64,000 nt of DNA from Pyrinomonadaceae bacterium (GTDB taxonomy: Bacteria > Acidobacteriota > Blastocatellia > Pyrinomonadales > Pyrinomonadaceae), in assembly GCA_021228405.1 (NCBI GenBank), contig JAJQRF010000002.1, positions 372,001 through 436,000 of the forward strand, read 5' to 3'. This document shows, in pieces, positions 1 through 64,000 of this stretch. Within the stretch, counting starts at the first letter, position 1, and every line of letters begins with the position of its first letter. The translations under genes and the position numbers were made by a program. The notes beneath the pieces are model-generated. The model saw nothing but the letters and a program-made list of their open reading frames with translations, had not been told where the DNA came from and made no database searches.

Positions 1-2
1 TC

Positions 3-281
3 GATCTGCGCACGCTCGTTCCTTACGATTGGGAAGCGATTGCCGAATCGGTCAGGAAAACGAACCGCGTCATCGTTGCGCACGAAGACCCGCTTTCGTT
101 CGGCTACGGGGCAGAACTTGCCGCGCGGATTTCCGACGAACTTTTTGAATATCTGGATGCACCCGTCAGACGCGTCGGCGCAACCGATACCTTCGTCGCT
201 TACGCTCCGCAGGTCGAAGATTTCATTTTGCCGCAGTCGGAAGATGTCGAAAAAGCCGTTAAGGAATTGATGAAATATTGA
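3..281 (+). CDS. 2-oxo acid dehydrogenase E1 component, beta subunit (3' end only)
   Basis: Reading frame open from the window edge to TGA at 279-281, about 92 residues. The text ([16 protein letters not shown], then [20 protein letters not shown], ending in [19 protein letters not shown]) matches the C-terminal transketolase-type domain of E1-beta subunits of pyruvate or branched-chain 2-oxo acid dehydrogenases. That domain helps hold the E1 heterotetramer together and contacts the E2 core. The N-terminal part lies outside the window, so pyruvate versus branched-chain specificity cannot be decided. The family assignment is confident. Confidence 0.85.
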
Positions 282-405
282 TGAAAAAATGAAAAAGGTG
301 TATTATCGCCTTGCCTTTAGGTATTTATCGCCTCAGGCGGTGCTGGCGGTAATTCTTCCCGTACTTTTCTAAAAGCACCATTGCTATTTGACAGGAGAAT
401 CCGAT

Positions 406-624
406 ATGAAGAAACTTTTTGCAACTTTGATGCTGCTCGTGTGTGTGTCTGCCGTATTTGCAAGCAAAACCGGCGATTCGGCAATCGAAAATCCGAATAA
501 GCAATACGGACTTTGCCACAACGAAGCAGGCAAATGGAATCCGCAAAGTAAAAATTGCGACCCGACTGCCTGCGGCTGTTTATTTCATCAGATCGAAGAT
601 TTCATTCTTGGAATCTTTGAATAA
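406..624 (+). CDS. small exported cysteine-containing protein
   Basis: Encodes 72 residues beginning MKKLFATLMLLVCVSAVFA, a clear Sec signal peptide, followed by about 50 mature residues with four cysteines (LCHNEAGKWNPQSKNC and TACGC). The start at 406 is chosen over an in-frame codon at 388 because AGGAGA lies seven bases upstream and the signal peptide begins there. The cysteines suggest disulfides or metal binding in the periplasm. I do not recognise a family. A strong terminator follows, so it is probably a single-gene unit. Confidence 0.6.
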   Translation: MKKLFATLMLLVCVSAVFASKTGDSAIENPNKQYGLCHNEAGKWNPQSKNCDPTACGCLFHQIEDFILGIFE

Positions 625-676
625 TTTGAATCGGAATCTTGTGTAGCTTGTAGTAAAGGTCTTCCCGAAAGAAATT

Positions 677-711
677 AAAGCCCGAAACAGTTTATCGTTT
701 CGGGCTTTTTT
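677..711 (+). terminator. Rho-independent terminator after the small exported gene
   Basis: A 12-bp perfect stem (677-688 with 697-708), GC-rich in its core (GCCCGAAAC), has an 8-base loop and runs into a T tract. It lies 53 bases after the stop codon at 624. Confidence 0.9.
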
Positions 712-727
712 CCACTTTAAATTATTT

Positions 728-757
728 GAAGGAAGCCGCTTCCCGACGGCTTCCTTC
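728..757. terminator. second hairpin, possible bidirectional terminator
   Basis: GAAGGAAGCCG (728-738) pairs perfectly with CGGCTTCCTTC (747-757) around an 8-base loop. It lies between the plus-strand gene ending at 624 and the minus-strand gene ending at 896, so it may stop transcription from either side, although the T tract is weak. Bases 758-895 show nothing else clear. Confidence 0.5.
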
Positions 758-895
758 CTTTATGTAGCTTAAAGGTTCGAGTCTAAACTACCTGACTCAT
801 TTTGAATTTTTTCAGTTAGCCAATCTTGAAGCAATGAATTTTTAACAGACGGTTATTTAACTGTTTCAACCTGAAATTTTATAGCAACAAACGGT

Positions 896-1690
896 TTATC
901 TAATTCTGTAAATTCCTGTTGCCAATCTTTCCGCCAATCCTTCTGCGACCAATTGATGATTGGCTTTTCCCGCCTCCCGACGCGAAAAACCGAAAGCTTT
1001 GGCAAATTCGCCGAGCGCGGTCGTGCCGCAGATTTTCAAAAAATTCCGCGCAAGTTCGCGAACGCCATCTTCACGCGTGATCTTTTTTGAAACTTCCTTC
1101 GGAAAACGTGCTTCGGCAAGCGTCCAAATGTAGGTAAATTTCGGTTGGTAAAGAACTTCCTGCGGAACCACTTTCATACATTTTTGCAGTTCGTCCAAAG
1201 CCTTCGTCAGATTTGCACGGTTTTCTATTTTTGCTTCAGCGCGCAGATCGGAAGTTCCCATTTCCCATTCCTTTCGCAAAACTTTCAAAACCTTTTGTGC
1301 GTCCGCCGACAATTTTTCCTTTTCTTCCGCTTTCGGAATTCCCCAGACCGCGTTGAAATGAGGAATAAGACGCGGTGCGACAAACATCGAGCGACCTTTG
1401 CAGAGTTTTGAATAGTAAACCTTTCCGCGCATCATCACTTCATCCTTGAGCGTCCACGCGAGGCTCATTTCAACGTCCTTCTGCACATTTTTCGGCGAAT
1501 GAGCGTCGCGCCGACCGCAAACGGCAATGTAAACGCTCGGCAGATTTGTCCGCGCATCGGTCAACCCCAGACAAAATCCTAAATCTTCGACCATTGCTTC
1601 GACCTGCAAAGCCGTTTCGATCTTTAAGGTTTCTTCGCGCCGCCATTTTCGATCGCGGAAATTTTCCACTTCTTCAAACGAGATTTTCAT
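896..1690 (-). CDS. hypothetical protein, possibly AlkZ-related (winged-helix DNA-binding type)
   Basis: Encodes 264 soluble residues with no signal peptide. The first half holds WRREETLKIETALQVEAMVEDLGFCLGLTD and SLAWTLKDEVMMRGKVYYSKL. The second half looks like helix-turn-helix repeats (RELARNFLKICGTTALGEFAKAFGFSRREA, then a short beta wing). The pattern of a helical core, winged helices and a C-terminal wing recalls AlkZ/YcaQ-type glycosylase relatives, but I cannot see the catalytic QxQ-type motif. Function is therefore unknown; nucleic acid binding is an inference. Confidence 0.5.
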   Translation of the reverse strand: MKISFEEVENFRDRKWRREETLKIETALQVEAMVEDLGFCLGLTDARTNLPSVYIAVCGRRDAHSPKNVQKDVEMSLAWTLKDEVMMRGKVYYSKLCKGRSMFVAPRLIPHFNAVWGIPKAEEKEKLSADAQKVLKVLRKEWEMGTSDLRAEAKIENRANLTKALDELQKCMKVVPQEVLYQPKFTYIWTLAEARFPKEVSKKITREDGVRELARNFLKICGTTALGEFAKAFGFSRREAGKANHQLVAEGLAERLATGIYRIR

Positions 1691-1720
1691 ACGACAATTC
1701 TAAAAGGCTTTGACCGAAAA

Positions 1721-1753
1721 GAAAAAGACGCTGAAACTTTCAACGTCTTTTTC
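1721..1753 (-). terminator. terminator of the metzincin-like gene
   Basis: GAAAAAGACG (1721-1730) pairs with CGTCTTTTTC (1744-1753), and an inner TGAAA/TTTCA pairing extends the stem. A/T tracts on both sides allow function in either direction. It sits 25 bases after the minus-strand stop at 1778. Confidence 0.75.
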
Positions 1754-1777
1754 GATCTTCGATAGTTCCGAAAGAAA

Positions 1778-3196
1778 CTATTGCTCCGCTTTGAGAAAAA
1801 CATCCCACGCCCAGCGTCCGAGTTGTGCGCCGTTTGCATCTCTGACTTTTGTGCGATATTTGAATTGATTGTCATAGCGGTCGGTGCGGCGCGACGGTTT
1901 GTAGTCGAGGTCGATCCTTCTGACTCCGGGAGCCGACAGTGTTTGCAGTTCGTTCGGTTCGGAAATGCCGTTATGGTTTACATCCTGCCATAATCTCAAA
2001 CGGTCGAAGATCGCATCTTGGGCGGTTATCTGACCGTCTCCGTTGCCGCCGAAGCCTGCCGTGTCGTATTCGGCGAGCGCGTTGAAGCCGTTTAATTCCA
2101 CGCCTTCGGGCGGCGGCGGCTGCGACGTAACACTGCCGAACAGCTCGCGTCCGCCGTCGATCACGCCGTTTCCGTTGCGGTCGAGCGCAAGCCACGCATC
2201 GTCGGAATCAACCGAAGTCCAGCTCCAACGTTCCGCCACGCCGTTGCCGTCCAAGTCGAAATCGACTCCGTTCAAAACATCGGTCAAAGAGAAACCGTTG
2301 CCCGAAACGTCAATGACGACCGGAGAACACGAACCGTCTTCGGAACAACTGCCCGAACAGCCGCACGAATCGAAATCATAGCCGCCGAATCTATTGCATT
2401 GGCTGATAAAACTATTCGAGCGGGTGCAGGTTCCGCCGCTGTTGACAAAACCCATTGCACAACCTGACGACGGATATTGCCCGAAGTCCGTTGTTCCATT
2501 ACAAAATCCCGGTATCGGTGTCGGTGTCGGCGTTGGTGTCGGTGTTGGTGTCGGCGTGACGGGACAGTAAATCCGTTGGATGGATTGAAAGTCACAAGAT
2601 GTCGGAGTCGGATACGCAATACCCATTATGCTCCGATTTGGCTGAGTTGGAAATGTTTCATTTGCAAGTCCTAATGAGTGACCTGCTTCATGGGCTGAAA
2701 CTCTGCCAAGCGCATTAACTCCCGGAGAAGTATCGGTTAAGTCATTTCGGAGCAACATAAGCCCGGCACGAACTCTCTGAGTCGGCAATCCTGAATTACT
2801 AAATTCTGCAATGAATTGACCATTAGGCGAGGTAGGGCGATGGATAAAAATTGTGTTGTTAGGAATATTCTCTTGTGGATTATACTCCCGATTGGCTCTC
2901 GTCGCAGTATTAAAAGTTACACCGGAGCATGGAGCAGAATTCCACTGCTGGATACCATTACTGATAGCATTAAAGTCAGCGTTATCCGGCGTGTAAAAAA
3001 CTTGCGTGCTAACGGTCGTTCCAGATTCCCATGCACGACGCATAGGCGCATTTGGTTCAAAGGGTGGCGGTTCACCGCCGCAGTTTGATGGTTGAGCACT
3101 TACGGATAGTTCACTAATAGGAATCACAACAGTAATAAAACATACAAGAATAATAGAGAGTTGAAGTAAAAACTCTAATTTACGTATATGTTGCAT
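1778..3196 (-). CDS. secreted metzincin-like zinc protease with dockerin/EF-hand-like C-terminus
   Basis: Encodes 472 residues. Residues 1-34 form a long signal peptide. A matrixin-like catalytic region follows with HEAGHSLGLAN (H169, E170, H173, G176) and a likely Met-turn (IMGIAYP, M191). The third zinc-ligand position is Asn179 instead of His or Asp. A Thr-Pro repeat linker spans about residues 213-229. The rest is cysteine-rich and then carries four calcium-loop-like segments (DLDGNG, DRNGNG, GNGDGQ, DVNHNG). It should be secreted or cell-surface. The start has AAGGAGA eight bases upstream. Activity is uncertain because of the altered ligand. Confidence 0.75.
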   Translation of the reverse strand: MQHIRKLEFLLQLSIILVCFITVVIPISELSVSAQPSNCGGEPPPFEPNAPMRRAWESGTTVSTQVFYTPDNADFNAISNGIQQWNSAPCSGVTFNTATRANREYNPQENIPNNTIFIHRPTSPNGQFIAEFSNSGLPTQRVRAGLMLLRNDLTDTSPGVNALGRVSAHEAGHSLGLANETFPTQPNRSIMGIAYPTPTSCDFQSIQRIYCPVTPTPTPTPTPTPTPIPGFCNGTTDFGQYPSSGCAMGFVNSGGTCTRSNSFISQCNRFGGYDFDSCGCSGSCSEDGSCSPVVIDVSGNGFSLTDVLNGVDFDLDGNGVAERWSWTSVDSDDAWLALDRNGNGVIDGGRELFGSVTSQPPPPEGVELNGFNALAEYDTAGFGGNGDGQITAQDAIFDRLRLWQDVNHNGISEPNELQTLSAPGVRRIDLDYKPSRRTDRYDNQFKYRTKVRDANGAQLGRWAWDVFLKAEQ

Positions 3197-3206
3197 TGGA
3201 TTCTCC

Positions 3207-3956
3207 TTAGTTTTCGTTGGTGGTCAGTGCAGTAACTTTTGTTTTAATAATTTGCATAAGGTTATCACTTGTTCCGTTAAATTCATTATACGGAATTACG
3301 GTATCAAGTGACCGTGCCTTACCATCCTTTAGCTCGTAAGCAGTAACTAAAACGTAATTCGGACTATCCTTTTCTGTTTTGAGAAATAGAAGGTAGTGAC
3401 CGCCGACTTCGGGGAAATCCTGACCGTCGAATCGGTATATTACTTTCTGACCGTTCTGGTATCGAACGTATCCGCCTGCCCTGTCTGTCGTAATGATACT
3501 GTCTTTGGTAATTTTGCCTGTGTTATCGGCGCGAAAAATCTCGTCAACGCGAATAGTAAACTCGGTATATACACTGCCTTTGTCGTTTGCGAGAAACGCC
3601 GTTGCAGTATTAATTTCGCCGATCACGATCAAATTGCTCTCGGCAATGGGAATCGCCGGCGGAGGCTTTACGGCATCATACACAATTACGCCGTCAGTTT
3701 CGGGATGCGGATTTTTTTTGACAAAATATTGTTGACCATCATAGCGTTTGCTCTTCAAACGTCGGGCTTCGCGCTCCGTGGCGTTTGCTATTTCCGGTGT
3801 GTCGTAATCCACTACCGGATACCGACTCAAATCATCAGTGGTCGGCGATTCTACTTTGTTTCGTTGGCTGTAACTTTGTCTTGAACCGAATGAAACGGCA
3901 ATCGTGACAAGAACCACAAGTGCAACAATGCCCCATATAACTTTATTTCTATTCAT
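3207..3956 (-). CDS. membrane-anchored or exported protein, tandem paralog A
   Basis: Encodes 249 residues with an N-terminal hydrophobic segment (VIWGIVALVVLVTIAVSFG), then an extracytoplasmic domain. It shares with its neighbour the blocks VVDY, KNPHP, FTIRV, GGYVRYQNGQKV and PNYVLVTAYEL, so the two are tandem duplicates. It lies 10 bases before the metzincin-like gene on the same strand and may be co-transcribed with it. I recognise no family; the motif 'GQKV(I/L)Y...P.VG..Y(L/V)FFL' is shared. A role outside the membrane is inferred. Confidence 0.7.
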   Translation of the reverse strand: MNRNKVIWGIVALVVLVTIAVSFGSRQSYSQRNKVESPTTDDLSRYPVVDYDTPEIANATEREARRLKSKRYDGQQYFVKKNPHPETDGVIVYDAVKPPPAIPIAESNLIVIGEINTATAFLANDKGSVYTEFTIRVDEIFRADNTGKITKDSIITTDRAGGYVRYQNGQKVIYRFDGQDFPEVGGHYLLFLKTEKDSPNYVLVTAYELKDGKARSLDTVIPYNEFNGTSDNLMQIIKTKVTALTTNEN

Positions 3957-4131
3957 AAAAACCTCGACTACAAGAAACGAACCTCTCGGAGTAAAACAAC
4001 AAGATACACCACGGATTTTAAGTTCGATTTATGTTACGCCTATAAAAACAGAGTGTCAATATTTTTTAAAGTTGTTAAGTTACTCTCAATATGAAATAAG
4101 ACAATTTCAGCACAGAGTCCCTGAGAGATTT

Positions 4132-4890
4132 TTAGTTTTGGAAAACTCTTCCAGCAATCTTATTGGTTATAAATTCAGTAAACTTCTGTTTACTCATTTT
4201 CTTGAAGTCATCGAAATCGTTGCTTGCATAATCCAGTTGAGTGATGCCCGAATTTTCCAATTTGTATAAAGTCAATATTTTGTAATTAGGACTTACTTTA
4301 TCTTGAGTTAAAAAGAAAACATACTCGTTTCCGACGGCAGGCAGAGCCCTTTCCGAATTCATATAAAGAACTTTTTGCCCGTTCGGATAGCGCACAAAGC
4401 CGCCTTCCCTGTCAGCGATCACGGACTTTGCGACTTCGGTTTTATTGTCCGTGTCATCCTTCAGAATACTGTTGATTTTAATGGTAAATTCTGAGTAAAC
4501 ACCTTGTTTGTCGTTGGAAAGATAGGCTTTTACACCAGTAATTTTCCCGACAATAACTAAACTTCTTTCATTGACAGGAATGAGAGACGGCGGTTCGGTT
4601 TCGTCATAACGTCCGACACCGCTGTCATCCGGGTGCGGATTTTTGATAACCCAACTTTGGTCATCGTAACGATTATTTTTCAGTTTCCTGATTTCACGCT
4701 CTTTTTCGTCGGCAGGTTCGGGAGCATTATAATCAACCACCGCATATTTGCTGAGATCATCGATAAATCCTTCTTCATTCTTGTTTTTATTACCCTGCTG
4801 ACTGTGACCTTTATCAGTTCCGAAAGAAATGACAATGGTCATTGCAACAATTATTGCTACGAAAGCCCACATCAATCGGTTGGTTTTCAT
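4132..4890 (-). CDS. membrane-anchored or exported protein, tandem paralog B
   Basis: Encodes 252 residues and is colinear with the protein at 3207-3956. It has a hydrophobic N-terminus (LMWAFVAIIVAMTIVISFG), then VVDYNAPE, KNPHPDDSGV, GVYSEFTIKINSI, GGFVRYPNGQKVLYM and VFFLTQDKVSPNYKILTLY. The start at 4890 has AAGGAGAG just upstream. The 175-base gap to the next paralog has no clear terminator, so the two may share a transcript. No known domain is recognised. Confidence 0.7.
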   Translation of the reverse strand: MKTNRLMWAFVAIIVAMTIVISFGTDKGHSQQGNKNKNEEGFIDDLSKYAVVDYNAPEPADEKEREIRKLKNNRYDDQSWVIKNPHPDDSGVGRYDETEPPSLIPVNERSLVIVGKITGVKAYLSNDKQGVYSEFTIKINSILKDDTDNKTEVAKSVIADREGGFVRYPNGQKVLYMNSERALPAVGNEYVFFLTQDKVSPNYKILTLYKLENSGITQLDYASNDFDDFKKMSKQKFTEFITNKIAGRVFQN

Positions 4891-5087
4891 ATTTTTCTCT
4901 CCTTTCTGCGCTTGGGAGCGCGGGTAGATTTCTCAAAAGAAAAGTTGTCCGGTCTTTTGAAAGGCTAAACGACCGCTAAGATTTGCGCTATAGAAATTGT
5001 TCGACAGTTTACAGGGACAGTATAAACAACAAAAGAGTTTATTTCCAGAAAAATATTAAAACATCGATGTTGCAAAAATAAAAATTA

Positions 5088-5116
5088 AAAAGCCTCGCAA
5101 TCAATGCGAGGCTTTT
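5088..5116. terminator. terminator, likely bidirectional
   Basis: AAAAGCCTCGCA (5088-5099) pairs perfectly with TGCGAGGCTTTT (5105-5116) around a 5-base loop. A-rich and T-rich flanks support function for the minus-strand glycine-zipper gene ending at 5146. Confidence 0.85.
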
Positions 5117-5145
5117 CGAGTGAGGGTCAGGATTTTTGGAATAAA

Positions 5146-6741
5146 CTATCTGATCGGCGAAGAAGATTGAACCGTTATCGAAGAACCTTGTTTCAATTGC
5201 AGATCGTCTTTGCCCTGCACGATGACGGAACCTGCCCCCGCACCGCCGCCGATGATCGCGCCGATTGCCGCACCTTTTGCGCCGCCCGCGATTGCGCCGA
5301 TAACCGCGCCGATTCCTGCACCGATTCCGCCGCGTTTGACGGTTTCCTTCGTCTGGCTGTTGCCTTTCGCTTCACCTTCCGTGCCGACTTTAACGGTTTT
5401 TCCTTCCGTGTCGGTGATGCTCTGCAAATATCCGGCAAAATCGTAAGTTTCCCCGTTTCGCAAAGTTATCTTTTCAAAATTGAATGTGATCTGTGAACGT
5501 CCCGAAACCTTGCCCGAACGGTTGATGCCCGTGATGTAACCTTCGACGGTCGCACCGCGAAACTGGTCGGGCGATTGTACGGTCATTCTGAAACGGTCGT
5601 TGTTTTGCGAAACTTTCGTATCGATGTCGTTCTCCAAAACTCCCGTAATCATCGTTCCGTTCGGAACGATATAAGTTCCGCGCCGCGTATTTGTCGCCGT
5701 CGGCACGTTGCCGTTCGGATAGCGGTCGTCGGGATCGTTAGTCGAATAAGTGTCGTTATCGTCGCTGTTCCCATTGCCGATTCCGAGCCGCGCAACCGCG
5801 TCGGTTTTCGTGTAGAAACTGTCGGCAAAAACCGTCTGTGCCAGATAATCGGTCGTGATGCGGCGTGTCACCTTCAAAGTTCTGCCGTTGTCGGTCGATG
5901 CAAAAGTGATGGTGTAATCCGTATCGCCGCCGAAACTCGAAACGGTCAATTCCTGCCCGCGCAGAGCCGCGCGAAGACGAATCGTTCTGCCGTTTGAATT
6001 ATCGGTGCGCGTGGTTCCGTCAGCCGTAAAAGTAACGGGTGCGGCTTTTGAAGAAGCCAGCGTGACCTGATTTCCGCGAACCTGAATGGCGATTTGTTCG
6101 GGTGCTTCAAGCTTATCTTCCAAATCCTGAACATTTTCACTTCCGCGAATATTGCTGTTATTGATGATCTCGTCGGTGTTTTCGCTTCTGCCTTCATCGA
6201 GCTGATAAGTTCCCGTCAAGCCGTAACTGTTGGCGGTCGAAGGATAATTGTTCGACGGGTAGTTAGCATCGTCATCATTCGGAAAATTCGTATTTCCGCC
6301 GTTCGTATTCGCCGAAACATTATAATTTGAAGCCAGACGGTCGATTAGGTTTTGAACGTTTGTCCAGTCGTTTTCGATCTTTCGATTTTGCGGATTCGAT
6401 TGCAGATATTCGTCAACCCGCTGTGACGCGTCGAGAATTGCCGAAACGTCGTCCGCATTTTCGCGGCGGCGGTTGAGATTGTCGCTAAACGTGCGAACCG
6501 TTTTTTGCAATTCCCTCAAATCGTTCGTCACGTCGTCGATCTCCTGACGGTCAACGGAATTATTACGCAGTTGATACGTCAAACCGTATTGAAAATCGTC
6601 GATTCTCGAACTCAAACTGCGAACGATGTCACGCACTTCGCGTTCGTTGCGGCGCGTTTGCGCGTCGGCTTGCGCCGCGATGCCGAAAATCATCAAACCA
6701 ATCGTTAAATAAACGGAAAACACACTTTTTAGTCTGTTCAT
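5146..6741 (-). CDS. exported glycine-zipper protein with coiled N-terminal domain
   Basis: Encodes 531 residues. The start is set at 6741 because a signal peptide (MNRLKSVFSVYLTIGLMIFGIAAQADAQ) begins there and GAGAGGA lies upstream; the frame stays open to 6936 without a better start. The N-terminal 120 residues are helical (REVRDIVRSLSSRIDDFQYGL). Middle beta-rich parts follow, including a lipocalin-like 'LTGTYQLDEGRSEN' block. The C-terminus has a glycine zipper (GGIGAGIGAVIGAIAGG, then GAAIGAIIGGGAGAG), which in other families packs in or on membranes. Envelope location is likely; the function is unknown. Confidence 0.7.
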   Translation of the reverse strand: MNRLKSVFSVYLTIGLMIFGIAAQADAQTRRNEREVRDIVRSLSSRIDDFQYGLTYQLRNNSVDRQEIDDVTNDLRELQKTVRTFSDNLNRRRENADDVSAILDASQRVDEYLQSNPQNRKIENDWTNVQNLIDRLASNYNVSANTNGGNTNFPNDDDANYPSNNYPSTANSYGLTGTYQLDEGRSENTDEIINNSNIRGSENVQDLEDKLEAPEQIAIQVRGNQVTLASSKAAPVTFTADGTTRTDNSNGRTIRLRAALRGQELTVSSFGGDTDYTITFASTDNGRTLKVTRRITTDYLAQTVFADSFYTKTDAVARLGIGNGNSDDNDTYSTNDPDDRYPNGNVPTATNTRRGTYIVPNGTMITGVLENDIDTKVSQNNDRFRMTVQSPDQFRGATVEGYITGINRSGKVSGRSQITFNFEKITLRNGETYDFAGYLQSITDTEGKTVKVGTEGEAKGNSQTKETVKRGGIGAGIGAVIGAIAGGAKGAAIGAIIGGGAGAGSVIVQGKDDLQLKQGSSITVQSSSPIR

Positions 6742-6925
6742 CTTAAAAAATCCTCTCAAAATCGAAACTGCCCGGAAAGCGCAAACCGTAGTTTGCTGAT
6801 AGATTTGAAGCATATTTTGTGCCAAAAGGTTGTTTGCCGAAAACGGATTGTTATTTTCATTCGGATTATGTGATAAAATTCGGCGAAAAGGTTCTAAAAT
6901 CTTCCTTCCGAAAAAGGAGAATTCA

Positions 6926-7354
6926 ATGTCAAACAATACTTATAAAGCAACTATAAATTATGCGGGAAATGAGTTTTTCATCGGCACAAGCCCGAGCGGA
7001 CACGCGCAAGCTATTGATTCAAATGGTGATAGGAAATCTGCGCCGACACCGATGGAAATGCTCCTCGTTTCGGTCGGGGCTTGCACGGCGGTCGATGTCA
7101 TTTCGATTTTGCAGAAAAAACGGCAAAAAGTTTCGGATTACAAAGTCGAAGTAACAGGCGAACGGCGCGAGGAATTTCCGCGTGCATTTACCGCCTTTCA
7201 CATTCACCATATCGTGTATGGACACGACGTTTCCGAACAGGCGTTGGCACAGGCGATTCAGCTTTCGGACGAAAAATATTGTTCGGTTGCCGCGACGGTT
7301 CGTCCGACGGCGAAAATCACGACGAGTTTTGAAATTATCGAAACTGAAGGATAG
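6926..7354 (+). CDS. OsmC family protein
   Basis: Encodes 142 residues. Both OsmC/Ohr-type cysteines are present: C53 in SVGACTAVDV and C119 in DEKYCSVAATV. In this family they reduce organic hydroperoxides or act as a general thiol switch in the cytoplasm. The length is typical. The start at 6926 follows AAGGAGA by six bases; an upstream in-frame codon at 6830 would overlap the promoter region of the divergent gene. Within the family it looks closer to the YhfA-type branch than to Ohr, so the substrate is uncertain. Confidence 0.85.
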   Translation: MSNNTYKATINYAGNEFFIGTSPSGHAQAIDSNGDRKSAPTPMEMLLVSVGACTAVDVISILQKKRQKVSDYKVEVTGERREEFPRAFTAFHIHHIVYGHDVSEQALAQAIQLSDEKYCSVAATVRPTAKITTSFEIIETEG

Positions 7355-7362
7355 AGAATAAA

Positions 7363-7460
7363 TCATCCACAGATGAACACGGATGGACGCAGATAAGAAT
7401 GATATTTCCCTTAAAAATCTTCTTTTCAATCAGCGTTTATCTGTGTTCATCTGTGGATAA
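7363..7460. repeat. dispersed palindromic repeat, copy 1 (CCACAGATGAACAC family)
   Basis: The left arm (about 7363-7396) carries CCACAGATGAACACGGAT. The right arm (7431-7460) carries its near reverse complement, ATCTGTGTTCATCTGTGG. A second copy with the same arms lies at 46761-46836. It fills the gap between the OsmC gene and the DUF3828 gene. Confidence 0.8.
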
Positions 7461-7470
7461 ATAAAAAGTT

Positions 7471-7932
7471 ATGAAAAAGGGATTTTACAAATATATCGGA
7501 TTTACATTTTTACTTGCGGTTTTATTGTGCGGAAACGCATTTGCACAGAGCAGTTCGCCCGAAGCGACCGCAAAGGAATTTTACAAATGGTATCTGACCG
7601 AACTGAACGCATCGCGCGAACCGCGAGATCAGAAAGCCGAAATGACGAAATACGTTTCCAAACGGCTTTACAAATGGATGAGTTCAAAGGCTTATGAAGA
7701 ATACGGCGCGGATTATATTATCGATGGTCAGGATTATAACGAAGATTGGGTCAAAGGAATTACGACGACAAAAGCCGTCGTTAAAGGAAATACGGCAACT
7801 TTCAAGATTATGCTGACACCGCCGAAAGGCAGTGAGAACAGCACCTGGAAACATACTTTATCGCTCAAGCTCGTGAAGGAAAACGGCACTTGGAAAATCG
7901 ACAGCGTAAATAATCGCGCATTGCTTTCTTAG
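7471..7932 (+). CDS. exported DUF3828-like protein
   Basis: Encodes 153 residues with a signal peptide (MKKGFYKYIGFTFLLAVLLCGNAFAQ). The mature part, SPEATAKEFYKWYLTELNAS, then TWKHTLSLKLVKENGTWKIDSV, matches the DUF3828 pattern of an NTF2-like cone fold with an ending 'G.WKI..V'. These are periplasmic proteins of unknown role. It begins 10 bases after a palindromic repeat and no clear ribosome site is seen. Confidence 0.7.
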   Translation: MKKGFYKYIGFTFLLAVLLCGNAFAQSSSPEATAKEFYKWYLTELNASREPRDQKAEMTKYVSKRLYKWMSSKAYEEYGADYIIDGQDYNEDWVKGITTTKAVVKGNTATFKIMLTPPKGSENSTWKHTLSLKLVKENGTWKIDSVNNRALLS

Positions 7933-8068
7933 AATCGAAAAAAATCGAATCCGGCAGTAGAGATTTTCAGAGGAATCTCTCCTGCTTTTCACATTTTTAA
8001 GAAACATTTTGCGCATCTCGCCGATAATTTCAGTTAGAAAAATAAATTTACTCAGAGGAGCAAGCAAA

Positions 8069-9214
8069 ATGGGACTCGGCGGATTAATCAATTCGGTAAA
8101 AAACAAAGCAGCCGAAATTTACCACGGCGGTGAAAATCTGGTCAAAAATACGGTCAAGACAGCGGAGAAAGTTGCAGCTAATCCGTTGCCGACGGTCAAA
8201 CAGTTTAATTCCGTTGCGGAAAATATGACATCGCGTTTCCTCGGCAGTGACCCCGTTTCGGGCATCACGCGCACGGTCGCCAATCAGGTTGCGCCGATTA
8301 TTCCGCCGATCGTTCCGCCGATTCCTTCTCCGGTCAGAAATTTTCTGCAAAAAGCCGGAGAAATCGGCGGAAATATTCTCAATCGAGCGATCGATTCGGG
8401 CAGAAGTATCGTCAACGGCACGGTCGAAGGCACGACCGGATTTTTCCGAAGCATCGGAGAAGGCTTGCTTCAAACGGGCAAAGGCGTTTTGCAAACGCTG
8501 AATCCTGCGCCGCTCGGAAAATTGTTCACGGGCGATTTTTCAGGCGCATTCAATGATTTCAAGAACAATTTTACGGACGGACTCAGAAACATCGGCGGCG
8601 GTGTTGTCAAAGCGACCGTGCAATCGGTCGTCGATACGGGCGTGGTCGCTTTGAGCAGTGGTGTCAGCGCAATCCAGACGATGCTCGGCATCGAAACACC
8701 GAGCCGCGCTTTGACCGCACAGGAAACTTCCGAGCTTCGCAAAGTTTACGGCGATTCGATCGATTATTCGCAAATCCGCATCAAGGAAGGAAATCTCGGA
8801 CTTGCGAACGGACTCGCACCGCACACGGTCGGAAATACGATCTACATTCCTCCCGGCTGGCTCGATCCGAATAATCAGACACAGCGCAACGATCTGCTCG
8901 CGCACGAAGCGGCGCACGTTTGGCAATATCAAAACGGCGGAACGGACTATATCGGCGAATCGCTCTGGAATCAGGCGAAAGGCTGGCTTAGTGGACAAAG
9001 CCGAAATGCGGCTTACGAATTTGAAACACCGATTCGCAACGGCAAATCTTGGGCTGAATTAAATCCCGAACAACAAGCGCATTTGCTCGAAGAAGCCTAC
9101 AATCAGGGACTTTTTGACGATCCGAATAAAAGATTTGTGTATAATGGAACCGATTACACCGATTACGTTCGCAATGCGATCACGGAAATGCGAAACGGAC
9201 GCGGTGCGCCGTAA
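8069..9214 (+). CDS. DUF4157-like putative metallopeptidase with long N-terminal repeat region
   Basis: Encodes 381 residues. The start at 8069 follows AGAGGAGCAAG. Residues 1-210 are low-complexity and amphipathic (repeated NxVxG and SxGEG-type phrases). The C-terminal part has LLAHEAAHVWQYQNGG, a HExxH motif with H279, E280 and H283, and a downstream NAAYEFE whose glutamates could supply the third ligand. This resembles the DUF4157 domain found with extracellular contractile injection systems and secreted toxins, but no such system is nearby. No signal peptide is seen. The next gene follows after 3 bases, suggesting co-function. Confidence 0.65.
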   Translation: MGLGGLINSVKNKAAEIYHGGENLVKNTVKTAEKVAANPLPTVKQFNSVAENMTSRFLGSDPVSGITRTVANQVAPIIPPIVPPIPSPVRNFLQKAGEIGGNILNRAIDSGRSIVNGTVEGTTGFFRSIGEGLLQTGKGVLQTLNPAPLGKLFTGDFSGAFNDFKNNFTDGLRNIGGGVVKATVQSVVDTGVVALSSGVSAIQTMLGIETPSRALTAQETSELRKVYGDSIDYSQIRIKEGNLGLANGLAPHTVGNTIYIPPGWLDPNNQTQRNDLLAHEAAHVWQYQNGGTDYIGESLWNQAKGWLSGQSRNAAYEFETPIRNGKSWAELNPEQQAHLLEEAYNQGLFDDPNKRFVYNGTDYTDYVRNAITEMRNGRGAP

Positions 9215-9217
9215 ACA

Positions 9218-9583
9218 ATGCGTCTGAAAAATCTTTTATTTTCCGGTGTTTTTGCCATCTGTCTGCTGACTGCGGCGTGTCCCGCGCCGTGCGAGATTCA
9301 GGACGATCAGGTTCCGTCGGTTTACAACGATTTGAAACCGGTGACGGACGCACTGGAAAATTATAAAAAAGCCGAAAACAAATATCCGCAAAAATTAGAC
9401 GAACTCGCGCCGCGTTTTCTGCCGAGCATTCCGCAAAAACTGGGCGGGCGCGGGTTCTCTTACATCCCGCAATCTGCCGAAAAATATACGATTCGCATCG
9501 ACGCGCCGAACGGCGGAACTTATTCGGGCAGTTGTTTTTCCGATGAGATCGAAGATCGTTGGAAGAAACTGAAAAACAAATAG
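9218..9583 (+). CDS. small lipoprotein, probable partner of the upstream metallopeptidase-like protein
   Basis: Encodes 121 residues with a lipoprotein signal (LLFSGVFAICLLTAAC, lipobox LTAAC with C21). The mature part contains ALENYKKAENKYPQKLDELAPRFLPSIP, a phrase resembling the region after the helix of type II secretion pseudopilins, but no pilin-type leader is present. It starts 3 bases after the HEAAH protein stop. No specific function can be given. Confidence 0.65.
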   Translation: MRLKNLLFSGVFAICLLTAACPAPCEIQDDQVPSVYNDLKPVTDALENYKKAENKYPQKLDELAPRFLPSIPQKLGGRGFSYIPQSAEKYTIRIDAPNGGTYSGSCFSDEIEDRWKKLKNK

Positions 9584-9602
9584 AAATATCGAAATTATTT
9601 AG

Positions 9603-9878
9603 TTATTCGACGGCTTCGACGATAATTCCTCTGCCGAAACGGTCTTCTTCGGCACGGCATTTTGTTCCGTCAACGTAGCAGAAAGATTCGGTATATCTCG
9701 CGCCCGTTTCACAATAAGTTCCGACCAAACCGCCCGCAAAACTCCAAGTCATAAATGAAATTTCGCGTCCGTCAGCATCGCAGATTCGCCCGGAACATTC
9801 GCTGCAAACCTGCTTGGGATAGCGTTCCGAATGCGGAACTTTCGCCCGACAGATCGGGCAATCGTGCGTTTCGTCCAT
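9603..9878 (-). CDS. small zinc-ribbon-like protein
   Basis: Encodes 91 residues with CPICRAKVP and QVCSECSGRIC near the N-terminus, a pattern of two CxxC-type pairs typical of zinc ribbons. It then has CETG and FCYVDGTKCRAEE. The ATG overlaps the TAA of the upstream DUF1801-like gene (TAATG), indicating translational coupling. Metal binding is inferred; function unknown. Confidence 0.6.
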   Translation of the reverse strand: MDETHDCPICRAKVPHSERYPKQVCSECSGRICDADGREISFMTWSFAGGLVGTYCETGARYTESFCYVDGTKCRAEEDRFGRGIIVEAVE

Positions 9879-10246
9879 TATTTTTTGACCGCCTTCCCCG
9901 AATTTTGCCCGACGCGAAATTTGACGATCTTTTCGATCAAATCAAACGGTATCGGCTGATCTGTCGGAAATTGCACCGAGCCTTTGCCTTGTTTATATTT
10001 TGAAAGTTCTTGCGAAAAAGCCGCGTGACCGTTTGGAGTCGCATAAAAACCGATGTGATTTTTGAAAGCGGCAAAATAAACCAAAGGTTTTCCGTTTAAT
10101 TTATAAGCAGGCATTCCGTAACCGATATTTTCGACGGATTCGGGCGCGGTTTTTTGAATTATTTCCCGGATTTCCTGCAAAATTTTCTGTGTTTCCTGCG
10201 GAAAATTGCCGATGTATTCGTCCACGGTTTTGAGCGGTTCTTTCAT
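9878..10246 (-). CDS. DUF1801 (YdhG-like) protein
   Basis: Encodes 122 residues from ATG at 10246; a GTG at 10285 in the same frame would add 13 residues but has no ribosome site. The sequence KTVDEYIGNFPQETQKILQEIREIIQKTAPESVENIGYGMPAYKLNGKPLVYFAAFKNHIGFY is typical of the DUF1801 fold, which includes a proposed iron chaperone (Fra/YdhG). The C-terminus holds the usual GKGSVQFPTDQPIPFDLIEKIVKFRV. It is cytoplasmic and coupled to the next gene. Confidence 0.8.
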   Translation of the reverse strand: MKEPLKTVDEYIGNFPQETQKILQEIREIIQKTAPESVENIGYGMPAYKLNGKPLVYFAAFKNHIGFYATPNGHAAFSQELSKYKQGKGSVQFPTDQPIPFDLIEKIVKFRVGQNSGKAVKK

Positions 10247-10379
10247 AATCTCTTTTTTATCATCATTTTCAGAATTGTTCGACACAGGGAAAAAATTGGC
10301 GCAATAAAATGTTGAGAAAATTCTTACAAAGAAAAAAGGACTGATAAGATCAATCCTTCAATTGGTTTATAAAATTTTA

Positions 10380-10456
10380 TGGTGGCTGGAGAGTGACTTG
10401 AACACTCGACCTTGGGGTTATGAATCCCACGCTCTAACCAGCTGAGCTACCCAGCC
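10380..10456 (-). tRNA. tRNA-Met (CAT), elongator type
   Basis: The 77-base cloverleaf on the minus strand has acceptor GGCTGGG paired with TCCAGCC, D arm GCTC/GAGC, anticodon loop TTCATAA, T arm GAGTG/CACTC with loop TTCAAGT, discriminator A and an encoded CCA. The G1-C72 pair argues against the initiator type. The anticodon stem has an A-C mismatch next to the loop. CAT could also be a lysidine-modified tRNA-Ile, but the body looks like elongator Met. Confidence 0.92.
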
Positions 10457-10535
10457 AAACGGGAAACTTAAATTATAAAAGGATAAACAAAAAAATCAAG
10501 TGTTCGTGCACAAAACGTTGAGGCTTAACAAAAAG

Positions 10536-10568
10536 AACAGCGGCTGATTCGGGAAATCAACCGCTGTT
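10536..10568 (-). terminator. terminator downstream of the giant surface protein gene
   Basis: AACAGCGGCTGATT (10536-10549) pairs with AATCAACCGCTGTT (10555-10568) except for one mismatch; T-rich runs follow on both strands. Two more short perfect hairpins lie between it and the gene, at about 10573-10599 and at 10603-10619. The last one includes the stop codon. Confidence 0.8.
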
Positions 10569-10610
10569 TTTAGTTTACGGGAACTTTTTTCCCGTAAAGT
10601 TGGTGCGTTT

Positions 10611-13600
10611 TTAACGCACGACGATCGTCGGATCGCCGATCAAAAGCCACGTTTGTCTGACATACAGATCAGGCGTGTTCAATTTGCCCAAACGCAGGAT
10701 ATTGCCCAGACGCGGCGGTTTTTGTTGGAAAAGTTGCCCCGTGACATATTGGCTGACAGGAATTTGTCCGTCCAGAAATGTAACGGCTGAAGATGTCCAG
10801 ACGGCGACCGCGCCGTTTTCGGATTTCAGCATCGTTTCCGCCAAACTGTCGCCGTTTTCGCCGTGCGTGTAACCGTTCAGACAGGTCATAAACATATAGA
10901 ACGAAAGGTTTTGATTAGCCAGAATCGAAGCATCGTCGGCACGCAGAACGTTTGCATTTGTCCAGAGCGTCGGCGTTCCGTGTCCCGAATAGGTCACGAC
11001 GGTCGGACTTTCGTTGAATCTTTGCAGAATCTGCGAACGCATTTCCGCATCGGTCATCGTCGCCCGGCTGATAAGAGTCGAAGAAACATTGTTCGGCAAC
11101 GTATTGCGGACAATATTAATTCCCGTATCGAAGCCCGCATCGGAAACGAACAAATTCGATCTCTGCGTCGAACTTTGCTGATCGTAGCGAATCAATTTAT
11201 CGACAACCCGATCGGCTTCCGTTTGAGTAATGACCGGAATTCTGCCGAGCCCGATGTCTTCAACGCTGTCGTTGTTGAAATCGGCAAGCCACGCGTCGCT
11301 CGCGGTTTCCATCGAAAAAGTATCGACCATCTTCGTCGGAATCAGGTCACGATCAACGGTCGCCAGATAGCCCCGCATATCGTAGCTCGAATCGCCGAAC
11401 AGCAACGCAAACTGCGGTTTCGTCAGCCAGCCTTTCGCGGCTTGGAAGAATCGTTTGACGGCTTCGGGCGAATGTGCGCCAAAGGTGAATTCGTCATATA
11501 AATCTTCGACCAGAACAACTTTGGTCAACAATCCCTGACCATTGCGATGAGCCGCCAAACGTTCAGCCGAAGCTTTCAGTATTTTCGGCGTGATGATGAC
11601 AAAATCGGCACGGTTAGCCGCATTTTTCCAATCCGAAGGTTCGTTCGGCGCAACTTCCAAAACAGATTCGGCTTGCGAACTTCCGATCAAAAGCAGTTCG
11701 CGGTCGGTATTGGCAGGCATCAGATTGATACTGCGAATGCTGTTTGCCTTTTCAACCTCCGTTTCAAGCTGTTCGGAAACGGTTCCGTTGCGGATTTCAT
11801 AAATTTCGACAATATCCGACAGAAACTCGCTGACCTTCACGCTTTGTCCCGCCGGAACCGTGAAGCGCAGACGATTATTTTGCGCTTTGTATTGCCGCGC
11901 ATAGTTAAGACTGATCGAATCGACCACGCTGATGTCGGTGTTTCCGCCGACCGAACGAAGCACGATCTGATTTGCGCCTTCGCGGACGGACGACATCGGA
12001 ATATCGAAATCGAATTGCTGATTTGCATAAAGCGTGTAATTCACCGTTCCGAGATCGAGCTCGTTAAATTTGAGGCTGACCGAATGATCGGCGGTCGTTA
12101 AGCCCTGCAATTTAATGCTCAAACGCGCTTGTCCGTTCGGATCGGGATTATAAACCGTCAGATTTTGCGCGGTCGGTGCGCTTGCCATTATCAACGCGCC
12201 GAACCAATTTTCCGCTTCGCCGTTCAAAATGCCCGAAGCGTAAATTGTTTTATCCTGAAGTTTAGCCGTATTCGCAAAACTCGAAACGGTCGGCGTTTGT
12301 CCGATTCTTCCGCCTTTTACGCCTCTTACGCGCTGTCCGGCGGAATCGCCGTTGACGAGATAATAAACTTGTCGGTCGGTCGAAGGCGTATCCGTTCCGC
12401 GACCGAAAAATTCGATCGAATAATCGGAATTAATCTTGATCGGAACTTCGATGCCGTTTGCGAACAATTTCCAGTTCAGGAAGTTGGAATTTAAGTCGAA
12501 CCCCGAACTTTGAAGCTGTTCCGCCGAAACGCGATACCAACCGTCGTGATCGACCGAAATCTTCACGCCGTTTTGCGCCGCAATTTTCGCCTGAGCTTTC
12601 GCGTTCTTTTTCGGCTTTGCATTAACGGATGAATTTTCGATCAGATCGAACTGCCGCGATGAAGTGTTGGTTTCGTTTATTTCTGCAAGCAATTTTGAGT
12701 TGGTATTTTCGGAAATACCCGAAAACGTCAGTGTCGGAACGAACGCGCCGTGGAGATTGGCATTTCCTTCGAGGTCTAAGTCTTCCAGATAATAAACCGC
12801 ATCGGGCGTTCCTTTCGGGTCGAACCAACTGTAGCTGTCGCCTGTCGCCGCCGAGTTTGCGAGCGAACGAAGCGCACTTCCGGCGATCGGCGATGAAGTC
12901 AAAAGCTCGCGTTTTCCGTCTATCTCGCGGTAAATGTTAAAGCCGAGATTATCCGCTTCGCCGCCGGTCGTCCATTTCAATTTAACGCCGCCGTTGAAAT
13001 CGGCAAAGGCTTCAAAACTTGCCAGTTCGACCGATGTCGGTGGCAGGAAGAAACCGAAATCGACCGTCGGATTCGACGTTAGACCCGTCGAATTCGTAAC
13101 CGCCGTATTTCCTAAAGCTCCCGTATTTCCGGGTGTCATCGTGACCAATCCGCTGACCACGCGACCCGCAAAACTTCCGCTTCCGGGCGTTCCGTCATCG
13201 TTGTTGTCAACGTTATCGTCTGGATTTGTCGAACTCGGCGTGCTCGATGTTCCGCCGCTCGGAACGACCACGACACGATATTGTCCCGGAATCAATCCGC
13301 AGAATGAATAATTTCCGCTCGTATTGGTTTGCATTCCGTTCACGGCATCGTCCGAAGTTCCTAAAATTCCGTCCGCTCCGACCAAAATTTCGTTTCCGGT
13401 TGAATCGTAAAGCTGAACCCTGACACCGGGACTCGTCAATTCGCCCGCATTGAGAATTCCGTTATTACTGTTTCCGCCGCCGCCGTTGTCAGCCCAGACG
13501 GTTCCCGACAGACAGGTTCGGTAAAATCCGAAATCAACCGTCATATCGGATTGATTGTCGAGCGAACCTTGTCCCGAAGCCTGCACATCTGCTTCCGCCG

Positions 13601-16600
13601 TCGGTTCGGTCGTTCCGGGTCCGAGCGTGATCGTGTTTGAAAGAATTCCGTTGGTTTGAACTGAATTTCCGGCGGTCGGCGGATTTATTCCGTTTTCACC
13701 GCTGTTCACCGATGTCGAATCGACATCGCCCGTCACGTTTCCGGTCGTATTCTGATAACCCGCCAACACTGCCCCGTTCGCAAAATTGGCAGGATCGATT
13801 CTCACGACGTAAGTTCCGCCCGCGAGCGTATCGAAGCGGTAATAACCCGAAGCATCGGTTGTGGCGGTATTGAGCGGAGTTGCGGGCGTGTCGGGCGCGC
13901 CGTCAGCGTTTCCGTCAGTGAAAAGGCTGACCGAAACGTTGGCAAGACCGACTTCGCCGCTGTTGATGCGTCCGTCGTTGTTCGTGTCGAACCAAACACG
14001 GTTTCCTAAACTGTAATTGTAGATCAGACCGAAATCGACCGTCGGATTCAAGGTTGTCGCGGTAGCATTAACGATTGTCGGTTCGGTATTCGGAGCTAAA
14101 GTTATCGGTAAACTGACGATCAATCCGGCAGTTACACCGCTTCCAGGTGTGCCGTTGTCGTCATTGACCGTATTGTTGTCAGGATCGGGCGCGACGACAT
14201 TAATCAAACTGCTCATCACTCCCGACGGCGGCGTGATTCTGACAACATAATCGCCCGGCGCAAGACCATTGAAAGCATAACCACCGCCGGAATTGGTTGT
14301 CATTCCGCCGCTTGCGTCGTCAGCCGTGCCGAGAACTCCGTCCGCACCGACGGGAATTTCCGTTCCTGCCGACGTGTAAAGCCGAACCGTAACACCACTG
14401 CGACCTGTTTCCGTCGCGGTGTCGAAAACCGCGTTGTTATAAAGCGCACCCGCGCCCATATCGTTCCAGACGACTCCGCTCAAACCTAGACGGTAAAAAC
14501 CGAAATCAACCGTCAAATTTGTCAGATTGTCCAGATTTCCCTGCCCGAGCGTGCCGAGATCGGTTTCGCCCGTCGGTTCGGAACTGCCCGGACCTAGAAC
14601 GACATTGTTGCTGAGAACACCGTTGGTCGCATAAAGCGGATTATTCAAATCTGCCGGATTTAGCCCGTCGTCGTTTGAATCGACGGTCGTATCGGGATCG
14701 GTTCCGGTCGTCGCCGAAGACTGATAGCCGTATAATGCGCCGCCTGATGCAAAATTCGTCGAATTGATGCGAACGATATAATTTCCCGCACGTAATCCGT
14801 CGAAACGATAATAACCTGTTGAATCAGTCGTCAGAGTAGCGATCGGCGAAGCGATCGTATCGGGCACATTATTATTGTCCGCATCGAGAAAAACGCTCAC
14901 CGAAACGTTTGAAATTCCGACTTCCGTCGCATCGATCGTCCCGTCATTGTCGGTATCGAACCAAACCCGATTTCCTAAACTGAACGATTGAAACCCGACA
15001 TCGAGCGTGTGATTGTTCGTGCCGGCGGTTCCGGTCGTAAAGCTGATGACGGGATATGTTCCGGCGGGCGATCCGGTCGGATTGGCGACGTTTGAAGCAT
15101 CCGAGTCGTTTGAATCATCGTCGCCTGCCTGCGCGGTCGCGTTGGCGGTCGTTAAGATAAATCCGTTCAAAACTCCGTTTGCCGCATAGTTTGCCGCAAG
15201 ATCGAATCTGATCTGATACGAAGTGTTCGGAGAAATTCTGCCGTTTACCTGTCCGACATTGTCAGTTGTGTTAGAATCGGCGGCGGTCGCGCCGACGAAA
15301 TAATATTCCCCGTTGGCATCCGTCACGGCGGTAGCAATCGCGGTATTCGCGGCATTATAAAGACGAACCGTCGCGCCTGAAATTCCCGGTTCGTGCGGGT
15401 CTTGTGCACCGTTTCCGTTCAAATCTTTCCATAAACGGTTGCCGACTTCGATCGGCGCGGCATCGCACAGCGGAACCGTGTTTCCGATGCCGTTCGCTTT
15501 TCCGAAATCGCCGGTCAGATAAGCCAGATATGCGCGATTTTGCGCGCCTGTCGCATTGTCGAACCAGCGGAAGCCGCCCGAATCATAAATATTATCGTTC
15601 GGAAGATATGGTGGGTCCATAATGCTGGAAACCATTACATTATGTCCCGGAAGCTGCATCGCCGCGCCGTTTCCGACTTCGTCGTGCGGATTCCCGTTCG
15701 GATGATAATTTTCCTGATAATAATATTCGCCTTCGCCCGGACCTTCGCCCGTATTTTGCGGAGACCCGCCGATGCCGCCGCAACGACCGTTGCTTTCGAG
15801 CGTCCAACCGCTCGTCGGGTTTCCGCAAGCGCGTAAAATATCGCCGCCCGTAATGCCTTTTCTGAGTTGTGCCGCATCCGCCGGATTGCTGGCGTTGTTG
15901 TAGCCCGTCTGATCGCCGTTGCGGTCGCGCATTGAAATTATCAAATTGCCGTTGTCGAAATCGATGTCCGTCAACATCGGTTGCGGATAAATAAAATTGG
16001 TCTGTGTCGGCAGATTTGAAAAATTCGTTCGCCAAGCGAGCCAATCGGCAGGCGCGTTCGGATCGACTTCAAGACGCGGATAATTTAACAGGAAATTGAG
16101 GACGGGTGTGGCGTTAAAAACCAAAGTCGCCGGGTTGACCTGATAGATATATCCTCGCAAATCCGCCGGACTGTCCGAAACGTCCGCCGAACAGACCGCA
16201 CCGACGTAAAGCTGACTTTCATAATAAGTTACCGCAAAAGGTCGAACGTCACTTGCGTTGGCACAATTGGGAACGCCCGTCGTCGGAAATGCGGCGGTCG
16301 AGATCGTTGTCGTATTCAATGCGCCGCTCGTCGGAATTTTATAGAGTGTGCGGTTGGCGAGATTCATAACATACAAAAACGCCATATCTTCGGAGATCGC
16401 CATTCCGCCGAACGCCACTTTCCCGACTGCGTCCCAGGTTGCGTTGCCGTTGTCCGTATTGTAATCGGCGGTGTTATGCGGATTGGCTCCTGCCGTATTT
16501 GCTCCGAAGATCATATTTATATCGGCAAATAACGAAACGGCTCCGGTTCCGCGATTGATCTGATAAATCGCGCCTGTTCCGTTCGGACCGAATTTGGCGT

Positions 16601-17327
16601 GTTTTTTCATACTCGCCGCCGCGTAGATGATTCGCGAATTGCGGTTATAAGCCATTCCGAAAGTGGTTCCGACCTGATCGGTCGTTGCCAGACTCGTATT
16701 TCCGGGGGAAGAAAAATCGGTTACGGGTGCGCCGCCTGTCGTTCTCGTACTTCCGGCGTGATAAGGAACCGTGAAAACCGCTTCGGTCTGATTCGATTCC
16801 AGCAAACCGTATAACTGTGAGCAAATCTCGGGGTTGTCCTGACAATAATCGCCTGCCCGATTGAGTGCCAGATTTACATTGGCGGTCGTGCCGTCATTGA
16901 CGAATTGAACGGTCGATCCGGCATCTGTCGTGCTTCCGCCAGAAACCGAATCCGTGCTTCGCGCCGAAGGCAAATAACCCGCCGGCAAAGTTGTAAATTC
17001 GACACGGTAAGGTCCGGTTCCGGTCGCGTTCAACGTGTAAGTTCCGTCGCTCGCGGTCGTTGCCGTGCCGCGTGAAGACCCGCTTGCGTCGTAGGCGGTG
17101 ACGGTAACGTTCTGAACGCCTTTATCGATTGCCGTCGGATTAGCGGTCGTTCCGCCTGAGGTATTAAAAACTCCGTTTCCGTTGAAATCGTTGAAAACTC
17201 GTCCGCTGATCGCGCCTGAGGCTTGCGTTTTCCATAACGTGGCAAACGGTGATGTAAATAAATAGATTCCGAGCAGCAAAGTCAAAAAGACAATAGCCGA
17301 TTTGCTCACAAAAGATTTTTCTTTCAT
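10611..17327 (-). CDS. giant surface protein: SdrD-B-like modules plus gingipain-like C25 peptidase domain
   Basis: Encodes 2238 residues with a Sec signal (FLTLLLGIYLFTSPFATLW). The first SdrD-B-like module (about 35-155) begins SGRVFNDFNGNGVF. About 170-640 form a beta-rich, possibly propeller-like region. Four or five further SdrD-B modules (VGNRLWKDLNGNG, LGNRVWFDTDNDG, LSGVVWNDMG, LGNRVWFDTNNDG, LSGTVWADNG) reach about 1400. An FN3-like strand set (ELASFEAFADFNGGVKLKWTT) follows. The C-terminal 350 residues resemble peptidase family C25: candidate His2116 in TYSGHG and Cys2149 in MTCLNGY. AGGAG precedes the ATG. Expected role: cell-surface adhesin-protease. No type IX secretion tail is visible. 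Confidence 0.85.
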   Translation of the reverse strand: MKEKSFVSKSAIVFLTLLLGIYLFTSPFATLWKTQASGAISGRVFNDFNGNGVFNTSGGTTANPTAIDKGVQNVTVTAYDASGSSRGTATTASDGTYTLNATGTGPYRVEFTTLPAGYLPSARSTDSVSGGSTTDAGSTVQFVNDGTTANVNLALNRAGDYCQDNPEICSQLYGLLESNQTEAVFTVPYHAGSTRTTGGAPVTDFSSPGNTSLATTDQVGTTFGMAYNRNSRIIYAAASMKKHAKFGPNGTGAIYQINRGTGAVSLFADINMIFGANTAGANPHNTADYNTDNGNATWDAVGKVAFGGMAISEDMAFLYVMNLANRTLYKIPTSGALNTTTISTAAFPTTGVPNCANASDVRPFAVTYYESQLYVGAVCSADVSDSPADLRGYIYQVNPATLVFNATPVLNFLLNYPRLEVDPNAPADWLAWRTNFSNLPTQTNFIYPQPMLTDIDFDNGNLIISMRDRNGDQTGYNNASNPADAAQLRKGITGGDILRACGNPTSGWTLESNGRCGGIGGSPQNTGEGPGEGEYYYQENYHPNGNPHDEVGNGAAMQLPGHNVMVSSIMDPPYLPNDNIYDSGGFRWFDNATGAQNRAYLAYLTGDFGKANGIGNTVPLCDAAPIEVGNRLWKDLNGNGAQDPHEPGISGATVRLYNAANTAIATAVTDANGEYYFVGATAADSNTTDNVGQVNGRISPNTSYQIRFDLAANYAANGVLNGFILTTANATAQAGDDDSNDSDASNVANPTGSPAGTYPVISFTTGTAGTNNHTLDVGFQSFSLGNRVWFDTDNDGTIDATEVGISNVSVSVFLDADNNNVPDTIASPIATLTTDSTGYYRFDGLRAGNYIVRINSTNFASGGALYGYQSSATTGTDPDTTVDSNDDGLNPADLNNPLYATNGVLSNNVVLGPGSSEPTGETDLGTLGQGNLDNLTNLTVDFGFYRLGLSGVVWNDMGAGALYNNAVFDTATETGRSGVTVRLYTSAGTEIPVGADGVLGTADDASGGMTTNSGGGYAFNGLAPGDYVVRITPPSGVMSSLINVVAPDPDNNTVNDDNGTPGSGVTAGLIVSLPITLAPNTEPTIVNATATTLNPTVDFGLIYNYSLGNRVWFDTNNDGRINSGEVGLANVSVSLFTDGNADGAPDTPATPLNTATTDASGYYRFDTLAGGTYVVRIDPANFANGAVLAGYQNTTGNVTGDVDSTSVNSGENGINPPTAGNSVQTNGILSNTITLGPGTTEPTAEADVQASGQGSLDNQSDMTVDFGFYRTCLSGTVWADNGGGGNSNNGILNAGELTSPGVRVQLYDSTGNEILVGADGILGTSDDAVNGMQTNTSGNYSFCGLIPGQYRVVVVPSGGTSSTPSSTNPDDNVDNNDDGTPGSGSFAGRVVSGLVTMTPGNTGALGNTAVTNSTGLTSNPTVDFGFFLPPTSVELASFEAFADFNGGVKLKWTTGGEADNLGFNIYREIDGKRELLTSSPIAGSALRSLANSAATGDSYSWFDPKGTPDAVYYLEDLDLEGNANLHGAFVPTLTFSGISENTNSKLLAEINETNTSSRQFDLIENSSVNAKPKKNAKAQAKIAAQNGVKISVDHDGWYRVSAEQLQSSGFDLNSNFLNWKLFANGIEVPIKINSDYSIEFFGRGTDTPSTDRQVYYLVNGDSAGQRVRGVKGGRIGQTPTVSSFANTAKLQDKTIYASGILNGEAENWFGALIMASAPTAQNLTVYNPDPNGQARLSIKLQGLTTADHSVSLKFNELDLGTVNYTLYANQQFDFDIPMSSVREGANQIVLRSVGGNTDISVVDSISLNYARQYKAQNNRLRFTVPAGQSVKVSEFLSDIVEIYEIRNGTVSEQLETEVEKANSIRSINLMPANTDRELLLIGSSQAESVLEVAPNEPSDWKNAANRADFVIITPKILKASAERLAAHRNGQGLLTKVVLVEDLYDEFTFGAHSPEAVKRFFQAAKGWLTKPQFALLFGDSSYDMRGYLATVDRDLIPTKMVDTFSMETASDAWLADFNNDSVEDIGLGRIPVITQTEADRVVDKLIRYDQQSSTQRSNLFVSDAGFDTGINIVRNTLPNNVSSTLISRATMTDAEMRSQILQRFNESPTVVTYSGHGTPTLWTNANVLRADDASILANQNLSFYMFMTCLNGYTHGENGDSLAETMLKSENGAVAVWTSSAVTFLDGQIPVSQYVTGQLFQQKPPRLGNILRLGKLNTPDLYVRQTWLLIGDPTIVVR

Positions 17328-17667
17328 GTATCTCCTAATAGGTGTTTTGAATTGTTAAAGTCGAAGGGGCTTTTGAGCACGAAAATTCTTATCTCCAGGT
17401 AGAGATCAAGATGTGTAATTGCCGGATTTGTAGGAGAATGGCAGGACGAAAACCCGCATAGAATGCAGGAATCGTTAAAAAAGATAATAGCACAACATAT
17501 TTTAATGTTGTCAAGCAAAGTTTAAATTCAAATGTTCAAAAAAACTTTTGAACGCTTTAAAGTGCCGGTCTTCAAAAAGTTGCAGTATATTGTCGTGACT
17601 GAAAAGAAAACTTGATTTTTAATTTGTTAGAATAAAACTTAAAGAAAATTATTGATTTCTTGTTTTT
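17328..17667. other. 340-base divergent intergenic region
   Basis: It holds the minus-strand promoter described separately and a leader of about 150 bases for the giant surface protein. That leader contains two small hairpins (a CCTGCAT/ATGCGGG type near 17450 and ATCTC/GAGAT near 17400). On the plus side, toward the DUF389 gene, I see only AT-rich sequence and no clear ribosome site. I see no known riboswitch. Confidence 0.5.
17484..17514 (-). promoter_or_regulatory. promoter of the giant surface protein gene with an overlapping inverted repeat
   Basis: On the minus strand TTGACA (17514-17509) is followed after 19 bases by TGC-TATTAT (the -10 at 17489-17484, extended type). An inverted repeat CAACAT-N6-ATGTTG (17493-17510) lies between the two boxes and could be an operator. 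The 19-base spacing is long. Confidence 0.55.
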
Positions 17668-19071
17668 ATGAGGTTTGGAGTAAAAATACGCCGATTGATC
17701 CGCTTGCTAATTTCGCTCGAGAAAAATTCGGACGTAAACGGCACGATCGACGATATCAGCAGGAATGTCGCGTTGCGCGGTGCAAATATTTGGATGCTTA
17801 TTTGCGCGGCGATCCTCGCTTGTATCGGGCTCGATCTTAACTCGACCGCCGTAATTATCGGCGCGATGCTCATTTCGCCTTTGATGTCGCCAATTTTGGG
17901 AATCGGTTTAAGCATCGCCATATTCGATAAGATTTTACTTAAAAATGCCGCCAAAAACTTGTTGCTTGCAATATTTCTGGCACTTTTGACGAGTTTCATT
18001 TACTTCAATATTTCACCTTTCGGCGAGTTTACGCCCGAACTCGACGCACGGACAACTCCGACGATCCTCGATGTCTGCGTCGCGTTTTTCGGCGGCGTGG
18101 CGGGAATTGTCGCGGGTTCCAGAAAAAATAAAACGAACGCCGTTCCGGGCGTGGCGATCGCAACGGCTTTGATGCCGCCGCTTTGCACGGCGGGTTTCGG
18201 CTTGGCGACGATGCGCCTGAACGTTTTTCTCGGCGCGTTTTATTTGTTTTTTATCAACGCGTTTTTCATCAGTCTGGCAACTTATCTGATCTCGATACTT
18301 TTGAAATTTCCCAAAAAGACATTGCCTGGTGATGAAGAAAATGCGACTTACAAACGAATCATCATCGCTTTTGCGATTCTCGTCACGATTCCGAGCGCAA
18401 TAATTTTATACAGCGTTCTGGACAAATTGCGTTTCGATAAAAACGTGAAAAACTTCGTCAATAAAGAGATTCGCCGCGAAGAACGCCAGCCGATCCAATG
18501 GGATATTTCAAGCTCGGCAAACCGAAAAACTCTAAAGGTTTATACCGTTGGAAAAGCGGCGAACGGGGAAGAATCGGCAAGATTGAACGAAGAACTGAAA
18601 AACTACGGGCTCGGCGAATTGCAGTTGAAGATCATTCAACTGAACGTTTCGCCCGATGAATTTTCGCGTCTGACTTCAAACGTCGAAACGAACATTGCCG
18701 AAAAGATCGATCTTATTCAGAGCATCGAAGAAGAAAACAAAAAATCGATCGAAGCACTTCAGGCGCAGATCGAACAACTAAAGGAAAAAACCGACCCGGA
18801 AAAAGTATTTTTGAAGGACATTTTGCGGCTTTTTCCGGCAATCGACTCTGCCGAATGGTCGGAAACGGCAACCGAAAATGACGAAAATACATCGAATCAA
18901 GTTAAAATACTAAAGTTGAAGTTTAAGAACGAAACTTCCGAAACGCTGAAAAAACAAGTCAACGAAAGGATTTCGAGGCTTGCGCAAATACGTTTTTCCG
19001 AAGAAAGCGTCCGATTGACCGAAGAAAAAGAGGAAAATGAAAATGAAGAAAATGCACAACCGACGAATTAA
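17668..19071 (+). CDS. DUF389 family integral membrane protein
   Basis: Encodes 467 residues. After a short cytoplasmic start come several membrane segments (ANIWMLICAAILACIGLDL, NAAKNLLLAIFLALLTSFIYF, VFLGAFYLFFINAFFISLATYLISIL, IIIAFAILVTIPSAIILYSVL). The diagnostic phrases STAVIIGAMLISPLMSPILGIG and AVPGVAIATALMPPLCTAGFGLA define DUF389 (TIGR00341-type). The C-terminal 200 residues are soluble and coiled-coil-like (SIEEENKKSIEALQAQIEQLKEK). The biochemical role of the family is not established. It overlaps the next gene by 29 bases. Confidence 0.85.
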   Translation: MRFGVKIRRLIRLLISLEKNSDVNGTIDDISRNVALRGANIWMLICAAILACIGLDLNSTAVIIGAMLISPLMSPILGIGLSIAIFDKILLKNAAKNLLLAIFLALLTSFIYFNISPFGEFTPELDARTTPTILDVCVAFFGGVAGIVAGSRKNKTNAVPGVAIATALMPPLCTAGFGLATMRLNVFLGAFYLFFINAFFISLATYLISILLKFPKKTLPGDEENATYKRIIIAFAILVTIPSAIILYSVLDKLRFDKNVKNFVNKEIRREERQPIQWDISSSANRKTLKVYTVGKAANGEESARLNEELKNYGLGELQLKIIQLNVSPDEFSRLTSNVETNIAEKIDLIQSIEEENKKSIEALQAQIEQLKEKTDPEKVFLKDILRLFPAIDSAEWSETATENDENTSNQVKILKLKFKNETSETLKKQVNERISRLAQIRFSEESVRLTEEKEENENEENAQPTN

Positions 19072-20017
19072 AACTTTTGCCGCCAAATTGTTTTTTATTT
19101 TGGGAATTTTGTCTTTTTCGGCAGTTTTCGCCCTCGGACAAGCTCCGAAAACTTCAAATAAGGAAACTCCGGTCCGCACGATCAACGTTCTCAGCGAACC
19201 GAACGCGACCGTTTGGATGGACGACATCAGATTCGGCAAAACCGACAAGACCGGAAAACTGGTCATCAAAACCGTCTTTTCGGGAAAACACACCCTGCGT
19301 GTTCGTGCCGACGGTTTCAAGGAAACGACGAAACCGATTCTCGCGACGCAGGAAGGTGACGTGTCGATTCCCCTTGCCAAAACGACGGACGAAGCCGAAC
19401 TACAATTTCAGGAAGCCGAAAGACTTTCGCTCGTTGACCGCGACAAAGCCGCCGAAGTCTATCGAAAAGCAGTCAAACTTCGTCCGAAATTTCCCGAAGC
19501 ATATCTTGCGTTGGCGCGTGTTTTGTCTGATGCGGGCGATTCGGAAGATGCCCTGAAAGCCGTCAAACAAGCTCAAAAACTACGTCTGAACTATGCCGAA
19601 GCAACCGCCGTCGAAGCCCGGATTTTAAAGGAAAGCGGCGAAGAAGAAAAAGCGATCGCGGCTTTCAAACGGTCGATCACGGAAGGCAAAGGCTTTCAGC
19701 CGGAAGCAAATACGGGATTGGGTTTGTTATATAAAGAAAAAGCCGAAGGTTTCGGCGCGTCAGGCGATTTTGAACAGGAAACCGCCAATTATGCCGAAGC
19801 CGAAAAATATCTTCAAAAAGCACTGAAACAGCTTTCCGGCGCACCCGATTCGGTAATTATTTATCAACTGCTCGGTTTGATCTACGAAAGACAGAAGCAA
19901 TTTTCCGAGGCGATTTCGCTTTACGAAGAATTTTTGCGCCTTTTTCCCGACAGCAATGAAGCCACCGCCGTGCGTTCTTATATTGTGCAAATAAAAAAAC
20001 AAATGAGCGAACAATAA
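19043..20017 (+). CDS. exported PEGA/TPR protein
   Basis: Encodes 324 residues; the start at 19043 has AGAGGA at better spacing than the ATG at 19037. A signal peptide (TFAAKLFFILGILSFSAVFALGQ) precedes a PEGA-like domain (INVLSEPNATVWMDDIRFGKTDKTGKLVIKTVFSGKHTLRVRADGF). At least four TPR units follow (KAAEVYRKAVKLRPKFPEAY, DALKAVKQAQKLRLNYAEA, and so on to about 320). It is a periplasmic scaffold or protein-interaction protein. The overlap with the DUF389 gene implies one transcript and possible coupling. Confidence 0.8.
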   Translation: MKKMHNRRIKTFAAKLFFILGILSFSAVFALGQAPKTSNKETPVRTINVLSEPNATVWMDDIRFGKTDKTGKLVIKTVFSGKHTLRVRADGFKETTKPILATQEGDVSIPLAKTTDEAELQFQEAERLSLVDRDKAAEVYRKAVKLRPKFPEAYLALARVLSDAGDSEDALKAVKQAQKLRLNYAEATAVEARILKESGEEEKAIAAFKRSITEGKGFQPEANTGLGLLYKEKAEGFGASGDFEQETANYAEAEKYLQKALKQLSGAPDSVIIYQLLGLIYERQKQFSEAISLYEEFLRLFPDSNEATAVRSYIVQIKKQMSEQ

Positions 20018-20094
20018 TCTTCTGCCGATTTAGTAACTCTTTTAAAACCAAAAATTTCCCTTGCAAACGAACTTTAAAAGTTAAAAAAGAATTC

Positions 20095-20149
20095 TTGACA
20101 CTTTTCAGTTAAACATCTATTATTATAAATAACGATGTTTATCATCGTT
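20095..20149 (+). promoter_or_regulatory. strong sigma-70 promoter of the pil operon, with a leader hairpin
   Basis: TTGACA (20095-20100), exactly 17 bases, then TATTAT (20118-20123). A transcript would start near 20130. A perfect 7-bp stem-loop (AACGATG at 20131-20137 with CATCGTT at 20143-20149) would form at its extreme 5' end, which often stabilises mRNA. The leader before pilB is about 110 bases. Confidence 0.75.
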
Positions 20150-20243
20150 CGACCGATTTCTCTCAAACGATATAAAGTGATCGGTTACGCTTCTTGATTC
20201 CTCTCAGGTAAAAACTAAAGCAAAAGGAACTTTCCATAAAATC

Positions 20244-22112
20244 ATGTCAGCAAAACTTGGGGAAATCCTTGTCCGCGAAAATCTGATAACAGCACAACAA
20301 TTGCGTGAAGCGTTGGAATACCAGCGCAGTCACGGCGGACGTTTAGGATCAAATTTAGTAAAACTCGGGATAATTTCTGACGACGTGATAACCGCCGTGT
20401 TGTCGCGTCAATACGGCGTTCCATCGATAAATCTCGAACTTTTCCAGATCGAAGAATCAACGATCAAACTCATCTCGCACGATGTCGCCTTGAAATATAC
20501 GGTTCTGCCCATTTCCAAAGTCGGTGCCACACTGACGCTGGCAATGGCTGACCCGACCAATGTGTTTGCGATGGACGACATTAAGTTTATGACCGGACTT
20601 AATGTCGAACCCGTGATCGCCTCAGAAGCTTCGATTCAGGCATCGGTCGGCAAATATTACAGCGCATCCAACCAGATCGAAATTTTCGATTTTGCCTCGA
20701 TTGGCGAAGTTGAAAAGATCAGCGCAAAGATCAGCCGCAACAACGGCAAAGCGAACGGCAACGGGAACGGTAATGGAAACGGAAACGGAAACGGTGCCGG
20801 AACCGCCGAAAGATTGCAGGAAGGCGATCTCGATGTTTCGCTCGATCATTTCAAATTTGCCGATCAGGAAAGCGGAGATTTTGAAGTTGTCGAAGATAAC
20901 GATGAGATCGATCTGGCGGAGCTGGCGCGCGCCAGCGAAGATGCGCCGGTCGTTCGCCTCGTAAATGTTCTGCTCGTTGACAGTTTAAGACGCGGCGCGT
21001 CCGACATTCACGTCGAACCGTATGAGAAAGATTTTCGCATCCGCTTTCGTATCGACGGCGTTTTATATGACATTATGCACCCGCCGATGCGTATGCGCGA
21101 CCCGCTCATTTCGCGTTTGAAGATTATGTCGAAGCTCGACATTTCCGAAAAACGCCTACCGCAGGACGGTCGTATCAAAATTAAAGTAAAGATCGACAAC
21201 CGTTCGCGCGAATTGGATTTCCGTGTTTCGACGCTTCCGACGCTGTTCGGCGAAAAGGTCGTGCTTCGTCTGCTCGATAAAGACAAATTGATGCTCGATA
21301 TGACCAAACTCGGTTTTGAAGAGCAAAGTTTGCAAATTTTCCAGCGCAATATTTCAAAACCATACGGAATGGTTTTGGTGACAGGTCCGACGGGTTCGGG
21401 AAAAACGAACACGCTTTATTCGGCATTGCAGGCTTTGAATACGCCGGAAACCAACATTATGACGGCGGAAGACCCGGTCGAATTTAACCTTCACGGCATC
21501 AATCAGGTGCAGATGAAGGAACAGATCGGTCTGAATTTCGCCGCCGCGCTTCGCTCATTCCTTCGCCAGGACCCGAACATCGTGCTCGTCGGCGAAATCC
21601 GTGACTTTGAAACGGCAGAAATCGCCATCAAAGCCGCGCTCACGGGGCACCTCGTCTTATCGACACTGCACACGAACGACGCTCCTTCGACCATCTCGCG
21701 TATGGTCAATATGGGAATCGAGCCGTTTCTGGTGGCAACGTCGGTCAATATCATTCAGGCGCAAAGACTTATTCGCCGAATCTGTAAGGACTGTAAAGAA
21801 GAAGTCCACGTTCCGCCCGAAGGTTTGGTCGAGATCGGCTTTTCGCCCGAAGAAGCACAGACCATTAAATCCTACAAAGGAAAAGGCTGCAACACTTGCA
21901 ACGGAACGGGTTACAAAGGTCGCGTCGGTCTATACGAAGTGATGGAAGTAACGGACGAACTGCGCGAATTGATCATTATCGGCGCAAGTGCGATCGAATT
22001 GAGAAAGAAGGCGGTCGAACTCGGAATGATCACGCTTCGCCAATCGGGTTTATATAAATTGCGTGAAGGAATTACGACGATCGAGGAAGTCGTCAAAGAA
22101 ACGGTTTTGTAA
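20244..22112 (+). CDS. pilB: type IV pilus assembly ATPase PilB
   Basis: Encodes 622 residues. An N-terminal MshEN/GspE-N domain (LGEILVRENLITAQQLREAL) covers about 1-150. A low-complexity Asn-Gly linker lies near residues 168-185. The secretion ATPase follows: DIHVEPYEKDFRIRFRIDG, Walker A GPTGSGKTNT, Asp box, Walker B ILVGEIRD-type (LVGEIRDFETAEIA), and His box. A tetracysteine zinc site (CKDCKEEV and CNTCNGTGYKGRVG) marks the extension motor PilB rather than the retraction ATPase. It drives pilus polymerisation at the inner membrane. First gene of the operon; a near-consensus promoter lies upstream. Confidence 0.95.
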   Translation: MSAKLGEILVRENLITAQQLREALEYQRSHGGRLGSNLVKLGIISDDVITAVLSRQYGVPSINLELFQIEESTIKLISHDVALKYTVLPISKVGATLTLAMADPTNVFAMDDIKFMTGLNVEPVIASEASIQASVGKYYSASNQIEIFDFASIGEVEKISAKISRNNGKANGNGNGNGNGNGNGAGTAERLQEGDLDVSLDHFKFADQESGDFEVVEDNDEIDLAELARASEDAPVVRLVNVLLVDSLRRGASDIHVEPYEKDFRIRFRIDGVLYDIMHPPMRMRDPLISRLKIMSKLDISEKRLPQDGRIKIKVKIDNRSRELDFRVSTLPTLFGEKVVLRLLDKDKLMLDMTKLGFEEQSLQIFQRNISKPYGMVLVTGPTGSGKTNTLYSALQALNTPETNIMTAEDPVEFNLHGINQVQMKEQIGLNFAAALRSFLRQDPNIVLVGEIRDFETAEIAIKAALTGHLVLSTLHTNDAPSTISRMVNMGIEPFLVATSVNIIQAQRLIRRICKDCKEEVHVPPEGLVEIGFSPEEAQTIKSYKGKGCNTCNGTGYKGRVGLYEVMEVTDELRELIIIGASAIELRKKAVELGMITLRQSGLYKLREGITTIEEVVKETVL

Positions 22113-22123
22113 ATGGAGGAAGT

Positions 22124-22936
22124 ATGATTAGGGCAATCGCATTATCATTAGCTTTGTTGATCGGTATCGGCACGATCGTGCCGCTCGCTACCAATTATGC
22201 GGAAGCAGGTCCGCGTAAACATCGCAAATACAAACAGAAAAAGAAAAAATTCAAAAAATATTCAAAAGCCTGGTGGCGCGAATACCGCAAAAAGAAAAAA
22301 CGTCAGCAAGCTATTGCGGCTCGCAAACGCGCTTTGCGTCTGCGGCAGATCAGACTGGCAAAAGCCGCGCAGGAAAACGGCAAATCTGACGTTTTCGCCA
22401 GACCGACGGTCGTGAAATCGCCGAAAGCGGCTGATGATTCGACGGAAGCGGTTTTGCCGACCGGCGAAAAAGCTCCGCAAGGCTGGAAAAAAGCAGAGGC
22501 AACGTCGGGCGAAGTTCAGTTTCGCGTTGACGACAATAACGGTTCGCAGATCGGTTCGGCTTCCATTTCGGTAGTCGGTCCGGCAATGGGCGACGACTCG
22601 TCAACCGGACGCAACAAAACGCTCGCCGGAGTTCCGCAGGCTTCTTTACGCCGCACCGTGATCGACAAAATGATTCGTGAAAACGGCTGGGTCGTGAATG
22701 ATTATCAGAAAGACCTTGGCGGTAAAAAGGTTTACGTCGTGGTTGCGCAATCGCAAGGCACGAACGGCGGCGTTCAATCGAGAATTTTCTACTTCACCGA
22801 AGTCGAAGGACGCATTTACAGTGTTGCCACCAATGCTCAGACCGAAGATGCCGAACGGTTAGCGGAAGAATCGGAAAAAGTCATCAATTCGCTGCAAAAC
22901 CGCGTTCGCTCGGTTCAGCAAGCCGCGAAAGAGTAA
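22124..22936 (+). CDS. very basic exported protein inside the pil operon
   Basis: Encodes 270 residues with a signal peptide (MIRAIALSLALLIGIGTIVPLATNYAEA). A strikingly Lys/Arg-rich stretch of about 70 residues follows (KYKQKKKKFKKYSKAWWREYRKKKK split over several runs), then an acidic linker. The C-terminal domain is about 150 residues (EVQFRVDDNNGSQIGSASISVVGP, IFYFTEVEGRIYSVAT). GGAGG lies five bases before the ATG, 11 bases after pilB. Position suggests a pilus-related envelope role, perhaps binding an anionic polymer; I know no family. Confidence 0.65.
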   Translation: MIRAIALSLALLIGIGTIVPLATNYAEAGPRKHRKYKQKKKKFKKYSKAWWREYRKKKKRQQAIAARKRALRLRQIRLAKAAQENGKSDVFARPTVVKSPKAADDSTEAVLPTGEKAPQGWKKAEATSGEVQFRVDDNNGSQIGSASISVVGPAMGDDSSTGRNKTLAGVPQASLRRTVIDKMIRENGWVVNDYQKDLGGKKVYVVVAQSQGTNGGVQSRIFYFTEVEGRIYSVATNAQTEDAERLAEESEKVINSLQNRVRSVQQAAKE

Positions 22937-22953
22937 TTAACAATTCAACTTTA

Positions 22954-22995
22954 AGCGTCAACTGTGTGCGGTTTCGTTCGCAGACGGTTGACGCT
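22954..22995 (+). promoter_or_regulatory. intercistronic hairpin before pilT
   Basis: AGCGTCAAC (22954-22962) pairs with GTTGACGCT (22987-22995), with an inner GTGCG/CGCA-type extension. No T tract follows, so it is more likely an mRNA processing or stability element, or an attenuator, than a full terminator. Confidence 0.55.
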
Positions 22996-23015
22996 CCGCT
23001 CAAAAATACCAAGCT

Positions 23016-24215
23016 ATGAATTACGAACAACAGCAAAACGCCGAAATGCAGATCAATTTGCCCGACCTTCTGCGAAAGATGACCGAAATGGGCGGTTCCG
23101 ACCTGCATTTAACTACGAATTCAGCACCGCAAATCCGCGTTCACGGGCATCTTTCACCGCTTCCCGGCTTCCCTGTATTAACTCCTGCCGATACGAAACG
23201 TCTTGCTTATTCGGTTTTAACCGACGCGCAAAAACACCGTTTTGAAGAAAATCTCGAACTCGATTTTTCTTTCGGATTGAAAGGAATGTCGCGCTTTCGT
23301 GCCAATCTTTTCAATCAGAAAGGCGCAGTCGGCGCAGTTTTCCGCGCGATTCCGTATGAGATCAAATCCTTCGACGCTTTAGGTTTGCCCCCTATTGTTT
23401 CGGATTTATGCAAAAAACCGCGCGGATTGGTTTTAGTTACGGGACCGACCGGTTCGGGTAAATCGACAACCCTTGCGGCGATGATCGATAAGATCAATAT
23501 CGACCGTCACGATCACATTTTAACCATCGAAGACCCCATCGAATTTCTTCATAATCATAAAAACTGCATCGTTAACCAACGCGAAGTCGCCGCCGATACG
23601 CACGGTTTCGGCGCGGCTCTCCGCACTGCACTGCGCCAGGACCCCGACGTTGTGCTGGTCGGCGAAATGCGCGATCTGGAAACTATCGAAATGGCTCTCC
23701 GAATTGCCGAAACAGGTCACTTGACCTTTGCCACGCTTCACACAAACTCAGCCTATTCAACCATTAACCGTATCATCGATGTCTTCCCTGCCGCCCAGCA
23801 AGCGCAGGTTCGCACACAGCTTTCGCTCGTTCTCGAAGGAATTATGTGTCAGGCTTTGCTGCCGAAATCGACGGGCGACGGACGCTGTATGGCACTCGAA
23901 ATTCTCGTGCCGAACGCCGCTATCCGCAACCTGATCCGTGAAGACAAAATTCACCAGATTTACTCGATGATGCAAACCGGACAGGACAAATTCGGGATGC
24001 AGACCTTCAATCAATCGCTCGCCACGCTTTATCACAAACGACAGATCACGCTCGAAACAGCGATGCAGCGTTCGTCAAACGCCGACGAACTCAAAGAACT
24101 TATCGATCGCGGTTCCGGCATCAATCAATCATATGGCGGACAAGCCAAGCCGATGGGCGGTCAGAGTCCGTATATGCAAGGTCGCCCGATCGGACAGCGT
24201 CCGCCGGTTCGTTAA
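23016..24215 (+). CDS. pilT: type IV pilus retraction ATPase PilT
   Basis: Encodes 399 residues. It has the compact PilT layout with no MshEN domain or zinc site. The PAS-like N-terminal domain holds MTEMGGSDLHLTTNSAPQIRVHGHL. The ATPase core has Walker A GPTGSGKSTT, Walker B DVVLVGEMRDLETIEMAL, and the AIRNLIRE motif (here NAAIRNLIREDKIHQI) that is diagnostic of PilT retraction motors. The Gly/Gln-rich tail (YGGQAKPMGGQSPYMQG) is longer than usual. It depolymerises pili during twitching. Part of the pilB operon. Confidence 0.95.
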   Translation: MNYEQQQNAEMQINLPDLLRKMTEMGGSDLHLTTNSAPQIRVHGHLSPLPGFPVLTPADTKRLAYSVLTDAQKHRFEENLELDFSFGLKGMSRFRANLFNQKGAVGAVFRAIPYEIKSFDALGLPPIVSDLCKKPRGLVLVTGPTGSGKSTTLAAMIDKINIDRHDHILTIEDPIEFLHNHKNCIVNQREVAADTHGFGAALRTALRQDPDVVLVGEMRDLETIEMALRIAETGHLTFATLHTNSAYSTINRIIDVFPAAQQAQVRTQLSLVLEGIMCQALLPKSTGDGRCMALEILVPNAAIRNLIREDKIHQIYSMMQTGQDKFGMQTFNQSLATLYHKRQITLETAMQRSSNADELKELIDRGSGINQSYGGQAKPMGGQSPYMQGRPIGQRPPVR

Positions 24216-24247
24216 TATTTTTTAATTTGACAGGAGTCTAAAGAGAA

Positions 24248-25480
24248 ATGCCTACATTTGTTTATAAAGGTAGAAATCGTTTGAATGAAATGGTTTCCGG
24301 CGAAAAAGAAGCCGCAAGCCAGGACGAACTTCGTGCGCTTTTACGCCGCGAACAGATCGTTGTCACCCAAGCTTCGGAAAAAGGACGCGAAATTTCCATT
24401 CCGAAACTTGGCAGAAATAAGAAAGTAAACGCCAAAGAATTAGCCGTTTTCACGCGTCAGTTTTCGGTTATGATCGATGCCGGTTTGCCGCTCGTTCAAT
24501 GTTTGGATATTTTGGCTGAACAACAGCAAAACGCTTTCTTCAAAGATGTGTTGCGGCAAGTTCGCCAAAACGTCGAAGAAGGTTCGACACTGCACGCCGC
24601 GCTCGAAAAACATCCGAAGGTTTTCGACAATCTCTACACGCATATGGTCGAAGCCGGAGAAACGGGCGGTGTGTTAGACCTTATTTTACAACGTCTTGCG
24701 ACCTTGATCGAAAAAGTCGTCAAACTCAAACGAAGCATTGTTTCCGCGTCAATTTATCCCGCCGCGGTGATTGTCGTGGCAGTCGCGGCAGTCGCGATCA
24801 TTATGGTCGTCGTTATCCCGCAATTTGAACAAATCTTTCTCGGACTCTTGGGACCGGGCGAAGCCTTGCCGCTCCCGACGCGAATCGTTATGGCGATCAG
24901 CGGATTTCTTGCCGGTTGGGGCGGTCTGGCAATTCTCGCCGCACTTATCGGCGCAGGTGTCGGCTTAAAGTTTTACTACAAAACCCCGAAAGGTCGCTGG
25001 AATATCGATACAATATTACTAAAAGCCCCGATTTTCGGCGCAATTTTAAGAAAAATCGCAGTCGCAAGATTTTCGAGAATTCTCTCGACTCTTCTTTCTT
25101 CGGGTGTGCCGATTCTGCAATCTTTGGAAATTACCGCAAAAACCGCCGGAAACATCATTATTGAAGACGCAATCTTGAAAGTCCGTGCCGGAGTCGAACG
25201 CGGTGAAAGTTTTGTCGAGCCATTGAAAGCAACCGACGTTTTCCCGCATATGGTCGGACAAATGGTCGGAGTCGGTGAACAAACCGGTGCTCTCGACGCA
25301 ATGCTCGGAAAAATAGCCGATTTTTATGAAGACGAAGTAGACTCCGCAATCGCCGATTTGTTGGCAATGATCGAACCTGCTCTAATCGCCTTCTTAGGTG
25401 TCACAATCGGTTCAATTGTTATTTCAATGTATCTACCGCTGTTCACTCTAATCGGAAAACTCGCCGGAGGAGCGAAATAA
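24248..25480 (+). CDS. pilC: type IV pilus inner-membrane platform protein PilC
   Basis: Encodes 410 residues with two T2SSF domains. It shows ELAVFTRQFSVMIDAGLPLVQCLDIL and, in the second half, KIAVARFSRILSTLLSSGVPILQSLEI, the standard duplicated pattern. Membrane segments include SIYPAAVIVVAVAAVAIIMVVVIP, GLAILAALIGAGVGL, and the C-terminal MIEPALIAFLGVTIGSIVISMYLPLF. GAGTCTAAAGAGAA precedes the ATG. The protein anchors PilB and PilT to the assembly platform. It is the last gene of the operon. Confidence 0.95.
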   Translation: MPTFVYKGRNRLNEMVSGEKEAASQDELRALLRREQIVVTQASEKGREISIPKLGRNKKVNAKELAVFTRQFSVMIDAGLPLVQCLDILAEQQQNAFFKDVLRQVRQNVEEGSTLHAALEKHPKVFDNLYTHMVEAGETGGVLDLILQRLATLIEKVVKLKRSIVSASIYPAAVIVVAVAAVAIIMVVVIPQFEQIFLGLLGPGEALPLPTRIVMAISGFLAGWGGLAILAALIGAGVGLKFYYKTPKGRWNIDTILLKAPIFGAILRKIAVARFSRILSTLLSSGVPILQSLEITAKTAGNIIIEDAILKVRAGVERGESFVEPLKATDVFPHMVGQMVGVGEQTGALDAMLGKIADFYEDEVDSAIADLLAMIEPALIAFLGVTIGSIVISMYLPLFTLIGKLAGGAK

Positions 25481-25489
25481 CCCTAACGT

Positions 25490-25570
25490 CCATTGTCAGG
25501 GGGGAAAAAAGTTTGACAATGGAGAATAAAGTCTGACAATAGAGAATAAAGTTTGACAATAAAATCATCT
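25490..25570. repeat. three 20-bp tandem repeats with an inverted half-copy
   Basis: Units begin at 25511, 25531 and 25551, each with GT(T/C)TGACAAT followed by (G/A)(G/A)AGAATAAA in the first two. The third keeps GTTTGACAAT only. CCATTGTCAG (25490-25499) is the reverse complement of the unit core. These may be protein-binding sites; the TTGACA-like cores could also be repeated -35-like boxes. Confidence 0.75.
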
Positions 25571-25598
25571 TTTCTCTGCCCCTTGAAGAGTTTTTAGC

Positions 25599-25642
25599 TT
25601 AAAAAAATCCGGCGACTAGATCTAGTCGCCGGATTTTTTTAA
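25599..25642. terminator. 44-bp perfect palindrome, bidirectional terminator
   Basis: The arms 25599-25620 and 25621-25642 are exact reverse complements, with core CCGGCGACTAGATC. Seven A residues precede and seven T residues follow, so a terminator forms on both strands. It separates pilC (plus strand) from the AAA+ regulator gene (minus strand, ends at 25700). A loopless perfect palindrome of this length is unusual. Confidence 0.85.
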
Positions 25643-25699
25643 AGACTTTATCTTTTTAAGAGCCTACTGAATTATTTATTTCAGATAGCGCGTTCGCAG

Positions 25700-27034
25700 T
25701 TAGGAACGATTGATACCATATTTGTTCAAGTTTTTATAAAAAGTAGATCGGGGAATTCCTGATAATTTACTCGCTCTTACTATATTTCCGTTCGTTTTAT
25801 CTAAAGCCATCTGAAGATAAGATTTTTCTAATCTTTGGATTGCTTCATCCAGAGTTTCGTTGTCAGGGTTAAAAGATACCGAGCCGGATTGTTTTTTTTC
25901 TTTTATATAGACAGACTCCTGAAGTATAGCCTGGCTCAAAATATTATTAGTAGGATATGCGGCAGCTTTTCTTATAATACTCCTTAATTCTCTGACGTTT
26001 CCATACCAATGATAGGCAAATAAATCATCTAATCCGTTATCGGGTAAATTCAACGATGCTTTATGTTCTTGATTCCATTCATTAACAAAATATTCTGCAA
26101 GTAGGGGAATATCTGCCTTTCTTTCTCTTAGTTTTGGTAAGTCTATGGTCATTCCCTTGATTCTGTGATATAAATCAAGGCGAAATCGTTTTTCATCGCA
26201 TTCTATATCGAGATTGCGGTTTGTTGCCAGAATAATTCTTGCATTAATATTTTTCCATTTATTTCCTCCAACGGGACGAATTTTTTTTTCATCCAAAACT
26301 CGTAAAAGTTTTGCCTGTAAGTGCAAAGCCAGTTCACCTATTTCATCTAAAAAAATTGTTCCTTCTCCCGCGCTCGTTAATAAACCGTCGCGCCTTTTTG
26401 CATTTGTAAATGATCCCTGCTCGTGTCCAAACAATTCACTCTCAATTAATTCAGGGTTTAATTCGGCAATATTTATTGAAACAATTTCATTCAGCCTACG
26501 GTTACTTTGCCTGTGAATCTCTCGCGCAACCACCTCTTTTCCTGTTCCGGTTTCGCCTGTTATCAAAACATGTTCATTTAGAGGCGCAAGGGATGTAATA
26601 TCTTTATAAATCCTTTGCATCGGCTGTGTTGCGCCGATTAAATTACCGCATCTGGAAAGTTTAAAGTAGCGGCTCAGGATAAGTTGGGCTAAAATTCTCT
26701 CGGCTATGTGAAATGGAGTTTGGGATTCGGGTGCAATGATGTGAGTCGCCCCGCAATTGTATATTATTTTTCGATCTTGATTAGTGGTTTTTGAAGCACA
26801 AACGATCAAAGGAGTTTGTTCATCGATCAAATCGCGTAATTGCCTGGTGCGCTCTCCAATCGTCGAAACATCACGTTCAGAAGATACAAAAAAAGCTTCA
26901 CGACATCGGGTAATTTCAGACTTTTCACGCATTTGAGAATCAAATAAAACCGGATGAATATTGACCTTTTCTTCTCGGAGTCGATTTATGATCTCAGTTA
27001 GCGGAACTTCTTTAGAAGCAAATATTTTAATCAT
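25700..27034 (-). CDS. sigma-54-type AAA+ regulator with pseudo-receiver and altered GAFTGA loop
   Basis: Encodes 444 residues. Residues 1-125 resemble a receiver fold (IIYNCGATHIIAPES at the end) but lack the phosphoacceptor aspartate: the expected beta-3 end reads AFFVSSERD. The AAA+ domain has Walker A GETGTGKEVVAREIH, Walker B GTIFLDEIGELAL and an arginine-finger region FRLDLYHRI. The GAFTGA loop, which contacts sigma-54, reads GSFTNA. The C-terminus is a Fis-type HTH (NIVRASKLSGIPRSTFYKNL). It is the last gene of the island, 8 bases after the CHAT-like gene. It may control the island or its targets; whether it still works with sigma-54 is open. Confidence 0.85.
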   Translation of the reverse strand: MIKIFASKEVPLTEIINRLREEKVNIHPVLFDSQMREKSEITRCREAFFVSSERDVSTIGERTRQLRDLIDEQTPLIVCASKTTNQDRKIIYNCGATHIIAPESQTPFHIAERILAQLILSRYFKLSRCGNLIGATQPMQRIYKDITSLAPLNEHVLITGETGTGKEVVAREIHRQSNRRLNEIVSINIAELNPELIESELFGHEQGSFTNAKRRDGLLTSAGEGTIFLDEIGELALHLQAKLLRVLDEKKIRPVGGNKWKNINARIILATNRNLDIECDEKRFRLDLYHRIKGMTIDLPKLRERKADIPLLAEYFVNEWNQEHKASLNLPDNGLDDLFAYHWYGNVRELRSIIRKAAAYPTNNILSQAILQESVYIKEKKQSGSVSFNPDNETLDEAIQRLEKSYLQMALDKTNGNIVRASKLSGIPRSTFYKNLNKYGINRS

Positions 27035-27042
27035 TTTTCAAA

Positions 27043-28503
27043 TTACTCAGACAAAAAAATTTGCGGTTTGTATTTCTTTGTCAGGCTTTCCATATTTTCG
27101 CATTTCTGACGAAAGGCGGTTAAAATTTCTCTTTGATCAGCATTGGTTGTTATAGCTGCAGGAATAACGACCTCCGCTAATGACAGACAAAACTTCATAG
27201 AAACTTTTGAATTAAAACCTATAGCTGTTTTAACACCGGCTTTTACAAATTTTTTTGCAACATCTCTTGAGTTGCAGGAAAAGAAAAAGGATAATCCGAT
27301 CCACTTTCTTTTTCCTTTAAATGATCTTAACCATTCATTGGTTGCTTGATATAAACCGCCAAATTCTTGAAGACCTTTTTCATTGCCGTGTCCAAAATGA
27401 GTCCAAATTAATAAATCTTGCGGTATTGACGACAAATATTCATCCAGATTCTTTGGCGTTGCCGAAGGAAGGACATAAAGTGGGTAAATCTGTTTACCGA
27501 ACAAATTATGTATTGCCTGTGATGTTTGTGAATTAAGGAGATAATTATAAGAATGAAAATCGGATGGATCAAAACTGCTTGTCGTCAAACATTGTAATTT
27601 ATTTGACGGAAAAATTTCCTTCTTGAAGATATTCAAATTATTGTGACAAACTGATTCTTCTAATTCGTCGAAAGTAGAGTTAACCGACGGAATGCCAGCA
27701 GAAACAGGCACTGTAAATTGTGGAGCTAGTCTTTGCAAAAAATAGTGCAAATCACAAAAACCCGAAAACAACAGAACATCCGCATTCAAGTCGCGGGCAT
27801 ACTGTAGCAGATCGGGATTTGGATTGATTGAGCTTACGGCAAAAATGATTTTTGTTTTCGGACTCTCTCTGATTTTATGGTTAACTTGGTTTTTACAATT
27901 GAGCCAAAAACCATCCGTAATAACCATCAGATTAGAAGCATCACCGTTATCTTTCCTCAAAAAATTGCATAAAAAATCTTCTAATAATCCACAACTCAGT
28001 GGAATATAATACTCCCATTCGATATATTCATTTTTTAATTTATTCCAAATTACATTTCTCTGTCGTGAGTATTTTGCAAGTTCGATTAATTTATCAACAG
28101 GAATATCTAATAAGTCGTCATAGGACGATTCAAGATTGATCTGAAGAATATCATCTATACCGGAGTTGTTGATTATTTCAAACCACGGATTCAAAATTGC
28201 CTCGTTGACTACATATTGCGGTAATGTTCCCACTCTCCGGTCAATTACCAAATAAATCCTTGCTGAAAACCAAGTTTTTTGTTTAATTACTTTAAGATAC
28301 TCTTCCAACGTTTCACCTTCGAGCCACGGCGAAGAAAGAATTAAGAAAATTTCTAGTGAGCAAGGCTTGTGTTTATTTTTGGAATATTCAACTATTTTAT
28401 TTGAACATTCCCAATTACTACTATCGAACTGTTCAGTGAAATCAATCCATTCCCCGAACAATTTGAGTGAATTGCTGTATACAATTTTGACACCGATTTT
28501 CAT
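27043..28503 (-). CDS. CHAT/caspase-like putative protease
   Basis: Encodes 486 residues from ATG at 28503; an in-frame TTG at 28527 would add 8, and neither has a clear ribosome site. The N-terminal 340 residues are unassigned, with alpha/beta-type stretches (EIFLILSSPW, KIIFAVSSINPNPDLLQYARDL). The C-terminal 130 residues match the CHAT pattern: LLIWTHFGHG (His372), then WIGLSFFFSCNSRDVAKKFVKAGVKTAIGFNSKV (Cys410), the His-Cys dyad of caspase-fold peptidases followed by the typical 'aG...aig' strand. No membrane segment. It is fourth in a signalling operon, so cleavage triggered by a phosphorelay is the natural inference. Substrate unknown. Confidence 0.75.
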   Translation of the reverse strand: MKIGVKIVYSNSLKLFGEWIDFTEQFDSSNWECSNKIVEYSKNKHKPCSLEIFLILSSPWLEGETLEEYLKVIKQKTWFSARIYLVIDRRVGTLPQYVVNEAILNPWFEIINNSGIDDILQINLESSYDDLLDIPVDKLIELAKYSRQRNVIWNKLKNEYIEWEYYIPLSCGLLEDFLCNFLRKDNGDASNLMVITDGFWLNCKNQVNHKIRESPKTKIIFAVSSINPNPDLLQYARDLNADVLLFSGFCDLHYFLQRLAPQFTVPVSAGIPSVNSTFDELEESVCHNNLNIFKKEIFPSNKLQCLTTSSFDPSDFHSYNYLLNSQTSQAIHNLFGKQIYPLYVLPSATPKNLDEYLSSIPQDLLIWTHFGHGNEKGLQEFGGLYQATNEWLRSFKGKRKWIGLSFFFSCNSRDVAKKFVKAGVKTAIGFNSKVSMKFCLSLAEVVIPAAITTNADQREILTAFRQKCENMESLTKKYKPQIFLSE

Positions 28504-28538
28504 AGTTAAAGCAATTGGAAATACCAATGAGAAAAAGT

Positions 28539-30191
28539 TTATATTTTTCTGCTAAAGGGTAAAACTATTTTGATTTTATTTCCCATTTTTTCAATTAGGT
28601 CGTCAGAACATTCCGCTATTTGCCCCTGATATTTTTCTTCGATGAGTATTTGTGATAAATACAAAGCTAGATATAATCCGGGTTTGTGTTTTTCATCGAT
28701 GATAGGAACCGCCTGAGTAAATGGCTTAAACAAATCTTTGCGTAATTCTTTTGGAAAGCGGTAACTGTTATCTTCAAATATGATCGCTGACGTTTCATCA
28801 GTTTCAAAGCATTTAACCGTTATCGAGTATGTGTAATTTGCAGGAATTTCAAATTTACGCCGCACAAACCAATTTAATATTCGTAGAGTGATAAGCAAAA
28901 AGTCTTCTTTTGCACCTTTAATCTCACAATCGCCTTCAATGAAAAAGTTAATATTATTTAATTTATATTCCGAAGAGAGTTCTTCCCATGCAACTTTAAG
29001 CAATTCCGTCATCTGAAAAATTTCTAAATTTTCAGATGAATAGTTTTTATTGGAGATCGGTTCCAGAAGTCTGCCAGTTTGATATAAGTCTTCTGCTAAT
29101 GCTCTGATCGTCCGATATGTCGGATTTTCTAAATTCTCACCTGCTAAAGCAGCATTTTCAAGAATAAAAAGTTGTTCCTGTCCGACCTTTTGGCAAAAGG
29201 TCGCCATCTTATCGATCGTCGTTTTTCTTTCACTGTCATTTCTATGCCAACGGGCTATTATCTCGCTTAAAAAGGCGATGGCAGTCGGATTCACATACTT
29301 ATTTAATAATTTCCCTAATTCTTTAGGTGATTCCGAATAGGGTTCATTGCTATCTAAAAGACCGACCGTTAGACGAAAAGCTCCAGCTAGAGGCAATGAT
29401 AGAAAAACCGCATCCTCTAAACTTTTAATTTCGCTACCATTTAAGTTGCTTTTATCGGTTTTGAGAAGACCAATCATTGATTCGTCTAATATGAACGGCT
29501 CTGAAATGTCGGCATTCGTAAACATAAAAGATAATATCTGCTCATAAACTATATCTTCTCCAAACGGCAAATTTGCCGTTCCTCCCAGACAATTTTGGGC
29601 GTGTAACGGTTCGGTAAGACTGTTGATTCTCGAAAGCAGTAACAGAAAAGGTGTCCCCAAACAGGCTCTGAATTCCTCTCCAAGAATTTCCCGACAGAAA
29701 TTTTCGTAAAGCTCAGTTTCAGTTTGACTTACCTTTACGACTTTCTCTATTTTATCCGCCAGATTTTTACTGTTGGATAAAGTCCTTTTTATAGACAGGG
29801 CGCGAAGGTGAGTGATAATTTTTTCATCCGGACTATCGCTTTTTCGTAAATACGAAGCGACACCTAATTTGAGGGCTTTTTCATAATATTCCAATATGTG
29901 TGGATAAGCCGTAAAAATTATAACTTCCGGCTTCATAAAATCGCTTCGCGTTATATTTTTTTGAAAATATTCTATAATCAGGTCTGCGCCGGTAACGCTT
30001 CCCGCGAGCGGATCTTTCTCGAGATTCATATCTACCAGACATACATCGAAATCCCCCTCACCATTAAGTATTTCTCGGGCTTTTTTGACGGTTCCGGCAA
30101 CATCTACTAAAAAGCCTCGCGATTCGAGCTTCATTCTTATTCCGTCCGTCGATCTATCCTCAATAATTAAAAATCTTTTAGTCTTTTTCAT
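28539..30191 (-). CDS. response regulator with receiver domain and degenerate GHKL-type C-terminus
   Basis: Encodes 550 residues. Receiver domain 1-130 is complete: E11/D12, phosphoacceptor D54 (CLVDMNL), T94 (FTAY) and K117 (YLRKSDS). A middle region of about 250 residues is unassigned and helical. The C-terminal part resembles a histidine-kinase ATPase fold (LLITLRILNWFVRRKF, EDNSYRFPKELRKDLFKPFTQAVP, GLYLALYLSQILIEEKYQGQI) but lacks the N-box asparagine pattern and DxGxG, so ATP binding is doubtful. AAGGA lies upstream of the ATG. It is probably phosphorylated by the upstream kinase; its output may be binding to the CHAT-like or AAA+ protein. Confidence 0.8.
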   Translation of the reverse strand: MKKTKRFLIIEDRSTDGIRMKLESRGFLVDVAGTVKKAREILNGEGDFDVCLVDMNLEKDPLAGSVTGADLIIEYFQKNITRSDFMKPEVIIFTAYPHILEYYEKALKLGVASYLRKSDSPDEKIITHLRALSIKRTLSNSKNLADKIEKVVKVSQTETELYENFCREILGEEFRACLGTPFLLLLSRINSLTEPLHAQNCLGGTANLPFGEDIVYEQILSFMFTNADISEPFILDESMIGLLKTDKSNLNGSEIKSLEDAVFLSLPLAGAFRLTVGLLDSNEPYSESPKELGKLLNKYVNPTAIAFLSEIIARWHRNDSERKTTIDKMATFCQKVGQEQLFILENAALAGENLENPTYRTIRALAEDLYQTGRLLEPISNKNYSSENLEIFQMTELLKVAWEELSSEYKLNNINFFIEGDCEIKGAKEDFLLITLRILNWFVRRKFEIPANYTYSITVKCFETDETSAIIFEDNSYRFPKELRKDLFKPFTQAVPIIDEKHKPGLYLALYLSQILIEEKYQGQIAECSDDLIEKMGNKIKIVLPFSRKI

Positions 30192-30213
30192 TTTACTGTT
30201 GTCCTTATCTTAA

Positions 30214-33200
30214 TTAAATTTTTACCGCTTTAGGGAAACCTAATCTAAACTCTGTATGACCGGCTTTCGATAATTTCAATTCTATGTGACTGCCGTTTTC
30301 AACCAAGCTTCTTTTAACTAAGTACAAGCCCCAGCCTGTTCCGTTGGATTTTGTAGTTACACCAAAATCGAAAATATTATGTTGTATTTCCATAGGGATT
30401 CCGTTTCCGTTATCGGTGAAAATACAGACAATCGAATTTTCTTCTTCTCTTGCATCAATTTGAATTAACCGTTTGTCGGATTCACAGAATTTCAGAGAAT
30501 CTTTCGCATTACCTATTAAATTGGCAAGTGATAAAGCAACAATGTGAAACGGAACATCTATTGTATACTTAGGATCTAAGTTTATTTTTATTTCAATTCC
30601 GTTTTCAGTTAAGATCGAATGGAACAAGTTTTCACAATCTTCAGCCGCCTTCAATAAAGAGCAAGGTCGTTCACTGCTAAAGCGGGTAAAATCGATTATT
30701 GCATTCGTAAGCTCAAGCATTTTCTCACTCGAAGCGGATAAATCATCAATCAACTTTTCATACTCAGCAGTTTTTTTCATCGCCGTATTTGCATCCTTAT
30801 CCATTGCGCATAATTTACCGTATAGAATAGCTTCGTGTAAGGTTGAAAATCCGGACTCACGCTCACGCATCATATTAATAAGCTGGTGCATGATAGTCGC
30901 GCTGGTAATAGATGTAGTTAACATTACCTGATAATTGATATTTTCAAGATGTTTTTGTTGAGCTTGCAGTTTAGTAAGCACTTTAGCGGCAAGATCGCCT
31001 AATCTTAGCAAGTAAATTTTCCAGGGCGATTCAAAACTTAACTCAAAACCGAAGCGTGGATTTTGAACGCCGAACCAAAGCATTTCATCGCGCTGAGGAA
31101 GACGTAGTGTAATTATGTGATGAGTGTATGTATCTTTTACAGGATTTGCACAAAGAACTTTGTTTTCCTGCATTGTGAGGATTTCCCAATTAGCTTTAAC
31201 AAGTTGAATGTGTTCTTCTTTACCGAGAAAATCGCCCATATTTTCCGGATTTGTTCCGACGGTCCAGAATAATTCCGCTTCTGAAGCAGATTTTTTTATT
31301 GTTCTGAACCAATCATTGATGGAGAGCGGTTCCCGACTCAATTCCAAACCTAACTGATTTAAGTTTTTATTCAGATAATAACCAGCCGAATTTACAATAG
31401 TATCGGAAACGACGGCAGCTATAGCCCGCCGATTTTGTGAATAAACCCCCAAAGTCGGAAAAGCTAAATCGTCTTCATCTTTTTTAATAAGTAAGTGCAT
31501 TCTGCCGAAAGGTCGCTGGACTTCGATCTCATCGCTTTCTTTCATCTGCACCTCTAGTGTTGATGACTTTACCTTCAAATTTTTATCTTGTGATATATAG
31601 GTCTTCTTGTTGAAATTCTTGCGATGTAAATCAATTATGTCTTCCAAATCGTCTTTGTATTCCGGTGCGGAAATGTAATATTCCTTTATCTGAAACCCTA
31701 TATCGCCCTTAATCACAATCCCCAAAGGAGATAGAATTTCGTAAATATTCTCGGTAATTTTCACTATCGTGTCCGAACCGTTTTTTAGCCCATTGCCTTG
31801 CAATTTAGCGCATTGATAAGTCGCCTCTTCGAGAGCCATCGCTTCGCGGTGAGTTTGAACAATTATCGAGATTCTTTCCGCGTAATGAAACAATTGCTGA
31901 ACAACGACGGTCATTTGAGCGGCAAATTCGTTCATCTCTGCTTCCAAACAACCTATGATTGCCCCGTTATATAAAATTCGCGACCTGACCTGACATCTTT
32001 TAAGTTTATTAGTAAATAAGAATTTCGACTTGGTAAAAATAAACTTTATTAAAGATTCGCCGTCGTTTTTCTCGGGCAATTCATTTTCGAACATTTTCTT
32101 TATCTCGGGAAAGTTCTTGAGCGGTTTGCGGGAATTATTATGTTTAGCAGACTTACTCCATTTTATTACTAAAACTTCAGAAGCGTTCACTTTCGGGAGT
32201 CTGATATACAAAGTTACGGACTCGGCGTGCAATCCCTCTCCGATAGCACGTGAAACACTATCACCTGTAAGAAAAGGCTTTCTTCGATAATTGACTTCGT
32301 TAACCGTATCTCTGACGTATCGAAAAATTTCCAAGCCCCTGTAAGACAAATAGTAGATCGCCAAAAATAAAAAAAGATTGCCTGCCGAGGAAATATAATA
32401 CAGACCGTTTCGATACGGTTCGATCGAAGCCATATCAGGCAAAATTTCAGTTGCGTTGAAAATCACGATCGCTAACTGAGTACAAACACACCAGGGAAAG
32501 ACTATGCCGCACATATATGATATTAGGTTTCTTTTAAGGAAAAAGAGATTCATTGATAAAGCAATCCCCAGAAAAAACAGGCTGGCAACCGTAAGAAGAG
32601 CATCCGGTATCATAGAAGCTATTCTCAGTATTTCGCAGTTGTCAGGAAAAAACAGTGCGGCGGCGGAAATCACTAGTGCGGAGGTTCCCCAAATCTTAAA
32701 AGCAGAAGGCAATCGTTTTACCTGATGATAAAACGAAATTAAAATCTGTTCGTAAATTGAGTTGAAAATCTTACATATAGTCGCGAGAACACCTATCCTT
32801 TCGTCCTTACTCTTCTCAATATCATCTTTATCCTCCTGACTTTCAACCTTTTTTTCTTCCGGTTTCATATTTTTCCCGAATAGTTCAAAGGTTGCCAATA
32901 ATACCAACCAGTTATTTACAACGGACAAGCCAATGGTAATGAAGCTGATAATCTTTTCGATAATGAAATAACTTGTAGGCGTAATATATTGGTAAACTTC
33001 CTGTTTCGGAACTTGTTTCTCAAAAATGATTCTATTTGCTTCGTTTATATCCGCAATATAATTAAGACCTGCAAATAAGAAACTCATCAGAGCAAATGTG
33101 GCAAAAAACCAGCCTAAGAGTCGAACCCACCGCCCCGGAATCAATACTCGAGAATTGGTATAAAGAGTTAAAGCACAAATCAAATAGCCCGTGCCTACAA

Positions 33201-33222
33201 TTATCTGAATATTAGAATCCAT
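30214..33222 (-). CDS. polytopic membrane sensor histidine kinase
   Basis: Encodes 1002 residues. The start at 33222 has AGGAAGGA eight bases upstream inside the end of the previous gene; the frame runs open to 33273. About eight membrane helices occupy residues 5-330. Then come GAF-like regions (to about 760), an unusual dimerisation helix with candidate phosphoacceptor His779 (ATIMHQLINMM), and an HATPase domain with N box LIGNAKDSL (N905), G1 TDNGNGIP, F box FDFGVTTK and G2 GTGWGLY. It therefore looks catalytically competent. It likely senses a membrane or envelope signal and phosphorylates the next protein. The ligand is unknown. Confidence 0.85.
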   Translation of the reverse strand: MDSNIQIIVGTGYLICALTLYTNSRVLIPGRWVRLLGWFFATFALMSFLFAGLNYIADINEANRIIFEKQVPKQEVYQYITPTSYFIIEKIISFITIGLSVVNNWLVLLATFELFGKNMKPEEKKVESQEDKDDIEKSKDERIGVLATICKIFNSIYEQILISFYHQVKRLPSAFKIWGTSALVISAAALFFPDNCEILRIASMIPDALLTVASLFFLGIALSMNLFFLKRNLISYMCGIVFPWCVCTQLAIVIFNATEILPDMASIEPYRNGLYYISSAGNLFLFLAIYYLSYRGLEIFRYVRDTVNEVNYRRKPFLTGDSVSRAIGEGLHAESVTLYIRLPKVNASEVLVIKWSKSAKHNNSRKPLKNFPEIKKMFENELPEKNDGESLIKFIFTKSKFLFTNKLKRCQVRSRILYNGAIIGCLEAEMNEFAAQMTVVVQQLFHYAERISIIVQTHREAMALEEATYQCAKLQGNGLKNGSDTIVKITENIYEILSPLGIVIKGDIGFQIKEYYISAPEYKDDLEDIIDLHRKNFNKKTYISQDKNLKVKSSTLEVQMKESDEIEVQRPFGRMHLLIKKDEDDLAFPTLGVYSQNRRAIAAVVSDTIVNSAGYYLNKNLNQLGLELSREPLSINDWFRTIKKSASEAELFWTVGTNPENMGDFLGKEEHIQLVKANWEILTMQENKVLCANPVKDTYTHHIITLRLPQRDEMLWFGVQNPRFGFELSFESPWKIYLLRLGDLAAKVLTKLQAQQKHLENINYQVMLTTSITSATIMHQLINMMRERESGFSTLHEAILYGKLCAMDKDANTAMKKTAEYEKLIDDLSASSEKMLELTNAIIDFTRFSSERPCSLLKAAEDCENLFHSILTENGIEIKINLDPKYTIDVPFHIVALSLANLIGNAKDSLKFCESDKRLIQIDAREEENSIVCIFTDNGNGIPMEIQHNIFDFGVTTKSNGTGWGLYLVKRSLVENGSHIELKLSKAGHTEFRLGFPKAVKI

Positions 33223-33227
33223 AAAAT

Positions 33228-34568
33228 TTATCCTTCCTGTTTCCAAGTATCTGAATTCGACCCTATTTGCCAACTAGCCAGAGTAACAACAGGATTATTC
33301 CATTCATTAAGTCCGGCGTGAACAACATCGGTTTGCGAATCATTTTTGATCCGGACAAAAGTCGGGCGTAGAAATCCTTTATCCGTCCCCGTTTCCAGTT
33401 CCACTAAAAAATCTTCCCAACTTTCCACAGAGTCTTTACTATTCGGAAGACATAGTAATCTTCCCCAAGTCCCGCTATTCAAATACAAACCTTTTCCGTC
33501 TTTGACAAGGTAAATTTTCGCCGAGTGCGTATGTCCGTGAACTACTGCCGATATTTGTTGCGAGTCGATGTATTTATTTAAGAAATCAGACTTAAACTTG
33601 TTTCTTTCCGGGACTTCGATAGCAAATGAAGAATCCTGCTCCGAAACGGTTTTTAATTGTTTGATCAATTTTCTTAAATCTTTTTTCGTCGATGTTCCGG
33701 GATTATTAATCTCTTGATTGCGCCAGACTGAAAATTCATCGGTCAGATCGGCATGGTGATATGTATCCCCTAAGATCATTTCACTATGTAAAGTCATAAT
33801 TAAATTTCTTTTCAACCAATTGGTTCCAGCGGAAATTCCATTAAGCAATACTTTCTGCAGCATTCGACGTTGTTCAATGTTTAGCTCTTGCCGAGCAAAC
33901 GTCCAAGCCAACGGGAAAGTCGCTTCGGTAATCGGTTTCAGAAGGTCTATCCAAGGATATTTCTTACGTAGGGGATTTAGATTTTCTACCAGATAGCTTC
34001 CGGGAGGCGCGTTATAAGAGTCGTTTTCAATCAAACGGCTTGAGTAATTTATCGAATTTTGGAGTTTTCCGTAATCAATTCTGTTCCAATCGTCGAATAA
34101 ATCTCCGTGTTCAATTAAAATGCACTTTTTTCCAACACTAACCGTTAGTGCATTTCCACTTACTAGCCAGCGAATATTCGGAGAAAAATTATTCAGCCTT
34201 AATCTGTCTTCAAAAACTGCCTGAACTTCAGGTAAGGCAACTTCAGGATCGTGATTGCCGCCGAGAATAAAGAGTTGATGTCTGTTTGAGTTGGTAATTT
34301 TGGCTAACGCATCGAAGACTTCGGGATGATTTTCGATAATTTTTATAGCTTTCTGAGATGATTCTTTTAGGGAAGTAATTTCACCTCCATTTTCTCCGAC
34401 CAGAAAATCAAATATGTCGCCATTAAGAACCAAAAAACTGTCTTTGGCTTCTGAATATACCCAAGTTAAAAATTCAGCCAGTTCAGAATCCGCTCGAAAT
34501 AAGCCGCAATTTCTTTCAGCAGCCAGATGCAAATCACTAATAACTATTAAATCTGATGTTTTTCTCAT
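33228..34568 (-). CDS. calcineurin-like metallophosphoesterase
   Basis: Encodes 446 residues. All hallmark motifs are present: VISDLHL (DxH), LNGDIFDFL (GD), LGGNHDPE (GNHD) and VVHGHTHSAKIYL (GHTH), which bind a dinuclear metal centre. A long insertion between GNHD and GHTH (about 200 residues) sets it apart from UDP-2,3-diacylglucosamine hydrolases and Mre11. No signal peptide, so cytoplasmic. It is the first gene of the five-gene island, 5 bases before the kinase start. The substrate (nucleotide second messenger, nucleic acid or phosphoprotein) cannot be told. Confidence 0.85.
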   Translation of the reverse strand: MRKTSDLIVISDLHLAAERNCGLFRADSELAEFLTWVYSEAKDSFLVLNGDIFDFLVGENGGEITSLKESSQKAIKIIENHPEVFDALAKITNSNRHQLFILGGNHDPEVALPEVQAVFEDRLRLNNFSPNIRWLVSGNALTVSVGKKCILIEHGDLFDDWNRIDYGKLQNSINYSSRLIENDSYNAPPGSYLVENLNPLRKKYPWIDLLKPITEATFPLAWTFARQELNIEQRRMLQKVLLNGISAGTNWLKRNLIMTLHSEMILGDTYHHADLTDEFSVWRNQEINNPGTSTKKDLRKLIKQLKTVSEQDSSFAIEVPERNKFKSDFLNKYIDSQQISAVVHGHTHSAKIYLVKDGKGLYLNSGTWGRLLCLPNSKDSVESWEDFLVELETGTDKGFLRPTFVRIKNDSQTDVVHAGLNEWNNPVVTLASWQIGSNSDTWKQEG

Positions 34569-34940
34569 AACAAGTCTTTAGCAAATTCTGATGCTTCCAA
34601 TGACTATCCTGCTCAGGTAGCGTTTTTCATTAAAAAGATTTTATCTATTAACAGTTTTACTTCAGAAAAAAGGCGGAAAATTTTTTCTTCAAAAGTTCCA
34701 GTCCTCATCTATCCTTTATTTTCTATAGTGGACTAAGCACTTGTTATGCCAGTATTGAATTTCTATGCTTTAAGACAGACTTCTATCCTCACTATGTTCA
34801 AATACAGAGATTTTATGTTTCTAAAATGAACATATTGACCAGAAAACTTGTAATCTTCACCTTTGCGGGAAACTCTTTAAGCAATGTTGTGTTATAGGTG
34901 TGATTCTCGATTTTATATTTTTCGTCCTTTTTATAGGTTT
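34569..34940. other. 372-base AT-rich intergenic region upstream of the island
   Basis: It separates the island from the lipase-like gene; both are on the minus strand. It should hold the island promoter, but I find no convincing -35/-10 pair or sigma-54 site on the minus strand. Short similar phrases (TCTATCCT twice, near 34710 and 34790) recur. No open reading frame of note and no terminator with a T tract are seen. Confidence 0.4.
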
Positions 34941-37187
34941 TTAGTTAAAAATAAAAACTACGACCGCAATCTCGGATTCTTCAATTTCCTGACTTTCCAA
35001 CTTTAATTTCCAAACGCCTTTTTGAAAAGGTTTATCCGTTTCGAGCAGCCGAAACGCTTGTTTGGCTTCGGGCGTTCCCGTCAAACTTTGCGAAACGATC
35101 GCACCGTTTTGTGTAGAAAGCGTCGCGGAAACTTTGTTCGGCATCATTAGATTGATCGCCAGACGCTTGCCGTCCGTCACGGGAATTTCGATCTCGGTCG
35201 TTTGATTCGGTCTGAGTTTGATGCCGGTTGCAAAAGACGGTTCGGAGCTTTCCAGATCGTTTCTGACCTGAAGCGGAACATCGAAATTCGCGGGCTTGTA
35301 GCTTGCGCCGTAATTTCGCCGATTCGGGGAAAAATCATCAAACGTTTCGTCGGTCAAACTGCCCGTCACCGCGTCGATGTCAGGCTTGTGATTTCCCTTC
35401 GGACTGACCGCGAGCCATTGGTGAACGACTTTCATATTTGCCGTTTCGCCGAGCATAAATTCGTGTGTCGAAGGTGCAGTCGTATATTTGAAATTTTTGA
35501 GAAAATCCCTGCTCTGCCATAATGCCGAACCTGCCGGAACGAGTCCGTCGCCGAGCGTAGTCAGTTGACAGGTTTTGTTGTAGCCGTGTCCGACCAAGCC
35601 GTAGAATTTCGTGCCTTTCGTCGCAGTATAACGGCGATTGAATTCCTGCATATTGTTGTATGTGATCTCACGAAAAGCTTCGCCGCTGCGGTTGAAAAAG
35701 CGTGAAATGATATTATCGACCCCGACCGAACACGGCGTTCCTCTATTCGGCGTGCCGACCATAACGAAATTCGTGACGGTCGGTTTCCCGTCGGCAAGCT
35801 GTCCCATCGAATCGTTGATATAAACTCTGCCCGCCAAACCGCCCGTCGAATGTCCGACCAGATCGACGTGCCACGCGTTCGTTCTTTCCTGCATTTCCCT
35901 GATTCTTTTTTCGACTTCGGGCGCATTTTCAGCCGCGCTTTTGCTCGGCAGAATTCGCGCGTAATCGACCGCCCAATGCGCCGATTTCATATTTTCAAAG
36001 TAGCTTAGAAACTGCGAAAAAGAATATTTGTCCGTCCACATTCCGGGAATTACGATGACGGGTTTCGGACGGACTTCGATGTTTTCGGTGCGTGAATCTT
36101 CCGTAATTTTGACCTGTATCTGCCGATTTATCTCGGGCTGATTCAGTTCGCCCGATTCCTTCCACGCATAGCCCGACGTGTCCCACATATAAACGATCTC
36201 TTTTTCCTCGTTCGCATCGACCGAGATCGGCATTTTGCCTTCGGGCAGAAGCGCGTTTTCCTTGAGTTCACGAACTTCGAGCGACGTTTGTCTGGTTTCG
36301 CCCGAAAGATTGGCGATCTTGGCGACGACTTTCACGAAATTTCCGTCGACCGTGTAATTATTGATTTTTATCCAATTGTTGTAGGTCGGATGAAGCGGCT
36401 GATAAAGTTCGACCTCGGTAATCATCAAAGGCGCGCCGCATTTTTGCAGCGACCAGCTCATCGTTTCTTCCATTCCGCTAATGCCCTTCTGCGTAAAACT
36501 TCCTGAAAGACGATTCGGATTTTTCGGGTCGATGCGGTGCGAACCGTCCGAGATCAGAGAATTTCCGCTGATCGAAGTTTCGGTCGGCGGCATTTTTTCA
36601 TCAACGCCTTTCTTGTTCGTGCATTGTCCGCTGAAAGATGAAGTAAAAGAACCTTGCTTTTCGCCGCGAATCGGCGAAAAAGCGACCGAAACGTTATAAG
36701 TTCCGTCATCGTTAATGCCGACCGTCACGTTTCCTTCCGCGTTAGCATCGTTTCCTTCGATCCTGGTCGTGGTCGCAAACTTTCCCGTCTGCGTCCGCCA
36801 GGTTTTTCCACGGTCGCACGAAACTCTTTCTTTTGAAGAAGTGTTTTCTTCGGACGTTAATTTGGAGCTAACGGCGGCTTTGACCTTCGTCGAACCGTCC
36901 TTTTCCGCCGTTTCCGTCACGAGCGCGCGACCTTTATATTCGTAGCGCATCTCGCTCACGGTCGAATCTTCGCCGCCTGCCGCACCTGAAATTCTGGGCG
37001 TAGTTTTGGCTTCGCCCGAAACTTGCGTCCGCGAATACTTGACGCTGCCGACCCACGCGCCCGAACATTTTTTGACGGCAGGTTTCGTTTGCACGGTTTT
37101 CTTTTGTCCGAAAATCATCGAATTCGTAAAACTGAAAATAATTGCTAAAACTGTTAATTGTTTGAAAAAATTTGATCTGCTCTGCAT
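34941..37187 (-). CDS. secreted alpha/beta hydrolase, lipase or PGAP1-like
   Basis: Encodes 748 residues with a signal peptide (QLTVLAIIFSFTNSMIFGQ). The N-terminal 260 residues form beta-rich repeats with cysteines. A bacterial-type beta-sandwich (MITEVELYQPLHPTYNNWIKINNY) follows. The hydrolase domain begins at KPVIVIPGMWTDKYSFSQF, the usual oxyanion region, and has nucleophile motif DLVGHSTGGLAGRVYI (GHSxGG). Candidate Asp and His lie in LGDGLVPAGSALW and STHEFMLG. The C-terminal 130 residues are a beta-sandwich with no obvious anchor. A secreted esterase or lipase is likely; the substrate is unknown. Confidence 0.8.
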   Translation of the reverse strand: MQSRSNFFKQLTVLAIIFSFTNSMIFGQKKTVQTKPAVKKCSGAWVGSVKYSRTQVSGEAKTTPRISGAAGGEDSTVSEMRYEYKGRALVTETAEKDGSTKVKAAVSSKLTSEENTSSKERVSCDRGKTWRTQTGKFATTTRIEGNDANAEGNVTVGINDDGTYNVSVAFSPIRGEKQGSFTSSFSGQCTNKKGVDEKMPPTETSISGNSLISDGSHRIDPKNPNRLSGSFTQKGISGMEETMSWSLQKCGAPLMITEVELYQPLHPTYNNWIKINNYTVDGNFVKVVAKIANLSGETRQTSLEVRELKENALLPEGKMPISVDANEEKEIVYMWDTSGYAWKESGELNQPEINRQIQVKITEDSRTENIEVRPKPVIVIPGMWTDKYSFSQFLSYFENMKSAHWAVDYARILPSKSAAENAPEVEKRIREMQERTNAWHVDLVGHSTGGLAGRVYINDSMGQLADGKPTVTNFVMVGTPNRGTPCSVGVDNIISRFFNRSGEAFREITYNNMQEFNRRYTATKGTKFYGLVGHGYNKTCQLTTLGDGLVPAGSALWQSRDFLKNFKYTTAPSTHEFMLGETANMKVVHQWLAVSPKGNHKPDIDAVTGSLTDETFDDFSPNRRNYGASYKPANFDVPLQVRNDLESSEPSFATGIKLRPNQTTEIEIPVTDGKRLAINLMMPNKVSATLSTQNGAIVSQSLTGTPEAKQAFRLLETDKPFQKGVWKLKLESQEIEESEIAVVVFIFN

Positions 37188-37503
37188 ATTGAATAGTTTC
37201 CTTCCTTTTATCGCCTTCGGATTTCGGCTTCCAAATACTATTGCGAAAAATGAAGAGAAAAAATCTCAATAAAATCAAAAAAAATATAAAAGAGCGGTTT
37301 TCCGCATATTTTCTATGGCGATTGGCAGGACGGCACCGGAAAAGTTTACGAATTTATTTTTTCGGATTGTCGAAAATCAGTTTGAATGAGTTTTGAAATT
37401 ACAATATTTTTAAGAAATGCGAAAATTTATTTCTCCCGTGTGTTAATAATTCTTTGCCGTGCGCGTTTATATATTTGGAAGACGCTTTTTCAAGGAGATG
37501 AAC
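37188..37503. other. 316-base divergent intergenic region
   Basis: It lies between the divergent lipase-like and sigma factor genes. It is AT-rich, with runs such as AAAAAATATAAAAG. A ribosome site AAGGAG (37492-37497) ends the region. I see no ECF-type autoregulated promoter with confidence. Confidence 0.4.
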
Positions 37504-38118
37504 GTGAGCACCACTACTGCCAGAAATATGCTATTTACGAGCGAATCGAGCGACGCTGCGGACGGCGCGATACAGAATAATCTGATCGCGGAAAGTGCGG
37601 CACTTGAAGAGCTCGGAGCTCTTTTTCGCGACCATCACAAGACGGTTTTCCGTATTGCCTACCGCATTACAGGCAGCCGGAGCGATGCCGAAGACGTTTT
37701 GCAAACTATCTTTCTGCGGCTCACGCCCAGTCGACGCGATCTTTCGCCGAATCCCGAAGGGTATCTGCATCGGGCGGCGGTCAACGCTTCGCTCGACCTG
37801 ATCAGACGACGCGCCCGTGCTAATTTCGTCGCTTTGGACAACATAGATTTTAGTCAAAATGCAAAACTTTCCACGCCGAGTCCGGAAGACGGTTTTGCTG
37901 ATGGCGAACTGCGCGAGTTGATTCGTCACGCGGTCGCAAAACTCGAAGGACGCGCCGCAACCGCTTTCGCGCTTCGTTATTTTGAAGGTTACGACAACGC
38001 CCGTATCGCCAAAGTTTTAGGCACTTCGCAATTGGTCGTCGCGGTCACGCTGCACCGCGCCCGAACGCGTCTTCGTAAAGAAATCGGCAATTATTTGGAG
38101 AAACATCATGAAGCTTAA
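37504..38118 (+). CDS. ECF-type RNA polymerase sigma factor
   Basis: Encodes 204 residues from GTG at 37504, chosen because AAGGAG lies six bases upstream; ATG at 37498 overlaps the spacing and is possible. Sigma region 2 shows [34 protein letters not shown]. Region 4 shows [48 protein letters not shown]. This is a classic sigma-24-type ECF. It overlaps the next gene, a zf-HC2/FecR protein, by 11 bases, the standard sigma/anti-sigma arrangement. The signal is presumably transmitted by that membrane partner. Confidence 0.9.
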
Positions 38119-40900
38119 AAAACAAGATTTGGACGCAATTATTGACGACGCGACGCGTGCCGTGCGCGACGAACAGATTGACGAATCGGTTATCGATCAA
38201 TCGGCGGCACATATCTGGGCGCGGGTCAGCGAGCAGATTTCGGACGGAAAAATTTTAACCGCAGATTTAAAAGGAAATAATATGAACATTAAAAAAACTG
38301 CCGAACATATTGACGGATGCGCGGATTTTCAATCGCTCATTCCGGCATATTTAGACAAAAAACTTTCGATGGCGCGCGCGTTGCTCCTGGAAGACCATAC
38401 GAGTGAATGTATTCCGTGCAGACGCGCGTTAAAAGAGCAGCGGGCAACCAAGACGGCAAAATCGCCCGTCTTTGTTTTGCCGCAACCTGTTACCAAGCGC
38501 AAAAACGACACTAAGCCGACATTTTTGCAAAAAATGAATAAAGCGAAAACGGTGCGTTGGAGCATTGCCGCCGCGCTTGCCGTCTGCCTCGGATTGGCAG
38601 GAATGTTCGCGTTCGAGCGATTCGATTGGTCGGGACGCACTTTGGCGGCGACGCTCGAAAATGCGAACGGCGCGGTTTATGTCGTTTCCGATTCGCAGGA
38701 GGGTCGCCAGCTTTCGCCCGGCGAACAGCTTCAAAAAGGCGAACGCGTTAGAACGGCAAAGGATTCAAACGCGGTTTTACGATTGGCGGACGGTTCGACG
38801 GTCGAAATGCGCGAACGCTCGGAGTTTTCGGTAAGCGAAAACAGACGCGGCGTAACGATCAAGCTCGACCGCGGCGACGTGATCGTCGAAGCTGCAAAGC
38901 AGGATAAAGGTCGTTTGTATGTTCAAACGCCCGATTCGCTCGTTTCCGTCAAAGGCACGATCTTCGCGGTCGAAAGCGGCACGAAAGGTTCACGCGTTTC
39001 GGTCGTCGAAGGCGAAGTCAAAGTAAATCACGCGGGCAAAGACGAAACTTTGTTGCCCGGCGATCAAACAACCACAAATCAAAGTCTCGATAAAACTTCC
39101 GTTCCGCAAACGGTCGCCTGGAGCCGCAACGCCGCGCGTTACGCCAATCTCGTTTCGGAATTGGCGAAACTGCGCCGCGATATTGACCAGCGCGTCCAAT
39201 TACCCGGTGTTCGTTATTCTTCAAAATTCGTCGATCTCGTGCCTGAAAACACCGTGTTTTACGCGGCATTACCGAATTTGACCCAATCGCTTGCCGAATC
39301 CGAGCGGATTATGCAGGAACGAATCAGCCAAAATCCTGCGCTTGCCGAATGGTGGAAAGGCAAAAAAGGCACAGGTGCAAATGAACAAACTCTGGCGCGT
39401 GTTCGTGAATTCGGCTCATATCTCGGTGACGAGATCGTCGTCAGCGCGAAAATGGATGCAAAAGGCGAACCGCACGGCGTTTTGGTTTTGAGTGAAGTTA
39501 AAGATTCTGAAAACTTCCGCGCTTTTCTTAACGGACAAATTTCGGAGCTGGCAAATAAAACGGGTAATGAGCCGAAAGTGAGCATTATTGAAGACCCGCT
39601 GACGGCGAAGGCGGCAAACACTTCCGCTTCAAATTCAAAACCCGAAGAAATTTTCGTTTGGATCAATAATGGTATTTTTGCGGCTTCCCCGCAAATCGAA
39701 CTTTTGCGCGGACTGGCGGCGACAGAAAACGCACCTGATACGAATTTATTCAAGAATTCGCCGTTTTATCAGCGTATCAATGACGTTTACAAAGACGGCG
39801 CGGGCATTTTGGTCGCCGCCGATCTCGAAAAGATCGTCGCGCAGGCGGTCAGCGGCGATAAAAAGCCGAACGCCGAAAAACGCGCCGAAGGTTTGTCGCA
39901 ACTCGGCGTGACAAATCTGCGTCACTTTATCGTCGAACAAAAGCAAACCGACGGCAAAACTTTGAGCCGTGCGGCGTTGACCTTCAGCGAACCGAATCGC
40001 GGAATCGCCACGTGGCTTGCCGCGCCGGGCGCGATGGGCGCACTCGATTTCGTTTCGCCGAATGCGAATGTCGCAACGGCTTTCGTAGTCAAAAAACCCG
40101 AACTTTTGGTTGACGATCTTCTCGGATTTTTGGAAACGGTCGATCCGAATCTGAAACGCCAGATGGAAGAAATCGAAAAATCCCAGGGAATCAGCATTCG
40201 CAACGATTTTGCCGCGCCGCTCGGCGGTGAATTTGCTTTCGCGATCGACGGTCCGCTTCTGCCGACACCTTCGTGGAAAGTCGTTCTGGAAGTTTACGAT
40301 CAGGCGAAATTGCAAAGCACGTTTGAACGCGCAGTTGAAAAACTCAATCAATTTTCCGTGCTTCACGGCAAAGGAAAGTTGAGTTTGGAAAGCGTGAAAT
40401 CGGGCGACCGCACCTTTTATTCGATAAAATCCGCGAGCACCGGAATGGAAGTCAATTACACCTACGCAAACGGCTATCTCGTCGCCGCGCCGAGCAAAGC
40501 CTTACTCGATCAATCGCTCGCAAACCGCGACGCGGGCAACACGCTCGTTCGTTCATCGAGATTTATGAGCGCGCTTCCGCAGGACGGCAACACAAATTTC
40601 TCAGCGATTTTCTACCACGATCTTGCACCGTTGATGAAGCCGTTGGCTGAAAGAATGAAAACGGCAGGCGGTAAAGATTTGACCGAAGAACAGCAAAAAT
40701 CGCTCGGTTCGATCGACGCGAATGCGCCGCCGACGCTGGTTTATGCCTACGCCGAAGGAAGCCGCATTACCATCGCGGCAAATACCGAAGGCGGTGCTTT
40801 CGGTTTGAGTCCGTCAAGTTTAATCGGTTTGCCCAATTCATTTGAAATGCAGAATATTTTAATGAACGCACTCCGCGATAAAAACGTAGAGAAAAAATAG
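38108..40900 (+). CDS. large zf-HC2/FecR-type anti-sigma factor with long extracytoplasmic domain
   Basis: Encodes 930 residues. A cytoplasmic zinc-binding anti-sigma module lies at about 60-110, with [13 protein letters not shown] (HxxxCxxC). One membrane helix follows ([19 protein letters not shown], about 150-168). A FecR-like beta domain comes next ([37 protein letters not shown], then [11 protein letters not shown]). The C-terminal about 550 residues resemble DUF3352-type modules ([26 protein letters not shown]) and are far longer than usual anti-sigma proteins. GGAG lies upstream of the ATG, within the sigma gene. It should hold the sigma factor at the membrane and sense envelope state. 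Confidence 0.85.
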
Positions 40901-40930
40901 TGGGTAAAATAAATCCAATTTGAAACATAG

Positions 40931-40965
40931 ATCGACGGACAAATTTTAGCGTCCGTCGATTTTTA
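40931..40965 (+). terminator. terminator after the anti-sigma gene
   Basis: ATCGACGGAC (40931-40940) pairs perfectly with GTCCGTCGAT (40951-40960) around a 10-base loop, followed by a T run. It separates the sigma/anti-sigma pair from the ABC operon. Confidence 0.85.
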
Positions 40966-41007
40966 TTATGTTATGATGACTCAAAAAAATGCGGGAATTA
41001 AAAAGTG

Positions 41008-42003
41008 ATGGCTGAAATGACAAATGTCATCGAACTCGAACACCTGAGCGTGACGTTCGGAAAACGTCCGATCTTAAAATCTCTCGACGGCGCGCTCAAA
41101 GGGCGCGCGATCGGTTTGCTCGGACCGAACGGCGCGGGAAAAACGACGCTCATTCACACCTTGCTCGGCTTTCATCCGCCGACTTCGGGGACAGCACGGA
41201 TTTTCGGGCAGGATATTGCAACGGAAGCAAAAAAAGTGCGTGCATCGATCGGTTATATGCCCGAACGTGATGCTTTTATCGCCAAAATGTCGTGCGTCAA
41301 TTTCGTGCGGCTGATGGCGGAGCTTTCCGGCATTCCGGCGCGTCACGCGCTCGAACGCGCTCACGAAGCATTGTTTTACGTCGGTCTGGGTGAAGCGCGC
41401 TATCGTCCGGTTGACAGCTATTCGCTCGGGATGAAACAACTTGCCAAACTCGCGCAGGCAATCGTGCACGGACCGAAACTAATCATCTTAGACGAACCGA
41501 CGAACGGACTCGATCCGCCGACGCGCAGTCGGATGATCTCGCTGATTCGTCAGATTCGCGACGGCGGACGCGCACGGATTCTTTTGTCGTCGCACCTTTT
41601 GCGGGATGTCGAAGAATGTTGTGACGAAATTCTCGTATTAAAGGACGGATACATCGCCGCCAACTGTAATCTCGAAGAAGAGCGCAAAGCGAATCGTAAA
41701 TTTATCGAACTCGAAACGCGCGGCGGCGACCGAAAGGCTTTTGCCGAATCAATCGGCGCATTGGGTTGCGATTACGCGCTTTCCGGTGAGCGGCGGTTGA
41801 AGGTAATAATGCAGGAAACCGTCGAAATAAAGGATTTATATCGGCTCGCATTTGAACACGAAGTCCAGATCAGAAGGCTCAATTTCAAGCGTGATTCGCT
41901 CGAAGAAATTTTTCTGAAAGCGATGGAAAACGAAAATCCGGCGAATGGCGAAAATATCTCGGTCGGCAATGGAAACGGGAGGGCGGACAATGGCGGTTTA
42001 TGA
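41008..42003 (+). CDS. ABC transporter ATPase (ABC-2 type exporter), first of two
   Basis: Encodes 331 residues from ATG at 41008; GTG at 41005 is also possible. It has Walker [12 protein letters not shown], signature [15 protein letters not shown], Walker [18 protein letters not shown] and H loop LLSSHLL. The C-terminal extension of about 100 residues is typical of the DrrA/CcmA-like exporter group. It heads a four-gene set ATPase-permease-ATPase-permease with overlapping starts, so all four are probably made together. Substrate unknown. Confidence 0.9.
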
Positions 42004-42907
42004 ACATTTATACAGCGCGTTTGAAGGCGAAAAGCATTCCGCTTGGTCGCGCTTTCTGGTCATTCCGCGTTACGCGTTGCGCGAAGTATTTAAATCGAAA
42101 CTGCTCGTGACGATGTTTATTTTGTGCTTTATTTACCCGCTCGTCGCGGCGATTCTGGTTTACCTGCATCATAACGCGAACGCGCTTTCGATGCTTCAAT
42201 TAAACGTTCGCGAACTGCTTCCGATAGACGCTTCCTTTTTCCGCACGTTTTTGGAAATTCAAGGCGCGTTTTCGTTTATCCTGACGGTTTTGATCGCGCC
42301 GCCGCTGATTTCGCGTGATCTGTCGAACAACGCTTTGCCGCTTTATTTGTGCCGTCCGCTTTCACGCACCGAATACGTTCTGGGAAAAATGGCGGTCATC
42401 GTGTTTCTGCTGTCGGTCGTGACGTGGGTTCCGGGTTTGTTAATTTTCTTTTTTCAGGCTTCTCAGGGCGGATTTGATTGGCTGTGGGCGAATCTTTGGA
42501 TGATCTGGGCGATCTTCTTCGGATTTACGGTTTGGATCATCCTGCTGTCATTGCTTTCGCTCGCTGTATCGGCATTCGTCAAATGGCGCGTTGTCGCCAG
42601 CGGCGCATTGCTCGGACTTTTCTTCATTCCGAGCGCATTTGCCCAAATAGTCAACGGTCTTTTTATCACACACGCCGGAAATTTGATGAGTATGTGGGCT
42701 TCGATGAACAGCATTTGGCGCGGTTTGTTCGGACTTTTTGATCGTCAGGCGGCAACTGTCCGCGCACGCGGAGCGAATCGGCAAATGATTGAACTTGTCA
42801 TGATGGAACCGCCGCTTTGGGCTTCGTGGCTGGTGATCGCATTGGTTTGCGCCGTCTGCGTTTGGCTGCTCACGCGCAAAGTGCGCGCTTACGAGGTGAT
42901 CGGATGA
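41990..42907 (+). CDS. ABC-2 type permease, first of two
   Basis: Encodes 305 residues with the ribosome site GGGAGG upstream of ATG at 41990, overlapping the previous stop by 14 bases. About six membrane helices are seen ([67 protein letters not shown]). The phrase [28 protein letters not shown], conserved in ABC-2 permeases of the NosY/GldF kind, supports the call. It pairs with the upstream ATPase. Confidence 0.85.
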
Positions 42908-43908
42908 CACAATCGACGGCAACATTGCAAAAATCGACAAATCCAAGTGTTTCCACCGCTTTGCCTGCTTCAGAAATGATCGTTTTTGAGGACGTTTCAA
43001 AGTTTTACGGCGAAATTCTCGGCGTAAACCGGGTAAATTTGCAGATTAACCCGGGAATTACGAGCCTCGTCGGACCGAACGGTTCGGGCAAAACGACTCT
43101 GATGAATTTGATGACCGGCTTGATAAAACCGACGAGCGGAAGCATCAAAGTTCTCGGACTATCGCCCGACGAACCGGAAAAACTCTTTCGGAAACTCGGT
43201 TATTGTTCGCAATTCGATTCGTTTCCGCGCGGCGCGACCGCTCGCGAATTTATCGAATTTTACCTGCGCGTTCACGGTTTCACGAAACAGGAAACGCGGG
43301 AAATGACGCAAAACGCGCTCGAACGCGTGTCTTTGACGGAAGCCGCCGACCGCAAAGTTTCCGCTTTCAGCAAAGGAATGCGCCAACGCGTCCGGCTTGC
43401 TCAATCGATTGCGCACAATCCTTCGGTGCTGGTTCTGGACGAACCATTGAACGGGCTCGACCCGATGGCGCGTGCCGAAATCATTCGTCTTTTCCGTCAA
43501 CTTGCCGACGCGGGAATGTATCTGATTATTTCGAGTCACATTCTGCACGAAGTCGATATGATGTCGGATAATGTCGTGCTGATGCTTAACGGCTATGTCG
43601 TTGCAGAAGGCGAAGTTCACGGCGTGCGCGATGAGATTGACGATCATCCGATTCAAATTTTGATTCGCTGTGACCGTCCGCAGATTCTCGCGGCGCGTCT
43701 TTTTGAACACGAATCGGTCGTCGAAGCACGGATTCACAAAGACTGCCAGGGTTTATTCGTCAAAACGCGCCGACCCGATGATTTTTATCTTTTGCTTAAC
43801 CAAATCATCACCGAACAAAATTTACAGATCGAATCGGTTGCGCCGGTTGACGACGATCTGAACGCCGTTTATCAATATTTGATCACGTCAGACGGAGGGC
43901 AAAATTAA
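42904..43908 (+). CDS. ABC transporter ATPase (ABC-2 type exporter), second of two
   Basis: Encodes 334 residues; ATGA overlap with the previous stop at 42904-42907. It has Walker [15 protein letters not shown], signature [15 protein letters not shown], Walker [17 protein letters not shown] and H loop ISSHILHEV. It is clearly related to the first ATPase but not identical, so the exporter may use a heteromeric motor or two separate transporters may share one operon. Confidence 0.9.
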
Positions 43909-44804
43909 TGAGCTCGACACCTGAAACGATAGATCGATCCGACACGACGAATATGAATCAAGCGAATATCAGCAAGACGGAAAATTCTTCATTCAAACTA
44001 TGGACAAGACAAACGCTTGCTATTTTGAACCTCGAAATCAGAAAAAACTTTTTGAGCCGCCGCGCGCTTTTACTTTATCTGATCGCCGGGTCCCCGATCG
44101 TGTTGCTGTCGCTTTTTGCGGTCTTTCGGATGGAAACGGACGATGCGGGAAGTTTTAACGAACTGTCGGAAGCCTTTGCCGCGATCTACGGCGGATTGAT
44201 TTTGCGGACGCTCGTCTTTTTCGGCTGCGGATGGGTTTTTATGAATCTTTTTCGCGGCGAAGTGATCGACCGAAGTTTGCATTATTACTTTCTCGCGCCC
44301 GTTCGCCGTGAAGTTCTCGTCGTCGGTAAATATTTGTCGGGACTCATCGCAACGGTTGCGCTTTTCAGCCTCACGACCGTCGCTTCGATGCTGATACTTT
44401 ATTTTTCGATCTATCCGGCTGAATCGGGCAGATTTTTCGTAGAAGGCGCAGGGTTAGTGCAAATGCTCTCATATGCAGGAGTTACGGTTCTGGCTTGCAT
44501 CGGCTACGGCGCGGCATTTCTGCTGGTCGGATTGTTTTTCCGCAACCCGATCATTCCGGCACTTTTCCTTTACGGTTGGGAATGGATCAACTTTTTGCTT
44601 CCGCCGCTTCTGAAAAAAGTGAGCGTGATTCATTATCTGCATTCGCTCGTTCCGGTTCCGATGTCGGAAGGACCTTTAGCCGTTCTCGCCGAACCGACCC
44701 CGGCTTGGATTTCGGTGCCGAGCCTTATTTTATTTACGGGCATCGTTTTATTTTTGGCGAGCCGACACATTCGACGAATGGAAATCAGCTATGCAGGCGA
44801 TTGA
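43908..44804 (+). CDS. ABC-2 type permease, second of two
   Basis: Encodes 298 residues, with its ATG overlapping the preceding TAA by one base. Membrane helices include ALLLYLIAGSPIVLLSLFAVF, GLILRTLVFFGCGWVFMNLF, VALFSLTTVASMLILYFSI and AGVTVLACIGYGAAFLLVGLFF. The phrase FRGEVIDRSLHYYFLAPVRREVLVVGKYLSG matches ABC-2 permeases. It is the last gene of the exporter operon. Confidence 0.85.
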   Translation: MSSTPETIDRSDTTNMNQANISKTENSSFKLWTRQTLAILNLEIRKNFLSRRALLLYLIAGSPIVLLSLFAVFRMETDDAGSFNELSEAFAAIYGGLILRTLVFFGCGWVFMNLFRGEVIDRSLHYYFLAPVRREVLVVGKYLSGLIATVALFSLTTVASMLILYFSIYPAESGRFFVEGAGLVQMLSYAGVTVLACIGYGAAFLLVGLFFRNPIIPALFLYGWEWINFLLPPLLKKVSVIHYLHSLVPVPMSEGPLAVLAEPTPAWISVPSLILFTGIVLFLASRHIRRMEISYAGD

Positions 44805-44837
44805 AAAGTAATCCCGGAATCGGCGCATTTAAAGTTA

Positions 44838-44934
44838 TTTCCCGCAAAAAACGCGGAAAGACACAGAAACTATCAGAATTTATTTAAAGCCGATCTGCAA
44901 ATAATTCGTTTTTCCGTGTATTTCTGCGGGTAAA
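44838..44934. repeat. imperfect inverted repeat between convergent genes
   Basis: The left arm (about 44838-44866) reads TTTCCCGCAAAAAACGCGG and on. The right arm (about 44909-44934) is its near reverse complement, ending CTGCGGGTAAA. The repeat fills the gap between the ABC permease (plus) and the DUF2063 gene (minus) and may act as a terminator or be a mobile palindrome. Confidence 0.6.
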
Positions 44935-44940
44935 TTTTTC

Positions 44941-45756
44941 TCAATCCGCGCCGACACTCTCAACACGTAAAAAGTCTGCGGCGATAAAATTCTTTCTCCA
45001 CATTTGCCAGACATTTTCAAAATCTTTCGCGTCAAATCCAAATTTGTAGACAGTTTGATCTTTGGCTTCGGCAACTGATTCACCGTCGCGAAGTTTTTCG
45101 AGGAAAAAATATTGAGCCGGATTTATTTCCAACAAATTCAGCCGAAAATTGTAACGGCTGACGGTGCAGAAGCTCGTTTCTTCAAACGGCAATTCCGGCT
45201 CGTTTTTATTGACGACATCGAGATAATATCGGCAAACGGGGTATGTGTGGCGAAAGAGATGGAAAACGGGAATGAGTTTTAAGGATTCGTCGGTCGTGGA
45301 ATCATCCGCCAAAACGATCTTTTCGTCGGCGTGTTCGTCAAAAATTATCGACAGCGAATATTCAAAATTCGCCAGTTCGATCATAAAATCGATCCACGAT
45401 TCTTTTTCTGCGGAACCTGCGTCGGGACGAGTTTCCTGAAGATGCGCGGCGAAATTTTTGCCGAGGTCGTTTAATGTGTAACTGCCGGAAGGATATGCTT
45501 CCAGATATTGATCGGCAAACATTTGAAACAAATCTTCGCCGAGCGCGAAAGCGAGCGCGCTGAACTGGTTTTTCATACAATCGCGCAGACGCGCAATGTA
45601 GCTTTGCCGATAAATCCGCAAATGCCTTTCCGCGCTCAAACGGCTCGAATCGTTGACAAAATCCGCCGTGTTTGCCGAATCGAATTCGGGCGAAACTAAA
45701 ACGGATTGCATCCAATTTTGAATTTGTGCGAGATTTTTCTGAGTGTCTGTCGGCAT
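44941..45756 (-). CDS. DUF2063 protein (HvfC/BufC-like, MNIO partner)
   Basis: Encodes 271 residues. The first half has the DUF2063 pattern: LAQIQNWMQSVLVSP, then SAERHLRIYRQSYIARLRDCMKNQFSALAFALGEDLFQMFADQYLEAYPSGSYTLNDLG. In bufferin and methanobactin-like systems such proteins are the partner that delivers the precursor peptide to the DUF692 enzyme. It begins 5 bases after that gene here, so the pairing is clear. No signal peptide; cytoplasmic. It is the last gene of the four-gene locus. Confidence 0.85.
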   Translation of the reverse strand: MPTDTQKNLAQIQNWMQSVLVSPEFDSANTADFVNDSSRLSAERHLRIYRQSYIARLRDCMKNQFSALAFALGEDLFQMFADQYLEAYPSGSYTLNDLGKNFAAHLQETRPDAGSAEKESWIDFMIELANFEYSLSIIFDEHADEKIVLADDSTTDESLKLIPVFHLFRHTYPVCRYYLDVVNKNEPELPFEETSFCTVSRYNFRLNLLEINPAQYFFLEKLRDGESVAEAKDQTVYKFGFDAKDFENVWQMWRKNFIAADFLRVESVGAD

Positions 45757-45761
45757 AAAAT

Positions 45762-46709
45762 TCAGCGGTTCAGTTCATATGAAACGTCCGTTACCAGAAA
45801 ATCGAGCGGATTGGAAACGCCGTCGGATTCTGATTTTTTATGCGTTTCAAAATTTCGTATTTCAGGCAAATCATTCATAAAATCCTTTGCTTTTAGAAGT
45901 TCGGAATGGTAAACGTCGAAATCGGGAATGTTGCTGTCCCATTCAAGCAAAACCGCCGCGCCGTTCGTTAATTTCCAAGCGAGTGAAAAAAGTTGCCAGA
46001 CTTGCGGCGCGACAAAATTATCGTGCGTGTCGATGATATAATCGCCGCAATTCTGATGTCCGGCGAGGTGCATTTGAACGATCTTTTCGTGCGGCAAATT
46101 TTCGATATAATGCGCCGCGTCGAAGTCGTTATTGAACGATGAAACATAGACATTATTTACGTCGAGCAAAATTCCGCAACCCGTTTCTTCCGTCATCAAA
46201 CGCAAAAAATCCCATTCGTTGATCGTGGATTGTTTGAAGCGCAAATAAGTGCTCGGATTTTCAAAAACGAGCGGTCGCCCGAGAAAATCCTGCGCCTGAT
46301 CGATCTTTTTGCAGACGTGTTTGAGCGATTCTTCGGTGAGCGGCATCGGGAGCAGATCGTGCGAATTAAGACCATTTATGCCTGTCCAGCACAGATGATC
46401 GCTGATCCACAACGGATTTATTTCCGCCGCCAGATTTTTGAGTTTGGTTAAATATTCAAAATTCAGATCGTCTGCACTGCCGATGGAAAGCGAAACGCCG
46501 TGCATTACGACCTTGTAGCGTTCGGCGATCCGGCGGAGAACGTTTTTCGGTCTGCCGCCGGAATCCATAAAGTTTTCCGAGATGATCTCGAACCAATCGA
46601 CTTCGGGCTTATTTTCCAGAATGTCGTTAAAGTGTTTGCTTCTGAGTCCCAGACCAAAGCCCGGATTCGGAAAATCCTTAACGCATTCCGGCGAAGTTTT
46701 TTTGTTCAT
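45762..46709 (-). CDS. DUF692 multinuclear non-haem iron enzyme (MNIO, MbnB/BufB-like)
   Basis: Encodes 315 residues, the usual family length, a TIM-barrel. Metal-ligand motifs are present in order: VVMHGVSLSIGS, WISDHLCW, LVFENPSTY, ILLDVNNVYV, VQMHLAGHQ, IDTHDNF and LLEWDSNIP. Family members oxidise cysteines of ribosomal peptides (oxazolone/thioamide in methanobactin, thiooxazole in bufferins) using a multi-iron centre. Here the likely substrate is the cysteine-rich protein encoded just upstream. The gap before it (134 bases) holds a palindromic repeat. Confidence 0.92.
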   Translation of the reverse strand: MNKKTSPECVKDFPNPGFGLGLRSKHFNDILENKPEVDWFEIISENFMDSGGRPKNVLRRIAERYKVVMHGVSLSIGSADDLNFEYLTKLKNLAAEINPLWISDHLCWTGINGLNSHDLLPMPLTEESLKHVCKKIDQAQDFLGRPLVFENPSTYLRFKQSTINEWDFLRLMTEETGCGILLDVNNVYVSSFNNDFDAAHYIENLPHEKIVQMHLAGHQNCGDYIIDTHDNFVAPQVWQLFSLAWKLTNGAAVLLEWDSNIPDFDVYHSELLKAKDFMNDLPEIRNFETHKKSESDGVSNPLDFLVTDVSYELNR

Positions 46710-46760
46710 TATTTTGAGATTTTATTTTAGGAAGCGAACAAATAGAACATATTTATTACT

Positions 46761-46836
46761 CCACAGATGAACACAGATTCGTTTTAATTGATAAAATCAA
46801 ATTCTTTTACCCGTGTCTATCCGTGTTCATCTGTGG
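46761..46836. repeat. dispersed palindromic repeat, copy 2 (CCACAGATGAACAC family)
   Basis: CCACAGATGAACACAGAT (46761-46778) faces ATCCGTGTTCATCTGTGG (46819-46836) across a 40-base spacer. The arms match copy 1 near 7363. It lies between the cysteine-rich protein gene and the DUF692 gene. Confidence 0.8.
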
Positions 46837-46843
46837 ACGGTTT

Positions 46844-47476
46844 TTATTTATTATTTGCTGTCCCGCACAAATGCGGTTCGCTTTTTTCGCACAGTTCTTT
46901 CGCGTCTTCGGCGGGATTGTTGTAGCCGAAACTGCAATATTTATTGCCGCTGTTGCCGCACGAATCGTAACTGCCTAAACTTTCGACGAGCCACGCTTGC
47001 GGGGGTCCGCATTTATACGGCGACGGTCCGAAATTGCGATTGGCTTTTTTCATCCGTTCTTCAAACAATTTACGCGCCAAAACCCAAACGCTCTTGCCCG
47101 TATTTTCGCCCTGCGTGCTGTAGCGTTCCGCCTGAATCGGAACGGCACAGCTTCCCTGCCACGCACAATCGTTGTTGCCGGGATTGCTCTGTTCTTCGCC
47201 GTCGCCGTATAAACCGCAACCGCCTTGATTACGGCAATTGTTCAGCGTGTGGCAGTTATGCTTCTGTGCGGTCGCGCATAAACCCATTCCGGCGCATTCG
47301 TTCGTGCCGTAGCGGTCGTGTCCTTTGCAGGCATTCAAACCCATACAGACGTGCAGTTCAATCGGCGTTGGAACGACCGTGCCGGACGAAGGCGGAGCCG
47401 GCGCAGGGGTCGAACAACCGCCGCCGCAACCGTTACTGCTTCCGAGATTTTCGATTTTCGTTGATTTTTTGCTCAT
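46844..47476 (-). CDS. 16-cysteine protein, candidate MNIO substrate (RiPP-like precursor)
   Basis: Encodes 210 residues, 16 of them cysteine. A short leader-like start (MSKKSTKIENLGSSNGCGGG) and a Pro/Ser-rich linker precede CMGLNACKGHDRYGTNECAGMGLCATA, HNCHTLNNCRNQGGCGLYG, then CAWQGSC. A helical stretch (SVWVLARKLFEERMKKA) and four further cysteines follow to the end. There is no Sec signal, unlike true bufferins. The C..G..AC.G spacing recalls bufferin cores. It lies 5 bases after the ferritin-like gene. It could also be a metal-storage protein or an enzyme subunit. Confidence 0.65.
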   Translation of the reverse strand: MSKKSTKIENLGSSNGCGGGCSTPAPAPPSSGTVVPTPIELHVCMGLNACKGHDRYGTNECAGMGLCATAQKHNCHTLNNCRNQGGCGLYGDGEEQSNPGNNDCAWQGSCAVPIQAERYSTQGENTGKSVWVLARKLFEERMKKANRNFGPSPYKCGPPQAWLVESLGSYDSCGNSGNKYCSFGYNNPAEDAKELCEKSEPHLCGTANNK

Positions 47477-47481
47477 ATATT

Positions 47482-48894
47482 TTATTTTCCTCTTGGGCTG
47501 TCGGTTAAGCGAACGTCCGGCAAATCCTGAAATCTTTGTGCAAGATAGGAAATTGTCGGATATAAAGCGACGGCTTCGTTGTAGAGTTCGATTAGTTGAG
47601 ATTTGGGACTCGACATCAAACCGAACGGATAATTTTCAAAGGTCGCAGTCGCCTGAAACGTCTGCCCGTTTTCGGTGTAAGTCAAACCCTGAATGTCGCC
47701 GCACAGCGAATTCAGAATGAAGATCATCGTTTTGTGAATGCCGAACATAAAAATCTCATACTGCGTATTTTCGTCCGCCTGATAACAGCCTTCCGTCATA
47801 ATGAAAACGTAGGTATAAACTGCATTGAGCAGATTTGAAACGGCTTGGATCGTGCCTTCGGGATATTTGTCGGCTTTCGGATATTTGGCGGTCGTCGGAT
47901 TCGTCGGAACGTTCAAAACGAAATAATTGCTGATGTTAATATCCTGCAAACCGTATTGGGCGAATTTCTCGTTCAGTTCGTTGTATTCGCAGTAAAGCAG
48001 TGCAAACTTTTCAAAATGCGACAGTTCTTTTTTGTCCTTGTCGTCGTAATCCTTATCGTTTAGCGGTTTGCAATCGACCGAACCGTTCGGATTCAAACCC
48101 GGTGCGCCAGTGTTTCCTTCGCCCTGTTCGACGATCTGCGAAATGGCTTTCTTCGCCGATTTCAGATCGACGACGTGCACGAGATCGCCCGAATCATCCG
48201 CGTCCATATACTGCGCTTTATGATTGATGTCGTAGTAAACCGTGTCGATGTTGTTGTTTGCATAATAACGCCGTCCGGGAACGAGTTGCGGTCGGTCGGT
48301 CGAATATCTCAGTTTTTTGTCGTATTTTTCCAGACATTTTTCGATCATATCGTAAAACTGACCGATGGTTTTATACGGAATCGCTTTGAGGAGCGGCGTT
48401 GTTTCGGGCAGCGGGTCGGGACTTTCGATCTTCAGGAAAGTCATCAACTGATCGAGCGAAAACGGCGCGAGATTGATGTCGAATTCGGGTTCGTGACCGG
48501 GCAGACACGCGGGATAAACCGAAGGCGATCTTCCCGTCAGATGCGGTTGACCGATCAGAGCCTGTTTCAGATTGGATGAAAGCGACATATGGAGCATTTC
48601 TTCCATCACGACGCTCATAATCGTCGCGCCGATCTTGTTGGCGTAAACCATAATTTCCGCCGAAAGTCTTAACGCGACCTTGTTTGCCTCGGGCGTTTCC
48701 ATTCCTTTGCGCGTCAGTTCCTGCGCGAGTGCGCCGCTAATCGCATCCTGGTCGGGAACGCGGTTGACCGAGTAGTATGTAAAAAGGTAAACGGGTATCG
48801 TGGCAATTTCGATTTCGATTGCCTGTTGAATGGCTTCTCCGAGATTTTTCGGAGTAACCTCCGCTTTACCGGAAAAAAACGGGGTTTTTTGCAT
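47482..48894 (-). CDS. ferritin-like protein of the VioB / iminophenyl-pyruvate dimer synthase type
   Basis: Encodes 470 residues. The N-terminal half has AIQQAIEIEIATIPVYLFTYYSV and, later, MEEMLHMSLSSNLKQALIG, the E...ExxH-type metal-binding helices of ferritin-like domains; the IEIATIPVYL phrase is typical of the family around VioB/RebD-type dimer synthases. The rest is unassigned with YEIFMFGIHKTMIFILN near the end. It is the first gene of a four-gene minus-strand locus with the cysteine-rich protein and the DUF692/DUF2063 pair. It may oxidise the same substrate or supply another step. Confidence 0.75.
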   Translation of the reverse strand: MQKTPFFSGKAEVTPKNLGEAIQQAIEIEIATIPVYLFTYYSVNRVPDQDAISGALAQELTRKGMETPEANKVALRLSAEIMVYANKIGATIMSVVMEEMLHMSLSSNLKQALIGQPHLTGRSPSVYPACLPGHEPEFDINLAPFSLDQLMTFLKIESPDPLPETTPLLKAIPYKTIGQFYDMIEKCLEKYDKKLRYSTDRPQLVPGRRYYANNNIDTVYYDINHKAQYMDADDSGDLVHVVDLKSAKKAISQIVEQGEGNTGAPGLNPNGSVDCKPLNDKDYDDKDKKELSHFEKFALLYCEYNELNEKFAQYGLQDINISNYFVLNVPTNPTTAKYPKADKYPEGTIQAVSNLLNAVYTYVFIMTEGCYQADENTQYEIFMFGIHKTMIFILNSLCGDIQGLTYTENGQTFQATATFENYPFGLMSSPKSQLIELYNEAVALYPTISYLAQRFQDLPDVRLTDSPRGK

Positions 48895-49363
48895 ATATTT
48901 TTTATTTGATTTTGGAAAGATTTATCGAAGAGCGGACAAATCTTTTCGGGAAATTAATTTTTAAGTTGAAAGTAGGTTCGGCTCCCTGACAAGCTCAGAT
49001 ATTTGATAAAAAATAAAAACTTCTTTAGCCTTCCCGAAAAAAACGCTAACGGTTGGGAGCAGATTCGACATTAGCTGAACAAAAATAACACAATGAAATT
49101 TTCAAAGTCAACCGAAATTTTTCCGCCCGAAAATTTTATTGACTTTAATTGCATTCGCAGATATGATTGCCTCGTTCTGCGAATTTACTACGCGAATAAA
49201 GTTCTTTGCCGATCGATATTCTTCCATTTCCTGCGTTTTTTTATTGATGGAAGAAATATTTTTTGCGGAAATCGTCGCCGTAAATCTTTCGCCGGATTGC
49301 CGGACAAGCCGTTCAAATAATTCTTTTGATAATTCTTTTGACAAAAATTAAGGAGATAAAAAT
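48895..49363. other. 469-base divergent intergenic region with a candidate small ORF
   Basis: It separates the ferritin-like gene (minus) from the patatin-like gene (plus). It contains the plus promoter listed separately. On the minus strand an ORF from 49344 (TTG) to 49108 would encode 78 residues of natural composition (MSKELSKELFERLVRQSGER, many Lys and Glu), but the start is poor and it overlaps the patatin ribosome site region. I leave it as a possible remnant. No terminator with a clear T tract is seen. Confidence 0.35.
49139..49167 (+). promoter_or_regulatory. candidate sigma-70 promoter of the patatin-like gene
   Basis: TTGACT (49139-49144), 17 bases, TATGAT (49162-49167). The transcript would begin near 49174 and leave about 190 bases of leader before the ATG at 49364. 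Confidence 0.5.
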
Positions 49364-51019
49364 ATGCCCCTGAATCCTTCCGAAAATAAACCTTTCGGAG
49401 ATATTGCCCTCTGTCTTTCGGGCGGCGGGTACCGTGCGGCGACATTTGCGCTCGGCACGCTTTCGATGCTCGACGAACTGAATCTGCTCAAAGACGTAAA
49501 GCTTTTATCGACCGTTTCGGGCGGAACCTTTACGGGTTTGACCTATGCGACCTGGCAGAGCGAAGGCAAAACTTTTGCCGAATTTTACAAAGATTTCAGC
49601 AGTTATCTGAAAACGACGAACGCCATCGACAAAGCGTTGGACGAGCTTTACACAACGCCTTCGCCTTCGGGTTCGACCGATCTGAGCCTGATCCGTTCGG
49701 CGGCAAAATCTTACGCGGATTGTCTGGTCGGGAAACGAACCTTTAAACAGCTTCTCGAAGTTGCCGCCAAAGGCGAACGTTTTCGTGAACTCATTTTCAA
49801 CGCGACCGAATTTCGCGAAGGTAATTCGTTTCGCTTTCGCGCCAGTTTTATTAAAACGGCTTTTATCGGCAATCAAAATTTCGCGGTTCCGAAAGAGGTC
49901 GCCGAAGAAGTTTACCTTGCCGATATTATCGCGGCTTCGTCGTGTTTTCCGGGCGCGTTCGAGCCGATTCGGTTTCCCGACGATTTCTACTGGAAAAGCC
50001 CGCTTGCCGCGATTCGCGAAAAATTAATCGCAGATGTCGAAAATCCCATCACGCACAAACGCTATCAGAACGGCTTCAAGGTTGATAAAAACTGTGTTCC
50101 GCTGCCGCTGATGGACGGCGGCGTTTACGATAATCAAGGCATTTCGAGCGCGGTGATGGCAGATCAGGACAATTCTTTCGGATTGTTTCTGGTGACGGAT
50201 ACGAGTCCGCGTGAAGACGATATTTTGAATCTGCCCGATGCGAGTCCGCGCCGCGGCTGGGTTTCGCTCGAAACGATGTTTTGGCTTGCCGTCGGGCTTT
50301 TCGTTGTCTGTCTGCTTGCGATCGGCATTACGGGCTATTCGTTTTTCAAAACCGGCGAACCGCATCGCTTTGCCCACTGGCAGATCGTTGTCGGATACAT
50401 TATCGCAATTTCCCCGTCGTTTCTGCTGATCGGCGTGCTGGCGTGGGTTTATTCGCAATTTCGCCAAATCGAAACACTGAAAATTTCGGGCGCAGAGTTC
50501 AAACTCTGGCATTATTTCAAGAAACTGGCTTTGCCCGATGCAATCGAGCTCATCAAAGCGCGCGTGAATTCGGTATTGGCGATGACCTCGAACGTTTTTA
50601 TGAAACGCATCCGCCAATTGCAGTTCAATAACCTGATGAACGCACAGTCGAAAAACGAACTCGTCGCATTTAATCTTGTCTATTCGCTCAATCCGACAGT
50701 CAGCCGCGATTGGCTCTGGAAGCTCGATCCCGATCTGGAACCGACTCCTGAAATGAGAAAAACTTCCGCGAAAGCCGAACTCATTCCGACCGCGTTGTGG
50801 ATGAACGAGGGGCAATTTGAGATTTTGATCGACTGTGGGCGCGCTACCACCTGCTTTTCACTGCTGAAATATCTCTGGCAAAAATGGCTGGCAGAGGAAA
50901 ATGCGGCGCAGAAACAATCGCCGCCCGTCGAAGTCCCGAAACCGAACACGCCCGCTTCACCGTATTTCGAGATTTACACCCAACTGAAAGCAAAATGGCT
51001 CGAGCTCAAGCAAAAATGA
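49364..51019 (+). CDS. patatin-like phospholipase with two central membrane segments
   Basis: Encodes 551 residues with AAGGAG upstream of the ATG. The patatin hydrolase fold is shown by LCLSGGGYRAATFALG (glycine-rich oxyanion loop), the nucleophile in LSTVSGGTFTG, and the catalytic aspartate in LMDGGVYDNQG. Between about residues 306 and 375 two hydrophobic segments (MFWLAVGLFVVCLLAIGITGYSFF and IVVGYIIAISPSFLLIGVLAWVY) divide the protein; the remainder is cytosolic-type. It probably hydrolyses acyl lipids at the inner membrane. Whether it serves lipid turnover or defence cannot be told from context. Confidence 0.85.
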   Translation: MPLNPSENKPFGDIALCLSGGGYRAATFALGTLSMLDELNLLKDVKLLSTVSGGTFTGLTYATWQSEGKTFAEFYKDFSSYLKTTNAIDKALDELYTTPSPSGSTDLSLIRSAAKSYADCLVGKRTFKQLLEVAAKGERFRELIFNATEFREGNSFRFRASFIKTAFIGNQNFAVPKEVAEEVYLADIIAASSCFPGAFEPIRFPDDFYWKSPLAAIREKLIADVENPITHKRYQNGFKVDKNCVPLPLMDGGVYDNQGISSAVMADQDNSFGLFLVTDTSPREDDILNLPDASPRRGWVSLETMFWLAVGLFVVCLLAIGITGYSFFKTGEPHRFAHWQIVVGYIIAISPSFLLIGVLAWVYSQFRQIETLKISGAEFKLWHYFKKLALPDAIELIKARVNSVLAMTSNVFMKRIRQLQFNNLMNAQSKNELVAFNLVYSLNPTVSRDWLWKLDPDLEPTPEMRKTSAKAELIPTALWMNEGQFEILIDCGRATTCFSLLKYLWQKWLAEENAAQKQSPPVEVPKPNTPASPYFEIYTQLKAKWLELKQK

Positions 51020-51173
51020 AAAACAATCAAGTCTGCACTCGCAGGTATCGGCATCAATTACGTTAAACTATGTATTTTAATTGATTTCTTGCGAAAATTT
51101 TCTCAAAGTGCAATCATTTTCTTTGCGGTATTTGCCCTTTTCGCATCTAAGAAATAAAGGAGTTTTTAAGAAA

Positions 51174-52286
51174 ATGTCAGCAATTTTGGAAGCAGTCAGA
51201 CCGATTGAAGAATATCTGGTAATGAGCGATGAAGAAATCGCCGAACGCATCGAAACGGCGCGGAAGGAGTTAGGTTCGCGGGTCGTAATTTTAGGTCATC
51301 ATTATCAGCGCGACGACGTAATTTCACACGCCGACCTGACGGGCGATTCTTATCAGCTTTCAGTGATGGCTTCGCAGACGGATGCGGAATACATCGTTTT
51401 TTGCGGCGTGCATTTTATGGCTGAATCGGCGGATATTTTGGGTAAACCGCAACAGCGCGTGATCTTGCCCGACCTCGGCGCGGGTTGTTCGATGGCTGAT
51501 ATGGCAACAATCGAACAGGTCGAAGATGCCTGGGAACAATTACGCGAAATCGGCGTTTTGAAGCAAAAGGTCGCGCCGATCACTTATATGAATTCGTCGG
51601 CGGCGATCAAAGCTTTTTGCGGACGCAACGGCGGCGTTGTCTGCACTTCGTCAAATGCCGTTCCGCTTTTCGATATTTACCTCAAAGAATACGACAAAAT
51701 GATGTTTTTTCCCGATCAGCATTTGGGCAGAAACACGGGCGCAAAATTCGGAATTCCGCTCGACAAGATGGTTTTGTGGAATCCGCACGACGAACTCGGC
51801 GGCAACACGGAAGAAGATTTATTGAACGCCAAACTCATTTTATGGCGCGGACATTGTTCGGTTCACGGTCGTTTCAAGCCTTGGCACGTTGACCGGATTC
51901 GTAAACAGGTTCCTGACGTAAAAGTTCTCGTGCATCCCGAATGTGCACGCGAAGTTGTCGAAATTTCCGATTTTAACGGCTCGACCTCATACATTATCAA
52001 TATGGTCGAAAAAGCCGCACCGGGAACGAAATGGGCGATCGGAACGGAAGTTAATCTCGTAAACCGGCTCGCGCAAAAATTCCCCGACAAAGAGATACAT
52101 CTGCTCGCACCCGACCTTTGTATGTGCGCGACGATGTATCGCATCGCGCCGCAGAATTTAGCGTGGGCAATGGAAAATTTGACGGCGGGAAATGTCGTCA
52201 ATGAAATCGTCGTCGATGACGAAACAAAACATTTCGCGCTCGTCGCACTCGAAAGAATGATTAACCTGACCGAGAAAAACAAATAG
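51174..52286 (+). CDS. nadA: quinolinate synthase
   Basis: Encodes 370 residues; start at 51174 with AAAGGAG upstream. It condenses iminoaspartate with dihydroxyacetone phosphate to quinolinate in NAD synthesis, using a [4Fe-4S] cluster. Characteristic phrases are VVILGHHYQRDDVISHADLTGDSYQLS, VFCGVHFMAESADIL, MNSSAAIKAFCGRNGGVVCTSSNA, HPECAREVVE and LCMCATMYRIAPQNLAWAME, which include the three cluster cysteines. No nadB or nadC is in this window. Confidence 0.95.
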   Translation: MSAILEAVRPIEEYLVMSDEEIAERIETARKELGSRVVILGHHYQRDDVISHADLTGDSYQLSVMASQTDAEYIVFCGVHFMAESADILGKPQQRVILPDLGAGCSMADMATIEQVEDAWEQLREIGVLKQKVAPITYMNSSAAIKAFCGRNGGVVCTSSNAVPLFDIYLKEYDKMMFFPDQHLGRNTGAKFGIPLDKMVLWNPHDELGGNTEEDLLNAKLILWRGHCSVHGRFKPWHVDRIRKQVPDVKVLVHPECAREVVEISDFNGSTSYIINMVEKAAPGTKWAIGTEVNLVNRLAQKFPDKEIHLLAPDLCMCATMYRIAPQNLAWAMENLTAGNVVNEIVVDDETKHFALVALERMINLTEKNK

Positions 52287-52292
52287 AGTGCT

Positions 52293-52354
52293 AACGGATA
52301 GTTGATAACGGATAACTGATTTCAACTATCAACTATCCGTTATCCGTTATCGCT
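52293..52354. repeat. inverted array of 7-base units between nadA and RNase Z genes
   Basis: The left side reads AACGGAT-AGTTGAT-AACGGAT-AACTGAT. The right side reads ATCAACT-ATCCGTT-ATCCGTT-ATCG, the reverse complement of the same units. It forms a large hairpin between the two genes. It begins seven bases after the nadA stop. Confidence 0.8.
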
Positions 52355-52361
52355 TAAACAA

Positions 52362-53273
52362 ATGTCTGCACGAACTTTTATCGCTTTAGGCACTGCCAGC
52401 CAGGTTCCGACGCGCGAACGCAATCACAACGGTTATTTTATTCGTTGGGACAAAGAAGGATTTTTGCTCGATCCGGGCGAAGGCACCCAGCGGCAGATGA
52501 TCTTTGCGGGGGTGACGGCTTCGCAGATCACGAAGATTTTTATAACTCATTTTCACGGCGATCATTGTCTTGGCTTGGCGGGGGTTTTACAGCGGATTTC
52601 GCTCGATAAGGTCGCACACGAGGTCGAAATTTATTATCCTTCGTATGGTCGAAAATACATCGATCATTTGCGGAATTCATCCGTTTACAATAATGTCGCC
52701 GACATTTCGGAAAAGCCCTTTAACAGTGAGGGCGTGATTTTTGAAAGCGAAAATTTAATGATCGAAACGCGCAGGCTCGATCACACGGTCGAATCGTGGG
52801 GTTATCGTTTTCAGGAAAAGGACGACGTGACGATGCTTCCCGAAAAGCTGAATGAATTCGGTATTTTCGGCAAAAATGTGGCAAAATTGAAGAGTGAAAA
52901 AACGTTTGAGATCGACGGGAAAACGGTTAAATTGGAAGAGGTCAGCGTATTCAAAAAAGGGCAGAGCGCGGCTTTTATAATGGACACGAAATTATGCGAA
53001 TCCGCGTATAAGTTGGCGAAGGACGTTGATATTTTGATCTGTGAATCGACTTATCTGGCGGCGGAAACTGTGGATGCGGTAAAGAACGGACATTTAACGT
53101 CGGAGCAAGCCGCCGAAATCGCTAAAAAAGCAAACGCCCGAAAACTGGTCTTAACCCATTTTTCGCAACGCTACCTTTCGACCGAAAAGTTTGTGACCGA
53201 AGCGAGGAAAATTCACGAAAACACGGTTGCCGTGAGCGACGGCGAACAAATTGAAATTACGAGAAGTAGTTAG
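52362..53273 (+). CDS. rnz: ribonuclease Z
   Basis: Encodes 303 residues, the normal size for the short form (ElaC/RNase Z). The metallo-beta-lactamase motif THFHGDHCLGL (HxHxDH), the start LGTASQVPTRERNHNGYF, the later AAFIMDTK aspartate and LTHFSQRY histidine are all present. The enzyme removes 3' trailers from tRNA precursors in the cytoplasm. It overlaps no gene but is 3 bases before the ferredoxin gene, so the two are likely co-transcribed. Confidence 0.93.
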   Translation: MSARTFIALGTASQVPTRERNHNGYFIRWDKEGFLLDPGEGTQRQMIFAGVTASQITKIFITHFHGDHCLGLAGVLQRISLDKVAHEVEIYYPSYGRKYIDHLRNSSVYNNVADISEKPFNSEGVIFESENLMIETRRLDHTVESWGYRFQEKDDVTMLPEKLNEFGIFGKNVAKLKSEKTFEIDGKTVKLEEVSVFKKGQSAAFIMDTKLCESAYKLAKDVDILICESTYLAAETVDAVKNGHLTSEQAAEIAKKANARKLVLTHFSQRYLSTEKFVTEARKIHENTVAVSDGEQIEITRSS

Positions 53274-53276
53274 GAT

Positions 53277-53510
53277 ATGGCAGAAATTACAGACAAATTA
53301 CCTGAAAATACACGCGGAAAATATTACGTCGATTCGCAATGTATCGACTGTGACGTGTGCCGCGACACGTCGCCGAAAAATTTTACGCGCGACGACAACA
53401 ACGGCTATTCATACGTTTACAAACAACCCGAAACCGCCGAAGAAGTCGAACTCTGCGAAGAAGCTCTGGCGGCGTGTCCCGTCGAAGCGATCGGCGATGA
53501 CGGAAATTAA
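53277..53510 (+). CDS. [4Fe-4S] ferredoxin, short type
   Basis: Encodes 77 residues. CIDCDVC supplies three ligands (CxxCxxC) and the fourth lies in AACPVEAIG near the C-terminus; one further cysteine (ELCEEAL) is present. This is a single-cluster ferredoxin of the bacterial short kind. It is cytoplasmic and carries electrons; the partner is not identified, although glutamate synthase genes lie a few kilobases downstream. Confidence 0.88.
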   Translation: MAEITDKLPENTRGKYYVDSQCIDCDVCRDTSPKNFTRDDNNGYSYVYKQPETAEEVELCEEALAACPVEAIGDDGN

Positions 53511-53594
53511 CTAAACTGTTTTTTTGGCAAACGGCAGTTTGCGGGCAAAATACCTTGAATTTGTCGCAACAGGGAGAAAATACTCCGGCATTGG

Positions 53595-54599
53595 ATGATG
53601 GAAAAGAATTTTTTAAAGACGAACGATTTTTCACGAGCTGAACTCGAAAATATTATCGAATCCGCGTTGAAATTTAAAAACGGCGAGATCGTTGATAAAC
53701 CTCTGGCGGGAAAGAGCGTCGGTCTTGTTTTTTTTAACCCGAGCTTGCGAACGCGGGCTTCAATGCAGGTCGGCGTTTACGAACTTGGAGGAAACGCCGT
53801 AATTCTCGAACCCGGCGGAACTTCGTGGACGCTCGAACACCGCGACGGCGCGGTTATGGACGGTAATAAAACCGAACATTTGGCGGAATTTGTGCGCGTT
53901 TTGGAAAGATACGTTTCGGCAATCGGCGTTCGGACGTTCGCACATATGGAAAATTGGGAAGAAGACCGCACCGAACCGATTCTTTCGGCGTTTGCGCGTT
54001 ATGCTTCCAAACCCGTGATAAATCTCGAATCGGCGATGCACCATCCGTGTCAATCGATGGCGGATATGATGACGATCCGCGAAAAATTCGGCAAAAAGAA
54101 GAAAAGGATTTTACTGACGTGGGCTTGGCATCCGAAACCTCTGCCGATGGCGGTCCCGAACGGCTTCGCACTGGCGGCGGCACAATTCGGTCACGATCTT
54201 CGCATTGCGCACCCGAAAGGCTACCGCCTGGACACGGAATTGATGACGGAAATCGAGCGGCAGACCAAAGAGAATGGCGGCAGTTTGGAAGTTGTGAACG
54301 ACGTAAACACGGCTTTTGAAGACATCGAAGTGGTTTATGCGAAATCGTGGGGAAGCAAAAATTTCTACGGCGATGCAAATGAGGACATTCGCTTTCGTTC
54401 AAGTCTGAGAAACGATTGGATCGTTGACGAAGCGAAAATGCAGAGGACGAATGAAGCAATCTTTATGCACTGTCTGCCCGTTCGCCGAAACGTGATCGTG
54501 ACCGACGGCGTGATCGATTCGCCGAATTCGGTCGTCGTGGACGAAGCCGCGAATCGTCTGCACGTTCAAAAAGCGATCATGGCAAAATTGATTCGTTAA
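53595..54599 (+). CDS. argF': N-acetylornithine carbamoyltransferase-like (arginine biosynthesis)
   Basis: Encodes 334 residues. The carbamoyl-phosphate site is FFNPSLRTRAS, followed by HHPCQSMADMM and HCLPVRRNVIVTD. The block EHRDGAVMDGNKTEHLAEFVRVLERYVSAIGVR places it with the N-acyl-ornithine branch rather than ordinary ornithine carbamoyltransferase. The product would be N-acetylcitrulline (or N-succinylcitrulline). argB, for the same acetylated pathway, lies at 61569. Acetyl versus succinyl specificity needs the residue that discriminates the two, which I cannot place with certainty. Confidence 0.85.
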   Translation: MMEKNFLKTNDFSRAELENIIESALKFKNGEIVDKPLAGKSVGLVFFNPSLRTRASMQVGVYELGGNAVILEPGGTSWTLEHRDGAVMDGNKTEHLAEFVRVLERYVSAIGVRTFAHMENWEEDRTEPILSAFARYASKPVINLESAMHHPCQSMADMMTIREKFGKKKKRILLTWAWHPKPLPMAVPNGFALAAAQFGHDLRIAHPKGYRLDTELMTEIERQTKENGGSLEVVNDVNTAFEDIEVVYAKSWGSKNFYGDANEDIRFRSSLRNDWIVDEAKMQRTNEAIFMHCLPVRRNVIVTDGVIDSPNSVVVDEAANRLHVQKAIMAKLIR

Positions 54600-54637
54600 A
54601 TTTTATAAAAAGTCCGAATCGTTTCAGGAGAAAGCTT

Positions 54638-55297
54638 ATGAAAAAGTTCTTTTTTGCAACGATTTTGACCGTTTTGTTATTTGCCGTAAACAGTTTTGCC
54701 CAAGCCTGCGGCGGATCGTATTTGAATTTGGAGTTGATCGATCCGGAAAACCTGAAAACGATCGAAACCGCCAATTATCAGCTTTATTATGTTTACCCGA
54801 AAACGAAAAAGCGTCCTGATCTCGAAGAAATAATCGCAACTGCCAGCCGATTTTATTTCGGCGAAAGCGGAAATAATCGTGGTTATTTTTACACGATAAA
54901 CGCCGGAAAATTTTTAGAGGTCGAAGCCGCCAAAGCCGAAAATTATATTAAAAATTACAACACCGAAGACTATAAAAATTTCTTTAATGCGTGGCAAGAA
55001 GATCACGAAAAGCAGTTGGTCGGCAAATCGGAATACGGAAAGATAAAGTTTAAGGCAAGCGAAACGGACGACACGCCGTTTTTGCTCAAAATCGAATCAA
55101 ATAATTTTAAGCCGGTCTATCTTTTTTCAAATTTTCTCGGCGGTTGTTACGACGGCGCGACCGTAAAAATAGAGATGAAACCGAAAGTGTCAGAAAGGAA
55201 GAAATGTTTACCGACAGAAAGAAGAATTATTGAAAAAATCAGTTTTAATTCGCTAAATCTGCCAAATCTGCTTTCTAAATTTTATCCAAAAACTTAA
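54638..55297 (+). CDS. exported protein of unknown function
   Basis: Encodes 219 residues; signal peptide MKKFFFATILTVLLFAVNSFAQ cleaved before ACGG. The mature part has four cysteines (ACGGSY, GGCYDG, KKCLP) and alternating beta and helical segments. AGGAG is 11 bases before the ATG. It converges with gltD and overlaps its 3' end by four bases. No family recognised. Confidence 0.65.
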   Translation: MKKFFFATILTVLLFAVNSFAQACGGSYLNLELIDPENLKTIETANYQLYYVYPKTKKRPDLEEIIATASRFYFGESGNNRGYFYTINAGKFLEVEAAKAENYIKNYNTEDYKNFFNAWQEDHEKQLVGKSEYGKIKFKASETDDTPFLLKIESNNFKPVYLFSNFLGGCYDGATVKIEMKPKVSERKKCLPTERRIIEKISFNSLNLPNLLSKFYPKT

Positions 55298-56760
55298 TTA
55301 TTCTGCGTTTGCCGCAAATATTCATCAACCGATTTTGCCGCTTTGCGACCGTCGGCAATTGCCCAAACGACAAGACTTTGACCACGTTCGCAATCGCCGG
55401 CGGCGAAGATTTTTTGAACGGAAGTTTGTTTGTTTTCATTGACGAAAATTGTTTGGCGTGCAGTCGTAGCAACGCCTAATTCTTTAAATAAGCACGCTTT
55501 TTCCGCGCCGACAAATCCCATTGCGAGAAACACTTTTTCGGCTTGCCAGCTTTTTTCCGAACCTTTGATTTCAAACAATTTTCCGTCTTTCCATTCGACA
55601 TTGACGGTTTCCAGTCCGGTCAGGTTTCCGTTTCGGTCAGCTACGAATTTCTTCGTCAAAACGCAGTATTCGCGCGGATCACTGCCGAAAATTCCCTTCG
55701 CTTCTTCCTGCCCGTAATCGATCTGAAAGGTGCGAATTTTACTTAGCCAACTGTCGTGCGTGTAAGTTTTATCAATCGGTTTCGGCATAATTTCAAACTG
55801 TGTGACGCTTTTACAACCGTGACGAAGCGAAGTTGCGATGCAATCTGTTCCCGTATCGCCACCGCCGATAACGATCACGTTTTTGTCCCTAACGTTGATA
55901 AATGCTTCGTCGGAATGATCTGAATCGAGCAGACTTTTCGTGTTTTTGTGCAAAAATTCCATCGCAAAATGGATTCCGTTTGCATTTCTGCCTTCGATTG
56001 AAAGGTCGCGCGGTTGCGGCGCACCGCAAGCAAGAACAACTGCATCGAAATCTTCTTTCAAATCTCCAGCCGAAATGTCTTCACCAACTTTTACGTTTGT
56101 CAAAAACTCAATTCCTTCGTCGCTTAACAGCCTCACGCGGCGTTCGATAAGTTTTTTGTCGAGTTTCATATTCGGAATTCCATACATCAAAAGTCCGCCG
56201 ATGCGGTCGTCGCGCTCGAAAACCGTGACATTGTGCCCGAATTTATTAAGCTCGTCGGCGCAGGCTAGCCCTGCCGGACCCGAACCGATCACGGCAATTT
56301 TTTTATTCGTCCGATTTTTTGGCGGATTCGCTGAAATCCAACCCATTTCAAACGCTTTGTCAATGATCGAAACTTCGATTTCCTTTATCATTACGGGTTC
56401 TTCATTAATGCCGAGAACGCACGAAGATTCACACGGCGCGGGGCACACTCTGCCCGTAAATTCAGGAAAATTATTGGTCAAAGCCAGACGTTTATAGGCT
56501 TCATACCATTGCCCGCGATAGACGAGATCATTCCATTCGGGAATCAGATTGTTGAGCGGACAACCGACGCTTGCACCTTCAAAGGTCGCGCCCGTATGAC
56601 AAAACGGAATCCCGCAATTCATACACCGTGCCCCCTGTTTTTGCAGTTCGCCTTCGGGCAGATGCGCGTGAAATTCATTCCAATTTTGCACACGCGTTTT
56701 CACATCGCGCAAAATCGGCAAAGTTCTTGAATATTCAATAAATCCTGTTGTTTTTCCCAT
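55294..56760 (-). CDS. gltD: glutamate synthase small subunit
   Basis: Encodes 488 residues; the start at 56760 (MGKTTGFIEYSR) matches the usual GltD beginning, and the frame upstream is a palindromic repeat. [4Fe-4S] ligands are in CMNCGIPFCHTG and CPAPCESSCVLGI. FAD binding is shown by GSGPAGLACADELNKFGHNVTVFERDDRIGGLLMYGIP and NADPH binding by VIVIGGGDTGTDCIATSLR. With GltB it makes glutamate from glutamine and 2-oxoglutarate using NADPH. It follows gltB after a 44-base gap. Confidence 0.95.
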   Translation of the reverse strand: MGKTTGFIEYSRTLPILRDVKTRVQNWNEFHAHLPEGELQKQGARCMNCGIPFCHTGATFEGASVGCPLNNLIPEWNDLVYRGQWYEAYKRLALTNNFPEFTGRVCPAPCESSCVLGINEEPVMIKEIEVSIIDKAFEMGWISANPPKNRTNKKIAVIGSGPAGLACADELNKFGHNVTVFERDDRIGGLLMYGIPNMKLDKKLIERRVRLLSDEGIEFLTNVKVGEDISAGDLKEDFDAVVLACGAPQPRDLSIEGRNANGIHFAMEFLHKNTKSLLDSDHSDEAFINVRDKNVIVIGGGDTGTDCIATSLRHGCKSVTQFEIMPKPIDKTYTHDSWLSKIRTFQIDYGQEEAKGIFGSDPREYCVLTKKFVADRNGNLTGLETVNVEWKDGKLFEIKGSEKSWQAEKVFLAMGFVGAEKACLFKELGVATTARQTIFVNENKQTSVQKIFAAGDCERGQSLVVWAIADGRKAAKSVDEYLRQTQNN

Positions 56761-56769
56761 TCCAAAATT

Positions 56770-56803
56770 TTGTAGGGGCGACGGCTTGTCCTCGCCCATA
56801 CAA
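56770..56803. repeat. palindromic repeat between gltB and gltD
   Basis: TTGTAGGGGCGA (56770-56781) faces TCGCCCATACAA (56792-56803) with one mismatch and a 10-base loop. It sits just after the gltB stop (56805) and before the gltD start (56760), forming an intercistronic hairpin. Confidence 0.75.
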
Positions 56804-56804
56804 C

Positions 56805-59800
56805 TTATGCTGTGACAGTTTCTTCAAAAGCCGCAAGTTCGGCTTCCTCTTTTGAAAAACCTTCCGCTAAAAGACGTTTTTGCGATTCGGTAATCTTTTT
56901 GTAATCGGTCGGAATTACGCGGACAAATTTTGCCAGACTTTTTTCCCAATCAAGCAAAATTTTCGTACCGACTTTGCTTGCCGTATATTCGACGTGGCGA
57001 AAGATCAGATTTTTGAGAAACCCGGTTTCCGATACATCTTCGATTTGCCCGAGTTCGACCATTTCCATATTGCAAAGTGTCGAAAATTCGCCCGATTCAT
57101 CGAAAACATAAGCGATTCCGCCCGACATTCCGGCGGCAAAATTCTTCCCGGTTCGCCCCAAAATAATGACGTTTCCACCCGTCATATATTCGCAACCGTG
57201 ATCGCCGACTCCTTCAATCACAGCATTAACACCGCTATTACGAACCGCAAAACGTTCGCCGCCAACGCCTGAGATAAAAGCTTCACCGCTTGTCGCGCCG
57301 TAGAAAGCCGTGTTGCCGATGATGATATTTTCGTGCGAAACGAAATCCGATTCCTTCGGCGGAAAAACGACGATCTTGCCGCCCGAAAGTCCTTTCCCGA
57401 TATAGTCGTTCGCATCACCTTCGAGCGTTAAAGTAATTCCGTGCGGCAAAAATGCACCGAAACTTTGTCCGGCTGAACCGTCGAATTTTAGGTTGATCGT
57501 GTCTTCAGGCAAACCTTTTTCGCCGTATTTGCGCGTGATCTCACTTCCGAGGATGGTGCCGACCGCCCGATCCGTGTTCTTAATTCTTAATTCGCCGTAA
57601 ACCTTCTCACCGTGTGCAATTGCAGGTTCGGCAAGCTGAAGAAGCTCACGTTTGTCGAGCGTTTTTTCGAGTTCGTGATTCTGCAAAATTTGCTGAAAAC
57701 GCCCGTAATGTTTGGGAACTTCGGGTTGATAAAGAACCGGCAAAAGATCGAGATTGTCGGATTTTTCGCCGCCGGCATTTTCAAATTCCAAAACATCGGT
57801 TCGCCCGATCATCTCATTAACGGTTCGGAAACCGAGTTCCGCCATCAATTCGCGCATTTCCCGGGCGACGAATTTCATAAAATTGACGACATTTTCAGGA
57901 TCGCCGGAAAATTTTGCGCGAAGTTTCGGGTCTTGCGTCGCCACACCGATCGGACAGGTATTCAAGTGACAAACGCGCATCATAATACATCCGAGCGAAA
58001 CGAGCGGAGCGGTTGAAAACCCGTATTCCTCCGCGCCGAGAAGCGCGGCGATGACGACATCTTTTCCGGTTTTCAATTGCCCGTCCGTTTCGATCCGAAC
58101 GCGGCTTCGCAGGTTATTTAAGAGCAATGTTTGATGCGTTTCCGCCAGACCGATTTCCCACGGCGCGCCCGCGTGTTTGATGCTCGTCTGTGATGCCGCG
58201 CCGGTTCCGCCGTCGTGCCCGCTGATGAGAATCACGTCGGCTTTTGCTTTCGCAACTCCGGCGGCAATCGTCCCGACCCCGGCTTCGGCAACGAGCTTGA
58301 CGCTGATTCGTGCATTTTCATTCGCATTTTTCAAATCGAAGATCAATTGTGCTAAATCCTCGATCGAATAAATATCGTGATGCGGCGGCGGCGAAATTAG
58401 TCCGACTCCGGGCGTTGAATGACGCGTTTTAGCGATCCACGGATAAATTTTGTTGCCGGGAAGCTGTCCGCCTTCGCCCGGTTTTGCCCCCTGCGCGATC
58501 TTGATTTGGATTTCATCGGCATTTACCAGATAGTTGCTTGTTACGCCGAATCTTCCGCTTGCCACTTGCTTGATGCAACTGCGTCTGCTGTCACCGTTCG
58601 GCAAAGGATTGAACCTTTCAATATCTTCGCCGCCTTCGCCCGTGTTGCTTTTTCCGCCGATGCGGTTCATTGCTATCGCCATCGCTTCGTGCGCTTCCTG
58701 CGAGATCGAACCGTATGAAACCGCGCCGGTTTTGAAACGTTTCAGGATTTCTTCGAGAGGTTCCACTTCTTCCAGCGGAATGCTTTGGCGTTTTTCTCTG
58801 AACTTTAGAAGTCCGCGCAGAGTTGCCTGATTCGTTGTTTGTTCATTGACCAAACGACTGTATTTTTTGAAGGTTTCGTAATCGCCGTGACGCGTCGCTT
58901 TTTGTAAAGTATGAATCGTTTCGGGATTGAAAAGGTGAAATTCACCCGACTTTCGCCATTGATAATTTCCACCGATTTCGAGCATTTCTTTTTCAAAATC
59001 CGTAAAAAATGCGCGTTCGTGACGTTTTAATGATTCTTCGGCAATGACCTGCAAACCAATTCCGCCAATCCGTGAAGGCGTGCGCGTAAAATATTTTTCG
59101 ATCACGTCCTGATCGATTCCCAAAGCCTCGAAAATCTGTGCGCCGATATAACTGCGAATCGTTGAAATTCCCATTTTCGAGCAAATCTTCACCACGCCTT
59201 TACCAACCGATTTAACATAATTTTTGATGGCTTTTTCTTCTTCGATTTGCCAGCTTCCCTGCCTGATCTCGTCGTGAATCGTTTCAATAGCAAGATACGG
59301 ATTGATTGCCGTCGCGCCGTATCCGAGCAGAAGCGCAAAATGATGAACTTCGCGCGGTTCGCCCGATTCCAGAACGAAACCGACCTGCGTGCGCGTCCCT
59401 TCACGGATTAAATAATGATGAACTGCTGAAACCGCCAGTAGAGCCGGAATCGGGACGCGGTATTCGCTCATTTGGCGATCGGACAGAATAAAGATGTCGT
59501 AACCGTTTTTGACCGCCTGACTCGCCTGGTAACACAAACCTTCCAATGCCCATTCCAAACCTTTTGCGCCGTGTTTGCGGTCGAAAAGCATCGGAAGAGT
59601 GATAGTTTTAAATCCGGGTTTTCCGAATTCGGATTCGGATTCGCCTAATAGACGAATTTTTTCCAGTTCTTCATTTGTTAAGACAAATGAATTCAGCTTG
59701 ATGTGGTGTGCGGCTTTGGGTGTCGGTTCAAATAAATTGTCGTCCTTCCCGATCATAATGTCGGCAGAAGTGACGAGTTCTTCCCGGATCGCATCTATCG

Positions 59801-61412
59801 GCGGATTGGTAACTTGCGCAAAAAGCTGTTTGAAATAATTATAAAGAAGCTGAGATTTTTTCGACAAAACGGCAAGCGGCGCATCGTTTCCCATCGAACC
59901 AATCGCTTCCGCACCGTCCAAAGCCATCGGCGCGAGAATCATCCGCAATTCTTCTTCCGTGTAACCAAACGCAAGCTGACGCTTCAGAACCGTTTCGTGA
60001 TTTGCCTCGTATACAAACGGCGGTCGCGGAATGTCGTCAATGCGAATCATATTTTCCCTGACCCATTCCCGATAAGGTTTTTCGGAAACGATCGTTTCCT
60101 TGATTTCTTCATCGGAAACGATAACGCCTTTTCCGGTATCGACAAGAAACATTTTTCCGGGCTGTAAGCGTCCTTTTTTCAGAATACTTGCCGGATCGAT
60201 CTGCAAAACGCCGACTTCCGAAGCCATCACCACCATTCCGTCTTTCGTTAAATAATAACGCGAAGGACGAAGCCCGTTTCTGTCCAAAACCGCACCGATA
60301 ATTTCGCCGTTCGTAAACGTGATCGAAGCCGGTCCGTCCCAGGGTTCGAGTAATGCCGCATGAAACTCGTAAAATGCACGTTTCGCATCCGACATTTTAT
60401 TTTCGGCGGCAAGCGGTTCGGGAATCATCATCATCATTGCGTGCGGCATCGAACGTCCGGCTAAATACAGCATTTCAAACGTATTATCAAACGCTCCCGA
60501 ATCGCTTGCGTCGCCATCGACGACGCTCAAAATCTTCGGAAAATCTTCTCCGAAAAGTTCTGACTTTAAAGCTCTTTCACGTGCCAGCATCCAATTTATA
60601 TTCCCGCGCAGAGTATTGATTTCACCGTTATGCGCAATTGTGCGAAGCGGTTGAGCGCGATTCCAGTTTGGAAAAGTATTCGTGCTGAACCGTGAATGAA
60701 CGAGCGCGAGGGCAGTTTCAAAATCTTCGTCGCGGAAATCGGGATAAAATTCGGCAAGCTGTTCGGTGGTCAGCATTCCTTTGAAAACAATGGTTTTAGT
60801 CGAAAGCGACGCAAAGTAAAACCGTTCGCCGAGTTCCGAATCTTCGCGCGTAAGAAGCTCTTTCGTCCAACGCCGGGCGACAAAAAGCTTGCGCTCAAAA
60901 TGTGCATTGTCGCCGATTTCATCCTTCTTCCCGACAAAAACCTGACGGATAAAAGGCTGTGCGTCCTTTGATCTTTTTCCAAGTGCCGAATTGTCGAACG
61001 GCACGTCGCGCCATCCCAGAACGTTTAAATTTTCCGCTTCAAAAACTTCCTTTAATTTTGCTTCACAAATCTTTCGTTTTTCTTCATCCTGCGGCAGAAA
61101 AACCATTCCAACCGCATAATCGTCAGGATTTGGTAAAGTAATGTGCAATTTTTCACATTCTTTCCGAAAAAGCTTGTGTGGCAGTTGCGTCAAAACTCCT
61201 GCACCGTCGCCGACGTTTTCTTCTGCGCCGATTGCGCCGCGATGCTCCATTTTGCACAAAATATCGAGTGCATTTTTCAGGATTTTATGCGATTTTCGCC
61301 CGTAAATGTCTGCAATAAAACCGACTCCGCACGAATCGTGTTCAAATTGCGGAGAATACAAACCTTGTCGGTTTGACGCAGACAAATCGGCAATTATCTT
61401 ATCTTTTTCCAT
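56805..61412 (-). CDS. gltB: glutamate synthase large subunit
   Basis: Encodes 1535 residues; start at 61412, with the nucleophile Cys28 in [12 protein letters not shown] exposed after propeptide removal. The type 2 glutamine amidotransferase domain runs to about 430. The central and FMN-binding synthase domains follow, with [19 protein letters not shown] and the [3Fe-4S] ligands in [22 protein letters not shown]. The C-terminal GXGXG helix domain ends in [21 protein letters not shown]. It is full length. It forms a co-transcribed pair with gltD and feeds glutamate to arginine synthesis nearby. Confidence 0.96.
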
Positions 61413-61568
61413 TTTGAATAACTGAATTTTATAACTAAGCAGAAACTTTACCACAATTTTTTCATTCATAAAAGATATTTTATTATGAAATTCATAATAT
61501 TTTTCTATGGTTTTCAACTACAATATTTAAGATTTCAAGTTAACGGGAAATTAGTTGATAATGGATTT

Positions 61569-62456
61569 ATGAAACAGGAAAGATTAGATTTACTGCGCGA
61601 AGCGTTGCCTTATATTCAAAAATTCAAAGGAAAAACCTTTGTCGTGAAATTTTCCGGCAAAGTCACGGAAAACAGGGAAAATCTTGCCTCGTTAGCCGAA
61701 GAACTCGCACTGCTTCACCAGGTCGGAATAAAGATTTGCGTCATTCACGGCGGCGGCAAACAGCTTTCGGAACTGGCGGAAAAGTTAGGCGTGGTGCAAA
61801 CCGTGATCGACGGACGGCGGGTTACGAATGATGAAACTCTGGAGCTTGCTAAAATGATTTTTGCCGGAAAGATAAATACTGAAATTCTTGCTTCACTGCG
61901 TCAACGCGGAACGCCTGCCGTCGGTCTTTCGGGAATTGACGGTAACATTGTGCACGCTGAAAAACGTCCGCCGAAGGAAATTTTGAACAAAAAAACGGGC
62001 TTAAAGGAAACCGTCGATTTCGGAAATGTCGGCGATGTTTTGCAGATAAACGCCGATCTTTTGAAACTCTTACTCGATGCAGAATATCTGCCGGTGGTTT
62101 CATCGCTCGGAGCAGATGAAACCGGGCAGGTTTTTAATATCAACGCCGATACGATCGCCACGGAAATTGCCGCTCAACTTCAAGCCGAAAAACTGATCTT
62201 AATGTCGGACGTGAACGGCATTTATTTTGACGCAAATGATGAAAATACAAAGCTTTCGCGGCTGACCATGGCAGAAGCCGAAGAAATGATCGAATCGGGA
62301 AAAGCTTCGGGCGGAATGATTCCGAAACTGCAAAATTTGATGCAAATCGTCAATCGCGGCGTGAATTCGGCACACGTTATCGGCGGAAACGTGCGAAACG
62401 CTTTGCTTTCGGAAGTTTTCACCGATGAAGGCACGGGAACGATGATCGTTCGCTGA
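61569..62456 (+). CDS. argB: acetylglutamate kinase
   Basis: Encodes 295 residues from ATG at 61569, divergent from gltB. Amino-acid-kinase motifs are VVKFSGKVTENRENL (the phosphate loop, which usually reads K(Y/L)GG), IHGGGKQLSELAEKLG, RRVTNDETLELAKMIFAGKINTEI, FNINADTIATEIAAQLQAEKLILMSDVNGIYFD and GGMIPKLQNL. It phosphorylates N-acetylglutamate in arginine synthesis. The phosphate-loop variant (FSG) is mild. Confidence 0.92.
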   Translation: MKQERLDLLREALPYIQKFKGKTFVVKFSGKVTENRENLASLAEELALLHQVGIKICVIHGGGKQLSELAEKLGVVQTVIDGRRVTNDETLELAKMIFAGKINTEILASLRQRGTPAVGLSGIDGNIVHAEKRPPKEILNKKTGLKETVDFGNVGDVLQINADLLKLLLDAEYLPVVSSLGADETGQVFNINADTIATEIAAQLQAEKLILMSDVNGIYFDANDENTKLSRLTMAEAEEMIESGKASGGMIPKLQNLMQIVNRGVNSAHVIGGNVRNALLSEVFTDEGTGTMIVR

Positions 62457-62460
62457 GAAT

Positions 62461-62814
62461 CTATTCGTAATTGCAAACGCTCGAATGCGCAAGGCGCAAA
62501 TCTTCTTCGATTCTCAAGCGTTTTTCGCCGTCCGTTTCCTTCAAAAGACAAACCACGTTTGCCTGATGTTTTTTCACGCATTTCGCTTTCTGATGTTTTT
62601 TGATCTCCTTCAAAACAGAATCCGTCTGACCGATGCAGATGAATCTGTGATGACCTTTGCCGCGTTTGTCGGTTTTGCGTTTTGAGATGACGTAAATTGC
62701 CGAGGTGTCTTCAAACTCTGCATTTAGCGGAATTACATCAAAATTGTAGAGAGATTTTTTACCGCGGATGATGGCTTCGCTGATCTTTGGCGACTTTTTT
62801 CTTGCTTGTTTCAT
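62461..62814 (-). CDS. small basic protein resembling a divergent GIY-YIG domain
   Basis: Encodes 117 residues from ATG at 62814. SAIYVISKRK and, after about 15 residues, HRFICIGQTDSVLKEIKKHQKAKC recall the GIY and YIG strands, with A for G and C for Y. EEDLRLAH near the end could hold the glutamate of that family. Convergent with argB, 4 bases apart. If the assignment holds, nuclease activity may be lost. Confidence 0.5.
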   Translation of the reverse strand: MKQARKKSPKISEAIIRGKKSLYNFDVIPLNAEFEDTSAIYVISKRKTDKRGKGHHRFICIGQTDSVLKEIKKHQKAKCVKKHQANVVCLLKETDGEKRLRIEEDLRLAHSSVCNYE

Positions 62815-62866
62815 ACCAGAATTGTATCGTAAATGAAACACTGTTTCAAAGGAAGAATGGAAAATT

Positions 62867-63997
62867 TCAGACGAAAACCGAAAAAACTTCGTTGGAGTAA
62901 AGTTTTCCTTTATTCGATAATTTCAAGACCTTTTCGTTAATCTCGATCAATTCAAAATCCTGCAAACGCGCCAAATCTTCCGCGTATCTTTCCAATAAAT
63001 TTATTCCGAAACGCTTTTCATATTCTGTTAGATCGATTCCTTTTTCAAGCCTCAAGCCCAGAAAAATAAACTCCGAAGCGAGATCGATCCTTTCGCGGTA
63101 AACTTCCGCCGAATCTTTTTTTTCGATCATTTCGACATATTTCGCCGTGTCGCGTTCGTTAACATAACGTGAAATTCCGTCGAATGAATGCGCCGAAACC
63201 CCGAAGCCGTAAACCGGGTCGAGCGTCCAATATTTCGAGTTATGACGCGATTCAAAATTCGGCAAACTAAAATTCGAGATTTCGTATTGCGCGTAGTTTT
63301 CCGCCGAAGTTTTTTCAGTCATCAATTCATACATTTCCGCGCTCAAATCTTCGTCGGGTTGCGGTTGGCGGTGCGAGCGAATCTGTTCGGCGAGCGGCGT
63401 TCCTTCGTGGATTTCGAGCAGATAAAGCGAAAGATGTTCCGGATTTAATTTCAAGGCTTCTTCCAGATTTCGTTCCCAATCCCGAATCGTTTGGCGCGGT
63501 AAACCCGCGATCAGATCGAAAGAAACATTCGTAAATTCTGCTTTTCTGAGAAGTTCGATAGTTTCGCGCACATCGTTTGCGGTGTGTCTGCGCCCTAAAC
63601 GTTTCAGTTCCGTGTCGTCAAAGGTCTGCGCACCGAAACTCGCCCGGTTAACGCCCAAACTCCGATATGCGCGAACCGTTTCAAGCGTCATCGTCGCCGG
63701 GTTCATTTCCATCGTGATCTCGGAATTTTCGGCAGCTTCAAAGGTTTCGTGAACGGCATTCAGAATTTTTTCAAGCTGTTTCGGCGACAAAAGCGAAGGC
63801 GTGCCGCCGCCGAAATAAACGGTATCGATTTTGGATTTTGGATTTTGGATTTTGCATTGAAAAGAATTGATCTCCTTAACTAATGCGTCAACATAGCTAT
63901 CGACAATTTCGTTTGAGCGAAAAACGTCGGTCGCAAAATCGCAGTAAGAACAGCGCGATTTGCAGAATGGAATATGAATATAGACTCCGGCGGACAT
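62867..63997 (-). CDS. hemW: HemW, radical-SAM haem chaperone (oxygen-independent coproporphyrinogen III oxidase-like)
   Basis: Encodes 376 residues. The radical SAM cluster motif is YIHIPFCKSRCSYCDFA (CxxxCxxC), followed by TVYFGGGTPSLL, EMNPATMTLETV, SFGAQTFDDTELKRLGRRH and DLIAGLPRQT. The C-terminal HemW domain has SKYWTLDPVYGFGVSAHSF and the closing winged segment. It lacks the extra N-terminal residues of true HemN, so haem trafficking is more likely than decarboxylation. A block of four 7-base repeats lies within the gene near codon 50. It starts three bases before the window end. Confidence 0.9.
   Translation of the reverse strand: MSAGVYIHIPFCKSRCSYCDFATDVFRSNEIVDSYVDALVKEINSFQCKIQNPKSKIDTVYFGGGTPSLLSPKQLEKILNAVHETFEAAENSEITMEMNPATMTLETVRAYRSLGVNRASFGAQTFDDTELKRLGRRHTANDVRETIELLRKAEFTNVSFDLIAGLPRQTIRDWERNLEEALKLNPEHLSLYLLEIHEGTPLAEQIRSHRQPQPDEDLSAEMYELMTEKTSAENYAQYEISNFSLPNFESRHNSKYWTLDPVYGFGVSAHSFDGISRYVNERDTAKYVEMIEKKDSAEVYRERIDLASEFIFLGLRLEKGIDLTEYEKRFGINLLERYAEDLARLQDFELIEINEKVLKLSNKGKLYSNEVFSVFV
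63827..63854. repeat. four perfect 7-bp repeats inside hemW
   Basis: GATTTTG is repeated four times without a break (63827-63854). On the coding strand it reads CAAAATC units and encodes IQNPKSKID, between the radical SAM cluster loop and the TVYFGGGTP strand. Confidence 0.9.
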
Positions 63998-64000
63998 ATA

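Follow-up and report, generated by a model that had tools for sequence, protein, structure and literature searches.

A conserved five-gene operon encoding a histidine kinase, a putative receiver-pseudokinase, a CHAT-like protein, a sigma-54 activator and a phosphoesterase: a probable stress or anti-virus alarm circuit

The locus described here encodes a calcineurin-like metallophosphoesterase (gene A), a membrane histidine kinase (gene B), a receiver protein with a predicted pseudokinase moiety (gene C), a CHAT-like protein (gene D) and a sigma-54 activator (gene E), and it recurs in other genomes as a conserved unit with a patchy distribution. The operon probably serves as a stress or anti-virus alarm circuit. 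We tentatively favor, with slightly less than even confidence, a self-contained module, of the conflict or stress-response type, that combines signaling with effectors and in which the signal would pass from kinase B through C and D to activator E. If this chain holds, histidine-aspartate phosphotransfer would control a caspase-like protease, and the most common bacterial signaling chemistry would thereby be linked to a protease fold that functions in cell death. To our knowledge, no earlier bacterial system is known in which such control is exerted.

Organization and boundaries of the locus

The sequence under study (hereafter the window) is a 64,000-nucleotide stretch of the genome of a Pyrinomonadaceae bacterium (G000). 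According to the list of its open reading frames, the region from position 25700 to 34568 comprises five genes, all on the minus strand, with predicted intergenic gaps of 8, 35, 22 and 5 bp when ATG start codons are used (Table 1); the alternative TTG start of gene B would lead to an overlap with gene A. The GC content of the operon amounts to 37.3%, as compared with 47.8% for the remainder of the window. The strong palindromic terminator lies between the operon and pilC, which is convergent with it, and serves both. The coordinates, composition and RNA folding thus agree with the initial annotation, which had described five minus-strand genes separated by 5-35 bp, their location in an AT-rich island and a 44-bp bidirectional terminator. 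Just 3' of pilC, three near-tandem copies of a unit of about 20 bp (AGTTTGACAATGGAGAATAA) are found at positions 25503-25565.

Table 1. Coordinates and supporting evidence for the features of the operon and of the related plasmid units
Feature	Coordinates	Strand	Evidence and remarks
Gene A, metallophosphoesterase (MPE)	33228..34568	-	446 aa; Pfam PF00149, E 4.4e-9
Gene B, membrane histidine kinase (HK)	30214..33222 (alternative TTG start 33273)	-	1002 aa from ATG; HATPase_c, E 2.7e-12
Gene C, putative receiver-pseudokinase (REC)	28539..30191	-	Pfam Response_reg, 1e-6; weak HATPase_c
Gene D, CHAT-like protein	27043..28503 (alternative TTG start 28527)	-	486 aa from ATG
Gene E, sigma-54 activator	25700..27034	-	444 aa; Sigma54_activat (PF00158), E 1.1e-59; HTH_8 (PF02954), E 9e-10
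Bidirectional intrinsic terminator	25599..25642	.	A/T-tailed perfect palindrome of 44 bp; RNA folding energy -29.6 kcal/mol (z -9.6)
Candidate sigma-54 promoter TGGCATAACAAGTGCT, upstream of gene A	34736..34751	-	Score 20 of 24
Inverted repeat TCAATATGTTCA-N26-TGAACATAGTGA, possible enhancer site for gene E	34789..34838	.	Seen in window copy
Two-gene MPE-CHAT unit without HK or REC, proteobacterial plasmids	L114 (NZ_CP099612.1) 5114-8586; L115 (AP028202.1) 7959-11506		

The lipase gene at positions 34941-37187 was considered as a sixth member of the operon and rejected: it has a host-like GC content, its product has a signal-like N-terminus, and a gap of 372 bp separates it from gene A. Moreover, no lipase gene adjoins the other operon copies, with a lipase flanking only the MPE relative in G051:C174. 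Downstream of pilC, a comparison with relatives that could represent the empty site yielded no clean insertion boundary, because this region varies among them and often carries pilS/pilR.

Conservation and distribution of the gene set

A profile search with the REC protein across the 162 genomes of the class (class, family and phylum denote the groupings of the genome collection used) retrieved four full-length copies in addition to that of the window, and a CHAT profile matched 5 of the 162 genomes, exactly the five that carry REC. The complete order MPE-HK-REC-CHAT-sigma54 is found in the window, in G350, which represents another genus of the same family, and in G378, a member of another family, and thus in three genera and two families. 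The copy in G265 consists of HK-REC-CHAT-sigma54 and lacks the phosphoesterase; that in G051 is reduced to HK-REC-CHAT, without genes A and E, and its HK gene is preceded by a gene for a trypsin-like protease (a label assigned by inspection, the only Pfam match being a weak one to Nal1_C). Outside the phylum, a CHAT copy occurs on a contig from the Planctomycetota (G845), where the very next gene is an orthologue of gene E (38-46% identity). Since the five proteins of the relatives share 23-45% identity with those of the window, the gene order has been kept over a long divergence.

The five genes, which the initial annotation had treated as one set, are therefore found together elsewhere, in the same order in three genera and as partial sets in G265, G051 and the Planctomycetota contig. 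The diversity of their domain types could be taken to indicate unrelated genes that are adjacent by chance, but the order preserved across two families at low sequence identity, together with the short gaps, already refutes this explanation, to which we assign a negligible probability.

When the REC profile was searched across the phylum, 130 genomes matched at E<=1e-10; outside G000, G051 and G378, these matches cover the receiver domain only, although absence is weakly indicated because the best three candidates per genome were scored. A contig search with the REC alignment, driven by generic receiver motifs, likewise returned receiver-domain matches only. No copy of the operon was found in 237 genomes from the phylum to which a Polyangiaceae genome belongs, in plasmids and phages searched with the REC, CHAT and HK proteins, or in one scan of viral contigs. 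A match in another planctomycetotal genome (G1121) was rejected as an operon member; it represents a different, CHAT-STAND-type protein.

The composition and surroundings of the copies bear on their function. In three of the five genomes, the GC content of the operon is host-like; in the window and in G051, it is clearly more AT-rich than its surroundings, which fits horizontal spread. Inspection revealed an integrase fragment upstream of the G265 copy and a PIN-domain-like gene near the G378 copy, both of which are weak as signs of defense. The window copy is located outside any defense island, with no PADLOC match among the ten flanking genes tested. The defense-island context and the function in defense or programmed cell death considered by the initial annotation are thus unsupported so far, and a pure stress circuit fits nearly as well. 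In such a stress-response circuit without killing, the kinase and the CHAT protease would only gate the sigma-54 activator through regulated proteolysis of the DegS/RseA kind, the phosphoesterase would adjust a nucleotide or lipid precursor, and the target genes would lie elsewhere in the chromosome. We regard this explanation as quite possible, if short of probable, and as nearly as likely as a conflict or defense role. Ordinary signaling would account for a membrane sensor that has a GAF region and for a transcription activator, and the lack of a defense island in the window and the host-like composition of most copies point the same way. On the other hand, the patchy presence of the operon within the class, the AT-rich islands in two genomes and the plasmid-borne MPE-CHAT pairs described below look like mobile accessory modules.

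An intact kinase and a receiver fused to a predicted pseudokinase

Gene B encodes a protein with five to six predicted hydrophobic segments (based on hydropathy) and a GAF-like region, for which a GAF match was obtained in three of the five orthologues. In its DHp domain, His779 is part of an HQxxN motif, and the N, G1 and G2 boxes are intact in all copies, with H779, N905, D937, G939, G963 and G965 invariant in the alignment.

The product of gene C matches Response_reg in all five copies and HATPase_c in four of them (Pfam). Its phospho-acceptor Asp54 and Lys117 are invariant, and it has no DNA-binding domain. The C-terminal ~200 residues align with the kinase core of gene B over 194 columns (hhalign probability 93%, E 3.4e-7), yet this core is degenerate, lacking the DHp histidine and the N-box asparagine and showing altered G boxes. 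Profile comparison revealed no similarity between the middle region and the GAF regions of the kinases. By these sequence features, gene C is a receiver fused to a pseudokinase.

These assignments largely bear out the earlier family labels: Pfam identifies the phosphoesterase, the histidine kinase, the receiver and the sigma-54-type AAA+ protein, the CHAT label is probably right for a divergent protein, and only the description of gene C as a receiver falls short. The proposed phosphorelay is likewise supported by the retention of the catalytic residues in both kinase and receiver. The degenerate kinase core of C, the acceptor-less receiver-like N-domain of E and the plasmid MPE-CHAT pair had escaped that first reading.

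A divergent CHAT-like protease

The gene D product is composed of two parts, a separate N-terminal domain and a putative CHAT-like protease domain of the caspase fold at its C-terminus, which show no similarity when compared with each other. Every one of the five full-length copies has His372 and Cys410, in positions that fit the CHAT pattern of a histidine in (G)HG and a cysteine ending the next core strand. The window copy has no Pfam match, TPR included, and PF12770 matches weakly in two of the five members (best E 0.05). When the gene D profile was compared with 12 CHAT domains encoded in the genome of the window, hhalign gave an E-value of 1e-4 and a probability of 57%, with C410 placed on the CHAT cysteine; four unrelated alignments gave E-values of 0.1 or worse. 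A single-sequence structure model (pLDDT 43) was too low in confidence for use. Taken together, the CHAT label is probably right, though the protein is divergent.

In the Planctomycetota copy (G845; L112 3-1276), the protein is split into an N-domain reading frame and a CHAT-domain reading frame that overlap by ATGA, and a tyrosine occupies the column of the catalytic histidine. The genome of the window has a large CHAT repertoire, with 16 CHAT-domain matches; because such proteins are so common there, a CHAT protein alone is no sign of defense.

A sigma-54 activator without a phospho-acceptor

Gene E codes for a complete AAA+ sigma-54 domain with Walker motifs and for a Fis-type helix-turn-helix. 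In the window copy, GSFTNA replaces the GAFTGA motif, which its relatives retain as GAFTGA or GSFTGA, and this change might impair the contact with sigma-54. The N-domain co-aligns with the receiver of PilR, but none of the five orthologues has kept the phospho-acceptor aspartate or the lysine. Because the domain went undetected as a receiver when profiles alone were compared (E 0.38), the term "degenerate receiver" reflects how the alignment is read; a single-sequence structure model of this domain reached a pLDDT of 50.

Since Asp54 is kept in C and the acceptor is lost in E, the receiver open to phosphorylation and the activator of transcription are two different proteins; wherever a copy has both REC and sigma-54 activator genes, these flank the CHAT gene. 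Either the intervening protease carries the signal from one to the other, or the chain is broken. Systems of the NtrC/PilR family likewise combine a histidine kinase, a receiver and an AAA+ sigma-54 activator. The operon differs from them in that the phospho-receiver and the activator reside on different proteins with a protease gene in between, and in that the receiver-like domain of the activator lacks the acceptor.

It is conceivable that the operon represents a diverged two-component system of the PrsK/PrsR type (XrtA/PEP-CTERM) or another NtrC-family system for surface polysaccharide or pili. Such an origin could explain a partial PrsR match of gene E (270 bits), a weak PrsK match of the gene B kinase core (27 bits), and the positions of the window copy next to pilT/pilC and of the G265 copy upstream of pilS/pilR-like genes. 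These scores are far below the curated NCBIfam cut-offs of 502.6 (PrsR) and 300 (PrsK), however, the other operon copies are not near pil genes, E lacks a phospho-acceptor, and CHAT and phosphoesterase genes are foreign to these systems, all of which makes this explanation very improbable.

Upstream of gene A, the sequence TGGCATAACAAGTGCT scores as a sigma-54 site in the window (p about 0.01 against dinucleotide shuffles), and the corresponding intergenic region of the G350 copy contains TGGCATAGCTAATGCT (p 0.16). The site is a suggestive candidate for a sigma-54 promoter.

The phosphoesterase and its pairing with caspase-fold proteases

Gene A encodes a calcineurin-like enzyme with an LpxH-like core and a subfamily insertion (PGSxLV..LRKxYPW..LLKP), whose DxH, GD, GNHD, EHGD and GHTH motifs are all intact in the alignment. 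Full-length orthologues are confined to G378 and G350; the gene is absent from two of the five loci (G051 and G265), and distant relatives exist in G301, in G051 and on plasmids.

On plasmids of Methylobacterium and Paraburkholderia, genes for distant relatives with 25-33% identity immediately precede a canonical CHAT gene, the two genes being a few base pairs apart or overlapping. A bona fide CHAT gene adjoins the phosphoesterase gene in all seven plasmid records that were read (one from Methylobacterium and six of seven from Paraburkholderia), although the latter count as about one independent case because they are close relatives of one another. In G301, the phosphoesterase relative adjoins a C25-like caspase-fold protease, and a second locus of G051 places it beside a lipase and a protease/AAA gene. 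The pairing of this phosphoesterase with a protease thus recurs without the kinase. The plasmid pair shares with the operon the phosphoesterase subfamily and the CHAT gene that directly follows, but it is devoid of kinase, receiver and sigma-54 genes, and its CHAT protein is of the canonical PF12770 type. PADLOC returned only a partial SAVED_CHAT match for this unit, which may be an undescribed defense pair.

Two of these neighborhoods contain further genes. Adjoining the pair on the Methylobacterium plasmid (L114 9186-13275), we observed a CARF6-like gene, an ORC-CDC6-like ATPase gene and a second phosphoesterase gene with a wHTH-calcineurin-associated domain, followed by a Dam methyltransferase gene. 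The second locus of G051 (L084 1-6126) encodes, in one run, a WD40-repeat AAA protein, a protease-AAA protein, the phosphoesterase relative and a class-3 lipase, an arrangement that resembles described NTP-dependent conflict systems.

Relationship to known systems and a possible mechanism

In Detocs, the receiver and the effector are joined in one protein. The operon has a receiver fused to a predicted pseudokinase instead, with separate CHAT and phosphoesterase genes as the presumed effectors, and a stand-alone receiver gene is absent from all five loci. Detocs, a three-gene defensive two-component family (PMC11249213), likewise encodes a kinase and a receiver together with effector-type enzymes. 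The operon could therefore be seen as a Detocs-like defense system in which the phosphoesterase acts as a nucleotide-destroying effector and the CHAT protein as a regulator, given that a kinase, a receiver and a nucleotide-type hydrolase are present. We consider this improbable in view of the different receiver architecture and the loci that lack the phosphoesterase altogether. The initial annotation had named Detocs as the closest idea, though one with different parts.

No system with this gene set was found under any name in PADLOC, NCBIfam or the open-licence literature, consistent with the earlier impression that it had not been described. In PADLOC-DB 2.0.0 (2023), genes A, C and D have no match, and strong matches are limited to the AAA domain of gene E, which resembles RtcR/PspF-type CARF regulators. 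Caspase-fold peptidases and calcineurin-type phosphoesterases recur as effectors in bacterial conflict systems (PMC7159879, PMC8195603). Caspase/trypsin peptidases and calcineurin-type effectors are shared with MoxR-vWA (VMAP, iSTAND) and other NTP-dependent conflict systems (Kaur et al., 2020, 2021). Unlike the operon, these are built around a MoxR-vWA, STAND or GTPase core, none of which was detected in the operon by Pfam or in the other loci by inspection, and no histidine kinase was found by the authors among the vWA-associated effectors (PMC7159879).

An analogy for the coupling of protease and transcription is offered by Craspase/CASP (type III-E CRISPR: Cas7-11, the TPR-CHAT protein Csx29, Csx30 and CASP-sigma), in which a CHAT protease is likewise encoded with a transcription-initiation factor and controls it by cleaving a sigma-factor inhibitor (PMC10028731). 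Its trigger is the binding of a guide-RNA target, and the factor it controls, an ECF sigma, has an inhibitor of its own, whereas the operon would be triggered by a histidine kinase and has a sigma-54 activator. By inspection, no cas-like gene such as would accompany Cas7-11 with TPR-CHAT is present among the neighbors of the operon.

In the module that we tentatively favor, kinase B would detect an insult to the envelope or the cytoplasm and phosphorylate Asp54 of C, the relevant residues being intact in both proteins. The pseudokinase half of C would then change its state and activate the CHAT protease D by direct contact, and D would probably relieve E by cleaving it or by displacing its N-domain. 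We infer the latter step because D adjoins E in every copy that contains E and by analogy with Craspase; E itself is likely beyond the reach of phosphorylation because its receiver-like N-domain has no acceptor. The predicted contacts between C and D and between D and E are based on gene order and domain logic. Once released, E could drive the promoter upstream of gene A, thereby establishing a positive feedback, as suggested by one candidate site. Finally, D and A may act as effectors, either harming or arresting the cell or clearing a nucleotide signal, an effector role proposed for this pair because distant phosphoesterase relatives are paired with CHAT genes. It is tempting to go further and envisage a new immune or cell-death circuit, in which a phosphorelay switches on a caspase-fold protease by contact through a receiver-pseudokinase and the protease, in turn, unlocks a non-phosphorylatable sigma-54 activator and forms an effector pair with the phosphoesterase. 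We deem this stronger version rather unlikely.

Probable RiPP-type gene clusters in the sequences analyzed

Several clusters of another kind were observed in the sequences analyzed. Upstream of the G350 copy (L043 2608-5110), a gene for an astacin-like protease with many LKF[RS]DDP repeats is followed by one for an MvdD-type ATP-grasp ligase; the two have the appearance of a graspetide (RiPP) pair whose precursor is fused to a protease. Within the window, positions 44941-47476 encode a DUF692/MNIO-like protein, a DUF2063-like partner and a small Cys-rich protein and, as judged by inspection, probably constitute a bufferin-type RiPP cluster. A similar pair, consisting of an MNIO gene and a gene for a Cys/Gly-rich protein, is located at L033 16424-18692.

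Follow-up and report, generated by a model that had tools for sequence, protein, structure and literature searches.

Gene content of the locus

The window, by which we mean the entire 64,000-nucleotide stretch of DNA analyzed here, contains five closely spaced genes on the minus strand of positions 25700-34568, as determined from the ORF map and Pfam. In the order of transcription, they encode a metallophosphoesterase, a histidine kinase, a receiver protein, a CHAT-like protease, and a sigma54-type activator, with gaps of 5, 22, 35, and 8 bases between successive genes on this single strand. The features of the locus are listed below with the evidence for each in parentheses.

33228..34568, minus strand: calcineurin-like metallophosphoesterase with conserved metal-site motifs (Pfam, 4.4e-09; alignment)
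30214..33222, minus strand: membrane histidine kinase, HisKA-like plus HATPase (Pfam; alignment; hydropathy)
28539..30191, minus strand: receiver plus C-terminal degenerate HATPase-like protein, 550 aa (Pfam; alignment; PDB receiver matches)
27043..28503, minus strand: CHAT-like (caspase-fold) cysteine protease gene, 486 aa (ORF; fold; orthologues in four other genomes)
27691..28503, minus strand: N-terminal two-lobed alpha/beta region of the protease, presumed regulatory domain (orthologue model)
27046..27612, minus strand: predicted CHAT/caspase-like catalytic domain, residues 298-486 from the ATG (VIA-align to 8tl0)
27388..27390, minus strand: codon for the predicted catalytic His372, within GHG (sole invariant His of the family)
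27274..27276, minus strand: codon for the predicted catalytic Cys410, within FSC (sole invariant Cys of the family)
25700..27034, minus strand: sigma54-dependent (NtrC-type) AAA+ activator with a divergent N-terminal domain (Pfam, 1.1e-59; alignment; motif scan)

The protease and its predicted catalytic dyad

A sequence-only reading of this DNA had placed a CHAT/caspase-like protease at positions 27043-28503, and these coordinates are correct, with the gene lying on the minus strand and encoding 486 residues. The open reading frame runs from an ATG at 28503 to a stop at 27043, and the plus strand there is full of stop codons; an in-frame upstream TTG at 28527 is an alternative start that would yield a protein of 494 residues. 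The same reading had described a His/Cys dyad layout followed by an AG-AIG strand, and both elements are present: WTHFGHG and FFFSCNS place His372 and Cys410 38 residues apart, and the strand after the cysteine reads AGVKTAIGF. A whole-genome search revealed four orthologues of the window protease in the same class, and the resulting family sample of five orthologues from one class was aligned. The orthologues are 23-24% identical to the window protease, and the five copies have in common W-x-x-x-[GS]-H-G and F-x-x-C-x-S, the latter followed by [AS]Gxxx-A-[IV]-G-F. The window protease carries 8 histidines and 11 cysteines in total, and across the whole-protein alignment just one of each is invariant, namely His372 and Cys410. 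Because no other His or Cys is invariant at about 24% identity, the dyad is more than chance. The spacing between the two residues is 38-52 residues in the five copies, and the corresponding spacing in TPR-CHAT/Csx29 is 42-43 (H585/C627 and H615/C658; PMC9729208, PMC10028731).

An AlphaFold2 model of the protease, built from the five sequences, has an overall pTM of 0.49, with pLDDT mostly about 70-91 in the catalytic part (the last ~140 residues). Foldseek with the full-length model returned SAVED-CHAT first and caspases next. Using VIA-align, we found that the CHAT domain of SAVED-CHAT (8tl0) aligns with protease residues 298-486 counted from the ATG, which are residues 302-490 in the 490-residue numbering, with a Z of 17.8 over 180 residues at 3.2 A; among the matches listed, the second-best row reaches a Z of 12.6. 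The further rows listed are legumain-type, gingipain, C11 peptidase, GPI transamidase, caspases, and Craspase, and the range for CHAT, legumain, gingipain, C11, and caspases is Z 11-18 over 149-184 residues. All of the matches listed belong to clan CD. The fold prediction and fold search, which the sequence-only reading had put forward as a check on its proposal, thus came out in its favor, with a caspase-like fold for which CHAT is the closest match. For the last ~190 residues of the protease, the prediction is a CHAT/caspase fold, and the alignment to 8tl0 implies that His372 and Cys410 would lie side by side in space.

Judged by sequence, the CHAT-like domain is divergent and falls under Pfam's cut-off. 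The window protease had no match in Pfam, NCBIfam, or PADLOC, and the CHAT profile PF12770 matched two of the five copies with a best E of 0.051, below the Pfam gathering score. An hhalign comparison of the protease with eight true CHAT domains encoded elsewhere in its genome was weak (E 0.0014, probability 17%), although the register at the Cys was correct, with the Cys motif placed on LSACET. We call the protease CHAT-like because the fold and dyad fit, the PF12770 cut-off was missed, and the CHAT profile comparison was weak. No Pfam repeat match revealed TPR repeats before the CHAT-like domain, and the model of the N-terminal region is alpha/beta. A sequence search of the protease against the PDB returned saposin matches only, which we judged to be chance. 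The window genome also has 16 PF12770 matches (best E 3e-71), most of which fall in long open frames (about 830-1200 codons), and none of them is the cassette protease.

The N-terminal region was modeled from the orthologue in genome G096, which yielded two alpha/beta lobes (pLDDT 79, pTM 0.82). Among solved structures, none matched this isolated model at Z 8 or more, and its best rows, which were PRPP synthetase, APOBEC, and the tandem receivers of PleD, had Z 6-7, which is noise level. We considered SAVED/CARF as the identity of the N-terminal ~270 residues and did not adopt it: the architecture and the full-length Foldseek alignment to SAVED-CHAT chains, which spans both halves of the protease, suggest such a domain, whereas the isolated domain does not confirm it. 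SAVED is not among the matches listed for the isolated domain, an absence that excludes nothing, and Pfam SAVED had no match anywhere in the window genome, where the control was silent too.

The receiver protein and histidine kinase

The receiver domain occupies residues 8-122 of its protein, with the phospho-acceptor Asp54 encoded by codon 30030-30032, and the alignment shows that Asp12, Asp54, and Lys117 are kept in all five copies. By our own reading of the alignment, the usual N-box and G1 pattern is no longer present in the C-terminal HATPase-like domain, and the receiver protein therefore probably serves as an adaptor or a pseudokinase, not as a kinase. No recognizable DNA-binding domain was found in this protein, and therefore its target is likely a protein. 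The kinase has a Pfam HATPase match (2.7e-12) with motifs that are kept in the orthologues, and an invariant His-Gln (codon 30886-30888) at the H-box position; hydropathy indicates 5 TM helices in the window copy and about 6-7 in the orthologues. Together, the alignments and Pfam identify the two proteins as two-component partners, with H, N, and G motifs in the kinase and an Asp pocket in the receiver.

Conservation and distribution of the cassette

Full-length profiles detected the kinase, receiver, and protease in the same five of 162 genomes of the class, where the three genes are adjacent and occur in one copy each, and none elsewhere; in all five, the protease gene immediately follows the receiver gene. 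Among 396 genomes sampled over the phylum, there was no full-length match to the receiver or protease without its partners. Because the trio is confined to the same five genomes, we conclude that kinase, receiver, and protease are the core of the cassette. The two-component operon context that had been claimed for the protease is therefore a conserved cassette (5/162 class genomes) and not a chance neighborhood. The carriers represent five genera in three families, and with 5 of the 53 genera of the class the distribution is patchy. What is shown here is the anatomy of the cassette: its genes and their conservation, the predicted fold, the conserved residues expected for catalysis and phosphorylation, and strict co-occurrence. 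Two other candidates were set aside, as the receiver-only match in G207 is an ordinary NtrC and the weak activator-like match in G384 is an unrelated region.

Scanning genome contigs with the single protease sequence revealed no relative, and scanning them with the family alignment returned only two MAG contigs, which have the same sizes as loci already found. The plasmids and viral contigs searched contained no relatives of the protease. PADLOC returned no match for the protease family, the window's receiver protein, or the phosphoesterase, and nine of the ten flanking genes tested were also without a match; its matches to the activator cover only the common AAA/HTH part.

The sigma54 activator and phosphoesterase

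An NtrC-type activator gene lies directly downstream of the protease in four of the five loci. Its Walker A/B motifs are intact. At the GAFTGA loop, two orthologues have GAFTGA itself, another has GSFTGA, and the window copy has GSFTNA, an altered loop with which the window activator may not drive sigma54. A promoter scan of the window found 17 sigma54 sites versus 21 expected and therefore no excess. The possibility that the N-terminal domain of the activator is a receiver was rejected, as hhalign against the cassette's receiver gave a probability of 0.4%; this domain had no match anywhere in the G090 genome.

The metallophosphoesterase lies beside the kinase in three of the five loci, the window included. 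Two distant full-length relatives of it (27-29% identity) adjoin other proteases: one in G020 (L044:1813-5254) is next to a 674-aa protein with a Peptidase C25 match above cut-off, and one in G090 (L045:1942-5048) neighbors a trypsin-AAA_35 protein in which the trypsin part is similar to Avs1b. These arrangements suggest that phosphoesterase-protease pairs are recurrent, hinting at a conflict or immune setting for the cassette. Calcineurin-like phosphoesterases, caspases, and trypsins are recurring parts of conflict systems (PMC7159879, PMC8195603), which, along with the protease-adjoining relatives, lends plausibility to a role in conflict or death. In the cassette locus of G090, which has neither an activator nor an adjacent phosphoesterase, the kinase gene is closely preceded by a gene for a trypsin-like protein (L008:7606-8583, weak Nal1_C/Trypsin_2 match).

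Proposed mechanism and alternatives

We propose that the locus is a signaling cassette ending in a caspase-like protease, in which a signal passes from kinase to receiver to protease and a specific partner is cut, a model that we give about an even chance of being correct. The signaling steps, the substrate, and the immune or stress role of the cassette are those that we infer. A cue sensed by the membrane kinase would lead to its autophosphorylation, and the phosphate would then be passed onto Asp54 of the neighboring receiver/degenerate-ATPase protein. As an adaptor, the receiver protein would open or assemble the protease via the N-terminal ~270 residues, and the protease would cleave a single specific partner or a small number of them. 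Foremost among the candidate substrates would be the sigma54 activator, whose gene follows after a gap of 8 bases, and cleavage would turn proteolysis into transcription or into arrest or death. Where present, the phosphoesterase would modulate the output, perhaps through degradation of a nucleotide signal. The protease would need a substrate other than the activator as well, because G090 keeps kinase, receiver, and protease and lacks the NtrC-type gene throughout its genome. The nearest tested precedent is Csx29, which cleaves the sigma-factor inhibitor Csx30 (PMC10028731). We advance more tentatively, as somewhat short of probable, that a two-component phosphorelay directly sets the activity of the caspase-like protease, with the receiver replacing CRISPR, TPR, or STAND sensors; if true, this arrangement would be a bacterial death/immune or stress switch.

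Co-transcription could also be compatible with a kinase that controls expression only. In an alternative that we consider rather unlikely, the two-component pair, along with the sigma54 activator, would do no more than regulate transcription, either of the operon or of genes elsewhere, and the protease would be merely co-expressed and controlled by a ligand through its own N-terminal domain; a nucleotide, as in SAVED-CHAT, would be one such ligand. The top SAVED-CHAT chains from Foldseek align over both halves of the protease in the same sensor-then-CHAT order, and a phosphoesterase able to remove a nucleotide signal is present in three of the five loci, both of which favor this explanation. 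However, the isolated N-terminal model (pTM 0.82) retrieved no SAVED or CARF and had no row of any kind at Z 8 or more, and no cyclase-type gene was recognized in the cassette. Furthermore, a receiver protein that has no recognizable DNA-binding domain must exert its effect via another protein, and the receiver and protease are retained in G090 without the activator.

A different explanation, which we regard as distinctly unlikely, is that the phosphoesterase and protease form a defense or conflict module in which the kinase senses infection or envelope damage and the output is cell suicide, not transcription. Such a module would be consistent with the sporadic presence in 5/53 genera of the class, with the C25-like protease and Avs1b-like trypsin-AAA protein that adjoin the phosphoesterase relatives, with a broken tyrosine recombinase upstream in G015, and with calcineurin-like phosphoesterases and caspases being common conflict-system effectors (PMC7159879, PMC8195603), but PADLOC was without a match for the protease or nine of the ten flanking genes tested, and no copies were found in viral contigs. 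In some conflict systems, caspase-like domains are often inactive (PMC7159879), and the CHAT-like domain could likewise be non-catalytic, serving as a purely structural or scaffold caspase fold. With His and Cys the sole invariant ones in five divergent copies, however, we consider a scaffold role very improbable.

Comparison with known systems

CHAT proteases are known as outputs of RNA-guided or nucleotide-activated immune sensors. In the open-access literature searched, we did not find a CHAT protease described with a two-component operon, and TPR-CHAT genes near a receiver gene have merely been noted (PMC5108060). There is a real chance that the cassette represents a new mode of protease control. 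If true, the kinase-receiver-protease cassette would indicate that the commonest bacterial signaling chemistry can also drive a caspase-like protease, and it would offer a compact system for asking about CHAT-type protease roles outside CRISPR and give two-component systems a new protein-level output.

The closest protein is SAVED-CHAT, the type III-B CRISPR/CBASS protease (8tl0), which shares the C-terminal CHAT fold (Z 17.8, far above other rows), an N-terminal part of ~300 residues before CHAT, and a similar total length. In contrast, the N-terminal part of the cassette protease is not confirmed as SAVED, and a kinase, a receiver, and a sigma54 activator take the place of the Cas10 or CD-NTase partner of SAVED-CHAT. 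Craspase/Csx29, the TPR-CHAT protease of type III-E CRISPR, likewise has a CHAT fold (Z 11.7 to 8d9f), similar His-Cys spacing, and a transcription regulator encoded in the same locus, but the cassette has no TPR or CRISPR effector, and a two-component system replaces the RNA-guided sensor. The SAVED-Lon protease CalpL acts on CalpT in a similar manner to Csx29 on Csx30 (PMC11417357), and CalpL/CalpT/CalpS resembles the cassette in joining a signal-activated protease to a transcription regulator (PMC11417357); however, it uses a Lon protease, a cyclic nucleotide signal, and an ECF sigma factor with an anti-sigma factor. PrsK/PrsR and other histidine kinase/NtrC pairs are of the same general type, with a membrane kinase and a sigma54 activator, although the cassette scores far below their model cut-offs and additionally encodes a protease and the receiver/degenerate-ATPase protein. 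The same kinds of effectors (caspase, trypsin, and calcineurin-like) are employed by conflict systems of the MoxR-vWA type and their relatives (PMC7159879), but the cassette has no MoxR, vWA, or STAND component.

Genomic surroundings

The cassette of the window adjoins pilB/pilT/pilC-like genes (20244-25480). In G015, an apparent tyrosine recombinase remnant (L009:390-1305) lies upstream of the cassette and a PilS/PilR-like pair (L009:11813-15657) lies downstream, and the window and G015 cassettes possibly share an insertion area near pilus genes. The window also encodes a second clan CD protease at 10611-17327 on the minus strand, which is a 2238-aa protein with six SdrD_B-type repeats and a clear C-terminal Peptidase C25 domain of the gingipain type.

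Follow-up and report, generated by a model that had tools for sequence, protein, structure and literature searches.

What does an MNIO (DUF692) enzyme do beside a cysteine-rich protein that carries no export signal? These enzymes are known to make peptide chelators that are periplasmic or secreted, and a sequence-only reading of the window (the whole 64,000-nucleotide stretch of Pyrinomonadaceae DNA analysed here) had pointed to a gene whose product might be a cytoplasmic metal-storing protein or an enzyme partner made to be modified in place. We confirmed the open reading frame at 46844-47476 (-), which has an ATG start and encodes 210 aa with 16 Cys (positions 17, 21, 44, 50, 61, 67, 75, 81, 87, 104, 110, 156, 173, 181, 196 and 204). 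The product, a putative MNIO substrate with a tandem bufferin-like core, is called SUB below. Given the Cys frequency in the long ORFs of the window (1.1%), at least 16 Cys in 210 residues would occur with P of about 2e-9; this value, together with the conservation of Cys among homologues, ruled out a chance origin. Between SUB and its counterpart at locus L001, dN/dS was 0.08, indicating purifying selection.

Five C-x5-C pairs (44/50, 61/67, 75/81, 81/87 and 104/110) agree with the spacing described earlier, whereas the supposed C-G-G-C-like element, CGGGC at the N-terminus (17-21), has C-x3-C spacing. A Sec-type hydrophobic segment was indeed absent from residues 1-45 (best 12-mer hydropathy 1.22, versus 1.9-2.2 in exported relatives), and most SUB homologues likewise lack a signal peptide. 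The helical region also reappeared, with AlphaFold predicting helices at residues 130-144, 160-167 and 188-203. The model of SUB alone had a mean pLDDT of 59 (71-84 over residues 111-170); neither this model nor the SUB part of a fusion model gave a usable fold for the Cys core, and SUB had no sequence match among solved structures.

A four-gene cassette

In the window, SUB is the second gene of an operon. It is preceded by the gene of a ferritin-like protein, FERR (47482..48894 (-), 470 aa; PF12902, E=2e-40), with the SUB start codon 5 nt past the FERR stop codon, and followed by the MNIO maturase gene (45762..46709 (-), 315 aa; PF05114, E=4e-106) and a gene for a DUF2063/HvfC-type MNIO partner (44941..45756 (-), 271 aa; PF09836, 59.8 bits, cut-off 27.2). 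The MNIO exceeds the cut-off of the MNIO_BufB model NF050167 (357.9 bits, cut-off 310).

Employing SUB alone as the query, in a search blind to neighbouring genes, we screened 84,980 species genomes and found 57 loci in Bacteroidota, Pseudomonadota, Actinomycetota and Acidobacteriota. All four cassette genes, DUF692 included, were present at 56 of the 57, so the association with DUF692 assumed at the outset stands. The remaining locus, L054, is a decayed remnant, and its interpretation as a SUB-MNIO fusion was rejected for that reason. The gene order is FERR-SUB-MNIO-DUF2063, or SUB-MNIO-DUF2063-FERR in actinomycetes. Where FERR and SUB are separate genes, the gap between them is mostly 4-60 nt, and at two loci they overlap. 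Across most loci, no gene beyond these four recurs. Strong SUB matches are sparse (8/395 Bacteroidia, 4/296 Actinomycetes and 2/297 Acidobacteriota genomes), and no homologue was found on plasmids; three divergent fused forms were found only via FERR. In the reverse test, with 390 Bacteroidia genomes, all six strong FERR matches adjoined SUB; for PF12902 proteins lacking SUB, the 1.5 kb inspected contained no MNIO. Because of the neighbour-blind SUB search and the reverse FERR test, we conclude that MNIO tracks SUB and that this FERR subfamily also tracks SUB.

Other neighbours were rejected as cassette members. They include a patatin gene at 49364-51019, unmatched in any homologous locus, and recurrent neighbours such as a transporter, Nramp-like by eye, which in our sample occurs only in Mucilaginibacter and close neighbours of it and was put down to synteny. 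A separate protein family adjoins the cassette at four loci in two phyla, namely in Roseivirga, a Flavobacteriaceae MAG and two Saccharothrix (L049, L052, L025 and L034); one Saccharothrix member, L049:4395-5435(-), passes the NCBI heme-binding protein model NF040572. Its members could act together with FERR.

Between SUB and MNIO in the window lies an inserted copy of a dispersed palindromic repeat (46761-46836, no strand assigned), found again at 7367-7456, with arms CCACAGATGAACAC[A/G]GAT. There are about 79 half-sites in the window genome (reversed control, 0), and the copy at 46761-46836 would form a strong RNA hairpin (z -6.5). The repeat is probably outside the system, and it may lower the expression of MNIO relative to SUB; in L001, the SUB-MNIO gap is only 12 nt.

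A duplicated bufferin-like core

Alignment of 59 SUB sequences showed eight core Cys (44, 50, 67, 75, 81, 87, 104 and 110) to be essentially invariant, each kept in at least 58, as an earlier proposal to examine their conservation had asked. Cys61 is kept in 50 of the 59; Cys173, 181 and 196 are common among homologues, and Cys21, 156 and 204 are not conserved. Residues 42-114 form an internal duplication of HxCx3NxC..NxCx3GxC(A): aligned half against half with hhalign, they gave P 97.6% and a score of 49.3, compared with at most 18.7 in 100 column shuffles. Module 1 (residues 42-69, 47270..47353 (-)), delimited by the internal repeat, reads H42xC44x3N48xC50..NxC61x3GxC67AT; module 2 (residues 73-114, 47135..47260 (-)), delimited by the repeat and by alignment with exported tandem proteins, reads H73xC75x3N79xC81..C87..NxC104x3GxC110AVPI. 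Each module thus has a C-x5-C pair at either end, and Cys87 is additional.

C-terminal of the core, there is a segment predicted to be helical (residues 126-147, 47036..47101 (-)), around SVWxLARKLFEERM in the window and GKSVWxLARKLFExRM in consensus, in which W131, A134 and R135 are invariant. The segment is present in the FERR-SUB fusions described below and absent from exported bufferins, and we infer that it is a candidate FERR-docking element. The N-terminus is variable. Most homologues begin with NGCGG or SLCGG followed by a Pro/Ser-rich linker, the shortest start right at the core, and in the fusions FERR occupies this place; a conserved leader of the RiPP type, which had been suggested for examination, was not found among the homologues. 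In two Kordia loci (L028 and L030) and one of Aquimarina (L023), the linker is expanded into repeated SNGCGSSG units, giving 20-22 Cys. Nor is SUB unusually large for an MNIO substrate, as had been supposed: the published examples include MNIO precursors with 122-293 aa and Buf1 proteins as long as 835 aa (PMC12452194), and the conserved target in SUB is about 75 aa.

The sequence-only reading had also set SUB apart from bufferins, and here the profile comparisons gave a different answer. With hhalign, the SUB core matched BufA2 with P 96.4% and a score of 52.7 (reversed, 25.7; at most 19.8 in 40 column shuffles), and it matched exported tandem bufferin-like proteins with P 99.1%, E 6e-19 and a score of 96 (shuffled maximum 19.5; reversed 22.8). 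NF050166 (BufA2) was matched at E<=0.01 by 42 of 50 SUB proteins; the window SUB scored 15.6 bits and did not reach the curated cut-off of 60 bits. On these profiles, the SUB core is best described as a tandem type-2 bufferin (BufA2-like) module, closest to the exported tandem proteins of Acidobacteriota. The latter (L105-L109 and L111-L113) have up to 12 core Cys, the pair that we tested did not reach the BufA2 cut-off, and by sequence they would constitute an undescribed or poorly captured bufferin subfamily.

A tree of 106 MNIOs (IQ-TREE, midpoint rooting) was consistent with this relationship. Cassette MNIOs formed one clade (99/90), sister to those of the exported tandem proteins, and the joint clade (98/92) sat within the Buf2-type MNIOs; four rows labelled B2 in the cassette clade are SUB loci fetched again. 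The most economical scenario starts from an exported type-2 bufferin that underwent duplication and loss of the signal peptide, acquired the C-terminal segment and joined FERR. Since Bacteroidota sequences surround those of the window and L001, horizontal transfer is the probable route by which the cassette came into this Pyrinomonadaceae lineage.

The window genome has a second MNIO gene (L102, G000:C11:17085-17867), and upstream of it is encoded a membrane protein matching TIGR04222 (80.9 bits against a cut-off of 43); this association is published and uncharacterised. In the related genome G020, a small peptide (L101:1119-1298) with a leader-like part and a CGGCSGCALPGCSTC tail precedes a second MNIO. 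The peptide weakly matches an ammosamide/lymphostin leader and lies near what are, by eye, an M50-like HEFAH motif and an asparagine-synthetase-like ORF; L101 is likely a RiPP cluster.

The ferritin-like partner and the role of SUB

FERR clearly belongs to PF12902 (139 bits, cut-off 22.3). E29, E99xxH102, E157, E259 and H293 are invariant in 43 homologues, and E290 is kept in 41; this E/ExxH/E/(E)xxH set suggests a di-metal site, as in a diiron-type ferritin-like protein. PF12902 also occurs in VioB/RebD-type biosynthetic enzymes, which follow amino-acid oxidases, and we know of no general biochemical function of PF12902 proteins to borrow. Against TIGR04492 (VioB / RebD dimer synthase), FERR scored 20.5 bits, far from the cut-off of 1250. 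Neighbours of lodA in fungi also include members of the family (PMC4417212).

At eight loci, a single polypeptide comprises both FERR and SUB, always with SUB at the C-terminus. The hosts are the gammaproteobacterium Pleionea (L046), a member of the same family as the window genome (L059/L157), another of the Acidobacteriota (L104/L158) and Bacteroidia (L121/L160, L122/L159, L154, L155 and L156). MNIO and DUF2063 genes are adjacent at all eight. The five fusions included in the MNIO tree fall in two separate places; L154-L156, not included in the tree, are a third, divergent fusion type. The joint FERR/SUB alignment was built by reading in frame through adjacent genes; mixing FERR-only and SUB-only rows misaligned FERR into SUB. 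In the model of the L046 fusion, the ferritin-like part resembled 3hl1 (CC_0557 of Caulobacter, Z 25) and, at Z of about 11, bacterioferritin and Dps. Foldseek and VIA matches covered the ferritin-like part only, with none over the SUB part, and the low pLDDT of the Cys cores in AlphaFold left the FERR-SUB interface and a placement of Cys near the di-metal site without model support. The fusion ORF L158:4452-7694(-) encodes 1,081 aa, with the ferritin-like domain from near residue 423; no Pfam domain was matched in its first 420 residues, which may represent a further domain or a wrong start.

No other evidence speaks as strongly as these fusions for SUB and FERR acting as one unit. They fit well with the earlier idea of an enzyme partner that undergoes modification in place; the identity of the partner, FERR, had been missed. 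We consider it probable, at roughly 60%, that MNIO and the DUF2063 protein modify core Cys of SUB in the cytoplasm and that the module serves as a metal-binding subunit or domain of FERR. The modification is proposed on the model of bufferins, in which thiooxazoles formed from Cys chelate Cu(I)/Cu(II) (PMC12452194), and of bulbicupramide (PMC12538549).

In this proposal, a duplicated type-2 bufferin without a signal peptide would have become an obligate FERR subunit, or in eight loci its fused C-terminal domain. The DUF2063 protein and MNIO would bind the unfolded module in the cytoplasm and some core Cys would be converted to thiooxazole-type ligands; the modified module would then fold onto FERR and bind Cu(I) or another soft metal beside the di-metal site. 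The complex would be a cytoplasmic mixed-metal oxidase or metal-oxidising centre, with the modified peptide as a built-in metal cofactor rather than a secreted chelator. The role as a mixed-metal oxidase is a step of lower confidence; we regard it as most likely, ahead of storage, given the enzyme-like metal ligands retained in FERR and the absence of conserved metal transporters and regulators from the cassette. The most specific version, in which the module gives thiooxazole/thiolate Cu ligands to a ferritin-like di-metal enzyme, in trans or fused, to make a mixed Fe-Cu oxidase, is tentative, and we put the odds somewhat against it. If true, it would provide a peptide-derived cofactor in a mixed Fe-Cu oxidase and, to our knowledge, the first MNIO-installed catalytic cofactor of an enzyme.

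FERR might instead be a second tailoring enzyme, so that both MNIO and FERR would act on SUB as a precursor; the product would be modified SUB, perhaps in released form. Borosins, in which an enzyme is fused to its own precursor substrate, offer a precedent; FERR is linked to SUB as tightly as MNIO is, and the VioB/RebD-type enzymes that share PF12902 are biosynthetic, weak as the FERR-VioB match is. However, no conserved protease or exporter lies beside the cassette, SUB is without a conserved leader, and its rigid 75-aa core with the invariant W131/A134/R135 is unlike the variable core of a RiPP. We regard this arrangement as unlikely.

Somewhat less likely again is a stand-alone cytoplasmic copper store or buffer, with FERR as a separate iron/oxygen-detoxifying protein of the same stress response. 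Bufferins do chelate excess Cu (PMC12452194), an intracellular role has been suggested for the modified MmrA peptide (PMC12538549), and Kordia SUB has up to 22 Cys and repeated SNGCG units. Repeated physical fusion to FERR and strict co-occurrence nevertheless favour one complex, and the neighbourhoods in different phyla share no copper exporter or regulator. That SUB is a disulfide- or metal-stabilised structural subunit of FERR while MNIO acts elsewhere is very improbable: bufferin-like Cys could bind metal unmodified, but MNIO tracks SUB and not FERR, it belongs to the bufferin maturase family with a clade that follows the SUB lineage, and no further gene of the cassette is shared by most loci.

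An MNIO-modified SUB module that works as part of FERR thus remains the preferred reading. It suggests that a metal site within a cytoplasmic protein is assembled with the help of an iron enzyme that modifies peptides: the MNIO machinery would here serve a protein in permanent association with a ferritin-like one, a partnership to which the natural fusions testify. PF12902 proteins would gain a testable biochemical context and, if the reading is true, MNIO modification would reach beyond peptide natural products to cofactors of enzymes or of metal storage.

Comparison with known systems

Other PF12902 proteins (the C-terminal part of VioB, CC_0557/3hl1 and the fungal lodA neighbours) share the ferritin-like domain with FERR; unlike FERR, those found here without SUB have no bufferin domain and no MNIO gene nearby. 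In the MNIO literature that we found, there was no relevant mention of ferritin-like proteins, and the word ferritin is absent from the main text of PMC12452194.

Among uncharacterised MNIO precursors, adjamnio-I is described as a group of 100 sequences of 122-293 aa with 8-21 Cys and no signal peptide, listed with a PME-type 2 partner that has no Pfam DUF2063 signature (PMC12452194). Unfused SUB homologues (155-277 aa, 8-22 Cys) resemble it in length, Cys count, the lack of a signal peptide and the position of the gene before MNIO. They differ in that all 13 of the partners that we scanned score above the DUF2063 cut-off (PME-type 1), and the main text of that paper gives adjamnio-I no ferritin link. 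Compared by published description only, the SUB family may overlap adjamnio-I. According to the same paper, DUF2063-type partners accompany signal-peptide precursors (PMC12452194); the SUB family is a counterexample to this correlation.

Bufferin-2 (BufA2, Buf_6/12Cys, NF050166) shares with SUB the motif HxCxGxNxC(K)G..C(A/K)T..C..NxC, a BufB-family MNIO, a DUF2063-type partner and the order precursor-MNIO-partner, and 12-Cys duplicated forms of it exist, just as the SUB core is duplicated. SUB is distinguished by its missing signal peptide, the extra Cys87, the C-terminal helical segment, a score below the family cut-off and an obligate ferritin-like partner. The exported tandem proteins (L105-L109 and L111-L113) have the same duplicated core in register with that of SUB, together with MNIO and a DUF2063-type partner, and L108/L109 carry a SUB-like NGCGxxGGC linker N-terminal of the core, after the signal peptide; in contrast to SUB, they have that signal peptide, no FERR was found beside them, and they lack the C-terminal W-AR helix.

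Bufferin modules within larger proteins are known from Buf1-cytochrome c-FGE-sulfatase, MerC-Buf1, MerC-Buf2 and Buf_EGKC-EF-hand fusions (PMC12452194), and FERR-SUB is comparable in this respect. Those fusions are few and are exported or membrane proteins, whereas SUB is fused to a cytoplasmic ferritin-like protein. The SUB family is bufferin-like by origin, but is not BufA2 by cut-off or by localisation.
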